In this document: piece by piece, positions 1 through 64,000 of the stretch
How the letters are laid out: each line of letters begins with the position of its first letter
Position numbering within the stretch: position 1 is the stretch's first letter
NCBI GenBank assembly: GCA_001598975.1
Contig: BBXU01000291.1
Span: 42,672 to 106,671, forward strand
Origin: Parachlorella kessleri
Taxonomy: Eukaryota > Chlorophyta > Trebouxiophyceae > Chlorellales > Chlorellaceae
Reading direction: 5' to 3'
DNA: 64,000 bases
The notes under the pieces: model-generated
The model's database searches: none
Seen by the model: the letters and a program-made list of their open reading frames with translations, nothing else
What the model was told of the DNA's origin: nothing
Position numbers and translations under genes: made by a program

Positions 1-2769
1 TAGAGACTGGGAAGGCATGGGAAGAGGCAACCAATCACGTACATATCACCGGGTGCCCTACTGCCAGGCCACCCCACTCACCGACCCGGCCCGTGAAGTC
101 TTGGTGGGAAGCACGGAGCCCGGTGTCTAGGATGTAGATATGCACCCCAGCACCAGTCAAGCCAGGCGCGTAGATGCCATTGAGCGGAAGGGAAGCCTGG
201 TCGATGCGGTCAAGCCTACATCAGCATGGTATGTTTGTCAGGCATGGACCCAGCGCAGGTCAGGCCAAGAGCACAGAGTAGGCGCAGGAGGATCCGTTTG
301 CTACAGCCCAGCCTGCACCTACATGTTGCTTGTCAACAAACGCTTTCTGGGTGGTAGTTGGGTCATATCACCAATGAACTTAGCGCAGTGAGCTCGTACA
401 AGCAGCTCGGTAGTTCATGCCACCGCCAATCAGCTGACTCACCCCCAAGGCACCGACGCATCCTGGACATTGGCAACGTCGGGCAGCTCCACAGCCTTGA
501 CCACATCAAGAGTGGCGACCCGGTCACGTTCAAAGTAGGACACGGTGTCGCCCAGGGTCTTGCGCATCTGGGTGAGATCGTCCTGCAGGTGTCAAGGCAC
601 AAGATGAAGCAACAGGTGAGGAGGCAGATATGAGCTGCTTAATCTAAAAGCACCAGCACCCACATGGACAAGAGCCCCCAAAAGGGTCAGAGACGCGGTG
701 CCTAGCTGTCCAAGGATAGTACAAGGACAGGTAACACAGGCCGCACCTCAGAGTCAACCACAAAGCTGGTGAAGCTCCAGTCCACCGTCTTGTTGCCATC
801 CTCAACAGACTGGACACCAAAGTCCTGCAGGTGCACAGCATTGAGAGGGATTAGTTAAGGTGAGCCACACACCTGCATCTTCGGTTGGTAACGTGCTTTG
901 CAATATGCAGCAAACTGGCAAGGCAGCATGGTAAGCAGATGCCCTCCCCGACCTGCACCCCATTCCCATCTGAACTGGCGTACCGCTCCAAAGACGCCCG
1001 TGCAGGATCCCCGGAAGCGTGACTCTCCGTCAACCAAGCCTTCCAGCTCCCTGCAAATAGTCTGAGCCTCCTCCACAGTAGTGTTGGACTTGAGGCGCAT
1101 GAGAAAGCCATTGTCAGGGGTTAGCTCGTTGATGCTCTGCAGTGGAACAGGCAGCCCAAGGTAGGTGATTTGGGTGCTTCAAACTTGATGATACACCCAT
1201 TCCTCAGGTGGAGCACTTGGTGCTCTGCATTGTGAAACGGCAGAACAAACATGCAAAGGACTAGTGCCACTACCTGACATGCATTGGAACAAGGAAAGCC
1301 AGAGAAAGATGGGTACAATCATGCTGTGCAAGCCCGGCAAAGAGGCTCATTATACAGACGAGGACACTGACTTGGGTGGAGGCTAATAAGTCGCCTTGCC
1401 AACACATGCACACCACTTGCCGTCTCGCCGCCGTACAGCGGGATGAGGTCGGCAGCAGAGACCGCAGACTGGGGCAGGGCGGCGCAGGCGGAGGAGCCGG
1501 AGCAGGGGAACCCCACAGCCTGGGTAGCGGCGGCGGAAGTGTGATCCTCAGAGGTCAGGAAGCTGGAAACAATGCTGGGGAATATAAACCCATCATCCAT
1601 CTGGAGCACAAAGCCGCTCCCTGCACCAGCAAGTGGTCACCATGGGTAACATGTACATTCCGACATGTGGGTGGCTAGCGCATGCAGGTCAACAACTGCT
1701 ATGAGCAAGGACAGGTTCCTGCCTGGGGCAGGAGCAGAGGCCAAGCGGTGCAATAGGCATAGAAGTCTAGACCAACCTGAGGGCATCCAACACCCATAAA
1801 CAGAACACCAAGACTCCTGCCTTGCAAAGCACCTGACTTGTCACGGATCACGATGCGGTTCCACAGGTTGGTCAGGGATGAGACAGCCTTAGTGTTATCA
1901 GTGGCCGTGAGCTTGGCCAGGTTGATCTGGATGTGGTACCAGCCGTTGTTGTCGGGCCCAAAGAGAACCTTGGCGTCACCGGCTGCGGCGCTGTCCAGGG
2001 TCAGGTCCTTGCTCTGGCGGCGGTTGATGGAGTCTTCAAGGTAGAAGTCGCCCGAACTCAGGCCACTGCCCGAAATCCAGACGTCCAGGATGCTGCAGAC
2101 AAACAGGCGGAAAACGGTTATTCTTAAACACAGTGCAGACCTCTTCCACAGCTTTTCTTGCCAGAGCACACCGGTGGTGCATGCTTGAACAAAATATTCA
2201 GTCAAGAAGAGAATCTAAACCCATTTCCACACCCACCTGGAGCCACTGAACGGTGTGTCGCTCTCCAGTACGAAGGCCGCCCAAGGTGCAATGCTAGTGT
2301 AGATGCTGCTGAAGGAGGTGGACCGCTTGCGCACTCCGTCGGCAAAGTTGCTGCAGCAGTTGCAAAGGGGAAGACGTATGCAAGGGAATTTGAAGGAACC
2401 AGGTGCATCTTGTACTTAACGGCGAAACTCTGCACCGTGCTGGTGCGCTTTGTAACACATCCGCTCTCACAGCCAAGCACAACCCATGGCACAACCAGGC
2501 CATCTGCTCTTCTCACCAGTCTGTGCAGCCATAGGAGGCGCTCCTCCAACCAAACTGCAGTCCATTGGAGTAGATCACCGACAGCAGGGCTCCTTCCTGC
2601 ACGAAGGATCACAACACTCGAAGTCGAGCGCGCCCGAAAGGCGCTCGAAACCAACGCCTCGGAAAGGCAGCCTTACCACGGATGCTGTGCCATCGGTCGA
2701 ATTCGTTAAAGTACCGGCGGAACTTGCTGCAAGCGCTAGCAGACAGGCCAGCACAAGCGTGAACCTCAT
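1..2769 (-). CDS. Secreted subtilase (S8/proteinase K-like) with N-terminal CBM-like module, 5' part
   Basis: Partial gene that runs off the left edge. Exons read on the minus strand: 2769-2677, 2596-2517, 2350-2237, 2092-1833, 1620-1421, 1136-984, 824-747, 582-443, 215-82; all phases close. It starts with a signal peptide ([19 protein letters not shown]). About 230 residues follow that resemble a beta-sandwich carbohydrate-binding-like module: [13 protein letters not shown] near the start and [20 protein letters not shown] near the end. Then comes an inhibitor-I9-type prodomain ([22 protein letters not shown]) and the start of the peptidase domain, [18 protein letters not shown], where the Asp of DTG is the first catalytic residue. 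The His and Ser residues lie outside the window. The fifth intron uses a GC donor (gcaagt, 1420-1415). The family is a secreted serine endopeptidase made as a zymogen. The subtilase call is firm; the N-terminal module is inferred from sequence pattern only. Confidence 0.85.
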
Positions 2770-3470
2770 GGTCCCGGTAATCGCAGTCAGTAGAGGAAGC
2801 CTCAGAGCCGAGGCTGCAGGCTTGATAAGAAAAACAACGACTTCATTGGCGAGCTGGTGGCTTTTAAGCGGACGGGGACTTAGTCACTGTGTTTGTCAGG
2901 CAAGCACGAATTGTCAGGCCGACTGATTTGAGCGCATGCACGGCTTCCATGCCAGCTCTGGCACGACCTGCTCTTCCCTACATCCCACCCGCAGCTCTTC
3001 AGTCCTGGCCAAGTTTCTGGACAGAACTGTTCACCATGATGGTCTAACTGTTGTCACGAAACCAGCACTACCCTGAAAAGACATGGGAGCAAGGTTGCTC
3101 AGCACACCCCAGCAAGGCTTGCACCCATCTTAGCTTGGCATCACCAGATACTGCCTGCAGGCTCGCCGGGTGCACAAAGCCAGAAAAGGATGGCAATAAC
3201 ACCCAGGTTGGACCGCCAGCAGGGCTAACCTACCGCGCCCCAAGCCCCAACAGCACAACATGCATGCATTCTCACCCTGGCTTTTCATGCTCGTTTGGTG
3301 GCAGCCAGTCCTTGGCACCACAAAAGCAGGCGCCAGCTATTTGAAGATTAGCTCCTGAAAGCTTTCTTCCTCGCTCATCTGTGCGGTGCTCAAGGCTAGT
3401 TGAGCTCCACGGTGACCCCTGCAGGCCATTATGGCATGCGAGGAGCAAAGCTACTGTTGTCCAGGCCATG
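2770..3470. other. Intergenic, upstream of subtilase
   Basis: About 700 bp between the subtilase start and the 3' end of the SAC3-like gene, both on the minus strand. It presumably carries the subtilase promoter and the 3' UTR of the neighbour. I see no convincing coding exon, RNA gene or repeat here. Confidence 0.5.
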
Positions 3471-5484
3471 TCAGATGAGTTGGGGCTTGATTTCACTTCC
3501 ACAGGCAGCGGGGTGGCCTTTCAAAATAGTGCATAATACCAAATGATTATCACAGACAGAGTCCAACATCCCGCACTGTCCACCACCCTCCCAATCTGTT
3601 ATCACCCACTTGTCCGCAAGCGTCTTCAGGATGCCCAGCAGAGCCCTTCCAGCTCCCTGTGGCACTAGGCCTAGCATCTGGGCCACTGCCGATACTGCGA
3701 CCTTGCGATATGCTGCTGCCATCGTGACCACTGCCTCCTGGTGCACCTGCATGTTATCCAATGACTGCTGATTGACCAGCACGCACCCACGGTAAGCAGC
3801 AAGAGACCAATGAAGCGCAGTGTTCCACACATGATGCATGAGCCTTCGCCAAGCACATGCACGCCTTTCCCTCATTGTCTGAAGCAGACATACTACGAAC
3901 CTCCTTCACCCGTGTCATTCTTCCCTCTGCACTTCCATGACATGCCCTTTCGCCTGGAGGTGCCAGGCCCCACCTGTGCTAGCCGGGTCTGTGCAACTAG
4001 CTGCACTGCGCGTGGAGCAGTGTCCAGCAAGCGCACTACTGCAACGTAGTTCCCAGCGGCTAGAGCCACCGCCAGTTGCAGCGCATTCTGCACCTCCCGG
4101 CACTGAAGCAGTGGCCGCGGCAGGCTCCGCAGAGTGATAGCCGTGTCTAGGCCGTCCTCGCCCCCCGCATGCTGCGAGCCGCAACACTTGTAGTACAGCA
4201 GCAGTGCAGCTGCCATCTCTGGCCAGCGAGCCAACTGCTCAGACCTGACCAACAGTTCCGCTAGCGCCCTGTCAGGACCACACTCATGGAGGCTAGCAAC
4301 TTCCTCCAAACTTTGCAGCTCTGAATGCTGGGGCAAGGACTGCGAGGGTCGAGCAGTAGTCGGTGGTGCTGCTGGACCACTCCGAGCTGTGGAGGTGCTT
4401 GCTGCGTTATGACCCACTGGGCCTGCTGCCCCTGCTCTCTGCTCTGCTCTTTGCCTCTGCAGCAGACCAGACTGCAGCAGGCTAGCCATTGCGAACCCGC
4501 TGCCACCACGTGCTTGTTCGCTGTTGTGATACATTATCAGGGTATGCTCTCTGCCATGCTGCTGCTGTTGAGGTGCTCGCTCCTGCTGGTCCAGCTGCTG
4601 CGGCTGCGGGGCATCCTGAGGCTGCAATCCAATCCCGTTCGGCTGCACGTTAAGGAGGGAAGCTGCTAGGGTAGTATAGATAAGGTCTAGCTGGCGCAGG
4701 CACTTCAGAGCCTCCCCCTGGTCGCCTGCCCTCAAGCAGATATCAGCAGAGCATTCATACACCTGCAGTGAAGGAGGGAGGCCGGGTTCAAGATGTTCCT
4801 CAGAAGCTCTGCAAAGCCTCCAAAAAGGGCCAAAAGGTCGCATGGTGATGCGCATGCATGGGTAAGGTAGGGCTAGAAAGATACTCAGCCTGGCACCCAG
4901 GCTGCAAGGACATAACCGCCAGTGTGTGAGGCGCCAAGAGAGTTTATCAACAAGCACGGGTCCACCGGCGTCAAGGAGTTCATCTCAATAACAACAAAGC
5001 ATCATTGTATTGAGCCCCCAAATGAGCCAGACATACCTGCCCGCCATGCATTTAGTGCAATAGCCTATGGCATCGGGCAACCCTCATTCAGGATGCTGTC
5101 CTACTTGCTCTTGCCTGGCCCCTCATCCTCAACCAACTGTGGCCAGAAGAGTTACCTTGCGGGTGAAGTCTGACATCTCATGCACAGAGGTGAGAGTCTC
5201 TCTGATTGAGCGGCAGCGGGGCACAAGCCTTTCCCAGGCCGCCTTATCTGCAAGAAGCACCCCCCAGTGGACCTTCTCCAGTGAACTCTTACTCACGCAA
5301 CTATGGTAGCTGCTGACGACTCTCGATGGTAAGTGCAGTCGGCAGGTTCCCCAACAGGCCCAGCAGCCAGACCCTTGCCTGGGGTAGCGCCTGCCAGGGA
5401 GGCACTTTCCCCCAGCTGCAGCTGGACCGCTTCTTCCTGCAGTCTCTCAAAAGCTTCATAACAGCCCCGCAGGTCCCCTACCAA
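3471..5484 (-). CDS. SAC3: SAC3/GANP (SAC3C/SAC3D1-like) PCI-domain protein
   Basis: Three exons are well supported on the minus strand: 5247-5156, 4762-3974 and 3878-3471 (stop), with closing phases. They read HEMSDFTRK|VYECSADICLRAGDQGEALK, then a long low-complexity Gln/Ala insertion, then ALQLAVALAAGNYVAVVRLL, and finally a segment ending in VAVSAVAQMLGLV. This is the order of the SAC3/GANP domain (start of the PCI helices, the 'ASGNY..FFRLY..AP' motif, the winged-helix start). Family members act in mRNA export (TREX-2) or at centrosomes. A further possible 5' coding segment lies at 5293-5484 (GDLRGCYEAFERLQEEAVQL), but its donor phase does not match the next exon, so the true N terminus and the usual CPDMCP motif are not located. 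The roughly 100-residue Gln-rich insertion inside the domain is unusual. Confidence 0.7.
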
Positions 5485-5932
5485 CAGTGAGGGTCGAGGA
5501 GGGGCGGCACGCCTGCACGGGGTCCCCCAAACAGCAGTTGAAAGGGATTCTATACCTGCTCCTGTCTGCCAGTCGCTACAAGCTAACTACGTGCCTTGTC
5601 TGTGTCATGGTATCCTAGGAACTCGGCCCTGGGTACCAGCTGGATCACTTCCTGGAGATGTCAGTGCTGCCGCCAGCAATGACCTCAAAGGAGACACTAC
5701 TATGCACAGTACAGACAATGTGCGTGACGCAAGCAGTCAAGCACATGTGCATCAGAGTGCAGTGCTGGAGACAACACCCCTAGCCAGCCAGGGCGCCAAG
5801 GAGTCGTTCGCGCCAACATTCCTCGGCAGACATTGCACGCAGCTATGTGAAAGATCCTCTGCTTACTTAGGAAGAAATATCCGGGTCACTGCCTGCACCT
5901 TTCGGATCACCATCATTTGTTAGTTCCGCATC
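5485..5932. promoter_or_regulatory. Divergent promoter region, SAC3-like / RPN1
   Basis: About 450 bp lie between the start region of the minus-strand SAC3-like gene and the RPN1 ATG on the plus strand. A head-to-head arrangement implies a shared or bidirectional promoter. No clear TATA element is seen. The exact left limit depends on the unresolved 5' end of the SAC3-like gene. Confidence 0.4.
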
Positions 5933-8900
5933 ATGGCTGTGGAGAAGGGGGAGGAGGTGATGGATGTTGACAAGAAGGAGCCCAAGGCCGACGGCAAGGC
6001 TAAAGCCAAGCCCGATGCCCCCCAGGAGGAGGAGCTCTCCGAGGAGGACCGCCAGCTGAAAGAAAATCTCGAGCTGATGGTGGAGCGTGCCAAGGATGCT
6101 GAGCCCAGCGTGCAAAAGGCGGCCATCGAGTCGATCAGCACCGAGATTAGGACCGCCACTAGCAGCATGACCAGCGTGCCCAAGCCCCTCAAGTTCCTGC
6201 GCCCACACTACGAGGGTTTGAAAGCCCAATACGAGGCCATGGACGCTGCCAGCGAAAACAAGGTGGCCCTGGCAGATGTCGTGTCGGTGCTGGCTATGAC
6301 CAGCGCTGCAGAGGGCAGCCGGGAGACGCTCAAGTACCGGCTGCAGGGCTCGCAGCAGGATGTGGGGCTGTGGGGCCACGAATACATCCGCCACCTGGCA
6401 GGTGTGTGTGTTGCGGCGGCGGGGGAAGGGGGGGGGGGCGTTTTCTGTAACTTGGCCTGTAAATCGTGGGTGGCAGGTCTGGCTGGGTCACTGGTATATA
6501 AACCTGATGTGGAGATATTTGGCATTGTTATATGGCAAGAGAAATGTGCGTCCCGGGGGCCGGGTATGTAGCAAGGAGGTTAGAAGTTGCAGGGGCGCAG
6601 GAACCTACACGAAGCTTTCGCCGTCCCCTGTGGGGCTGCACATGGGGTCGTGCGGCTTTCTCCTGTTTCATGGGCGGCCTCTAGCTTGTTGGAGGCTGTA
6701 CTTCAAACTGCTGAGAATGCATGCATGACCCCAGCGTTTCCACACCGTCCAGGCGAGATTGGGGAGGAGTTTGAGGAGCGGCGGAGCAAGGAGGAGGCCG
6801 TGGACGACCTGCAGGCGCTGGTGGCACAGATCGTGCCCTTTGACATGACCCACAACGCAGGTGTGCTGGCAGGGGCCGAGTGGCTCTTGCCTCACAGGGT
6901 GGGAAGGGGACTGTATGGGGCATTGTTTGCTTGGCATAGGTGCTAGTGATGGAGGTAGCTCAGTCGATGAAGGGGCTTTGGGGCTGCGCCTGCAAGCACT
7001 GGCTGCTTGCTGCAGGAGGCATGTGAGGCGCACCTGCTGCTTTGCGTGGGTCCTGAGAAGTACTGTGCTGGGCCTGTTGCTGCCAAAAAGAGAGGTGGAG
7101 CGGCATGGCATGGGGTCTTATTTATGCATGTTCAGCAGGGCATGGACGGGGCGACATGACTGTATGAGCCCCTGCTGGTGTTGACCAACATTCCGTCGCC
7201 CTCACATTCGTGTCCTCCTCCAGATAGGGTTAGCACTTCATGCTGCTGGCAGCCCCTGAGTACGACCTGCACCCTTCAGCCCCCCACAGAGACTTGCTGC
7301 TGCTGGGCGGGCCGCTGAGTACCCTCGGCCTGCACCCGTGCCCCCATGCAGAGCCGGAGGCCATCGACCTGCTGCTAGAGGTGGACAACATCCCCCTGAT
7401 TGAGCAGTATGTGGACGAGAAGAATGCGGCGCGCACCAGCCTGTACCTGCTGTCCTGCTCCACTTACCTCCCTGAGCCAGATGACGCCACGGTGCTGCGC
7501 ACTGCCTACAATGCGTACATCAAGGTGAGCCGAAATTTGGGAGGTCTGGGGGTGTAGGCCTTCCTCGCCAGTAACGAAGTTAGCCAGCATTGAAGCCTGC
7601 TGTCCTCCTTTGCCTATGTCCCAAGCTGGACAGTGCCGCATTGCTGCGTTCCACATACAATACGTGCACCAAGGGTGTTGATGCGGGGTGGAACACAGCA
7701 GCTTGGGCGGTGGCAAGCTCTCACTGCTTGACTCAGTATTGGCCGTGTTTCAGCCTCCTCTGAACCCCTTCACCCTGCTCATGCGTGCCCTGGCTCGTGC
7801 TGACTCTCTTACGAGTGTGACGTGGCCATTGGCTTGCTGCCAAAACTGCAATGCCTTGCAGCTGAGGTTGTAAAAGCCGAATAGTCTGCAGGCCTAGGGG
7901 TAGCTTCCTGGCCTGCCCAGCCGAAGAATGAAGCACAGGCATTAGCCACAGTTGGACCGAGTGTCTTCCCATGCTGCATGCTAATGGTTGCGATGTGGCG
8001 CATGCAGGTGCGGAAGTACTCTGATGCGCTGCGCATGGCCCTTCGCATGGATGATCGTGAGCTGGCAGAGCAGACGCTTGCGCAGTGCGATGACATCGGT
8101 AAGCACCCAGGTACCATCTGTAAGCAATGCGCAGCCAGGCATGCATCCCAGGCTGTTATTCTTGTCCAGATATCATGAGGCAGCTGCAAAGCACTGGGCA
8201 CCGTGAGTGCAAGGTTGAGGGGTTTCTTGACTGCACGCAGTGGCATCTTTTCAGTCCCCACCTCCCAAAATATTGTGTCGTTGACCCAGAACAGCAGCCT
8301 AGCGGTGACAAGGGCAGCACTCGGGCCATCCACTCTAGGCACTGGCTGTGCAGACCAATAGGTTTGCTCCTATAACCCACCCCACAGCACCCACCTGGCC
8401 ACCCTCCAGGGAATGCCTGCCTGGGATGCCAGTGCGCATTCCAGTACTGTGCATGCCAGTGCGTGCGCCTGCCACATGCCACCGCACGGAACCGTAGCGC
8501 ATGTGGTGGTCGCAGGGGAGAAGAAGCAGCTGGCGTACATTCTCGGCCGCCACGGGCTGATCCTGGACCTTGCCGAGGGGCCGGCGGCGGTGGAGGATGA
8601 GGAGCTGCGGGAGCAGCTGCAGCAGATCATCAGCAACACGCGGCTGAGTGAGCAGTACCTGAGCCTGGCGCGGGACTTGGACGTCATGGAGGCCAAGACG
8701 CCAGAGGACGTGTACAAGATGCACCTGGTGGACGGCCGGGCGCCAGCAGGTGGGGCGGGGGCTGGGCAAGTTTGTGTGGCTTGCAAGAAAAGACACCCAG
8801 CCACCTAAAAATCAGGGTGGAAATGGCTTGGATGGGGACGTCTGTAGCGTGCGGGCACAGATGTCCCCATCCAAGCCCGCACGCTACAGTGTGTTCATGG

Positions 8901-9323
8901 GCCAGAAGGAGAGCCCTTTCCTTGTAGTATGTGGGCGGTCCATGGCCGCTCTCTGTTGAATGGGGCGGGCGGGGCCATGTGGCGAGGGCTCGTGGGCAGT
9001 CCAGGGGAACAGCGGGGTGGGGACGGATGGGGGAGGGGTGACTGAGGTCAGGGCTCTGTGGATATGCATGGTTGAAGCCAAGGTGGGCTGGGAGGTAGAG
9101 GGTAGGCCAGGACGACTTGCCGACACCCTCAATGTAATCGAGCAATGCGCAAACAAAGGTAAAGCAGTAGCAGTAGTGAGGGGCTCATTTGTACCTCGTT
9201 CCCCCTGCAGGCCCTGCTGTGGACTCGGCCCGCCAGAACCTGGCCAGCACCTACGTGAATGCCTTTGTGAACGCCGGGTTCGGCCAGGACAAGCTCATGA
9301 CAGCCACCTCCGAGGACGACAAG

Positions 9324-9356
<33 letters not shown>

Positions 9357-12300
9357 CACGGCCTGGGTGAACGGGGAAGAGAGGGAGGTTGGTGCTGCGA
9401 CTGTATGGAGTGGGAGAACTGTAAGGTAGCTGAATGCCTACGCTCTTCAGGTTGATGGAACCCTTGCGAGGGTTCAGGGAGGGAGGAAGAGAGGGGTAGG
9501 GTGTGAAAGGTGTGCGTCGGTGACTGCAAGGGACAGTTGGGCGCCTGGATGCGCGGTTGGAGGGTGATGCCGAGATAGGTGCTAGCAGCATCCGGCCTTG
9601 CAGCTGTGACCCACGGCCCTCCCGTCCCCCAGCAGCAGCAGCAGCCCCAGCAGCTGATGCTACAGTAGGACGCCGGCCAGCATTCCGCACCTGCTAGGCC
9701 CGCTGCTGCTGCTATCAGCTGCAGGAGCACCCGCCCTACTCCCATGAGTGGCAGTGGCGGCCACAAAAGCAGGAACAGCAGCAGGGGCAGCTGGTGGCAC
9801 TGCTGTGCTCGTGCTGCTATTCCTGCTGCTGTGGCAGAGACTGCTCATGCGGGAATAGGGGCGGATGTTGCTGCTCCAGCTGCTGGGTCGCAGCAGCAGC
9901 GGGAGGCCTATTAGGCAAGGGTGCTGGCCGCCGTGCTGCGGGCGCATCACCTGCTGAGCCTGCTGCTGCTGCTGGGGGGCGGGAGGGCGGTGTGGGTTAT
10001 TGCCGCCCTCCTCCTCTTCCTCCTTTCTTTTTGATGGTTACCGCACCTGGACCGCGCTGTCCTACTGCACATGGCACATGTGCCATCATAGTATTCCTGT
10101 TGCTTCCCCGTTGTCCGGAAGTGTGCTGTGTATGGTGCCCCGCCCCGCCAGGTGCACTGGATCTACAAGAACAAGGACCACGGCAAGCTTGCAGCCGCCG
10201 CCTCCCTTGGCAGCATCCTGCTGTGGGATGTGGAGGGCGGCTTGCCCCAGATAGACAAGTACCTCTACGCCACAGACAACTACGTGGTGGCAGGTGGGCA
10301 GGCAGGACTTTCTTGGGCTCGTTTCATGGTGCCTCTTGTTGAGGGCGCGTTGCCAAAGCTGAGTAGGTACATTAATTTTCATGATTAGTCGGCAGTGGCA
10401 GGTGGGCACTAACTCTTGGTCAGGGGGTGTTTGTGTAGCCTGGCTTGTGGATTGGGCTGGCTTGTGTGGTGGGATTATGCCACGGGGTATGGAGCGGGTT
10501 GACACTCGATTTGTCGTGTATGTGGTGGCAGGGAGGCTTTGCTGGGCCTCCATCGGACAGGACTGGGACACGGATTGTGCAATTGTTTAAGCTGTGGAGG
10601 TCTGAGGCCTGGGTTACGATCGTCCTAGCGGGTGTAGCGAACGTAGTTTACATGCACTGCCAACCTGGCGCATATCATATTGTAAGCTGCCATGGCCGTC
10701 TGATGCCAGGCATGAGCGTATGTTGCCGGCAGCACGCAAGCATGGTTTCTTGTTTGTGCTTGCCGCGATTGTCAATTGTGCTGAAGGCATGGCTGACAGG
10801 CATTCGATGGCCGCTGCTGCCCTGCGCAGGGGCACTGCTTGCGGTGGGCGTTGTGAACAGCGGGGTTGCGGACGAAGTAGAGCCGGCGTTTGCCATCCTC
10901 TCAGGTGCGTGAGCTCACTACAACCAGTCTCTAGGCACCATCCACAGCCCACCCATCTTGTTCTGTCTGTCAGAGGCGTTTATCTTGCAAGGCTGGCATC
11001 AGCTGCCAGCAGCTAGAGACCGGTGCTGTTATGGTCTGCACAGCCAAATGCCTGTGTGACATAGCTAACTCCCGCCTCAAGCCCCCTATGGACTTGACAC
11101 TCGTGGACCATAGCAACAACTCCCCCTCCAGTGCTGGCACACATGGTCTCCCCTTCATCTGCTGTCAACTCTGCAGAGTATGTCAGCCGTGACAATGCTG
11201 ACATCCGCATCGGTGCCATCCTGGGCCTGGGCATAGCGTATGCTGGGCGCGGCAAGGCTGACGTGGCGGAGCTGTTGCTGCCGCTGGTGATGGACACAGA
11301 TGTGGCCATGGAGGTAGGGGGACAGGGACGGTGTGCCTGAAGCTTGCCTGGACTTGTAGTCAGTGTGCATGAGAGGAGATGGTGACTGGGGAGGGACAGA
11401 GATACGGCCATGGAGGTAGGGGACAGGAGGGGCTGCTCAGGGAGATGTGATGTGCATCTTTTCTTGTAGTCAGGCAAGCTTGCTCCTCCTGACACAATGA
11501 CATTTCAAAGCCCGGACGGCTTGGGGTGGGACTTGCAGCCTGTGGTGTGGGATGGGTGCGAAGTGTGCAACTGATGTCCCCGCCCGCAGGTGTCGGCCAT
11601 GGCTGCTGTGTCCCTGGGGCTGATGTACGTTGGCACCGGCAACGGCGAGGTCATAGAGGCTGTGCTGCAGGCAAGCTCAGCGCTCCGGACCCTACACTAA
11701 CCTCGCTTCCATGATCAGAAGAGTGCGAGTGGTGCCTTGGATACCCTTCGTCCGTCTGCTTGCCCTGTTGACTTTCAATGCCAGTGTGGCCTGCTTCTAG
11801 TATTGCTCTCATACCCTAAGCCGTGACTGCGCACTGATAACTCAACTCCAGGATTTGGCCGCCCTCCTGGTGCGGAGTGCCTGCGCGCCCACTGCTCACC
11901 CGTTCGCGGCCATGTGCCTGCAGGCCATGATGCTGCGCGGCGAGTCTGACCTGGCGCAGCCTGTGGTGAAGCTGATGTGCCTGGCGCTGGGGCTGCTGTT
12001 CCTGGGCAGGCAGGACGCGGTGGAGCCCACAGTAGAGGTGGGTGAGGGGGGCAGGGGGCGCGCACGCCGCAGGGGTGGGTTGTCTCCTCCTAAGCAGCAG
12101 GATGGATGCAGTGGAGGCAACATACAAGGGGCAGTTCGTGGGTGAGGGCTATAGGTAGGGTGGGGGTCTTGCTCCCGTTCCTCTTGCTGATGCTTTGTGC
12201 TGGAACTTGTGCGCAGGGAACCGCCATGCACCCCTAAGGCTGGGTGGGTGTCTCAATAGATAGGGGACGTCGCAGGCCGCCGTGCCTTGCAACCTCTAGC

Positions 12301-15300
12301 TTCAACAAGCTTCCAGATCAGTGTGACATGTGATTGCCGGCCCAGACTTCTGCTTCATGTGCGAAGATTTGTATGGCACGCGCTGAAAATAGCCAGGGCT
12401 TGCCTGCAAGGACACCTCCTGGGCCCTGTGTACAGGTAGCCAAGACGCTCCACGAGAAGATCTCACAATTCCTGCAAGTCACGCTGGACATCTGTGCCTA
12501 CGCGGGCAAGGGCGATGTGCTCAAGGTGGGCCGCCTGCCTGGGCTGACTGGCAGTGCATGTTAGCGAGCTGGATGGGAACTTCTGCCCACGGATGCACTA
12601 GCAACCTGTAGGACAAGGTACTGGTGGCCGGCACGATTTGTTGCGTTATGTATTCATTGCAGATCACCAGCACATGCTGGATTCATGGTTCGCGCTTGAG
12701 TGCGCCGTGCATTTGCTATTCATGTGCCCTGGTCCTTTTGTAACTCGCACATCTGTTCTGCTACTCGCCACCCACCATATGTTACATGTGCTTTGTGCAG
12801 ATCCAGCAGCTACTGGCGCTCTGTGGGGAGCACATAGAAGCCGAGGAGGGCGGAGCCTGGAAGGCGGTGCACCAGTCAGCGGCTGTCATCGGGCTGGGGC
12901 TGATAGCGCAGAGCGAGGAGTTGGGGGCGCAGATGGCACACAGAGCGCTGGAGCACCTGCTGCAGTACGGGGAGCCGCCAGTCAGGTGTGTTCACAGTGC
13001 ACATGGAGGGAGTGTAGAATGAGTGTAACCAAGCACACAATAGAGCAAAGGGGATGCAAGGCAAGTACGTGTGTAAAAAGCCGTCTAGCTTTTAGTGTTA
13101 TAGCTTGGCATGTTAGGTTGCACAGTGATGAAGGAGCGACCTCGGCGCTGTCCTACTTTGTGTCATGTTGCAGGCGTGCGGTGCCGCTGTCGCTGGCGCT
13201 GCTCAATGTCAGCAACCCGGACATCAACGTCATGGACACGCTGTCGCGCCTCTCGCACGACACAGACACAGAGGTGGCCATGAGCGCTGTGGTGGCCCTG
13301 GGCTTCATCGGCGCGGGCACCAACAATGCAAGGTGGGCACAACAGCAATAATAAATACTTGCAGCCAAACCCTGTCACCTCCGCCCCCCTCCCACTTTCA
13401 GACCAGTGCATCAGGGAGCCGGCCTGCGTCTTGTGTTATGCGAGAACGCCTTCCACCATACCCTTTAAGCCTTGGCATTGGCATGGTAGAGGCACCCACA
13501 TGGCCTCTGCATGCCAGTCACATTCCCATGCAGGCTGACCGGCGCTCCCAGCACCAATAATGTAATTCCTTTACTGTACATTGCCCGCTGCAGGTTGGCT
13601 GGCATTCTGCGCAACCTGAGCGCATACTATTACAAGGAGCCCACGCTGCTGTTCCTGGTGCGCATCGCCCAGGGCCTGGTCCACATGGGCAAGGGGCTGC
13701 TAACGCTCAGCCCCTACCACTCCGACCATGTGCTGCTGTCGGGTGAGTGGGGACCGCGGGTGGGGGGCAGCGGGGGCGGCTGTTGGGCTAAGGATGTATG
13801 GATAGTCTCTAGCCTGGTAGACAAGGTGCTGTCAGACTGGTGTTGTTTTGGTTTGGGGTTTTGTCGGCCGGGCGTGAGCTGGGGAGGCGTGTGGTGGCAA
13901 GGCAGTGCATGGGCAAAGGGGCAGTGGTGCCCGCTGGCAGTGTGCTGGAGGGCATGGCCAGGGTATATATGGGTCAGGCTGCCTTGCATGCCTAGGCCAT
14001 GCCACCTGCGAGCCCTGCGACCACCTTTGCTTTCCTCAGTGGCCACCCCACCACGACAGTGATGAAGCACGCTCCATGTTGTTTTGGCAGAGGGAGCGCA
14101 TAACAACAAGCCTTTGGCTTGCCCAGCCACTCACCTAACATTCCATGGTGCACCTGTCATGTGGCAAGCTCCCTGGTCTCACGGTCCTGCAGAACATTGC
14201 ATTTCCCATCAGTCGCACGTCCAAATCTCCTTTCCCACTGCCAAGCAGGGCAGCATTATTTTCCAAAAAAATTCACCATGACTGCTGGTTGTATGCAGGC
14301 TCAGCCCTGGCTGGCATCCTGCTGGTGCTGTTCGCCTGCCTGGACGCCAAGTCCACTCTGGGCGGGAAGCAGCACTACCTGCTGTATGCGCTCACACCCG
14401 CCATGCGGCCACGCATGCTCATGACCGGTGAGGAAGCCTGCGCTCTAATTGTTTGCTGCGGGGCCAGTGTAAGGAATGGCCCATGAGAGCTGCAGCTGCG
14501 AACAGTACTGCTTTGGTCTGACAGGGACGGGCATGGCTGGCAAGGGGGGTCAAGTGTGCTGCTGCTCTGCCTTTGCATGTGCAGCATGCGCTGCCTAGTC
14601 GGTTGGTACAACACATGGCACGTCGGCAGCCATTATATATGCAGTTGTTGTGTTTGTGCTGTTACCAGCTAGATTGTTGTACTGTGAGCGCACAGCTTTC
14701 CGGCCACATGGTGGGCGCGTGTCCTCCCTGCAGTCGATGAGAGCGGCAAGCTGCTGCCGGTGCCCGTCCGGGTGGGGCAAGCAGTGGACGTTGTGGCGCA
14801 GGCTGGGCGGCCAAAGACCATCACAGGTGCGTACTCATGCTACATGTGCCTTCCTGACCATCCAACCCAGGCTGCACACCCTGTGTACTTATTTCCCTGT
14901 TTCAGCTCAGCCTGTGGGGGGTCCACTCCCCCTTTGGGATGACCGGCTGCACAAGGGAAATGTAAGCGGCGCTTGCTACAATCTCGCCCTTCACGCCGCC
15001 CTCCTCACTGCCGGTGATTTGAGTGTGAGAACCCTCATGTGTGTTGGCAGCGGTCCCAGGCTTCTCCAGCACATGCTCCCCACAGCGTCTTGCCAATGTG
15101 ACGGGCAGCTGCTCAACATAAGGCCTTGGGAGGCCACACATGGGTGGCTCTGCACGAGAGATCCTGAATCACATGACGAGTCAATTTGTGTCAGGGGTTC
15201 CTGAGCGCTCCTTGAGACATGTCGACTCTGCTCTGTTTGGGATGTCCAGCATCGGCATGGACTGTGGACACCGGCCGCACCCTGCTGCCCTTGCCACTGC

Positions 15301-15448
15301 AGGTTTCCAGACGCACACGACGCCCGTGCTGCTGGCGGTGGGTGAGCGGGCAGAGCTTGGCACCGAGAAGTACCTACCAGTGTCATCCACGCTGGAGGGA
15401 GTGGTGATTCTGAAAGAGAACCCCGACTATGTGGAAATGCACGAGTAG
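5933..15448 (+). CDS. RPN1: 26S proteasome regulatory subunit RPN1 (PSMD2)
   Basis: Complete 18-exon gene: 5933-6401, 6753-6860, 7352-7524, 8008-8098, 8516-8749, 9211-9323, 10152-10293, 10830-10904, 11177-11313, 11590-11670, 11924-12037, 12436-12525, 12801-12985, 13174-13332, 13594-13742, 14299-14427, 14734-14826, 15303-15448. All phases close to give 895 residues, close to the family length of about 890-910. RPN1 is the base scaffold of the 19S particle, binding ubiquitin, shuttle factors and UBP6. Diagnostic stretches are [19 protein letters not shown], the proteasome/cyclosome repeats ([38 protein letters not shown]) and the C-terminal [20 protein letters not shown]. The N terminus is charged ([17 protein letters not shown]). 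The tenth intron has a GC donor (gcaagc at 11671). The sixth donor is embedded in a (GT)n tract. Confidence 0.97.
8825..8889. repeat. Long hairpin with loop-to-flank complementarity (pseudoknot-capable) in an RPN1 intron
   Basis: Positions 8825-8845 pair with 8857-8877: 21 pairs, one of them G-U. The loop 8846-8856 is itself complementary to the 3' flank: 8842-8856 pairs with 8875-8889. It lies in the intron between exons 5 and 6 of RPN1. Both pairings are seen directly in the sequence; any function is unknown. Confidence 0.85.
9324..9358. repeat. (GT)n microsatellite at an RPN1 splice donor
   Basis: An almost pure GT dinucleotide run starts exactly at the donor of RPN1 intron 6 (AAG|gtgtgcgtgtg...). 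It offers many alternative GT donor positions in a row. Confidence 0.9.
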
Positions 15449-16533
15449 CTGCTGTGCCGGGCCTCGTTTGTACCAGTTGTACTGTTTGTACCGAAGTCTG
15501 TCTTCCTTGCTGAGGGCTGGTGTCTTCCTCATCAGGGCATAATACAGTGTGGTGCAGTGTGGCTTGTCCTTCCTGGCTTGCAGTATACTGGCACCTTAAC
15601 CCTGTGGAAAACCTTAAAAGAACCCTTGGTGCTCTGCAGTATGGAACAGCTCAGGTCAATGAGGCAATAGATTGCAACTTTTCAACGAGTGGTTGTTATC
15701 GTAGCAGGACACGAAGGATAGTGCCCTGCTACAGTGATCTGCTGTAGGGTTGATGTTTGGCACGCCATCGAAAGATCGCAGAGTGTCCTGACAATCAGTT
15801 TAATTGCATTTGGTTGCAATTCTCGCTTGAACTCGGCGGCTTGAACGATCCAGCGAAGGCCGCATAAGCGTCTGCCCCCCCCCTCCCCCCTGAAAAAAAA
15901 ATAGCCTTCGATTACTAATGTGAATAAACAAGTGAATTGCTATGTGATTTAGCAATCGGGCCGCGCTTCTGTACAACAGCTTTCCAATTTGGAAAGCTTG
16001 ATCGGGACGTTATTATCCCTAGGTGTGACGTTTGTGCCAGTGCCAGCATCGTCCCCAGCACCCCTCGCTTGAGCTTGAACGGCTATTGTACGATCGAGGT
16101 AAGCCCACACTGTAATTGACAAACCTTACTGTCGTAGCGGGTGTTGGGCAGACTCTGTCGAGACGGCAGATCACCCGCATGTATGCCACATGCCAAGCTT
16201 GTCTGCTTGACGTACCCCGCACTTGAATTCTGATACCTGCACGCTCCCAGTTGTGAAACCGAAGGACAACGGACAGTGCGGCAAGCCTAGTCACCAATAG
16301 ATGTGCCTTTGTGTCTGGCACTCTGACTCCATCTGCACAGTGGCTGCAGGCCAACAAAAATGGCAGGGAACGGCCTTAGCAGTGAAAGGACGAGGTAATA
16401 GCCTGGTAATGCACTGCCACTCCAGCAACCTGTGCAGCATAGCGGTGAAGCATAGGGTATATATCTGCAGCCAACCTACACAATTCATACTCGTTTTGTT
16501 TTAATTCTTAGCAGGTTATCTCTGGCTGTGACT
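15449..16533. other. Intergenic, RPN1 3' end to GPDH
   Basis: About 1.1 kb, less GC-rich than the genes, with a C-rich run followed by an A-run near 15876-15901. A short open stretch at 15937-16096 ends in a GT donor (gtaagc). However, no ATG-containing frame there joins in phase to the GPDH exon, so I do not call it a transit-peptide exon. Confidence 0.5.
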
Positions 16534-19500
16534 ATGGCCTTCATGCCGTGGTGCAGGATTAGTGTGATTGGCGGCGGCGCCTGGGGCACTGCCCTGGCGC
16601 TGCACGCGTCTCGCATGGGGCACGACACCCTGCTATGGGCCCTGGAGAAGGATGTGGCTGACGCCATCAACACACAGCATGAGAACACCGTCTTCCTGAA
16701 GGTGGGCCTGGGGCTAAACCTGGCGCCTCTGCTATATTGAGCTTGCAGTAGCTCGAGCCTATCAGAAGTGACCCTGAAATCGAAGCTGCGAGGTGAATAT
16801 CTTCTAGCGCCCGGGAACTAAGTGCGCTGCTGGTCTCACACACACTGACTTTCCATCATGCATTGGGCGTCCCACAGCCCTGCAGCCTCCCACCTATGCA
16901 TTTGTTTTCCTGATCCTGTCGGCACAGGGCTTCCCCCTCCCAGAGACCCTTCGGGCCACCAATGACATCATTGAGGCTTTTGACTATGCTGAGGTCATCC
17001 TTACAGTCATCCCAACCCCCTTCCTGGAGCGCACTATCGCCAAGGTCAAAGACCACATCAAGGGAGACAAGGTCAGCTTCTCAACTGTGTAGGAGGCTCC
17101 TTTCAGGCTTTCTTTGTCAGTGGTGGCCGAGGATGTGAGCAGAGGACAGGTAGAGGAAAACTGTGTGGGACAGGTTGTACTTGACTCACAGGAGTGCAGA
17201 TGTGTTGTTAAAACAATGAACATGAAAATGGCAACCCTGTCACATGCAATTCCTTGGAGCCCTGGAGCTTGGTCCTGTCCATTTCCTGAAGTGATGTGGT
17301 CGCATGGACTGGACCTTGATGCTAATTTGCAAACGGCTCTGCAGGCAACCTCAGGAGATGCGATGCTGTCTCCCCATAGCGTTTGTGCGATGTAACAGAC
17401 TGCACGCGCCCTTGCAGGCCATGCTGAACATATTAACGCAACAGAAAAAACTCCTTCCTACCGCCTTGCTCTGCCACTGGCTGCAGATCCTGGTGTCCTG
17501 TACCAAGGGCATCTTGAATGACACGCTAGAGACGCCCCACGACATCCTCAACCGCGTCCTGCCCGACAGGCTGCACTCCAGGTGGGTGGGTGCGTGCCTG
17601 CTAGCCGCGCCTGTGTAGACTCATGCCCCAGGTGCGCCGCACCTACTCTAGATATCCCTGGCGTGGAGGCGGTCTGCCCACCCACCAACAGGGCCTGCTA
17701 GCTGATTCGCAGGCAGCACATGTGGCTATTGCTATCATCATTTCATCATCATGTGCCTCACCACTGTACGCTGGTGACACCACACTGCCAATCTGCCGTG
17801 GCTGTCCATGTCCTTGCCTATGCTCACTCGCCACCTGGCCGCCCTTGTTGCCCCCAGTTGGGGGACTCACGGCAGCATGGTCAGGTGGCGGTACGCTGTT
17901 AGACTAGACTAGCTGGCCGCCCTGCAGGCTGGCTTACCTGAGCGGGCCGTCCTTTGCAGCCGAGGTGGCCCAGGGCAACCCCACCGCGGTGACCATCGCC
18001 AGCGAGAGCGAGGAGGTGGCCCAGAGGGTGCAGGAGCTGCTGTCCACGCCCCGCTTCCGCTGCTACCGCACCACGGATGTCATCGGTGGGTGGGACGCGG
18101 TTGATTGGCTCGGCGCCTGCAAGCTCAGCTGAGGTTGAGGGTGCGGGGACGCCACCCAGGGTTGTGTCGCCCCTCCGTGAATCTGCACCTGGAGAGTGGG
18201 GCAAGCGTTTGCAATGCTATGAGCAAGCCGTGCGTGGCAGCGTGGATGCGGCAGCCTAGGGATGGCAAATGAAGGTGTAGCCGCCGTTGAGTCCATACAC
18301 TGGCAAGAAGCAAACGCTGTGAGGTTGCACCGCAGGCGTGGAGCTGGGTGGTGCGCTGAAGAACGTGCTTGCCATCGGGTGCGGCATGTCCGATGGCCTC
18401 GGCTTTGGCAGCAACGGGCGGGCGGCACTGATCACCCGCGGGTTGGATGAGATCACCCGGCTGGCAGGTGGGTGGGTGGGTGGCTGGCTGGCTGGGGTGG
18501 TACTAGCTGTTTGGGCTGAGTAGCTCTTGAGGAGCTTGCTACCCTGCGAGCACTCGATAGCAGTGGTGAGCCCTAATGAGATGATCCGACTGGCAGGTGG
18601 ATGGCGGGCGGGATCGATACTGGCTGCTACATGGCTGAGCGCTTGAGTGGGACTGCAATTTGCTAGCATGCTGACAAGGAGCGGGCTGAATGATATTTAG
18701 CTGCCTGGCAGGCGGGCGGCTGGCGTTCAGTGTTGCTTGTTTGGTGGACTGCATAGCTGAGACCTAAGAGATGCAGCAGTCTAGCTGATCGTGATGGTGG
18801 TGTGGTAGATGAGTTTGGACGGGAGGGACGAGGGCAGAAATGGGGGCAGTCTGTCCAGTCGGCCGACCTGGGCGCAGTTTCTGGAGGAGTTCATTTGCTG
18901 GCGAGTGTCAGGAACCACCAAGGGCAAGCTGCCATCCAAGACGTGTTGGTCTGCAAGTGGCGTTGTCGCAGCACCGCAGGTTTGTTGCTGGCTTGCGTTC
19001 TGCCAGCCTGCTGGCTCTTCCAAGCCTTGACCAAGTTTTCCTCTTTGTTCTTACTATCACCTGCAGTCGACTCGGGTGCCAACCCACTCACAATGGCAGG
19101 CCTGGCGGGCGTTGGCGACATAGTGCTGACATGCACGGGCGACCTGTCTCGGAACCGTACCGTGGGTGAGCACTTTCCCTGAATGTACAAGGGGTATGAC
19201 ACACTGCTCAGAAGGCTTGTGGCAAACGAGCAGTGCATCCCGGGTTGAGCTCCTTGACTTCCCGTGACGAAACGCTGGGCAGCTCAGTCAATAGCTGGGG
19301 TCGTGCTCTGCCGTTGCCATGCGTCTGGGCCAAGGTAGCGGTCCTTAAGAGGGGCAAGCCGTACCTAGCACCACACCTGGCACACAAAGCGCACAGCGTA
19401 GCCTGGGCAGTGTTTTTTGTTTTGTTTTGCCATGCCAAGCGACAGGCATGCGGCTGACCAAGGGGGGGTTACCGGAGAGGGCCAAACATAGCCGGCACCC

Positions 19501-20115
19501 ACATGCGACACGTCGTGCCCGGACTCCCAGCTGCGCTTCTTTCCTGCTTCTGGCGCTGTGCAGGGATGCGCCTGGGCAAGGGGGAGAAGCTGGATGACAT
19601 CATGAAGACCATGACCGCGGTGGCTGAGGGCGTGCTCACCTCCAAGTCTGCGCACGACCTGGCCAAGAAGAAGGGCATCGACTGCCCTGTGATCGAGGGC
19701 ATCTACAAGGCAAGCAGCTGGCACTTGCTTGTTCAAGGACAATCCTGGCTGACGGGGGTAGCTTATGAGGGATGTGGGATGAGAGCCTGAGCCGAGAAGT
19801 GGGCAATGGCTGCGCTGTGATCCAGGCCCACTGCAAGGCGAGCTGGCTGGGGTTGGGGCGGCTCCCACTCTTGTACAACCAACTCCCACCTTGTTTGTGC
19901 CGCCCCTACCCACCACCAGCCCACGGGCAACAATCGCAAGCGTGGTGTGCCACATCCAAGGCAGCGGCAGCGCAGCGGCACAGGGTTTTCACGTTTTGCT
20001 GCAGGTCATCCACGAGGGTGCCGATCCAAGGCAGATGCAGACGGAGAACATGTCGCGGCCGCTCAAGCACGAGGTCAACCCTCTGGTGGCGGAGGCGGCA
20101 CAGACCACACAATGA
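16534..20115 (+). CDS. GPDH: NAD-dependent glycerol-3-phosphate dehydrogenase
   Basis: Eight exons: 16534-16701, 16928-17071, 17487-17581, 17928-18085, 18336-18467, 19067-19165, 19564-19709, 20005-20115. Phases close to give 350 residues. It reduces dihydroxyacetone phosphate to sn-glycerol 3-phosphate for glycerolipid or glycerol synthesis. Visible motifs are the N-terminal Rossmann loop [14 protein letters not shown] (residues 9-22), [27 protein letters not shown], the catalytic-lysine segment [19 protein letters not shown] and [19 protein letters not shown] chose the ATG at 16534 because it puts eight residues before the Rossmann strand. This leaves no transit peptide, so the product would be cytosolic unless an upstream exon exists. 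The last intron has a GC donor (gcaagc at 19710). Confidence 0.93.
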
Positions 20116-20986
20116 GTGGCTGGGTCCGCCTCAGCACGGTCAGATGGCTGCTGACTGACCCGTGGTCAGCTTGCTGGTGGCTGGGCATGGGAAGCAGGAT
20201 GGAGGGATGCAGCATGTGACTATGCGTTGCAGTGGCTACGTGGTCAGGGCGCACCAATTGGCTGCAAAATGCCCTATCTGGGATCGAACACAACCAAGCA
20301 GGCGGTGGACAGTTTAATGAGTGTGAGAGGGAAGGCATACGCCTGATATGCTCTTCTGTCTGACTTTTCTGAGGTGGTGCTGCCTGCCCATTTTGCACGT
20401 TTCAGTGTTCTGGTGCTCTGATCCTGCTTTCTGGTCTGGGAAGTTGTGAAACCTTGGCCCAGCTGACAAACTCTGCTTTTCTTGTGTCACACAGTATTTG
20501 TTGCACTGTGGCAGTGTTACTAACCTCTGCAAGCGAAACCCACTGGCATGCTGGTGTCACCCCTTCATGTCAGGTGCAATTGATCTTAGACACCGAGTGC
20601 AACCAGAACCATAGCAAGTATGTGTAGTGTGTGCATACACGAGTGCTGCCAAGGAGAAGGACTCAGGAGAGAGCAAGTCCTGGGGTCTGTGTGAATGCGC
20701 CTGGACTGTACAAAACGGCAACTTGATGACGCAGCAAGCAACCCAGGGCTGAACTGATGTGTACCAGGTCTGGCCAACCTACCCCCGCCCCCCCGCCCTC
20801 CTTCATGTCATCTATATGGTAATGTCGCTGTACCCCTTTGTCAGTAGTTTGCCCAACGATACTCTCTTGTGGCAAGATAATTAAATTTTGGTTTGATTTA
20901 AGTGTTTACTGACACCCCGGAAGCCGCTGCATGCATGCCACTCGTCGTGCTACTTAACCTTTCCAGGCTTTAAGACGTTAGAAAGC
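20116..20986. other. Intergenic, GPDH 3' UTR and helicase promoter
   Basis: About 870 bp between two plus-strand genes. It contains an A/T-rich stretch (attaaattttggtttgattt, about 20879-20898) roughly 90 bp before the helicase ATG. No coding exon or RNA gene is recognised. Confidence 0.5.
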
Positions 20987-23900
20987 ATGGCGGCAGCGGA
21001 GAAGCAGCTTTCAGACGAGGAGCATGCGAAGGCGGTGCAGGCCTTTGAGGCACTAGGAATTTGCAACCAGCTTGCAGAAGCTGCTGCATCTCTGGGTTGG
21101 AAGAGCCCCTCTAGCATTCAGGATCAGGCCATTCCACAGGTGTTGCAAGGTATGCGTGGGCAGCGCGCTGTGGGCAGCACAGTCGCACCATGGTGGCCCT
21201 CCAGGGTGGTGTTCTCGCCAAGCTACCTGGCACAACATGTCTCTGTGGTGTCCCCGCAGGTAATGACGTCATAGGCTTGGCACAGACAGGCTCTGGGAAG
21301 ACGGGCGCCTTTGCGCTGCCCATCCTACAGGTGTGACTGCACTGCAGTGTTCGCCTTGGCTGGCGGTACTCGACACTGCCTCGCCTGGTGAGCAGTTTCA
21401 CTATAAGAGGAACCTCCCTATGTATAGCAGTGAGGTTTCTTAAGCTTATATGCTCCCTCCTTGCAGCATCTGTTGGACAAGCCCCAGGCACTCTTTGCTT
21501 TGGTGCTCTCGCCTACTCGCGAGCTGGCCATCCAGATTGCCGAGCAGTTTGAGGCACTGGGGGCTGGGATTGGCGTCAAGTGCGCTGTGCTGGTTGGGGG
21601 CATTGACATGATGGCGCAGGCAAGTGGGGAAGGTGCTGCAAGTGGGCACCGGTATGTCCGAGCTTGTGGGTTGCTGCCTGTTGCTATGTGCTGAAATGCT
21701 CTGGGGCATTGGGGTTTCTGACGTATGGAGTGGGCTATCCCTTAGTGCAAGTCGAGAAGATTTGATGAAACCTAGCTTGGCATGATGACCGGAAATGTCT
21801 GTCAGCCTATCGAGTCTTTCCTGTGTTGCCAGCGATGAGGCCTGCCTGCCCTCGTTCCTCCACATATTTTGCATGCCGCCCCGACTGTACCAGCGGCCAC
21901 CCCTGCCGCATTCCACAGCAAGCTTGGCCTCCGCCTGCTCCCCTGCAGGCCATCGCGCTTGCCAAGCGGCCGCACATTGTTGTGGGCACCCCCGGGCGAG
22001 TGGTGGACCACTTGTCCAACACCAAGGGCTTCTCACTCAAAGGCCTGCAGCACTTGGTGCTTGACGAGGCCGACCGGCTGCTGAACATGGACTTTGAGCA
22101 GGAGATTGACCAGATACTCAAGGTCATACCCAAGGCAAGTCTGGCCCTTGCCTGGCAGGGCTGCTTGGGTTGTGGCGAGCCAGTCGAGCCAAACACCCTG
22201 ACCTGCAAATTCGCCCAACATGTGCAGCTCAGTTTGACAGCTGGTGAATGCCTGTGCGGTTGGCTACATTGACTTCCGTGCCCGTTGGTGGTGGTGAGCC
22301 AGTGCTGGAACTGCGAGCAGTTGGGCATGGCGCGGACAAATGAGTCCGCTCTGCGATGCCGTTTGATGATGGCGTTCTGAGCCTTGCAGGAGCGGCGCAC
22401 GCAGCTGTTCAGCGCGACCATGACCAGCAAGGTGGCCAAGCTGCAGCGGGCCTGCCTGACCAGCCCCGTCAAGGTGGAGGTGGCGTCCAAGTACTCCACC
22501 GTGGACACGCTACGCCAGCAGTACCTCTTCATCCCAGCCAAGTACAAGGACTGCTACCTGGCATACGTGCTGACAGGTGAGCAAGGCTGCTGGTGCTAGC
22601 TGGCTAGCTGGCTTGGGCTTCGCTCTGAGCGGGCAAGGCTGGACGGGCTGGATGGGTTTGGTTTGTAACACGGGTGGCAGCTGTGCTAGCCCAGATATGA
22701 TTTTGGGGTACTGGCAGAAATTTGTGCTTGTTGTGTACCTTGGGCTGGTAGGTTAGTTGGCTGCAGGCGGAAAGAGCATTTGTATTGATGTGTGTGCAGA
22801 GCTGGCGGGGTCGACAGTCATGATGTTCACCAGAACATGTGACAACACGCGCAAGCTGGCGCTGATGCTGCGCAACCTGGGCTTTGGAGCCATCCCCATT
22901 CACGGCCAGATGTCGCAGCCCAAGCGGCTCGGGGCACTGAACAAGTTTAAGGTGCGGTACATGTGTGGCGCTGTTGGCAGCGGCGCCTGTTGGGAATATT
23001 CCGCCTGCCTTGGTTAAGCAAGGAGGGGTTTGTGGGGCCTGGCCTTGTGGCTGCGGCGAGTAGACCAGAGCAGTGCACAGCTTGCCCCTAGTGCCAGCCT
23101 GTTTGGACAGGTGGACCGCCCGTGCAAGCTGAAGGAGGGCGTGTTGACCAACCGTCTGTATCATTCATTCCCTCCACATGCTGCCAGCCGCAACCTCCAG
23201 TCTACTGGCTACCACCTTACTGACAACAGCAGCATATAATCGCCCACTGCTTGAAAGGTGTGGTTCGAGGTGTCGCCTGCACCTTTTGCTGCAGGCTGGT
23301 GACCGCAGCATCCTTGTGGCCACTGACGTGGCCAGCAGGGGGCTGGACATACCCAGCGTGGACGTGGTGCTGAACTATGACGTGCCCACCAACAGCAAGG
23401 ACTATGTGCACCGAGTCGGGCGCACAGCACGCGCTGGGCGGTCAGGGCGCTCTGTCACCTTTGTCACGCAGTGAGTACCGCGGCCGTGGGTGGTGATGGG
23501 GCATAGAAGAGAGTTATTGTGCTCAGCCTGATGGAGCAGCCCACATATCCTAGGGCTCTGCTGGCAGGGAGGGGTAGGCCATGCCCTGAGCTCCCCTTCG
23601 CTTTCTCCATTCGACTCGAGCAACCAGGAGGTTTGCTTCATTGTAACACATATGATTTGGTTCGGGCACTGCTTTCTCCCTTGTTCCATCGTTCTCTCTT
23701 ATAGTAGTTCTCTCTTGACTGTTGCAAATGCTTGCAGGTACGATGTGGAGCTGTTCCAGAAGATTGAGGCGCTGATTGGGCGCAAGATGGAGACCTACCC
23801 GGCGGAGCAGGAGGCGGTGCTGATGCTGCTGGAGCGGGTGGGGGAAGCACAGCGCATCGCCACCATGCAGGTGAGCTGTGAAGTGCCAGTGCTGTTTATT

Positions 23901-24275
23901 ATACTTGTGGTGCGAGGTGCGTGCTACCTGCAGGTCGGCTTGCCTGTGACTGGCTCTCTCTGTGTTTTGTTTGAAGCGCACACCTGCTCACAAGCCCTCA
24001 TGGGTAACTGGTCGCGGAATGAGGATAGAAAACTAGTCAAAGGGGGGAGGGTGCATAATTAGGCATGGGGTGGCACTTTTGCACGCTCGGGTGCCGGAAC
24101 GGAAGTAGTAGCTGAGCCCAACAGCTTCCCTGCTCTTGCGCTCGTCTCCTGCCTGCAGATGAAGGAGTCTGACAAGGGCAAGAAGGGCAAGCGGAAAGGG
24201 GATGGGGATGAGGGCGGCGCGGGGCTGCTGGAAGGGCTGGGCAAGCCGGGGTACAAGCACAAGAAGCGGAGATGA
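20987..24275 (+). CDS. RRP3: DEAD-box ATP-dependent RNA helicase, DDX47/RRP3 type
   Basis: Nine exons: 20987-21149, 21260-21330, 21467-21619, 21949-22134, 22390-22576, 22800-22951, 23295-23470, 23738-23870, 24159-24275. Phases close to give 445 residues. Motifs in order: Q motif ([14 protein letters not shown]), I (AQTGSGKT), Ia (PTRELA), Ib (TPGR), II (VLDEADRLL), III (SAT), IV ([12 protein letters not shown]), V ([10 protein letters not shown]) and VI ([13 protein letters not shown]). The C-terminal tail is basic ([14 protein letters not shown]), which suggests nucleolar targeting. The closest family is DDX47/RRP3, needed for early 18S pre-rRNA processing; [19 protein letters not shown] and [20 protein letters not shown] fit that subfamily. 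Two introns have GC donors (21620 and 22135, both gcaagt). Confidence 0.95.
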
Positions 24276-24620
24276 GGCTGGGCACCCTGTTCTTCCTGAT
24301 CCAGCTGTATACCTTTCTTGCTAATCCCCAGGTGTTTTCCACCAGACGAACTTACCAGTGCATGACTGGGAAGGTCAGGCTTGTGATTGACAGCTTGCCT
24401 TGGGGTATGTAGTGCAATCTGCATGTGCTTTGCGTGGGCAGGTTGCGCTGGCTTCTATGCATGGAAGTCAGATTGACTGTTACCTAAATGGGAAGGTGCC
24501 TTTGTTTATATACGGTGACATGGTAGTTCCAGTCCAGAGCGGCGCGATGCCAGACCAGGACGGACGAGTGTTGACCATTCAGGCTTTCCCCCAATGTTGG
24601 AACTGATAACAGCTGGCATG
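24276..24620. other. Convergent 3' spacer
   Basis: About 345 bp between the stop codons of the helicase (plus) and the unrecognised minus-strand gene. It presumably holds both 3' UTRs. No feature is seen in it. Confidence 0.5.
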
Positions 24621-25476
24621 TTACTCCTCAGGAGCCCGAAATCGGTGGCCCACGATGACAGACCTGCTCACTTGCACCACATTGTCTGCCACCTTGCACG
24701 ACCCCAGCTGCTCAGACAGCCGCGCCAACCCCTGGGAAGACCCCTGCCAGCTGCGGCGTGCCAGGGCCAGTTTTGTATCTGCCACCCAGCCTGCCTGCTC
24801 TGGCTCGCCGGCAGGGTTGCCAGCACCGCGGTGGCCCATAGAGAACTCCCCACTTGGCAGGAACTCCATGTAGCCAGGGTGACCTGGCGAGGGAGCCCCA
24901 AAGGCATGAACTAGTCCTTGATCTGTTGTCCATCCTGGGGAGGGGTGCTACTGAGGCACGCAGACAACCGTACATGGTCAAGCTTTGCCATAATCGCCCA
25001 GCCAATCCGGACAACAATGCCGGCCTGCTAGCAAGACGCCTGCTAGCATCCCTCCCAGCTGACACCAGAGTTTCAATGCAAGCTCGTCGGCATGCGTCTT
25101 GCTTACCAAGGCGCGACATGGCTGGTTCCCCTTCCTCCCCAGGGTATACGATCATGCGTGCCTTGATGCCCGCTGCTAGACGGTATCCCATGCCCAGCTC
25201 CCACCCTCCATCCGGAAGCTGCTTTGCCTGGCCTGCGGAAAACTACGTCAGGTATAGCAGTGAAGCGCAGACTCTCATCCCAATCGCAAACGCCTGATAA
25301 AAGAATTTGTCGAAAGCTGTCATTGGGGCATTCTATCTCCGCACAGTTGCAAGGCAAGTAGCCTAACCCACCCCTGGCCTTGGCACGTTCCAGGTGCTCA
25401 TCTACCGTCACTTTTTCTATGAAGACCTCACTGCGGCCGATGGTAAAAATCTGCCCCCCAAGTATTATAGTCTCTG
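24621..25476 (-). CDS. Unrecognised protein, 5' end not found (possibly truncated)
   Basis: Three exons join in phase on the minus strand: 25476-25372, 25232-25107 and 24934-24621 (stop), giving about 181 residues. Visible stretches are IILGGQIFTIGRSEVFIEKV, VDEHLERAKARG, DGGWELGMGYRLAAGIKARM and EFLPSGEFSMGHRGAG. I do not recognise the family. No in-frame ATG exon is visible upstream. Instead, the sequence from about 25571 onward is the duplicated upstream region of the F-box cluster, so the gene may have lost its 5' end when the cluster formed, or its first exon may be too short to see. Exon phases and a stop preceded by a conserved-looking frame support real coding sequence, but the call is moderate. 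Confidence 0.5.
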
Positions 25477-25901
25477 CTGTGGGCGCCCAAGCAGCAACCC
25501 TGCTGGCAACACTAGGGCGGAAGGTAAGCAAGAGGATTATATCTGAGCGCACGCTCTACAAAGCCTGTACTTGTACGCAGTACTTGCCGTAAGAGTTTGC
25601 CTCCGATATTCACTGTGCGACCCTCTTTAGTTCGTGGGAGCTCTCGCCAAGGGGCTGGTCCAGGCATGATCGCCCCGCTTACGCCGGTGAGAAGATTTGT
25701 AGGTAGTACGTGAGTGGGGCATGAACGTGTCGCTGCAACGAAGAGTTCTTAGTGTTGGTATGCCTCGAAGTGGCCAGCGCCTCCGCCCTCGATGCTGGGC
25801 GTGCTACCGACACACAGCTGGAAGGATGCATGTGCGAGTGTAGCTGGTGTGTACCCATCATTCCTTTGCAGCAATACAAAACACGCACATACAAGATAAA
25901 C

Positions 25902-28734
25902 ATGTCGAGAAACCCCATTCCTCAGCGGACAGGCGTGAATGCCCTCCCTGATGATGAACTGGCTCGTGTCTTGGCCTTCCTACGTCCAAGCCTGCATTAC
26001 CTTCTCGTCTGCAAGCGCTGGTGAGTGGATCAGTAGGTCCCTAGAAGGCATCAGGCTTGAAGGGCCTCCGTGGCTCGCCCTTCGACAGTGCGCCTCCTGT
26101 AAATTGCAGGTGCCGCGTGGCTGTGGATGCGTGCCCAGCCTTGTGGCGGTCTGTGCACGTTCTGGGCAGGTCTTACGGCCAGGCGGAAGGCTCTGATGCA
26201 CAGCTTGACGATCAGCCAAGCGGGAGGGAGGCAGTGCTTGCTGGCTTTGAGAATGTGGCTCCACATTTTCATCAGCTGCACTTCATATCTACCATTGACG
26301 TCAGCCTGCCGCAGGTTCCAGAGCTGCTGTCCTTGGCTGCCAACCATAGCCCACACCTGGAGAGCTTGCCGGTGGCAGGGCCTTTGGCTGACAAAGCAGC
26401 CTGCAAGATTGCACTGGAGGCAAGTGTAGCGGCGGCCGGCTGTTGATAGAGCTAAGTGGAACGAGGCTGTGCGGCAGGCCAAACCTGAACTAGCTAACCA
26501 AAAAACAGACCTGAACATGAATATAAACTGACCAAACTACTTACCTCATTGCTTCTTTAATCCCCTTCTCTTGCCCACATGTCCCTATTTGTATGTTTAG
26601 TGTCCTAGTCTTAGGTTTTTGCGCCAGACACGACGCATCTATGGCACTGTCTGCCGCTGTGGGAAGCGTTACTGATTGCAGTGTGTCTCACCCTGATGGC
26701 ACGACTGAATGAGCTGTTCCTTTAGATGTGGTGCAGCATACAGCCGGCAAGGGGGGTATTTATAGGCAGGGTTGGGAGGGAGCACGATCAGGGATGGCAA
26801 CGTAAACGGTTGCTTTTCCCAGCTTGAGCTGTAAATCCCAAGGTACACCAGGTCCATCTTCTGCATGTGTGCAGGCTGTAGGTGCCATGACTGAGTTAAA
26901 AAGCCTCAACCTCACGCCTGGGCGGTACCCCACTGGGTTGGTCCCGACGAGCTACCTGGCACCTCTGTCAGCGCTGACCCAGCTGCACAGCCTCGACCTG
27001 CAGCTTTTCATGTGCTGTGGCCCTCTCCCCGCCACCATCCTGCCCCGCCTGCAGCACCTCACACACCTGGGCTTGAGGCTTTCGTCCTCTCCATTCGGCC
27101 CAGAAGGCGTGTTTGCCTGGGGCGCTGGTGCTGCCGGCAGTCCTCGCCTCCGCTCGCTGCTGCTTTACGGCGCCCGCCTGCCACCCCAGGAAGCCACCGT
27201 GGAGAGCCTGTGCCAGCTGGAGAGCCTGTGCCTGTATGGGCTCTGCCCCACCCCGCGCAAGCTGTCCACCCTTGTGCGCGGCCTGACCGCCATCACCCAC
27301 CTGCGCCTGGGTGACGCCTACCCAGCCGACAGTGCCATGAAGAACAGGCAGCATGCCATGAACCCGGTGGACGTGGGCTGGTCCATGCAGCTACTCTCTG
27401 GCTGCACTCAGCTCGTGCAACTGGAGCTCCAGGACCATGCCTACCTTGTAGCATTGCAGCTGCCACGAGGGGCACTGCGGCAGCTCACCTACCTTTCCCT
27501 GGATATTGCAGACGTGGAGGAGGAGGTGGAGGTGCATGCCTCTTGGGCATCACTGCCCTCGCTGGCACGCCTGCGCGTGACAGCGTGAGTGCCTTGGGGG
27601 CGCGCAAATTTATGTGCTACCACGTTGAGCAGCTGCTGGACGGGCAACGCTGCATGGGCAGGAGACTTTGTATGGAACTGTCAATGCGGTCGGCATGGGA
27701 AGCATCAGGACAAACTGCCAGCCTCTCCCGTGATGCCTCCTTACACAGCACCAGTGTTCTTCCTAACCTGTCCCTTGTTGTCCTGTGCCTCCAGATGCCT
27801 CATCAGGAGTTGACAGACCAGGCAGTTTTTACTACTGATGCTTACTGCTTGATTGGCTCCATTGGTCTCAGGCTACCCAATGCGACCCTGGCCGGACTTA
27901 GAGAGCTGGACATGGGGGCATCCGTCTATGAGTGGGGGTATCAAATGGAGGAATTGCACTTCCCAGACCTGGCCCACTTGGTGGTATCTGACATAAGCTT
28001 TGAGCGGGTAAGCCATGTTAATAAGCGAGCATGTGGGTGGGATATTGGCGATTCTCACACCTTTTCGCCGTACCTCGTTAACACACTGGACCCTAAGTAC
28101 TGAACATTACTCCTGCCCTTCTAGCTCACATATCTGGCAACCCGAAGAGAAACCCAGCCGCAGAGTAGCTGTGAAAACGGCACTGCTGGAGCCTGACCCT
28201 TGCCAGTGCCAGCAGAAACACATGTGTTTAGCTGCACCAAATTACAAGCGGCGGCTTCATGTGTAAGGCATGCCGTTTTGCTGACTGCTTGGACTAGCCG
28301 GGTCACCCCAACGGGGGACTGGATGTTGCAATGCCCCTAGGTGGCAGGAACACACCAAGACCACCACGGGATCTGTCACTATTACGTTTATGCACCTGCT
28401 CACCGCCCTGCTGCTCAACTGCCACACGCAGGGCCTCCCACCGCACGACATGCTGCAGCAGCTCCGCCGGCTGACTGTCCAACATTACAGTCCTGAATGG
28501 AGGCGCGGGCCCAACATCAAGGAACTGCCCAGCGCCCTGGCCCAGGCAACCTCGCTGGAGGTGCTGGACCTGCGGGGCTGCTACAATTTGCAGCTGCGCA
28601 AGGCTGATGCCGAGTTGCTCAACCAGCTGACGAGCCTGCGTGTCTTGGAGGTGGCTTACCCTCAGGAGCCGGAGGTGGTGGCATACTTGTGTGCTCAGGT
28701 GCCACATGTACGTCTGGTGGAAGAGGGGCTGTGA
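25902..28734 (+). CDS. F-box/leucine-rich-repeat protein, copy 1 (intact)
   Basis: Exons 25902-26020, 26110-26419, 26875-27584, 27749-28007 and 28432-28734 close in phase to 566 residues. Residues 15-50 form an F-box (LPDDELARVLAFL, LLVCKRWCRVAV, LWRSVHV), which in this family binds SKP1 in an SCF ubiquitin ligase. The rest is leucine-rich repeats of the plant/FBXL kind (LTQLHSLDLQLF, LPRLQHLTHLGLRL, LRQLTYLSLDI, ATSLEVLDLRGC) and presumably binds the substrate. Intron 2 has a GC donor (gcaagt at 26420). It heads the tandem array. The substrate is unknown. Confidence 0.9.
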
Positions 28735-29455
28735 ATCGGCTGTGGCCTGTGGTTTTCTATAGGACTGTGTTTCCAGCTACGGCTGGGGGAGCCACCTGGG
28801 GTTGATCTGTTGGTTGATGGCTCCAGGTGGCGGGCCAGGCTCAAACATGGGATGGAAGCCTCCTTCGGTTGTTTTGCAAGTAGAAGATTGCACCTTCTCC
28901 AAGGGACATTGCCAAGCTGGCTTAGAGCGGTGGAACGGCTTTCTTGACGCAGGTCGGCAGCGTCTGCAAGCTCAGTATAAGTAAAGGATGCACCATTTCC
29001 CAACGGATGTTGCCCACTCTTGCCTATCCATGCATGTGACTTCGATGTGAAAGTGTGATGCACTTGGCGTACACAGTTTACCTAGTTCGCAATAATTGCC
29101 GTAGCAGTTTGACACCGATATTGATTGTGCGGCCCCCTTTTCCCTCGTGAAGCTCTCGCCAGGGTCCTGGCACAGGCATGATCGGTCTCCGCTTACGCCG
29201 CTAAGCATAGTTGTATATAGGGCAGGTCAGAGCTATATAAAGATCTTCCACGTGTCTCCCTGGAAGAAAGCGTTCTCCATGTTGGTATGCCTCAGAAGTG
29301 GCCAGCGCCTCCGCCCTCGATGCTGGGCGTGCTACCGACAGCTGGATAGAATCCCACCGCAATCCCATGGCAGTGCGAGCGTGCAGTACCCATCATTCCA
29401 TGGTAGTACCCATCATTGCATTAAGACAACATAGCACGTTTATAAACAAGACACC
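28735..29455. promoter_or_regulatory. Spacer and promoter of F-box copy 2
   Basis: About 720 bp. The distal half (from about 29081) is a diverged copy of the region upstream of copy 1. A TATA-like TATATAA lies at 29234-29240, about 220 bp before the ATG. The corresponding place upstream of copy 1 lacks it. Confidence 0.45.
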
Positions 29456-32058
29456 ATGTCGGGGGAAGCTAGCCGTCACAAGACAGGCGTGCACGTCCTG
29501 CCTGATAACGAATTGGCTTATATTTTTTCCTTCCTACGCCCAAGCCTGCACGTCATGCTCGTCTGCCAAAACTGGTAAGCGGAGCTCAGAAAGTCGCTGA
29601 TACTTCAGCCCTGAAGCCCTCCCTTCGCTCCGTCCTTCGACAGGCAGTGCGTCCACTGTAAACCACAGGTGCCGCGTGACTGTGGAAGCGTGCCCAGCCT
29701 GGTGGCGGTCCGTGCACGTTTCAGGCAGACCTTATAAGCGGGTGGAAGGCTCTATGGCACAAGAGATACAAGAGCTTGACGACGACGATCACGACGACCA
29801 GTCAAGCGGCAGGGAGGCAGTGTCCTTCTCACAGCCTGCTGTGCTTGCTGGCTTCAAGAGAGTGGCTCTGCATTTCCATGAGCTACAAATCACTCATGCC
29901 AGCGACATCATTCTGCCACTCGCTCCAGAGCTGCTGGGGTTGGCGGCCAGCCGTAGCCCGCACCTGGAGAGCTTAACATTGGCAGGGGGTTTGGCCGACG
30001 AACAAGCCTGCAGGGCTGCACTGGAGGCAAGTGTGTCTCATCCACAAAAAGCATGACATATTCAGCAGTGGTCCTTTGACGCTCCCCAGACAGCCAGCAC
30101 TGGTGGTGAGATAAGCAGGCATTGGCAGGGAACGCGGGCAGGGGTGGCAACGTGTGGGATACCCAAATTGTTATAAACTTTCGAGGCCCATCGGGTCTGT
30201 CATGCATGTCTGTGCAGGCTATAGGTGCCATGACTGAGTTGAAATGCCTGGAGCTCGAGCCTCGGCTGAATCGCGGCGGGCTTGTCTCAGCGAGCTACCT
30301 GGCACCTCTGTCGGCCCTGACCCAGCTGCGCAGCCTGGACCTACAGCTGTTCATGTGCTGCGGCCCTCTCCCCGCCACCATCCTGCCCCGCCTGCAGCAC
30401 CTCACACACCTGGGCTTGTTCCTGTCAGCCTCTCCATCCAGCCCCGAAGGCGTGGTTGGCTGGGGCGCCGGTGCCGCCGGCAGTCCCCGCCTCCGCTCTC
30501 TGATTCTTTACGACGCCCGCCTGCCGCCCGAGGAAGCCACCGTGGCCAGCCTTGGCCAGCTGGAGGTTCTGCGCGTGTTGGGCCTCTGCCCCACCCCTCG
30601 CCACCTGTCCACCCTTGTGCGCAGCCTGACGGCCCTCACCTACCTGCGGCTGGGTGACGCCTACCCAGCGGACAGTGCAGAGGAGGTCAGGGAGCCTGGC
30701 CTCAACAAGTTGGACTTGGACTGGTCCATGCAGTTGGTCTCTGGCTGCAGGCAGCTAGCGCGCCTTGAGCTTCTGGAGCATGCCGAGCTTGTGAGCTTGC
30801 AGCTGCCACGAGGGGCACTGCGGCAGCTCACATACCTGGCCCTGGAATATGAAGACGTGGAGGACGTGGAGGAGCTAGAGGTGCACGCCTCTTGGGCCTC
30901 CCTGTCCTCGCTGGCATGCCTGCGCTTGACAGTGTGAGTTAGTCGAGGGTGCAGAGGTTTGTGGTGTCAACTTTATGACATGTTGAGCTGCTGCTGGAAG
31001 GGCGGCCTTGCCTAAGCAGCAGACTTTAAGTAGACCTGCCCGTGCAATCAGCATCATGGTCGGTATGGGAAAGGTGGGCATGGGGAGCATCAGACTTGCT
31101 AGCCTCACCGGTGACGCCTCCCCCACTCAGTGCCAGTGTGCTTGCTGATCTATTCCTTGTCGAGGTGTCCTCTGGATGCCTCAGCGAGGTGCTGGGAGAC
31201 AAGGCAGCCGACGCAGCTTACATTACTGATGCTTACTGCTTGCTTGGCTGCAGGGAGCTGAGGCTGCCCAACGCAACTCTAGCTGGGCTCAGAGAGCTGG
31301 ATGTGGGGGCAACTCTATATGATTTGGGGGACGACGAGGACCCGCTGCACTGCCCAGACCTCACCCACTTGGTGGTGTCTGATATCAGCTTGGTCAACCG
31401 TAGGAGGGTAAGCCAAGGCGACGAGGAGACTTGAACGCGTGGGGCGTTGGCAATCCCCACGTTACTCCTGGCTTGCTGCCTTGCGACACTGGCAATCACA
31501 AGGCAAACCTCAGCCGCAGTTTAGCTGTGGATTGGCGCTGTGCTTGGCCTAACCCTTCCCAATGCCAGCAGGAGTGCATGTTACCTGCACCAATCAACAA
31601 CCGGCGGCTCCATGCTAGACATGCCGCGTTGCTTGCCTGCCAGGCCGTCAGACATCCCAAAGGGGGACTGCCTGTTTTTATGCCCTAGGTGCCAGGAACT
31701 CAGCAAGACCGTGCACCTATCGTTGAAGCATGTACGCACCTTCTTGCGTGCTGCTCACCTGCGCTACACGCAGGGCCTCCCACCGCAGCACATGCTGCAA
31801 CAGCTCCGCCGGCTGACTGTCCAGCATTATGGCCACGGATGGCTGCGCGACTCCGGATTAATGGGGGTGCCCAGCAGCCTGGCCCAGGCAACCTCGCTGG
31901 AGGTGCTGGACATGAGGGGCTGCCGCGAGTTGCAGCTGCGCAAGGCTGATGCCGAGTTGCTGAGCCAAGCCTGCACACCTTGGAGGTGGCTAAGCCTCAG
32001 GAGCCGGAGGTGGTGGCACACTTGCGTGCTCAGGTGCCACATGTGCGTCTGGTGGTAA
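29456..32058 (+). CDS. F-box/leucine-rich-repeat protein, copy 2 (frameshifted C terminus)
   Basis: Exons 29456-29574, 29669-30026, 30218-30933, 31131-31407 and 31774-32058 close in phase to 584 residues. The F-box is LPDNELAYIFSFL with LVCQNWCRVTV and WWRSVHV. Compared with copy 1, exon 2 gains an acidic insertion (ELDDDDHDDQ). Repeats such as LTQLRSLDLQLF and LRQLTYLALEY follow. In the last exon a net 7-bp deletion near 31965 shifts the frame. The final repeat is replaced by a Trp/Arg/Cys-rich tail (WRWLSLRSRRWWHTC) ending at TAA 32056-32058, where copy 1 reads a normal LRR end. Downstream, the old frame is still recognisable to about 32068. Intron 2 has a GC donor (30027). The F-box and most repeats remain, so function may persist. 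Confidence 0.8.
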
Positions 32059-33134
32059 AAGGGTCGTGAAGATACTCTTTTGCCTGGGGGTTGTTACAGA
32101 ATTGTGATCACTGCTACAGCAACGGGGGCCACCTGGGATAGATGTGTTGATTGCTTGGCCCCAGGAAGCGCGGCACCTTGAAACACCAAGCTGGAGGGCA
32201 CGTTTCTTGCAAGTAGGATGGGACCCCATATAAGCGGTGATGTGACTTATATGAAAAGGTTTTGCAGTGCAGACAGCTCGCATGGTGGAAGAGGTGCACA
32301 CTTTCCACTAGCCCTTTTTCCTTTTTTAATCCTTGTTGCCTGCCCCTGCATTTATTTGTAGTTGTATTATGGAAGTATGTTATACTCGGAGTTCTATGGA
32401 AAAGTTGGAATACTCATGCAAGTTGTGGTGCAACTACCATTAGCAACTTTATGCGCTGCTGGGCAGGCAAAGGGCAGGTTGAAGAGGTAAGCGCACTCTG
32501 CTGTGGTGGTAGCCCAGCCACAGCATTATACAGGGCGGGTTGTTTAGGTCCTTGATTCCTTGCAAACAAGTTCTGACAGCAACAAAGGCGGCTCGTTTAG
32601 TGAGGTGCAATACACATTTGGATCCGCCTTTAACGTGGCTGCCGTGTTCTCCAGCCCCGTCCCTCCCTGTTGGGAGTCTTAAGAGTCATTGGCACAGTGG
32701 AGCACATTTCCTGTTGGATTGCTTGGCACTGTTGGCTTGGCAGCATCCCATACGCTCTGTTCCTGACGTCTTTGCCAGCGGGTGAGGGGAGTTAGGAAAG
32801 TTTTGCTTTCAACCGGTTTCTCCGCTGATGCTGCTGCAGCTCCTCCCGGCGCCACTACAACAAGAAATCTAGCATCTGGATAGACGCCAGCTTGCGTTGC
32901 TGACTGCGGTGACATGTGGCCTTGTTGCCTCAGTCTGTGCTTTGGATGCTGAGCTCTTTCCGTAGTCCTTTAAACCGCGGCTAGCCGTGCATCTTTGTGC
33001 ATGCTCCACATTGTATCTGCCATCGTTCGACACCAGCAAGGCAACAGGCATTCTCAACCAGGGAAGCTAAGTGCACTTAGCATCCCTCACAGCCTGATCA
33101 CACTACCTGCACCCAAACGCCAAGCAAAGCCGTC
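32059..33134. other. Spacer between F-box copies 2 and 3
   Basis: About 1.1 kb of lower-GC sequence. The last ~130 bp (from about 33000) match the region just upstream of copy 4. No coding exon is recognised. Confidence 0.5.
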
Positions 33135-35566
33135 ATGGCGAGAGGCCGCCATCAGATGAGCTTTGGAAGCCTTCCTGACGAGTGCTTGGCCGAAATCTTC
33201 AGCTATCTACGCAACTTGGACATGCTCCTTGTTTGCAAGCGCTGGTAAGGCGGAGTTCGAGCCCACTGCGTAGTTCAGTTGTGTAGGCTGCAGTTAGACG
33301 TCCTCCTTGCGCGTGCAGGTGCCGGGTGGGCCTGGAGAACTGCCCTGCCTGGTGGCGGTCGGTGCAGGTTTTTGGCGGAGCTTACAGTTTGAAGGTCCAA
33401 CAACATGGGGCCTTAAGCAGAAGGACCGCAGCGAGGCAGTGCCGCTGTCTCTACTGAAGCCTGCCGTGCTGGCTGGCTTTGCGAAGGTCGCTCCCCACAT
33501 TCGGCAGCTCGACTTCAGCAACATCAGCGATGAGCTGGAGCCTCTAATTCCCCAGCTGCTGGAAGTAGCCGCCAGGTACAGCCTCAGGCTGGAGAGGGTG
33601 GAGCAGCCAATAGTACTGGCTGGCAAGAATGCCTGCAAGATGGCCTTCAAGGTAAATATGCCAATTCTGTTAATTATACTTGCTTGTGCTCAAGGTTGTT
33701 TGCCTCTTAGGCACACCACCAGCTCTTACCTGACGCAAGCGACAGCCGTCCACGCAGCAACAAGCAATCCTTGCAGTATAACTACCTTGCGCCGGTGACC
33801 GCTGTCACAGAGTACTGAGCACCATGGGCCTGCATGCCCTGCAGGCTATTGGGACCAGGAGCGCCCTGGAGAGCCTTGTCTTTGACCCCATGTCACCACA
33901 GTCTGGTGGTGTTCCTCTGAGCTATCTGACCCCTCTGTCAGCCCTCACCCAGCTGTGCCACCTGGACATGTGCCTTGTCGGCTGCCATGGCAGCCTGCCG
34001 CCCACCATCCTGCCCCGCCTACAATGCCTCACGCACCTGGGCCTCCACTTCGCAGCCCCCACAAAGGGTCCGCCGCAGCGGGTCAGCTGGGGCGGTGGCG
34101 CTCTTGACAGCGCACGCCTGCATGTCCTGCGGCTCTCTAATGCCTGGCTTCCACCCGAAGAGGCTACCCTTGCCAGCCTTGGGCAGTTGGAAGAGCTGCA
34201 GCTGCTGGAGGCCTGCCTTGTCCCAACAGCGCTGCCCACAGTGTTGCATTGCCTGTCAGGCTTGACTTGCCTGGAACTGGGCGAGGTCCGCATGGGAGAC
34301 AAGAGGCTCCCACGAGGCCATGCAGGGGCTAGTGTCTCCGATGACGCGTGGTACTTGCACCTGGTTACCGGCTGCAGCCAGCTGCGGGAATTGAAGCTCT
34401 CCAGGGCAGCTTTACTACGGCTGCAGACCCCGCCTGGAGCCCTGCAGCACCTATCTACTTTGAGCATAGACGACCCGCGTTGAATGCAGAAGTTGCACAT
34501 AGCTGGCTCCTGGGCAACACTGCCCTCGCTGGTGTGCCTGCGGCTGGCAGGGTGCGTTGGCCTGGCTTGGCTTCCTGTGTGTTGCCATTGGCCTACCAAG
34601 CCTGCAGTCACGCTGCCAGTGCAGTCTGGAACAGAGCCGATGTAGCAGCTTGTCTGGGGGGAATAGTAAGGGATGTTGCAAGTCTAGCGCTTTTACTAGC
34701 AAGTCTGCTGGCTAGCATCCCTTTGCCAGATATGACACCCTGGCCTTTGGAATGCATTACACCGCCTTCAGTGGACACTACTATCTTGTCGCTCAGTGGG
34801 CTTTGGAGCCATGAAGGATGGCTCGTTGGTGATCTGCTGCAGGCTCGCAGTGGGCGGCATCGCCTGCCCTAGCGGGAGCCTGGCGGGCATCGAAGTGCTG
34901 GATATGGGGGCCTTTGAGTTTGACTGGGAGCACTGTCAGCTGACCTTCCCACACCTGACGTGGCTTGCAATGACCGAGTCCAGCCTGCACCGGGTAAGCT
35001 GTCAGCACTAGGGAGGCATCCAACCCTTGGGTTGACAATGGTTGGCATCCTACTCTTAGGTTGGCCACTGGGTTTTCAGGACCGTTAACAGCCGCAGCCG
35101 CTGGCCGCCAAATTGTGCTGCCTGCTGGAAGCTACCTTCAATGCTTTCACTGCAGCACTGGCTGCTGTCCTGTCACCATTCCCAGCACACGTAAATATGT
35201 GCAGCTGTGCCCCACCAGCCAGCACCAACTACCCTAACTGTGCAGGAACCCCCACCCAAGCGCATCCTGCGGCGGCTGCGCCACCTGTCTTTGCAGCCCT
35301 CGTTTGTCCGCTATGGTCGGCAGGCAGGCCTGGAGCATTTCCCTAGGAACCTGTCCCAGGCAACCTCACTTGAGGTGCTGGACCTAAGCAGTTGTGGCCA
35401 GGTAGAGCTACGTGAGGTCGATGCTGATGCATTGGCAGATGAAGAGCAGATGAAGAGTCTCAAGCGCCTTGCGGTAAACGTGTACCAGGAGCCAGAGGTC
35501 ATGGACTTCTTGCGCAAGCAGCTGCCTGAGCTGGAGATTGTCGAGGTTGAATCTGTGCTGCGGTAG
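33135..35566 (+). pseudogene. F-box/leucine-rich-repeat pseudogene, copy 3
   Basis: Exon-equivalents 33135-33244, 33319-33651, 33845-34551, 34797-34993 and 35246-35566 align with copy 4. Three lesions are visible. (a) Exon 2 lacks one G at about 33391 (333 versus 334 bp), throwing the F-box and the rest out of frame. (b) Exon 3 has an in-frame TGA at 34481-34483 where copy 4 has CGC (Arg). (c) Exon 4 is one base longer (197 versus 196 bp). The F-box start (GSLPDECLAEIFSYL, LLVCKRW) and the repeats (LTQLCHLDMCLVGC, ATSLEVLDLSSC) are otherwise preserved. The pattern fits recent loss of function. The second intron has an ordinary GT donor (gtaaat), unlike the other three copies. Confidence 0.88.
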
Positions 35567-36696
35567 ACAAATGCTGGAGCTGGCGGAGTGGGTCCTTGAC
35601 GACTCTGCTGTTCAGTACCGTACATGGAAGCTGAGTGTGCTCATAGCCGAGCTGGGGCAGCCTGAAGCCATTTCCCCCCTAGTGCACTTCTCCATTCGAC
35701 TCGAAATAGGGGAGACTAGCTGCAAGCCTGAAACCCCTCCTAGCTTGCCCTGCCTCTTTATGAAATTTATAATGCGAATATCTCCTCACCCTGTAATGCT
35801 TACTGCTGACTTACCAGCGCAGCGTTGCCTCGAGGATTTGACTACTGCAGCAGCCTGGCAAGCAAAGGGACAATACCCCACCGGGGGGTGCTCGGACTAG
35901 ATCCTGATATCAACTCCATGGGCCATGTCCACATTGCCATGGCTGTAGTGCAGCCAAGGCTGCCATGTATGGGCTCTAAGTTTCATGTGCCGACTTGAGC
36001 GTGTGCCTCTCACACCCACCGTGGAACCTTTTAACCATTACTCTCCCGGTCCTGACGTTCAACCACCAGAATCACACAGGCTCTCTTGTATCAGTTTCTA
36101 CAGCTTTTTGCTCCCCGTCTTCTTTGGCCGCGCAAGCCACTTGCAAGGGAGGTGCCACCCGAGTTTGGGACCAAACGGCTGCAAACTGGGGCCTTACGGA
36201 CACCATTCCCACGGCGACAGGGTCGTTTCCTGAGGCAGGATGCCCTGCCCGGCACTGTGCAACTCAGTTTGGATATAGTGGAGGCTGATCTCAAATCTCG
36301 CCTCCGGTTGTTGTGCATGGTTGTTGTGCCTTTGGTATGCCATAAATGTACGCCCAGCTTGGGGTTGGGTGCAGACAATGTCTGTTGGGGTTGGGTGCAG
36401 ACAAAATGTCTTTTCGCTAAATCTGGCTGTATGCTGCAATTAGGTGGCAATGTGGGCGGCACGGTAGAATTGCTGCATGATTCAATGCCAGCGCCTCGTT
36501 TGCGCGCGTGCTTTGCATGCTGAAGGTCGATTCTCAAAAATCACGGCTGCTTTGTGCATGCTTCACACATGGCTTCACATTGTATCTGCCATCGTTCAAA
36601 ACCAGCAAGGCAACAGGCAATCTCAACCAGGGATGACTTTCTCTTAGCCTACAGCCTGATCACGCTACCTGCACCCAAACGCCAGGCAAAGCCGTC
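35567..36696. other. Spacer between F-box copies 3 and 4
   Basis: About 1.1 kb. The first ~400 bp resemble the region after copy 4. The last ~130 bp resemble the region before copy 3. Nothing coding is recognised. Confidence 0.5.
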
Positions 36697-39159
36697 ATGG
36701 CGAAAGGAAACCGCCATCAGTTGTGCTTTGGAAGCCTTCCTGACGAGTGCTTGGCCGAAATCTTCAGCTATCTACGCAACTTGGACATGCTCCTTGTCTG
36801 CAAGCGCTGGTAAGGCGGAGTTCGAGCCCACTGCGTAGTTCAGTTGTGTAGGCTGCAGTTAGACGTCCTCCTTGCGCGTGCAGGTGCCGGGTGGGCCTGG
36901 AGAACTGCCCTGCCTGGTGGCGGTCGGTGCAGGTTTTTGGCGGAGCTTACAGTTTGGAAGGTCCAACAACATGGGGCCTTAAGCAGAAGGACCGCAGCGA
37001 GGCAGTGCAGCTGTTACTACTGAAGCCTGCTATACTGGCTGGCTTTACAAAGGTGGCTCCCCACGTTCGGCAGCTCGACTTCAGCAACATCAACATTGAG
37101 CTGGTGCCTCTGATTCCCCAGCTGCTGGAAATGGCCGCTAGGTACAGCCTCAGGCTGGCGGGGTTAGAGCAGCCAATAGTACTGGCCGACAAAAAAGCCT
37201 GCGAAATGGCCCTTCAGGCAAGTACGCCAACTCTGTTGTCCACAGTTGCTTTTTGCTCAATGGGTTAAATGCCTTTCAGGCACACTACCAGCTCTTACGT
37301 GACGCAATCAACAACCGTCCAAGCAGCACAAGCAAGTCCTTGTGGTAGTTTATAGGTCGTTGACCACCACACAGAGCACTAGGCTTAAGGGCCTGCTTGC
37401 CCTGCAGGCTATTGGGGGCATGGGCGCCCTGAAGAGCCTTGTCTTCGACCCCATGTCACCACAACCTGGTGGTGTGCCATTGAGCTATCTAACCCCTCTG
37501 TCAGCACTTACCCAGCTGTGCCACCTGGACATGTGCCTTGTCGGCTGCCATGGCAGCCTGCCGCCCGCCATCCTGCCCCGCCTACAGTGCCTCACACACC
37601 TGGGCCTGGACTTCTGCGCCCCCACCAAGGGGCCACCGCAGCGGGTCAGCTGGGGCGGCGATGCTAATGGCAGTGCACGCCTGCATGTCCTGCGGCTCTG
37701 TAATGCCTGGCTGCCACCCGAGGAGGCTACCCTTGCCAGCCTTGGCCAACTGGAGGAGCTACAGTTGCTGGGGGACTGCTTCGTTCCAACGGCACTGCCC
37801 ACGGTCTTGCACAGCCTGTCAGGGCTGAAATGGCTAGAAGTAGAGGAGACCCGCAGGGAAGACAATGGACTCCCCCAAGGCTCCGCAGAGGATGGTGTCA
37901 GTGACGATCAGTGGTACCTGCAGCTGGCAGCCGGCTGCAGCCAGCTGCGCGGTCTAAGACTCCCCAGGGGAGCCGTGCTAGGGCTGGAGGTCCCACCTGG
38001 GGCGCTACAGCACCTGTCTACTTTGAGCATAGACGACCCGAATCGCACGCAGGATTTGCACATGGCTGGCTCATGGGCGAAACTGCCCTCACTGGAGTGC
38101 CTGCAGCTGGCAGGGTGGGTTGGCCAGGCTTACTATTTGTTGATGGCGGCAGGTTGTGCGCTCATAGAGTTGGGTACGAAATGTGCTAACGGGGTGCTGT
38201 GCTGGTGGGATGTTATTGTTTGCTGCCGGTGGCCCGCCAGTCGTGAAATCACGCTGACAGTGCCTCGGTGAGCATAGCAGTTGGTCTGAGTAAACAAACT
38301 GAAATTGGACGTTTGCAGTTTCTACTAGCAAGTCCGCTGGCTAATCTCCCGTTGTCAAAGATGACACCCTGCCCCGTTGGACTAGGCTTTCATCAAATTG
38401 CAGCTGAGTAGTCTCTGGTGGCGCAGCGGGCTTTGGGTCCTGAAGGGTAGCTATATCCTGAAATGCTGCAGGCTTTCGGTGCACGGTCTTACTTGCGCTA
38501 CAGAGGGCCTGACGGGCATCAAACGGCTGGACATGGGGGCTTTTGACTTGGCCTGGGAGCACTGTCAGCTGAGCTTCCCACACCTGACGTGGCTCGCTAT
38601 GAGCGACGGCAGCCTGCAATCGGTAAGCCGTGTGCACTATGAAGGCATCCTCCTTGTAGGTTGAAAGTTTGCTTTGCCCCTGCGGACTATGGACGGTTGC
38701 AGGCAAGATAGGCTGCCAGGCAGTGCTGCCCGCTGGAAGCCACGTTTACTGTTTGCATAGCAGCCTCAGCAGTTGTCGTTAGAGCCTTGAAAGCAAAGTT
38801 GAGCTCATGGAGCCGCCCCCCGCCGACTAGCTACACTGACTGTGCAGGGGCCCCCACCCAAGCGTATCCTGCGGCGGCTGCACCACCTGTCTGTGCACCC
38901 CTCCTCCATCCGCTCATTTGCCCGGCCGGCAGGGCTGCAGCAGCTCCCTAGGAACCTGTCCCAGGCAACCTCACTCAGGGTGCTGGACCTAAGCAATTGT
39001 GACCAGGTAATGCTGCGTGAGGTTGATGCTGATGCACTGGAGCAGCTGAAGAGCCTCAGGCGCCTTGAGGTAAATGAATACCAGCGGCAAGAGGTCATGG
39101 AGTTCTTGCGCAAGCAGCTGCCAGAGCTGGAGATTGTCGAGGTTGAGCTTGAACCTTGA
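36697..39159 (+). CDS. F-box/leucine-rich-repeat protein, copy 4 (intact)
   Basis: Exons 36697-36809, 36884-37217, 37408-38114, 38427-38622 and 38848-39159 close in phase to 553 residues. The N-terminal F-box is GSLPDECLAEIFSYL, LLVCKRWCRVGL, WWRSVQV. Leucine-rich repeats follow (HVRQLDFSNINIE, LTQLCHLDMCLVGC, LQCLTHLGLDF, LSGLKWLEVEE, ATSLRVLDLSNCDQV) and the tail is acidic (LELEIVEV-like). It is the functional partner of pseudogene copy 3. Intron 2 has a GC donor (gcaagt at 37218). Family role: substrate adaptor of an SCF ubiquitin ligase; the substrate is unknown. Confidence 0.9.
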
Positions 39160-40087
39160 CTTGTGCTGCAGTAGATATACCCTGCAGCTGACAAAGTGGG
39201 TCCTGGGTGACTAGCTGTACAAGTGCATGGTAGCAGAGTATGATGATCATCCGAGCTGGGGCGGCCTGAAGCGTTTTTGCCCTTTGGGCACTTCAGTGTT
39301 TGACTGGAAGCGGGGAGACTGGCTGAAGCCCTGAAAACCCTCTGACATGTCCTGCCTTCATAATGGCCTTATAATTTTGCAACAATCTCCTCGCCCTATA
39401 GTGCTTGCTGCTGATGTTACCAGCATTGCCTCGATGATTCTACTACTGCAACAGCCTGGCAAGCAAAGGGATATACCCTGCAGGAGGGTGCCTCGCCCAT
39501 ATCCTGAGGTGGGCTTCATGGGCCATGTCCACATATGTTGCCATGGCTGCCATGCATGGCTTCTGAGTTGCCATGTACACAACTCCTGACAGCAATGGCG
39601 GCGGTCTTAGCTTTAACGCAGTGTCAGCTTCGGTCGTGGCTTCCCAGACCCGAGTAGTACCCTCTACAATGGAGTGAGGATGCTCTCACCTTCGCCGTGG
39701 AAACTCAACCCATTACTTTTGCCGGCCCTTATTTGGCATACAACCACCAATATCAAGCCAAGCAAGGACCAGCCAAGTTGCTTTTTCTACTCTGAACATC
39801 AACACATATTTGCTTTCGGTTTCTGGTTTTGGTTGCAGAGTCAAACTGCCAAGGTACGGCCGTGCATAGGTGCTGCATGCACGCAGTTTCGTCATGCAGG
39901 CCACCCCTGGCATGGGTGGCCTACTGGAGTAATAACACACCACAACGAGATGGGACATATACTGTATAGCCAATTGCACTGTATGCTATGAAAACACCTT
40001 GGTGCAGCTGCCAGCAAGCCTTGGTGGACGTGAAGCAGGTGCACCAAGAAGGCTGACCTGGCCCATGACAGCCCCTTCCTGGTGCAG
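39160..40087. other. Intergenic after the F-box array
   Basis: About 930 bp. The first ~400 bp are a diverged copy of the sequence after F-box copy 3, marking the right edge of the duplication. The remainder has no recognised feature before the crystallin-like gene. Confidence 0.5.
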
Positions 40088-41020
40088 ATGAACAAGACCC
40101 TGTGCCTGGTGGCGATCCTGCTGACAGCCTGGGCCGCAACGGCGTCTGCAAGTGTAAGTTGCCCTGACATTAGGGGACAGGCCATGCATCCTCACTGCAT
40201 GGCTGAAGTAGCCAGCCTCTATAAAACAATGTTGAGGAAGGGTCGTTCACAGTTGTAGTTGGTGGCAATCACCCGCCTGCAAGCTCGGCTGTCATCGTCC
40301 CAAGCGCTGTTGATGCCAAGAAAACCAGCGTATTGACTTCACAAGGCGTGTTTGTGCTTGCAAGGCAATGTTCACCACCGCATGACTGTTGTGATGGGCG
40401 TGCAGGGCTGCACCCTTTATGTTGACTACAACCAGGGCGGCTCGTCCAAGTACTTGGCTGCTGGTGATTACCCAAACCTGCCTCAAGCGGGTTTCCCAAA
40501 TGACAACCTCAGCAGTGTGAACTGCGACAGCAGCTGTACCATTGTGAGTTATGCGCTGGCACATGTTGTCACATTTTCTGTGGGCAGGTTTGTTTATCTG
40601 CTAAAGATAAGGGGTGTGCTCTCACCCCGAGAGTCCAAGGGTGCATTCCCGCCTGGCTTGTGTCGCTAAACACCGCAGGTAACACAATAGCAGGCCGCAG
40701 ACTTCGACCATAGGAGTAATGCCTATACCCACCTGCACCAGTGGCTTGATGCGTTCCGCTGCTTGTACAGCCTTTGCCACTAGCCATTGCCCATTGAATG
40801 TCCACCTGCCGTGCAGGTCCTTCCCTAGTGGTCTCTTGGTAGTTAAGACGTCCATCAGGTGCTCGCTGATGGGCAGCTGCACTAAGCATGCCTTCGCCCT
40901 GTGCAGGAAGTCTACCAGGACTACAACCTCCAGGGGCGCCATGTGGGGCTCAGCAGTGGCAACTGGAACGTGCCCACCGACCTCAACGACCAGGCCTCCT
41001 CAGTGAGCATCATGTGCTAG
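40088..41020 (+). CDS. Small secreted beta/gamma-crystallin-like protein
   Basis: Three exons, 40088-40153, 40406-40543 and 40907-41020, all phase 0, give 105 residues. The first exon is a signal peptide (MNKTLCLVAILLTAWAATAS). The remaining ~83 residues form one beta/gamma-crystallin-type domain of two Greek-key motifs: CTLYVDYNQGGSSKYLAAGD ends in NDNLSSV, and CTIEVYQDYNLQGRHVGLSS ends in NDQASSV. Each half thus carries the (N/D)(N/D)xx(S/T)S signature that in this family makes a double-clamp calcium site. Four or more cysteines suggest disulfides. Such microbial domains bind Ca2+, act in cell-surface matrices, or resemble small protease inhibitors or antimicrobials; which applies here cannot be told. 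The exon boundary falls between the two motifs, as in animal crystallins. Confidence 0.75.
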
Positions 41021-41462
41021 GCGCTGGCTACAGCCCGGAATGCAGCCACGCTCCTGCAATATCAGGCTTGAAGCGGACAGGAGTATTGTTGGGTGCCTAG
41101 AAGGTTCTGGGTGCGGCTGGTGTGCACTTGGCCGAGGGGCGTGGAGATCTCCAAGAGTGTGAGGTGCCCTGGTAGCGCCTGTCTCCTGGACGGGTGGCTA
41201 TTTTTCAACCACTCAAGTAGGAGATGGAGCACATTACCAGCACCAGCCTGTTGCACATTTTGATACCAAATCTGTGCGACATGCTGACAGCGGCATCACA
41301 AGAAGCTGACATGGCTGTCGAATGTGTCAAAGTCGGTCCTTTCATGTCAGAATTCATCACACCACCCATCAGACTGGGTACAGAGAAGACACTCAAACTC
41401 TGGACAGCATCAGTCTGCCTATACTTGGACACAGACCCATCAAAAACTCCTTGGCCTCGCTT
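41021..41462. other. Convergent 3' spacer
   Basis: About 440 bp between the stops of the crystallin-like gene (plus) and the EH-domain gene (minus). No feature is recognised. Confidence 0.5.
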
Positions 41463-44400
41463 CTAGAACGCAGTCCAGCCCTCGTCAGACGCTGCTGGCG
41501 CTGCGGCAGCTGCGGTGGTACTGTGCACCTGGCTCTTGACAACAACTTCCTCGCCGCCACTTGCTGGCATGGGGGCAGCTGCTGGCGACTTGGGTACCCC
41601 ACCATTCTCTGCTGGCAGCTGGATAGACGACGCGGCGGCCCTGGGGGCCTCTTGTGCTGAAGGAGAGTCCAGCGCAAGCGACCCAAAGCCTGCACAACCA
41701 TGCTAATCTAGTTGACCATGTTGCTCCTCGAAGGATCATTGGTCTTGCAACTTGCCAAGCTGTGCAGCATCGTGCCTACACATTGCAGCGCACTGTGATA
41801 GCCTGAAATGCATGCAGCGTGCCACCTCCCCCACGCCATGCACACAAGCAGCTGAGGAACCCACCTTCTGCAAAGGCATCCAGAGCAGCAGGGGCAGCTG
41901 CAGGCGATTTGGTCTCCAGGACTGGAGCACCAGCAGCTGCGGGGCCGTCAAATGTGACCGCAAACTGCTCGGCCAGGGAGGAGCCCTGCTTGCTGGGAGG
42001 CAGGGAGCCAGCCTTTGAGCCCGGCCTAGAGCCTGCACGAAACACAGCACCCTCCCTGGCTTACTCAGATCCTTCGACAACCCAGCGCCACACTCTGGCA
42101 AGCAAGTTTTATTGATGCTCCAAGGTCGGCCGAAGTCAACTTGTATCAACCCAGACGACTCAGCAGTCACGCGGTGCGCGTTTTTCTTCAGTTCCGTACG
42201 GCACTGCACCCCACCTGTGAGCGCCTCAGCAATAGCGGACGCCAGCACCCCCGCTTCTGCTGCCGCCTGCACCGCCTCTTCCTCCGCAGCTAGCGAAGCA
42301 CGCTTGCCTAAAGGTGTCGTCAAAGCTGCGTCACAAGGATAACATGAGGAGGGGCGGGTAAAGGCCAGCCATCGCACAACATGGGGAACTGCTGCCATAG
42401 CAACTCCTATAGGCAAAGATTAGCCCCCAAACACCACTGGGCACAGGCAGGCAACCGCCTGAGTGTCACCCTGAGCTACCCAGCAATGCTGCCTACGGGT
42501 GATGTGACATGCCTGCCTGCATGCGCTACCGCACGCAGCCAATTGTCCATCAGCACAAGCGCACCTTCACCGTCTGCCTGGGCTGCCGCGTCGCTGGGCC
42601 CCCTTGAGGGTCCCCTGCTGCCCACAGGCACTGCTGCTGCAGCAGCAGGGCTGCCACCCGCAGATGAGGTTTTTGCCGGGCTGGCCCCGTCCACCACTTG
42701 CTCCGCTTGGGCCCCGGCAGGAGCGCCTGCCGGCGCTGCGGTCACAGCCCCATCCGCATCAGCCCCAGCGGAATCCTCCCTGGCTACCACGTCCACAGCT
42801 GATGCTGCTGCAGTGCTTGCCGCAGCGTCCGCGGCAGCAGGGACTGCCTCAGCAAGGTCCTCCTGGTGCTCCTCGGACTCTTCCCCAACGCCCTCCTCCG
42901 CAGCTGCGGCCGCCAGTGCGGGCGAGGTGAAGGTTGTCAGCCGGGTGTCCGCAGGCAGGGCACTCACGATCTTGAAGCCTGTAAGGGAGGGTATGTTACA
43001 AAGGCGCCTTCCATGGATCTACCAACTAGTTGCTCCGAGACAATCGCAATGCGTGGAACTGCCAATGCCTGTAGTCCCTGCGAGCGAGCTAAACAGCTAC
43101 TTTCCGTGCCTTGGCATGCCGCAGCTGCATTGACAGGGACCATAGAGGTGCGGCAAGCACGCTGAGTGGCGGCCTGCAACATGGTGGTGCACCAGGGTGG
43201 CTGATCCCGCTTTCACCAATCGAATCGCAAGGACACCGAAGCATCTCCTGCAGCCAACAGACCCCAGCACAGCCAACAAAGCAGGGCTACTAGAAACTCG
43301 CCAGCTCACCATCATCCTTGAAGTCTCCCCAGCTTTCGGCCCCCGCCACCAGGAGCTCGTCATACTTGAAAGCTGCTGGCTCGCGCTTGATGGTGGCCAG
43401 CGCCTCGGCAGGCAGGGGCACCATGGCCTGCAGACATGAGGCCGCCACATTTTGCCACGCTGGTCAACAGGCGGCCCTCGCACGACCTGACCGAGAGCAC
43501 AGCACAGATGACTACGATTCGCAAGTCAGTTGCCAACGCCCCGCGCCTTTCGGGCTGCAAGGCAGCTTGGTAGCGGCTTCCCCGAGGGCTATTCCTGCCG
43601 GAGAACTACTGAACACACTGCTATGTCCATCACCACCCAGCGCCCACCTGTTTGGCTGCATCATAGAGCTTGTTGTATAGCGGTGCCAGCTGCCTCAGCA
43701 GTGCCACCACCACATCGCCCTCCTTGCCAGCCTGCACCAACACAGCACACCAGGCATGCTTGATGCCCCACCTGCCAGGGCATGCACGCTGCACTGCCCA
43801 TGCATAGGTGACGGTGTGGTGCAGCAGGCCAATCTGCAGTCGCAAGCTGACAAACTGCTTGCACCGCTCACCCTGGCTCAGAATCTAATCTCGCACTCTT
43901 CAAATGCCATCCTCCACCCTGCATGCCAACTGTTGCACGCCGGCCAGTGGTCCCGTGCCGCTAACATCCCCCCCGGCACAGGCACCTCCACTCTCACTGG
44001 GACCCACCTCTGCGGCCATCTTGTCCACTTGCTCTCGCAGGGGGGCCACCTGCCCGTCCACCGCCGCTGCAACCGCTTTCAGTGCCTCGATGTGCCCGCT
44101 CAGCTCGCCCCGCTGGCGCTCCACAGCGTCGGCTACTGCTTGCAGCTCCTCCCGCCGCACGGTCAGCGCTGCTATCTCCTGCGGGCCAGGCAGTCAGCAG
44201 GGTGCATGAGGGCAACGCGACAGAATAGCACAGCTCCAGCCACGGTATATAGGTCCTCCACGATAAGGTCAGCACTGCAGTCCTGCAGGGGAGACCAACA
44301 CTTGCGGCCAGCTAGGTGGCTGCGTGACTCTTGTTGCACACGGCCATTGCTTTACAAACAAAACCTCACCCACTTGTGCACGCTTCCACCTATGGATCGC

Positions 44401-47400
44401 TTACCCTCGCCTTGTATCCTGCCCGTGCCCCCGCACGTCCTTCACCTCTCGCGCCCGTCATCCATTTTAGGTTTCACCTTTGCAGCCTAGCACACCAATG
44501 CAGAACCCTGACTCAGAAGGCCCCCTTTCATGCTCTTACTCCTACAAGCCACCATACCTGGTTGAGCGCCTCGCACTCCCCCCTCTCCCGCTGCTCCCAC
44601 TGCGGGTCCACGCTCTCCAGCTGCTCCACCATCGCACGCAGGCTGTCCAGCTTGGCGGCCAGGGCAGCCTTCTCCTCCTGGACCTGCACCCACGACCTTA
44701 CGTGCTTGTGCAAGGACGACTGACACCTAACGGCAGGGGGCTCGCAGGAGGAGCCACCTCTGCACCGCACCGCATGTCCTGCTGAGTGCCGGCGCCAGCA
44801 ACACGTTCCTCCTGCCCAATCTCTGTGATAACAAGATGCGGGAGAATGTACGAGGCCGGCAGTCCGGCACATGACCGCTCAGCGCACCACAATGCAGGCT
44901 GGTCAGTAGCTAGGCGGGTCCAGCAGACAAGCGCAGACTTTCTTCCTAAACCCACGATCGGCATGCCAAACGTGCTGCCTTGGCGTGGCTGCTCCCCAAA
45001 TCGAAGTTTGACTCCCTTTTGCACTACGCGGGCTGCCCCCGACACCAGTTTGCACAAAATTGCAGGGCCGCCATCCACTCCAGTCATCACTAGCACAAAT
45101 ACCCCACCCACTCTCCTGCCCACCTTCTTGAGTGCCTCAACCAGCGGCGCATTCTGCGCGTGCTTGACGCTGAACTCCGCATATGCTCGGTTATAGTCTG
45201 CCTCCATGCGCTCTGCTTCGACACGCTCCATCTCACACCTGCGCCCGTACATCACCAACACTGCCTCACAACTACGCCTCAGTGCAGCCCATGGACGAGC
45301 GTGATCGCATAAGCCTGGCTAAAGTCAGCCCCTCCGCTGTGCTCCCGGCCACAGCTGCGGACCCACTTAGAATAGCCGCTTGGCCACACATGATGATGTC
45401 AACACGATATAACTCACAGGAGTTGCTATTGTCGGCCTTAACGAGCAAGCCCCAGCTGGATGTTGTGCTGCTGTAATCACCGCCACAACCGTGCTCCCAA
45501 GAAGCATTGGCTCCCGCCCATGTCCACTCACTCCTGACTTGTGCTAACCCTCCAATCCTCCCACAGCAGCCACCCCATTTTCTAACTCCTCACCAATCCG
45601 CACGTACCTCTGCTGCGCCTCCACAACTGCCCGCGTGACCTTGCTCTGCGCCAGCCGAAGCTCCGCCAGGGACGCGGTGAAGAAGTCGCGCTTAGCCTGG
45701 CTGGCCGCACGCTCCTCCTCTGCCTGCAACACACAGCAAGAAGGACCGCATATAGAGGCATGCTGAGTTGCCGCTGTAGTACCCAAACGGACTGCTCCAT
45801 ACGCTGAGGTGTTGGCCAGGAGGCCGACTCCGGTACTTAGGGGGTACTATGGGTATCGCCCAGCTACAGCCGACGGAGCAACACACCAAATGCACTATCA
45901 CCGTCGTACAGCACGCTATCCATGGGGTTTGTTCATTTTTGGTTCTCCACCAATCAGGGATATCATCACCAATCAATGGCAACACCGTGATGAACAACTG
46001 CCACCGCTAATGTCACTCAATGCAGCACCAGGCAGAATCCATCACCCACCACAGCCTCTTCCCCCTCTCACCTCTCTGCAGTTACCCTATATGCAAGCGC
46101 CACTTTGGGATTGGTGGTGCTGTGGTACAGTGTACAGCCTCCCTCCGCACCTTTTTCCGCTCCGCCTCCTGTTTGAGCGCCGCCTCCCTCTCTGACTCAA
46201 TGCGCAGGCGCTCAGATGCGTCTAGTGCTGCGATACGCCCAGCCTCAAACGTGGGTACCTGCTTCAGCAATCAAAGGCCTTGATGAAGCAGTGGAGTCCT
46301 GGCAGCATGACATATAACAAAAGGTAGGTCCTGCTAGGTACCATCGCAGGATCAGCAAATGGGTTCTCAAAATGAATCATCTGAACTGGCCTAACACCCT
46401 TATGTACTAGGGACGGCAGGCAAGACACTGTGGATCATCTTGATTACACGCATGCGCACCTGGGACGGGAAAGAGCCCACAGCAGGGGCCTTGGCAGGGG
46501 CTTGGTAGACTGCTCGAGGCATCAATGGCGGCACCGCCAAGCTAGACTGATAGATGTCCTGAGGCGTGCCCTGCAGCCCAAAGCGAGCACCAGAAGATCA
46601 GAACCAGCAACAGGAACAACAGCCCTTGTTGTCTTGGATTTTGCCTAAGAACCACAACGAGCCCAGGACGATGCACACAAGGTAGAATCCCTGGAAGATC
46701 AGACAGCACTGTTGTATAAACATCCTGGGGTCAAGCCAAGGCACTGACCATCATGGAGCTGATGTTCACGGTTCCTGCAACGGGTGGGAACTGGCCCGGC
46801 GGCACGCGCGGCGGCAACGGGATGCCACGCTTCACGCACTCAATCATATACAGTGCCTGCACAGCAACCACGTAGCCAGAGGTGGACCCTGGGGAACCTT
46901 CTGGCAATGCCGTGCCAATGGGACCGCAACCAAACACTCCGTCTGTTTGCTTTGCACTCCACCAACTATCAAGCATGGACGGCAGGGCGAGCGGACAAGG
47001 TTATTGCCACTCCCTGCATCAGCTATCGCCAGCCCCAGTACATGCAGTCGAATCAGCAAGACTGCCAGCATGCCCAGCAGCAGGCTGCAACAGCATGCAT
47101 CACCTCACCCTCACCTGCACAAATTGGTGCCTGCTCAGCTGGCCGGCATCACCCGCCACCAGGTCCCACACGGTTTTCAAAATCTCCTTGGGCAGACCGC
47201 TCTGCATGAACGCCCCAAAGCAGTCCACGCCCTGCAAGCAGTCCACACCATTGGTTGCCCCTGCTGATGGCAGGCAGGTGCCGGCTGGGCAACCCTGCCT
47301 CATCGGCATTACCAGCATGAACAGCAGAGCTAAGCAAATTCAGGTCAAGAAGACAAATGCAACCGCAGCTGGCGCTACTCACTGCGAACACTCTAAATGA

Positions 47401-48360
47401 GTTACCTTGCCTTCAGGGGCCACCCTAAGGCTCAGGCTATATCTCCAACCCATGCCATACTTTTCCAGGACTGCCGGGCACAGCAAGTGTGCAGAGGGGC
47501 TTGCCCACCCCTCCAGCTGGAGCGCAGCCCCCACTCACTGTGACGTAGCCATCTCTGTCCGCATCCAGCTGCGTGAAGGCAGCCTGGAAAGCGTTGGCCT
47601 GTTCAGCAGTAAGCGGCGGGTACACCAATGCTCCAGGTGCTGCTAGCACGGCTGCAGCTGGGCCCGCTCCAGGGTACCCCGGCCTTGCTGAGGCAGCTGG
47701 CGCCAGCGGTGGTGCCCTTGCTGGCGCCGCTGCTGCCGTGGTGGGAACGTCAATGCCCTTGGGGATGGCCAGCCCTTGCATGGCGGGCGGCTGGATAGGT
47801 CCTCCCAGCCCGTTCACCAGGCGCATGGCTTGCGCATCGTCCAGCACACCATTGTTGCTCTGCTACAGGGGTGCAAAGACATGCCATCATAACAAGTGTC
47901 TGTATAGTCTTGGAGCCGGTAGCGGTTGGGCGAGTGTATCTCCACCAAAGCTAGACAACGCTGTAGAAGCCAAGCACCAGCGGCTGCTGCTTCTACTGCT
48001 TCGCCAGCGTTCTGCTCCTGCCGCTCACCTGAGCGAGTGACACCAGTTTCATAGCGGTGTAGAACTCCTGGCGAGCCAAGGCGGGCCTGTCGCCAGCTAC
48101 ATACTGCCACACCTGCAACCCAATGCCAGCTAGCCTACGTCATGTGCCGCCTACATGCCTCTGTATAGAGTCAAGCTCGTATGGACTTTGGAGTTGGGAA
48201 AGTCGTTGAGACGCACCTTGAAGAGGGTGGGGTTCTGCGGCAGGCCGGATCGCAGGAAGAACTGCACCGCCTCAGGCCCTGACAGCACTCCATCCTTATC
48301 CTGATCCGCAATAGAGAACCACTGGTTGTACAGGTCCAGCTCTCCTCTGATCTCTGCCAT
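41463..48360 (-). CDS. EPS15/Pan1-like endocytic protein with two EH domains
   Basis: Seventeen exons on the minus strand: 48360-48217, 48112-48029, 47859-47539, 47231-47115, 46856-46749, 46570-46460, 46258-46151, 45723-45608, 45238-45124, 44683-44558, 44178-44008, 43731-43648, 43427-43310, 42978-42565, 42307-42215, 42032-41865, 41689-41463. All phases close to give 874 residues. EH domain 1 is residues 1-80 (WFSIADQDKDGVLSGPEAV, VWQYVAG). EH domain 2 is about 150-245 (FTQLDADRDGYVTG, TVWDLVAGDAGQLSRHQFV). Each has an EF-hand-like loop and the Trp of the NPF-binding pocket. A coiled coil follows (about 300-560; EAGRIAALDASERLRIESER, RREELQAVADAVERQRGEL), then an Ala-rich acidic tail and the C terminus SDEGWTAF, where DxGWxxF is typical of EPS15-type proteins. 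Role by family: clathrin-mediated endocytosis scaffold (AtEH/Pan1 of the TPLATE complex). A short upstream exon cannot be excluded. Confidence 0.9.
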
Positions 48361-49863
48361 TGTTTGCTGGCCGATCAACAAGGGTGGTTGGCTTACTACT
48401 GACAAGGCCAGCAGGCCAAGACAGAAGCAGTAACCTGCAATAAGCTTATGTAGCACAGATTAGGCTTGCAACCATCTTTGCCAAGCTTGGGCTTTGGAGC
48501 TTCGTCCATGCGCTTCCCGCCATCGGCTGTGCTGCAGACATGTGCAGATGTCACCCAGCCTGGCAGGGCACGCTCGTAAGATAGCAGGGTTTCTAAATGT
48601 GGGAAGCACATCAGTCGTGGTCAGGCCCGTGCATAAGATACGGGAAGGAGCAAACTCAGAGCTGCACTACGGAACCGAGGATACGCCATAGTCCAGTGGA
48701 TGTTTCATATTTTGGTAGGTAGGTTGGCTCAATCGTTGAATGAATGCAATCTGGCAGATCCGCAGTGTAAGTAGCTGTATAGGATGTTCACCATGCTGTG
48801 CACCCAGCATTAAGTAAGTAGCTGTGCTAACTGCCAACTTGTACTGGCCATTGAGTGTTCACTATTAGCATGGGTGGCAGGTAGTGCGAACAGGGAGTGA
48901 GTTGAGCTGGACTGACAGGGCTGGATGCAGAATGTGCCTGAGATTACACAGATCTGGCTGATTCCCACCGTTTCTACCTGATAATGGTAGTAGGCAATGT
49001 CAACAGGGTAGTGGGTGGATGAAGTGCATTTACAATTCCTGTCGTTCAGCCCCGGCTAGTGCTTAGGGGTGGTACTTGGAATCTTTTAGTTTGTCAGCAT
49101 AGTGTCTCCTGCCTCTCAACTAACCCTACTGCGGGGGACTCAAGGGCAGCATGGTGAGGTGTCAGTTACTGCTGCGACGAGACTTCATGACAGGTGTACT
49201 AGCCGGTGCTAGTCTTACTGATCAGGCTGCTCACGCCATTATTGCAAATTGGCTACAAGCATTAGAAAGACACCATGATTACGAATTCCAAGGAATAAAA
49301 CTGGAATCAAAACAGTGTTGACTGCTCTTCTCTGGCAACGTCAGCCTTTTGCCTAGAACACAAATATCAGGGATACACTGATGGGTAGTCAGGAGGTGGA
49401 AAATGTTCAGAAACCTGATACCTGGGCCAACAATCAAACTAGCAGGCAGAACACACCGATACCAGAGCCAAGTACCATGCCCAATGCTGACGCACTGATA
49501 CACAGCGTATGTGCACATCAGAGCCACATGCAACCAAGGGCAAGCTGATAGCGATTCACCAGTTCAACCATGCTATTTAGCAGCGCCATCTGTTACAAAC
49601 GCATTGTACATTAGCCCTACACTCACGACGGGCAGCATCTGTCCAACAGAGGAGGCGCAATCTGCACCACTACCACGCCCAGAGATATCCATACGCCAGC
49701 CAACCCCAAGCAACTAGATGGGACAACCCAACCACAGCACCCCCATCACATTGCCCTGTCAAATACACAGGACACATGCAAAATGGACAGTACCTCCCAA
49801 ACAGACAGACATCCCATGTGGGAAGCCCTGTCCTTCACCGACACAGCAGCAGCACCACTACAC
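48361..49863. other. Intergenic between two minus-strand genes
   Basis: About 1.5 kb of lower-GC sequence holding the EH gene promoter and the RbcS 3' UTR. It contains one copy of a short dispersed repeat (48872-48923, matching 54755-54808) and a 28-bp segment (49133-49160) resembling 17861-17886. No coding exon is recognised. Confidence 0.5.
48872..48923. repeat. Short dispersed repeat, copy 1
   Basis: The segment gggtggcaggtagtgcgaac at 48872 and actgacagggctg at 48911 match, with similar spacing, 54755-54808 in an intron of the antiporter gene. It may be a remnant of a short mobile or duplicated element. Confidence 0.45.
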
Positions 49864-52800
49864 TCACTGGCGCAGCACCTCCCGGGCCAGGGACACCCAG
49901 CCGTCAGCCAGCCCGCGCACAGCGGCAGAGTCGCCGGCCTGGGCAGTCTCCTTCACATACTCTGCCAGGCGCTGCTTGGACTCCAGCTCCAGGTGTGCGT
50001 CGGGGGCCAGCAGCAGCCAGGAGCCAACAAACTCGACCAGGGAGTCGCCGCGCACGCCGGCCGCGCTGAGCTGCTTGGGCAGCGGGCCCAGCAGGGCATA
50101 GGCCGCGGCGGTGCGCTCGTCAAAGCCGCCAGACATCAGCTGCTTGGAGATGGAGGCCAGTGCGGCAGAGACGATGTCACGGGCGTCGCGGCCCAGGGAG
50201 CCGGCACTGGACAGGGACTCTGACAGGGACTCGTAGATGCCCAGCAGGGAGGGGCGCAGGCGGGCAGGCGCCAGCAGCAGCGCCGCCAGGTGGTAGGTGC
50301 CGGGCACGTTGGCGCGCTTGAGCGCAGCGTGCACCTCGCGGTCCAGCACCAGCATGCGCGCCAGGTCGGAGGGGCTGCCGGCGGGGGTGTAGGAGGGCTT
50401 GGGGGCCGGGGAATAAGAGGGTGCGGGGGAGCCTGCAACAAGGAGAGAGCAGGGGTGGGTCAGTACTTGCAGGCAAAGAACAAGCTGGTGCAGCTCAAAT
50501 GCAATGTGCGCTGTCCTGCAACACTCTGTGGCTGTGCTCAAGTCACAGATGCCACCCATGAAATACATCCAGATAGCATCAGCGATCCTTACAGGCAGAA
50601 CAGAGCCGCAGCAGCACCAGGTAGCATGGCAATGCCGAGGTTGCCGATGACATGTGCTAGCTGTCACCAAGGGCCAACCGTCCCAACATGGAGTAGCACG
50701 TCAGGAACTGCAGAAGCCTGCACTCACTGTATGTGGCAGCAGGGGCGCTCTGCCGCACGGGGGTCACCACCCGGGAGGAGGGGCGGGGAGAGGAGGAGGG
50801 GCGGGGCACCGCTGAGGCGGCGGGGCGCTGCGCCACGGGCCGGGAGGACGGCCTGATGGGCGCGCTGGAGGGGCGCGGGGAGGACGACGGCCGGGCGGGG
50901 GCAGACGGGGCGGGCCGGCTCGGGGCGGAGACGGGCCTGGAGGAGGGCCTCACAGGGGCGCTGGAGGGCCGGGAGCTGGTGGGGCGGGAGGAGGGGCGCA
51001 CCGGGGCACTGGAGGGGCGGGAGGAGGGGCGGGAGGGGGTGGCCACGCGGCCGCGGCTGGCGCTGGCGCCAGAGTTCCACGAGCTCAGGTCCACGCTCTT
51101 GTAGCCCTCATCACCCCTGCAGGCAGAGAGCGGGGCAGCAACGGAGGGTAAGAAAACAGGCCGCAGACTTGCACAGAGCGCAGGTTTGAGTGCAGACCAC
51201 TATTCCAGTAATAGCTGCTGCATATGGCTCTTACAATCTTTACGAACACAGTCCAAGCCAAACAACCACAGCACCAGGGAAACCTCGCAATGCAGAACTG
51301 CCAAGCAAGCGACCACATAGGGTAGTGTTGCTTTACGTACGTTGCAGCGAGGGAAGCAGGCGAGTGCCAAGCAAATAGAACCGAGGAGTCAACAGAGAGA
51401 CTTACACGGAGCGCTCTGAGGGGTCGCGGTGCTCATAAGAGGACTCAGGGCGGTGCACCAGGAAGCCTGCACAGAATCACAAACAGGCTTGTGTGACAAG
51501 GCTATGTGACAACTGTAGAGGGCACGTGGAAACAAAGCTAAATACAAAGAGTGGGCGAAAGTCAAGGTAGCTGCCAACTGTGAGAAGTGAAGCACTTGCG
51601 TCAACCCCCAGCCAATCCTGCCAGCCACAATTGCGGCATGTGTAGTGGACACCCTTTGCAGGCAAAACGCTGGCAGGCAAACCTAAGTAAGTAAACAAGT
51701 CTTTGCCATGCAAATGCCCTCTGAAGTCAGGCAACCTTCAACCTTCCAAGCCAACCATCCAGCCACCACCCACCCAACAAAAGGCAGTTCAGGCAGAGGC
51801 AGCCCTTCGCGACAAGACATCTCCATGCGCCTGCACAGGCGTGTAGCGTGGGCAGGGTCTCTACATTCTGCACCTCACTACTCATCACTCACCGGTGATC
51901 TGCACCTGGCGCGTTGCGTCAAAGGCCACCAGGCGGATGTAGGCGTTGGGGAAGGCGCGCGTGCACTCGTCAACCTCCTGCAGCACCTGGCCCGGGTCGG
52001 TGCAGCCAAACATGGGCAGCTTCCACATGGTCCAGTAGCGGTTGTCTGCAACCAGGCAGGGCAAGGGGCCAGTGTCAGCAACAACTCCCCAGCACCGAGG
52101 CAAGGATAAGCTCTGCAGCAGATCTCGCGCGGTCTAGGGGATGTGGGAAGGCAGCTGGACGCATAGGGGGCCCAGGCTCATCCACTAGGGCACTTGCATG
52201 CACCAACCCACTAGCACTGCAGACACTGGCTGTTCCCTGCCTTAAGCCTCCTGCAGACCAGAGACAAAGCAAAGCACGGGCAAGGCCGCACAATGGAAGC
52301 ATACGCTCGCTCCAAGATTTCATGAGCTTGAGACTCCATATGTTCTGCATTTTGGCTGATACTCCAGGCACAATATGACTGCTCCAGGCAGCCTAGCAAG
52401 CAGGCGATGGCCTCCCTGCTCACCGTAGTAGTTGCAAGTCACGTCGCCCATACGCCTGGCGCTGGTGCTGTCAACGTAGGCAGTATTGGGGTCAGAGAAC
52501 TCCAAGCACGGGGTGGTGCCTGCAGGGCCAGGTGAGGAAGCAGATGTGAGTTAAGGGATGCACATGACAACGGGCTACAGACTGAAGTAGTGCAGTGGCG
52601 AGAGGAGCCCAAATATTATAACGGACAATGTGTGGCACGGCTGATAGCCGCAGCTCGAGTTATCCCCAAGTCCCCGCTATTCCCAAAGTCCCCGTCATCG
52701 GGGGAGACCAGTCTGCACTCCAGGTAACACAGCATCCCCGCTTGCGGCCCTTCCCAGTACTAGACTTCCCAGCGCTCCATGATATCATTGCTCGCGACAG

Positions 52801-53243
52801 TCTGTGCTATCTGCTATCGACTGCTACTGCATGCTAGCTGGCAATACAGCAAAGGCACAACACTCAGCCTAAGCAATGCCAAGCCATGTGGAGCAATGTG
52901 CTCACCGTTCTCAATGATAGCATCAACCTGCTTGGCGATCTGGGGGGCGGTCAGGGGGGGCAGGTAGGAGAAGGTCTCGAAGAACTGCAGCGCACAAAGG
53001 CAACCGGGTTAGTCGCCATGAATGGGGTGGGCTGACGCACCAAGACGGGGAACAACCTTGCCTTGCTCCCCATGCATCCAGGGGACCTCGCACCTTGTTC
53101 CGGAGAGGCGTCCAGACTTGCATTGCGGTTGTTTTGTGCACGGTGCCATTGGAAACCTTGGGCAGGCGGGCATTGGCAGATGCGGGCTTCAGCAGGCCAG
53201 CAGGACGCTGTGCCAGGAGGGGAGTGTGCACCAGAGCAGACAT
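49864..53243 (-). CDS. RBCS: Rubisco small subunit fused to a Pro/Ser/Arg repeat linker and helical domain (spliced form)
   Basis: Seven exons on the minus strand: 53243-53094, 52984-52906, 52519-52424, 52045-51893, 51466-51406, 51116-50728, 50432-49864. Phases close through every junction to 498 residues. Residues 1-40 are a plastid transit peptide. Residues 41-180 are a complete small subunit ([73 protein letters not shown]) ending HRDPSERSV, as in free RbcS. Residues 181-309 are a linker, with no acidic residue after the first dozen positions, built on repeats of [13 protein letters not shown]. Residues 310-498 begin with PSYSPAP/PSYTPA and continue as an Ala/Leu-rich predicted helical domain ([19 protein letters not shown] to [15 protein letters not shown]) that I do not recognise. 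The RbcS call is firm; the fusion rests on splice signals and frame. It may scaffold Rubisco in a pyrenoid. Confidence 0.85.
50728..51116 (-). repeat. Pro/Ser/Arg repeat exon of the RbcS fusion
   Basis: Exon 6 encodes about 130 residues. After [17 protein letters not shown] come roughly four imperfect repeats of the type RPSSAP(V/I)RPSSRP, variously extended by (T/V)[12 protein letters not shown] or [11 protein letters not shown]. There are many Arg and no Asp/Glu after the first residues, so it should be highly basic and disordered. Strong G+C strand asymmetry and the long antisense open frames here are by-products. Confidence 0.85.
51400..51407 (-). promoter_or_regulatory. Stop codon overlapping a splice donor (isoform switch)
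   Basis: Read on the minus strand the site is GT|GTAAGT. Unspliced it reads GTG TAA (Val, stop). Spliced at GT|GT, the first two bases join the G of exon 6 to make GTG (Val), and the stop is removed. The donor matches the GTAAGT consensus exactly. Confidence 0.8.
51402..53243 (-). CDS. RBCS: Rubisco small subunit, conventional form (last intron retained)
   Basis: The same first five exons, read through the donor of the fifth intron, reach TAA at 51404-51402 directly after GAG CGC TCC GTG. The precursor is 180 residues: a 40-residue transit peptide plus a 140-residue mature subunit, which is the mature length in Chlamydomonas. It assembles as L8S8 with plastid-encoded RbcL in the stroma. At residues ~75-80 it reads NGTTPCLEF where most homologues have a Trp two residues before PCLEF. 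Production of this form needs retention of the fifth intron or polyadenylation inside it (51117-51405). Confidence 0.75.
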
Positions 53244-53917
53244 GGTGACAGCAGGCAACAAAGGTGGGGGTGGGGGAGGGGGGGATGGATGCGGCACCAC
53301 ACAGCGACAGCTAACTTATAGGTCTGGATCGGGAGTCTACAACTACAATGGCGGGTGAGGCATGGGCGCAAGGTCGCGCCCTTTTTCGTGAGCAGGCAGG
53401 TGGGGGCGTGGGAATAACTGACCAAAGCATTCCCATGGGTCTTCGCAAGACATTGCACTTTTGCAAGTCGCCAGTAAGCAGTGTGAGCAGACCAGTGAGC
53501 CGACATGTCATGCCCCCGATAGCAACGACGAGTAGCTGTCTAATATGTGCTAGCAAGTATTCGCAGTTAAACCCGCGCTAGCAGTCTCGCACTGTCTTCC
53601 CCCTTGCGGTAAGGGTGCGGGAGGGCGTGCACACAGGGAGGAGGCAGGCCCTGTCTGAGATCTAACAAAGGCTGCACTCACTTCAACATACTTGCAAGGT
53701 CAGGATGCAGAGATTCATATCAATACTTGCACTCACTTTCGGTGCAGTTATATTTCGCACAGCTGCACCAAAGGGCATGCACTGGCATGGCAGCGCAACC
53801 AACAGTGCCTTGGTATAATCATTCTGCAACCCTTCATTGAGTCCACAGGTCAAGTACTAACAGTGCTGCAAACAGTGATTGGGTCACAAAAGGACAGCCG
53901 TCATACCCCATGCTCTC
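53244..53917. other. Intergenic, RBCS promoter and antiporter 3' region
   Basis: About 670 bp between two minus-strand genes. Apart from the TATA-like element and a poly-G run near 53265-53284, nothing is recognised. Confidence 0.5.
53315..53320 (-). promoter_or_regulatory. TATA-like element of RBCS
   Basis: TATAAG on the minus strand, about 75 bp upstream of the RbcS ATG, in the position expected for a core promoter of a highly expressed gene. It was picked out by eye only. Confidence 0.4.
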
Positions 53918-56900
53918 CTAGTCAATGTCAAAAGCGCTCCTATGCTGCTTCAAGAGGCTGGTGGCCCCTGCCACACCATCAACAGCACTAGGTTGCAATA
54001 CACTGATGATGGGGATCTGTGGTATGCTGCCAGAAAGGTTCGGCATGCTGGCGTCGCGCTTGAGCCTGCAGCAGGAAAACAGCGCTAGAGAACATGGCTT
54101 GGACGGTGTTTGAAAGAGAATGGCTTGTGCTTCCACACCGATGAACAACAGCATATAAGGGGGCAAGTAGAGCGTGTTTTAGTGTGCCTGACCCTCACCT
54201 AAGTTGCTTTGCACAACCATAAGCTGTGACCCAGTTATACTAGGCAGATGGGGGACACCCACTATTGGACGTGCATATGCTGCTGTCAGTCCCGCTCAGC
54301 TTAGTGAGTAAGCCCAGCACGCCAGCTATCCAGACTGGTCGCACTACCTGTCACCACACAGATCTCGTAATAAATTACCACAGCCAACCCACAGTGCGCC
54401 TACCCGCTGTCGAACTCCGGTGCTAGGGCGGGCAAGCCGAGTGCCCGAGCCTCGCCAACTGCAATCACCGCCGCCTGCACAGCATGCGTGGACAAGCTCG
54501 ACGGTTTTGAGTTTTGCACAAGCAGCTGCGAACGAGGCAAGAGTTTGATAAGTGAGGATGATCAGTAACATCCTGGGAGGCCGCACCTTGAATAGGGGCG
54601 GCCCTGTGAACAAGTTCATCAAGACGACCCCCGCCTCCAGTGCAGCAAAGTCTTGACCCCAGCCAGGGAAGGCGCCGCTCACAATGCGAGCCAGCCCCAG
54701 TGCTACCCCTGCCTGCATCCGTGGCGAGCTAAACAGCTTACAGGTGATTAGTCAGGGTGGCCAGTAGTGCGAACAGAGAGATAGGGGCCGGGTGTACTGA
54801 CAGGGCTGCATTCAAGTGATGTTTGACCACTGTTCTCACTGCTGGTCGCAGCCGACACCAGCACCTTTGGAAAGGCTATCGCAGCAGACTTGGCGTGGTG
54901 TGGAGTGCCACATCCGGCACAAAGCTGTCGACGCATGCGGGGCCGCACCTGGGTCACCATGCCCATCCAGACCCTGCTGCCCACCACCTCCGGCGCCCCC
55001 CCGAGCGCTGCACCGCTGTAGCACCCCACCCAAATGCCTGCCAGCCGCACCAGGTACAGCAGCAGCGCCACCCACAGGGTGTCCCTCACGGCTGCCTGCA
55101 CAGGGGACAGCAGTTTTAGGTAATGCCCATCAAAAACCTGGCAAGCAAGAGGCACAAAGTGGGTCCCTACGGCCCTGCACTTGCCGCTAGGTGCCTCATA
55201 CCTGGGCCGCAGCTGCTTGAGGTGCACCTGCGCTTAACACCTAAGCACACCCTGGCGCTGCAGCCACTCTCATTGGCAGAAGAGGCTGCATTAGAGTGGG
55301 GACTGATTGTCCCGCATTGGAAATTGCGCGCCCAAATACATTCCACCCCGCAAAGTGAATCGAAGCCCAGCAGCCGACCACCACGCGACCGCAAGCGAAA
55401 CAGAGGCCGACAGCAGCCGGTAACCCAGCAGGCATCATAAATTAACAAGGCAGCAAAAGCCACAAAACAACCCGATGCCAGTTGTCACTAAACAGAAGCA
55501 GCAAAGCACACAATCGGCCACACCCGGCTGCACCACACTATCCATTGGGGAAGCAACCCATCAACATGATATCCTTGATGCCTCATGCTTCACTGATGTT
55601 AGTAAAAAGGGCAAGTTCCTGAGCAGTGCCGGGTTCTACAAAAAACTCACCAGCTTGAGGGAGGCTCCAACCAGCCCAAAGAACAGCACATTCATGACAG
55701 GCATAAGCCGCGCCATGTCAGCCACCAGCAGCTGCATGGCATCCCCAGCGGCTGCTCCTGAAGATGCATCTGAGGCTGCCGCTGTTGCCTGCGGCACCTT
55801 CAACCTGGGGGGAGGGGAGCAAGCGTGCACAGCGTGAGTGTGACCCCCTCCCCTCTGGGCTCGCGGGTGGGCAGGAGGTTAAACCTGGGCGCCAAGGCTG
55901 CACCGCGCACAAAAGCACGAAAAGGACGGCTCCCCTTTGACCAGGCAACATGGCCGGCGGCTCATTGGACACCACTGCGTCACCTGGTGTTGGCGACAAC
56001 CAATCCGGCTGTGACGCAAGCCAGCAGGGGCTCTCCATGCACTGCCTCCGACAGGAAGAACACGCAGCTGGAGACAGCCAGGGGGGCTGCTGGCCGAAGC
56101 CTGAGCAAGGGGGGCAAGGAAGGGCTATGACAGATAGCATATGTCAAATTGCCCCGTCTGACATTAGACTGCCCCACAGAAAGGGCAGCAACGCTTTCAC
56201 ACAGAGAGACAGACCATCGTCTGCAGCCTTCAAACTGCCCTGCCCATGCGGTTCGTACTGGCAGTAGAAGCGTGCGCCGCAACTACCACAGGAGCAAGCC
56301 AGTTGCAAGCCAGCCCGTCCAACACCGGGAGGTGGGGAAGCTCCTTGCAAGTATCCCATCCACATGCCTGGTGCGCCAGCTTGCAGGCAGGAGCCGCACT
56401 GCTGGGTTGTATCTGGAGGCAGCAAAGTATGGCTGCCGCATCGCCCCCAGGACATAGCCGCCGGCCAGGCCCAGCCCCACGGAGATGGCTATACTGACTA
56501 CTGGGTCTACAAGGTGCACTAAACCCAGCGCCTGCTCTGACCTAGTTGCCTGCAAGGAGGGGGTGTGCTATTGGCTGCACAAGCCCGCTGATACAGGGAC
56601 CGGCCATGCATGTGGTGGGCATGCCCAAGCAACAGCAACTCGTGTGGGTGCGACAGGCAGATCAAGCGCTCCAGCAGTCGGCAAGCTTGCCATAAAGCAA
56701 GGCAGGATCCCCCCTGCCTTAGAGCCATCCGATGCAAGGACAATGTAAGCAGCGTTCCAAGGACGAACCGCAACAGGATGCGATGTCCCGCCCAATGTGA
56801 GACGTACCGCCTTGGCTAGCTGGATGTTGAGAGCAAAGCACACAAACACAAGCACATCCTTGAAGACGACCACCGCCATCACCAAGGAGCAGTAAGGCCC

Positions 56901-57904
56901 CTTGCCCTCGGTCTCTTTCAAAATGGCAATCTGCAGCCAGCAGCCTTGGGTCAGCCCAAAGCCAGTCGACCGACAAACAAACACTTTAATGCACTTTCAG
57001 GGTTGCTGAATGACAGCTGACACCCCGCCAAACTGCTGTCTAACCCTTGCTGCCACGTGCGCAATCCTTCGAAACTGCACTAGGCCTGCAGCGGTTGCTG
57101 GCAGTTTCTGCATAAGCTGTGCACCCATCCTCTCAATATCCACGTTTGGGACAGATGAGATGCAGGCCGTGCCGGCTCACAAGAGATAACCCGACAGTGG
57201 TCTTGTCCCACGCAACTGGTAGACGGGTGGCGTGTTCAACGCATGCGAGCACCAAGCTGGGTTTTGCTTGTACTATACACTCACTGCAGATGCAGGTGAT
57301 CTTGCCACCGCCAGCGTGGCCACCAGGGTCGCGACAGCAGTGCCTGTGCCTTGCGGCAGCTTGGCAGTGAAGGGTACGTACGGGACAAGGCCCAGGGTGC
57401 AAGCAAAGACCAGCACCCAGGTGCACACTGCTATTCCCAGTGTTATCCAGGTTACCTGCAATGCAAGGGGCAGTTATGGCCAAGGTGGTGGTCCTTTCTT
57501 CGGGGGCTTTGCAGTGCAGTGATGCCTAGCACACTGCTAACCAGCAGCACCACAATTGTGACACAGAGATGTCTAGCAACAATTATTGAGATACCAGTAT
57601 CAAGCTCAAAATGCCATGCTGCACGGACCTGGCGCCTGATTTTGCGCAGCTCTGCCAGCTGTAGCTCTGCCCCCGCTGCCAGCGCTATCAAACTGAGGCA
57701 GGTGTGGTCCACTGGCCGCAGCGCAGCAAGCCCCTCTGCGCTGACAGCGCCTAGCCCTGCTGGCCCACTCACTACGCCGGCTATCAAGTAACCCGTTATA
57801 AGGGGCAGGAGGCGCAGCTTCCCTGCCAGCCTGCCTGCCAAGTACCAGGCGGGGGATAGCAGGGCAAGAGTCAAGAGGTTGGCTGGGAGGGAGTCCCCAA
57901 ACAT
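53918..57904 (-). CDS. CPA2-family cation/proton antiporter (KefB/KEA-like membrane protein)
   Basis: Exons on the minus strand: 57904-57629, 57455-57285, 56930-56808, 56549-56326 (end tentative), 56067-55984, 55804-55651, 55095-54949, 54712-54587, 54474-54404, 54065-53918. Phases close to about 507 residues. Hydrophobic segments match the CPA2 exchanger core: LLPLITGYLIAGVVSGPAGL, CLSLIALAAGAELQL, LGIAVCTWVLVFACTLGL, VATLVATLAVARSPASA, VMAVVVFKDVLVFVCFA, EPLLACVTAGLVVANTR, NVLFFGLVGASLKL, TLWVALLLYLVRLAGIWVG and GVALGLARIVSGAF. A short soluble tail follows. The family exchanges K+ or Na+ for H+; the membrane (plasma, plastid or vacuole) is not shown. The loop after GAMRQPYFAA looks long, and one transmembrane helix before FFLSEAVHGE may be in a missed exon. 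No TrkA-N domain is seen. Confidence 0.8.
54755..54808. repeat. Short dispersed repeat, copy 2 (intronic)
   Basis: gggtggccagtagtgcgaac at 54755 and tactgacagggctg at 54795 match 48872-48923. This copy sits in an intron of the antiporter gene. Confidence 0.45.
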
Positions 57905-58321
57905 GTTAAGAACGATGCTGAGAACGACAAAGGACTATGTCAAACTGATCAATTTTATAATAGCGCTAAATATTGCAAGGTTCGCATGACTAGCCGTAAT
58001 AGAGGTAGACGGACCCACACGCTCGCCACAAGTGCCAAGTTCATGACGATCACCCGGTTTGCCGTCAAACGAGGCAATCAATCCTTCCATGTCTTGCTCC
58101 CTCGTCACTGGAGGTACCAATATTAATTAGTGTAGCAGCTGGTGTTTCGAGCGGGAGTGCCCTCCACTGGCGCCTCACACGTAAGCAAGCTCAAGCCTAA
58201 AATTCCCAACTCCCAAGAGCTGCTCCCGTCCTGACTGTAGCAGTAGAGTTCCGTATGTTGCGCCTCATGTTGTTTTCGTTTGTTGTGTACCCGTTGGCAG
58301 AGTTGCTGTGAAGGCCAGGGA
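57905..58321. promoter_or_regulatory. Divergent promoter, antiporter / SNM1
   Basis: About 420 bp between two ATGs facing away from each other, with A/T-rich patches (for example near 57945-57970 and 58115-58135). It is presumably a bidirectional promoter. No specific element is recognised. Confidence 0.45.
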
Positions 58322-61300
58322 ATGGCATCCTCCCCGCAGGCTCCTGGACACAAGCTTGTCCCTGGCACTGGCTTTATTGTGGACGGGTTTCGCTTCGTGA
58401 ACCCCAAATGGACAGCTTACTTCCTCTCCCACGCCCACTCAGGTGTGTGGCCCCAGCCACACACAACACACGGGAGCCGAGGCACCCTGAGGGCAAGCAC
58501 CCCTGCTGTGCTGTGTGCACTGCTTTGCCTTATGCCTAACGAAACACGACAAGATACAGCTCAGCACAGCATGAACTGGTTCTCCACCTTTGGTCTTAAC
58601 TCACCCTGCCAGGCTTCCTGCAACAGGTGTGCGTCTGGCTTGGCACTTGCTGTCATCTCGCTGAGCAGAGCACACCTGTGTGCTTCTGATGTGCAGACCA
58701 CTATACGGGTCTGAGAGACAACTGGAGCCAGGGTCCTATATATTGCAGCGAGACAACAGCAGTCCTGGTGCAGCACATGCTGGGCTTGAGTCCGCAATGG
58801 CTCCGCCCCTTGCCACTGGACACACCCACCACCATCCAAGGTGTGTGAGCACTCTCTGTTGAAAACTGCCATCAAGACGCGAAAGCCGCCGCAGTGTAGG
58901 TCATCTCCTGCGCCATCACTTTTATGTTGCGGTGTATGCTTGAAAGCACACTCCGTTGGGGAGCCTGGCCTGTGTGTCAGGCGCATGTCGGAGGGGCTCT
59001 GCCTTTGCGGGCATCCATGTGTGCATGCTTGTCTTGCTAGACTTGGCACGCTGGGCCGCTGAATCGCAACATCGGCATGCACGCCGGCTCGCCCAGTAGC
59101 CCGCAAGTATGAAATGCCCTTGCGAGTAGCATCCATGTGCTGCTTGGTCACCACACAGGCGTGGAGGTGACCCTGGTTGACGCCAACCACTGCCCCGGCG
59201 CGGTCCAGTTCCTGTTTGAGCTGCCCGACGGCTGCAAGTATGTTCACACGGGCGACATGCGCTACTCGCCGGCCTTCCAGGACAACCCCCACCTGCAGCG
59301 CTTCAGGGGTGCCGATGCGCTGTACCTGGATACCACGTACTGCAACCCGCGGTACACATTCCCAGCGCAGGTGAGAGCGGGTGTGTTGGGATGTGAGGGG
59401 GCTGACAGGAAGATATAGGAGACAGGGCCGGATGAAACCCGGCACTCCCCACTGGAGTCATGAGGATCTGCAGCTGGCTAGTTGTGGGTCTCTGTGCACT
59501 GATGATGAGCTTGAGGCTGGCTAGTGGGGAGCCGGGAAAGCAACCATCGAGTACATTCCAGATGCAGGGGTCGCTATGTCATCGTACATTGACTGCCGTG
59601 CTGTTGCCTAGGTGTTGCAGGAGGAAAGTATTGAGTATGTGGCGAACACCATCCACTCCCTGATGCAGCCAGGAGCAGAGCAGGCAAAGCGCGCAGTACA
59701 GGGGGACCAGCATGGGGATCAGGGGTTGGAACAGGGGCAGGAGGAGCAGCAACCACAACAGCAGGAGCGCGAGGAGGGGGGTGACGGGGATGCTGAGCAC
59801 AAAGCTGGGCAGGAGCCAGGAAAAGCCAGGAAGCCTTCGCGCCTTTTTCTTATCAGTACCTATGGCATTGGCAAGGAGGTGAGATGTAGCCCGGCGAGCC
59901 CAGTTGCTAGCACGGTGATTTGCCTAAGACATCCAGCCCTGTGCTTGTTGCCATCATGGTGCTAGCAACGGGTTGCACCTGAAGGGCATCACGCGGTAGT
60001 GCTGTGCTGCCACGATTACCTTCTGAGGGGTAACAGCACAAAGAGTTGACAAGGATGTCGCGCAGGTGGCACGCATGTGTCGGGTGCTTTTCACATGTGA
60101 CACATCCATGTTTGTTGTGCAGCGTGTATTGGCAGCCGTCCGTCGACAATGTGGGGTCAGGCTGCACGTGACCGACAGGAAGCTGGGAGTCATGCGCTGC
60201 CTGGACCTGGCAGGTAGGGGCAAGGGTACACTGCATTGGGACGCAATGCCTGTCCTGACACCATCTGTGCTGGTTCTGCCAGACTGCTTGCAGGGGCTGG
60301 CCGCGCGTGGGCAAACTTCAGAGCCGGCCGCACTACAATGCATACCATACATGTAAGGGACAGTGTACCTACTAGTGCTGGGTGCATGTCATGGTGGGTA
60401 TTGTATATGTATAGAGGGGCTCATATATGTTGGTTGAGTTACTGGCCTGTGATGGGTGCAGGGTACTCGACTGAGGACCTGTTTACCACGGATCCAGCAG
60501 AGACGCCCGTACATGTAGCCCAGTGGGGCTTCCTAGGGTGAGGCTGCTGGAAGGCAGGCAGGTCGTGGCAGGCAGAGACGAAGGGTGGCATGTTTGGGTC
60601 AAGGGTCAGAGCAAGGTTGTCAGTGTAGTTAGGGAGTCCTGCGGCAGCCAAGCAATGCTCCACTCATTAAAATGAAGTGCTGTGGGGTGTTGGTTGTCCG
60701 TGTTACAGGGAGACATGGCCGTTCTTCCGAGCCAACTTTGTTAACATGGAGGCGTACCGACAGGAGCACGGCGTGGATGAGGTGAGGCGCCTAGTCAGTT
60801 GGCCGGTAGCTTAGTTGGGTCTAGTGGGCTAGGCCCCAGTTGCCTTGCCTCAATGCGTGCAACAAGTGCTGGCAGCGGCCCTTGCGCTTGTTGCACCCCC
60901 CATCTTGCTGCTGTCACCTTTACAAGTCTAGCGGGCGGGGGGTATCTCCACCCCAGCCACTGCTCTGACGGACCCTGGAGCAGCCCTGGAGCTTGCCATT
61001 GAAGTTAGTGTCTTGTCCAGAGGCCCACCGTTGCAGTATGCAAGCTTAACTGACAGGCCCTCCTTGGCACAGGTATATCTTAGCGGCTGCTTTTGTTGCC
61101 CACAGGTTGTAGGCTTTGTGCCCACCGGGTGGGTGTCGGACATGCGCAAGGAGGCTTTTGGCGTCCGGCGCAAGGGCTCCTGCTGCGTGCACCTGGTGCC
61201 CTACTCTGAGCACAGCGCGTTCAACGAGCTCACCGCCTACGTGGAGTTCATGAGACCACACAAGGTGCAGGGGTGCGCTGGGCTGGGCTGCCTGGACTGT

Positions 61301-64000
61301 GCTTGTTGGGTGCGGGCTTGCGTGCTGTTTATACTGTTCCCACTCTGCTGTGCAATTGCTTTGCAGGGCACTCACAGGGCTGGGCTGGGCTGGGCTGGGG
61401 CCCTTCCGGAATGCCCATGGGAGGGGCCCAGCTTGCAGTGATCTGAGGGCCATTGATTGGCTTAGGCGATGATTTCGAAAGTATTGCCTTGGTCTATATA
61501 TTTGATGGCTCGTATCCTCCGTGTTGGACTGAGGGGGGCAATTGCGTGAGGCTCAGGTCCGTGAACCTCAGCTGAGTGGTTTTGTCATTGCCACGTAACC
61601 AGGTCTTGCCCGACATCCGGAATGCAGGTGATACCTACCGTGGGTGTTGGCGGGGAGGACGCGGACAAGTGTGCTGCCAGGATGGTCAAACACTTCCGCT
61701 CCCTGGTGGACCAAACAGCCAGCAAGGCCAAGTTCCTGTCTGCCTTCCATGCCAAGGGCGACGCCGGCCACGGTGACAGCAGTGGCGGTGGCGGCGGTGG
61801 CCGTGGTGACACCAACGGGAGATTGGCCAGCGGCAGGCGCGGTGGTGATAATGGCAGGGCAACCGGCATTGGGCGTGGCGGGTACCAACGGGGCTTTGGC
61901 GGCAAGGCAGCTGCTGCAGCGGTGGCGGCAGCTGCTGCTGCCCTGGAGACGAAGACCACTGCAGCGGGGGCGCAGGCCCAAGCCGGCGCAGGCGCGGCGG
62001 AGGATGCCGCAGCTGAGCTCCGCACAGTGGCATTGGCAGCCATGGGGGAGGAGGAGGAGGAGGGCTTGACTGATGGCATGGACACAGACATGGATGCTTG
62101 TTGTCGGGATTGCGATGCGTGTGGGAGTGGGGTGGAGGCCAAAGGGCTTGAGGCAGACAGAGCAGAGCAGCAGCAGCGGCCCGGGTGCACGTCCTCTGGT
62201 GAGCAGGGCAGGGCAGCATCAGCAGCCCGGCAGCAGCCTGAGGTCAGGAGGTCTAAACGCAAGAGGGAGGGCAGCACAGCAGCAGAGCAGCCCCCTCAGC
62301 AGGCTCAGCAGGCCGAGCAGCCCAACCCTGAGCACCCAGGGGAGGTGGTTGTTTTGCTGGACGACAGCGATGATGACCACCAGGCAGCTGCCCAGCACTC
62401 AGATGCCCGCCCTGCTGGTGACGGCGCCAACAGTGTGCCCGGCACCCCTGCCGGCCCCCATGCTGATATTGGCAGCAGCGAGAAAGGTGGCCAAGCCAGC
62501 CCTGGCACGCCCACTGCTGCTGCCGCTATCTGTATAGCAGTAGGACATCCGGGACCGGCTCAACAAGTGTTACTACCAGGGGACCAGGCGGGTCCCTCCA
62601 GCGCAGGCAGCCCTAGTCATGAGGCGCAGGCGCTGCAGCACCTGGAGGCTGTCCTGGGCGGGGACCTTACCCAGAGGCAGGCCCTGCAGCTGCTGGCCGC
62701 AGCCGGGGGCGACCCCCAGCGAGCCATCAACATGCAGTTGGACGGCTGGCTGCCGCCGCCGCCGGCGGCTGAGGGGAAAGGGGTAGCAGCGGTCGGCTCA
62801 GCGGGCAAAGACGGCACGGGGGTCTTGGCTAGCACGATGGGGACAGCAGCTAGGAGCCCTCCGGCGCAGCCGGTAGCCAGGTCGCCCGCGCCTGCTGCTG
62901 CCAAGGGGCGGGCCCAGAAGGGAGGGGCAGGGGGGGCAGCAGCCAGTAAGGGAGGCAAGAAGCAGAAAACTGGCGTATCTGCTGCTGCCGCTGCCGCTGC
63001 TGGTCAGCGCTCAATCTTGTCCTTCTTCTCGGCGGGAGCTGCCGCCGCTGGGGGTCCCAGCACAAGTCAGTCAGTGGCTGCAGGTCCGAAGTCAATCCTG
63101 GTGGAAGGTTCAGTGGGGAGTGGCACGCCAACGAGTGCAGCAGTGGCAGCACAGCAGCAATTCGCAGAGGAGGCCGGACCTGAGCCCGATGGCAGGCAGG
63201 GAGAGGGCGGGCAAGGGCTGCAGGGGGTTCGCGAGGTGGTGAATGCCACCGAGCTAGCGTCAGGGCCGCTTGCTCAACAGCCCGTGGCTGCCAGTCCTTT
63301 AGCTGCAGCCCCTGAAGCAGCTGCTCCACCCTGGAGCCCCACCTTGGCTGCGGCGCGGCAGCATGGTTTGGAACCAGCGGTGGCGGTGGCAGCAGCAGCG
63401 GCGTCAGCGGCAGAAGAGGGCGCGTTGGCAGAAGAGTGTGCAGGTGCTAAGCCAAAGCTGGTGTTGCCGCGGCCGCCGGCGAAGAGTCCCTCAAGGATGT
63501 TTGGGCTGGGAGCCAAGGCAGGCGCGCAGGGGCAACCAGAGCGCCATGCACAGGTCCGAGGAGTGATGCTGGGAAGGGAGGGGAGCCTGGGTGGCACCTT
63601 GCCTTACAGTGGCAAGGCAGTCACGGCGCCAATGTGCTGCTATGGGCGAGCGTGGGCCACAGGATGGGGTCACATGGCACATGGCTTGATGTGTGTGCCA
63701 GCTTGGGCCCCTTGCCGCTCCTTGATCAAGTCTGACCATCATGGGCAGCCTGCTGGGCGGATCTGCGGCAGCATGCAGGGTGGATCTGTGAGTCTATGAG
63801 AACCGTGGCACACTGTTGAGCTGTTGGCACATGTGTGCTATGCGGTAGTGCAGGTGCCTAGGGATGCGGTGACCCTGAGCCTGGAGGCCTATGACCCAGT
63901 AGGCCATGCCCCCTGGCTGCCAGGTGCCTGATAGCATGTTGGACATGGTTGTTGGCACGTGGTGGTGGTGGTGGGGTGGGGGGGGGGGGGTATTTGGAGT
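58322..64000 (+). CDS. SNM1: SNM1-type beta-CASP nuclease with UBA-like and PIP-box segments; probable LIG6-like fusion, 5' part
   Basis: Exons 58322-58442, 58697-58840, 59159-59370, 59612-59878, 60123-60213, 60462-60537, 60709-60781, 61106-61264, 61628-63553 and 63854-63923 close in phase. 1023 residues end at exon 9, and the gene runs off the right edge. Metallo-beta-lactamase/beta-CASP motifs: FLSHAHSDHYTGL (motif 2), [25 protein letters not shown] (motif 3), [21 protein letters not shown] and [12 protein letters not shown] (motif C His). This is the DNA-crosslink-repair exonuclease core. Exon 9 adds an Ala/Gly-rich tail with a UBA-like segment ([20 protein letters not shown]) and a PCNA-interaction box (QRSILSFF). 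Exon 10 reads [15 protein letters not shown], resembling my recollection of the start of the ligase part of plant DNA ligase 6; that extension is inferred. Confidence 0.85.
61378..61400. repeat. Short (GGGCT)n minisatellite
   Basis: Four to five tandem gggct units in the intron between SNM1 exons 8 and 9. No function is apparent. Confidence 0.8.

Follow-up and report, generated by a model that had tools for sequence, protein, structure and literature searches.

A Rubisco small subunit fused in frame to a basic linker and a predicted helical domain: a candidate built-in scaffold in a green alga

Introduction

In the parts of the pyrenoid and linker literature on which we drew (PMC13159521, PMC11570498, PMC7853309, PMC9833052, PMC10288592, PMC12712428, PMC10473226), Rubisco holoenzymes are joined through repeated helices in separate proteins: EPYC1, which binds helices of the small subunit (RbcS), and CsLinker, which binds RbcL. 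As far as these sources extend, both proteins are kept only in close relatives, which leaves room for other ways of condensing Rubisco in other lineages. The small-subunit (SSU)-like domain of cyanobacterial CcmM35 occupies a groove and does not take the place of RbcS, and its likeness to RbcS is called coincidental in the portion of the source available (PMC9833052). Among the titles and opening lines of abstracts covered, mostly from open-access literature, none described a eukaryotic RbcS with a C-terminal scaffold.

Here we analyse an RbcS gene that continues in frame into a linker and a further domain. The window is the whole stretch of DNA that was analysed, 64,000 nucleotides in length, and positions refer to it unless a contig is named. 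RbcS loci were sought with Pfam family PF00101 in the genome assembly, which comprises 50.9 Mb in 1642 contigs.

Results

A seven-exon gene encodes a small subunit with a C-terminal extension

A reading made from the sequence alone had proposed that a Rubisco small subunit is fused in frame to a linker and a helical domain, with seven exons whose phases close to give a 498-residue product. This gene model was confirmed (Table 1). All seven exons check out, GT..AG boundaries are present at six of six introns, the phases close, and 1497 nt yield 498 residues. Across exons 6 and 7 a single frame is open to the final stop, while each of the other two contains five stops. The parts named in that reading also held up: the full 140-residue small subunit is borne out by a PF00101 match and by alignment of the entire mature sequence, the Pro/Ser/Arg repeat linker spans 150 residues rich in Ser, Pro, Ala and Arg with ten RPSS motifs, and the Ala/Leu-rich helical domain, put at about 170 residues, comprises 168, with a best predicted model that is helical. 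The fusion itself is upheld by a second copy, a conserved junction, a constrained tail and the lack of a separate in-frame start, as described below. The end of the transit peptide is defined by alignment, without a cleavage predictor. The tailed subunit would have a mass of roughly 49 kDa, against 16.2 kDa for one that lacks the tail.

Table 1. Positions of the fused RbcS gene and its parts in the window
Feature	Position	Strand	Remarks
Whole fused gene, start to stop codon	49864..53243	minus	7 exons, 6 GT..AG introns
Exons 1-7	53243-53094, 52984-52906, 52519-52424, 52045-51893, 51466-51406, 51116-50728, 50432-49864	minus	
Transit peptide, residues 1-40	53124..53243	minus	end placed by alignment to other mature SSUs
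Mature small subunit, residues 41-180	51116..53123	minus	exons 1-5 and first base of exon 6
Intron 5 donor GTAAGT	51400..51405	minus	shares letters with an in-frame TAA stop (51404-51402) that is read on intron retention
Intron 5, 289 bases	51117..51405	minus	
Linker, residues 181-330	50371..51115	minus	exon 6, continuing into exon 7
C-terminal domain, residues 331-498	49867..50370	minus	predicted nine-helix bundle

Other recognisable genes lie elsewhere in the window. The nearest recognised open reading frame upstream of the RbcS gene (57455-57904, minus strand) is part of a Na+/H+ exchanger-like gene, although its PF00999 match (E 9.1e-6, 25.2 bits) is just under the cut-off of 26.2. Several similar leucine-rich open reading frames stand in a row at 26824-38271 (plus strand), their likeness judged by eye only; one of them (30122-30934, plus) scores 24.5 bits against PF23598, under the cut-off of 40. 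The N-terminal exon of a proteasome RPN1 gene is found at 5933-6571 (plus; PF17781, 156.6 bits).

The small subunit is of the green type

The window small subunit scored 122.1 bits against PF00101 (cut-off 27), and its mature part aligns over all 140 residues, through to the final RSV, with PDB entries for the small subunits of Chlorella and Chlamydomonas. Its best PDB match was Chlorella sorokiniana 8q04 at 212.5 bits (8q05 has the same sequence), which makes a trebouxiophyte host likely. Judged by sequence, it is a form I (green-type) Rubisco small subunit, and it may plausibly assemble into L8S8.

The positions of RbcS contacted by EPYC1 are, in the numbering that we take to apply, D23, E24, M87, L90 and V94. 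Positions 23, 24, 87 and 94 read A, P, G and D in the window and G, D, G and Q in the second fused copy (P2, described below); in the tandem genes they read N, D, S and S (A1) and N, D, S and N (A2). All five RbcS genes of the assembly retain L90, and gene D keeps D23 and E24. Since the contact positions are mostly changed in the fused copies, EPYC1-type binding is not expected there.

A second fused copy and the other RbcS genes

Five small-subunit loci were found with PF00101: the window gene, the tandem pair A1 and A2 on contig C1315, gene D on C1148, and one on C123. In the C123 gene the small subunit is followed by a linker like that of the window gene, within which the contig breaks off. 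When the genome was searched with the tail, the only matches were the window itself and the end of contig C122, where a piece opens inside the linker and three further exons lead on into the tail; the window tail lies in one exon. Based on consecutive contig numbering, matching architecture, and the position of both breaks within the linker, we infer that C123 and C122 each carry one half of the same second fused gene, P2. At the contig edge of the C122 piece (L012, minus strand, from 4461), about 35 bases contain two ATCCAGG words and keep to no single clear linker frame, which may reflect misassembly at a repeat.

A1 encodes an ordinary, tail-less small subunit, which gives at least one such further gene. 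Its 1600 downstream bases contain one ARPTS in one frame and no other linker or tail motif, and the corresponding 1600 bases downstream of D contain no linker or tail motif. The contig carrying A2 (end of C1315, L006 5730-6006) ends 274 bases past the GTG TAA GC stop, so that a tail exon could still lie beyond the contig end, though the genome search with the tail gave no third tail. The RbcS encoded by D (L008, minus strand) is divergent, sharing 56-58% identity with the fused copies, and its end is SSFSSMWQQ rather than RSV, followed by a TAG stop. The fused small subunits are themselves only 71-73% identical to A1 and A2. The fusion thus most simply predates the split of the window and P2 copies, and would have been carried by a distinct small-subunit lineage. 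By eye, a repeat-like stretch (around CTGTTCGCACTACCTGCCACCC) was seen near the RbcS gene at window ~48850-48945 (minus strand) and again at L006 ~3060-3420, in the interval that separates A1 from A2. No rbcL gene was recovered from the assembly.

The small subunit and the tail are constrained between the two copies

The window and P2 small subunits are 87.9% identical over 140 codons, with a dN/dS of 0.19. The tails are 66.5% identical over 164 aligned codons, with a dN/dS of 0.57 (bootstrap 0.40-0.82). Differences at first, second and third codon positions number 15/12/37 in the small subunit (140 codons) and 43/30/60 in the tail (164 codons), so that the third position is favoured in both. 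By these measures, the tail is under purifying constraint. The first 40 codons of the linker differ at 14/11/7 positions with a dN/dS of 1.9, and show no sign of constraint on exact sequence between the copies. Comparison of intron 5 between the window and P2 (blastn-short, E<=10) returned nothing longer than 10 bases; this intron has diverged beyond alignment while the small subunit and the tail still align. A chance joining of open reading frames is ruled out by the codon-position bias together with the occurrence, in the same genome, of a diverged second copy with the same junction, linker type and tail.

A stop codon overlaps the splice donor at the junction

The junction reads CGC TCC GT|GTAAGT in the window and CGC TCT GT|GTGAGT in P2. 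If intron 5 is kept, an in-frame stop within the donor letters (TAA in the window, TGA in P2) is read, giving an ordinary small subunit that ends in ERSV or QRSV. Both fused copies open exon 6 with an identical GGGTGATGAGGGC, which is in phase with GT|G, the codon that the intron divides. A1 and A2 end CGC TCC GTG TAA GC, and GTAAGC is also the modelled donor of A1 intron 3. The tail-less stop context of A1 is one base away from the window donor, and the fusion therefore most simply arose by use of the stop as a donor: a former stop (GTG TAA G) appears to have turned into a splice donor. Unspliced RNA would then give the ordinary small subunit, and spliced RNA would add the tail. Such an overlap is not in itself proof of regulated splicing, since any GTAAGT or GTGAGT donor that follows a codon-start GT makes a stop of this kind.

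Properties of the linker and the tail

The linker contains 28.0% Ser, 22.7% Pro, 13.3% Ala and 12.7% Arg, with a net charge of +18 and a pI of 12; by its composition, it is probably a basic, low-complexity spacer of disordered type. EPYC1 is likewise basic and rich in Ser, Pro, Ala and Arg, and the EPYC1-type Rubisco-binding motif is W[RK]xx[VILA]. Neither the window protein nor the two pieces of P2 contain this motif, and KWSP does not occur in the window protein. The single match of the linker to PDB sequences was an antibody chain (E 1.3). A search of the genome for an EPYC1 homologue with a repeat query, in which 15 candidates were scored, gave 10 weak matches with E<=10. The best of them (E 6.5e-4, 35% identity) lies in the window at ~17975-18217 (plus strand), contains one internal TGA stop and is probably low complexity; the result leaves room for other linkers.

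For the Ala/Leu-rich tail, the best AlphaFold model is a nine-helix bundle with a pLDDT of 86.8 and a pTM of 0.86. The five models range from 86.8 to 43.6, only one or two of them being confident, and the isolated second half of the P2 tail reached a pLDDT of only 57.4. PF00101 was the sole Pfam match of the whole protein at E<=1, leaving the tail without a Pfam family. The tail gave no PDB sequence match at E<=10, either as a single sequence or as a profile, and among 123 stretches that fit a pattern in a collection of prokaryotic genomes, none was confirmed as a relative. A fold search with the predicted tail returned no Foldseek match at E<=0.001; the VIA-align list consisted largely of designed helical proteins, and absence from that list excludes nothing. 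An internal duplication of the tail was considered and rejected, the half-versus-half score being no better than that of shuffles (fractions of 0.341 and 0.346 of 1000 reach it).

Discussion

We think it somewhat probable that an RbcS gene in this alga gained a C-terminal scaffold, with splicing setting the tailed share of its product and the tails connecting or anchoring holoenzymes in a way that helps the pyrenoid matrix. Splicing would add the tail and intron retention would give the plain small subunit, so that the tailed share in L8S8 would be set both by gene copy and by splicing. The tailed subunit would assemble through its normal fold and display its tail on the enzyme surface. There, the +18 linker, by its charge and repeated RPSS motifs, and the helical domain, by self-association or Rubisco binding, could connect or anchor neighbouring holoenzymes; the folded tail would serve as the sticker and the basic linker as the spacer, which may also bind acidic surfaces. 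The pyrenoid matrix would thereby be helped along, a pyrenoid in this alga being assumed. Entry into L8S8 and crosslinking of Rubisco are both plausible from the sequence. We favour a built-in scaffold because the small subunit is present eight times per holoenzyme, and tails on some of these would be multivalent without a second protein. The LCIB-type carbonic anhydrase family has 18 matches over the cut-off in this genome, on 7 contigs (C194, C269, C250, C328, C362, C1486 and C1574), which fits a CO2-concentrating mechanism. A more elaborate version, in which a single gene provides subunits with and without the tail and the regulation of splicing adjusts how many tails each holoenzyme carries, so condensing or releasing the pyrenoid with no separate EPYC1-like linker, is a tentative proposal that we would not expect to hold in full, although it deserves consideration.

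The main rival to a built-in scaffold is that the tail anchors or recruits: the linker would space a helical domain that docks Rubisco to a thylakoid tubule, the starch sheath, activase or carbonic anhydrase, and a separate linker would condense the enzyme. Each tail has one folded-type domain and not a series of repeated stickers. The linker lacks a Rubisco-binding motif and its first 40 codons show no constraint, so the part that does the work may be the folded tail, which might anchor Rubisco and not crosslink it. However, a docking partner would be needed, and with eight subunits per holoenzyme a self-binding tail would be multivalent in any case, so that anchor and crosslinker overlap. 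We consider an anchor rather unlikely on balance, although it is a serious competitor.

The remaining alternatives concern the RNA. Intron 5 might mostly be kept, in which case the gene would chiefly make the ordinary small subunit and the tail would be a low-level or condition-specific product. The in-frame stop inside the donor of both copies speaks for this, as does the exon base at -1, which is T in both copies and weaker than the usual G. TGTAA, a poly(A) signal, occurs in intron 5 of both copies, but the same word is present in window intron 6 and P2 intron 3, and the idea of intronic polyadenylation therefore carries little weight. Positions +1 to +6 of the donors are nonetheless GTAAGT and GTGAGT, and the tail is constrained in both copies; a minor role for the tail strikes us as improbable. 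Still less credible, and in our judgement very improbable, is a pair of separate genes, in which an ordinary small subunit ends at 51402 and a downstream linker/helical gene has its own promoter and start. The stop codon would indeed end the small subunit if intron 5 were kept. In both copies, however, the linker frame upstream of exon 6 meets stops within intron 5, and the last of these is followed by no ATG before exon 6 begins, which makes a separate downstream gene unlikely; a start codon of their own for the downstream exons, which the sequence-only reading had named as evidence against fusion, was thus not found, and we rejected this gene model. The shared start of exon 6, in phase with GT|G, argues in the same direction. 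So does the occurrence of the tail in this genome only behind two small-subunit genes, one of these links being drawn across a contig gap.

If the favoured reading of a built-in scaffold is correct, such a small subunit would represent a compact alternative route to condensation, in which one gene supplies both subunit and linker, an attractive feature for engineering. Were inclusion of the tail to depend on splicing at the overlapping stop, the junction would offer a testable switch for pyrenoid assembly. The locus would also provide a clear case of domain gain by a stop codon turned splice donor.

As far as EPYC1 of Chlamydomonas and CsLinker of Chlorella sorokiniana are described in the sources available, they resemble the present protein in being basic, Ser/Pro/Ala/Arg-rich sequences of disordered type that are tied to Rubisco in a green alga. 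In contrast to the separate polypeptides of that class, the linker here is in frame with RbcS, and the spacer is thus covalent to the small subunit, lacks W[RK]xx[VILA], and ends in one folded-type domain. Cyanobacterial CcmM and the activase-like protein ALC also join a small-subunit fold to other modules, although in both, according to the part of the source available, the SSU-like domains are C-terminal (PMC7059596), whereas here the small subunit is N-terminal and is a genuine RbcS with a transit peptide. The diatom linker PYCO1 shares the use of repeated short motifs in a linker tied to Rubisco, but in the accounts available it is a separate protein with KWSP stickers, which are absent here. 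An RbcS with a condensing C-terminal extension has been discussed for hornworts; if this holds, a distant lineage too would possess a small subunit whose own tail condenses Rubisco, and what may be peculiar to this alga is the overlap of stop and donor together with the folded-type tail. Set against that precedent, what appears distinctive here is the distant lineage, the folded-type tail and the stop/donor junction.
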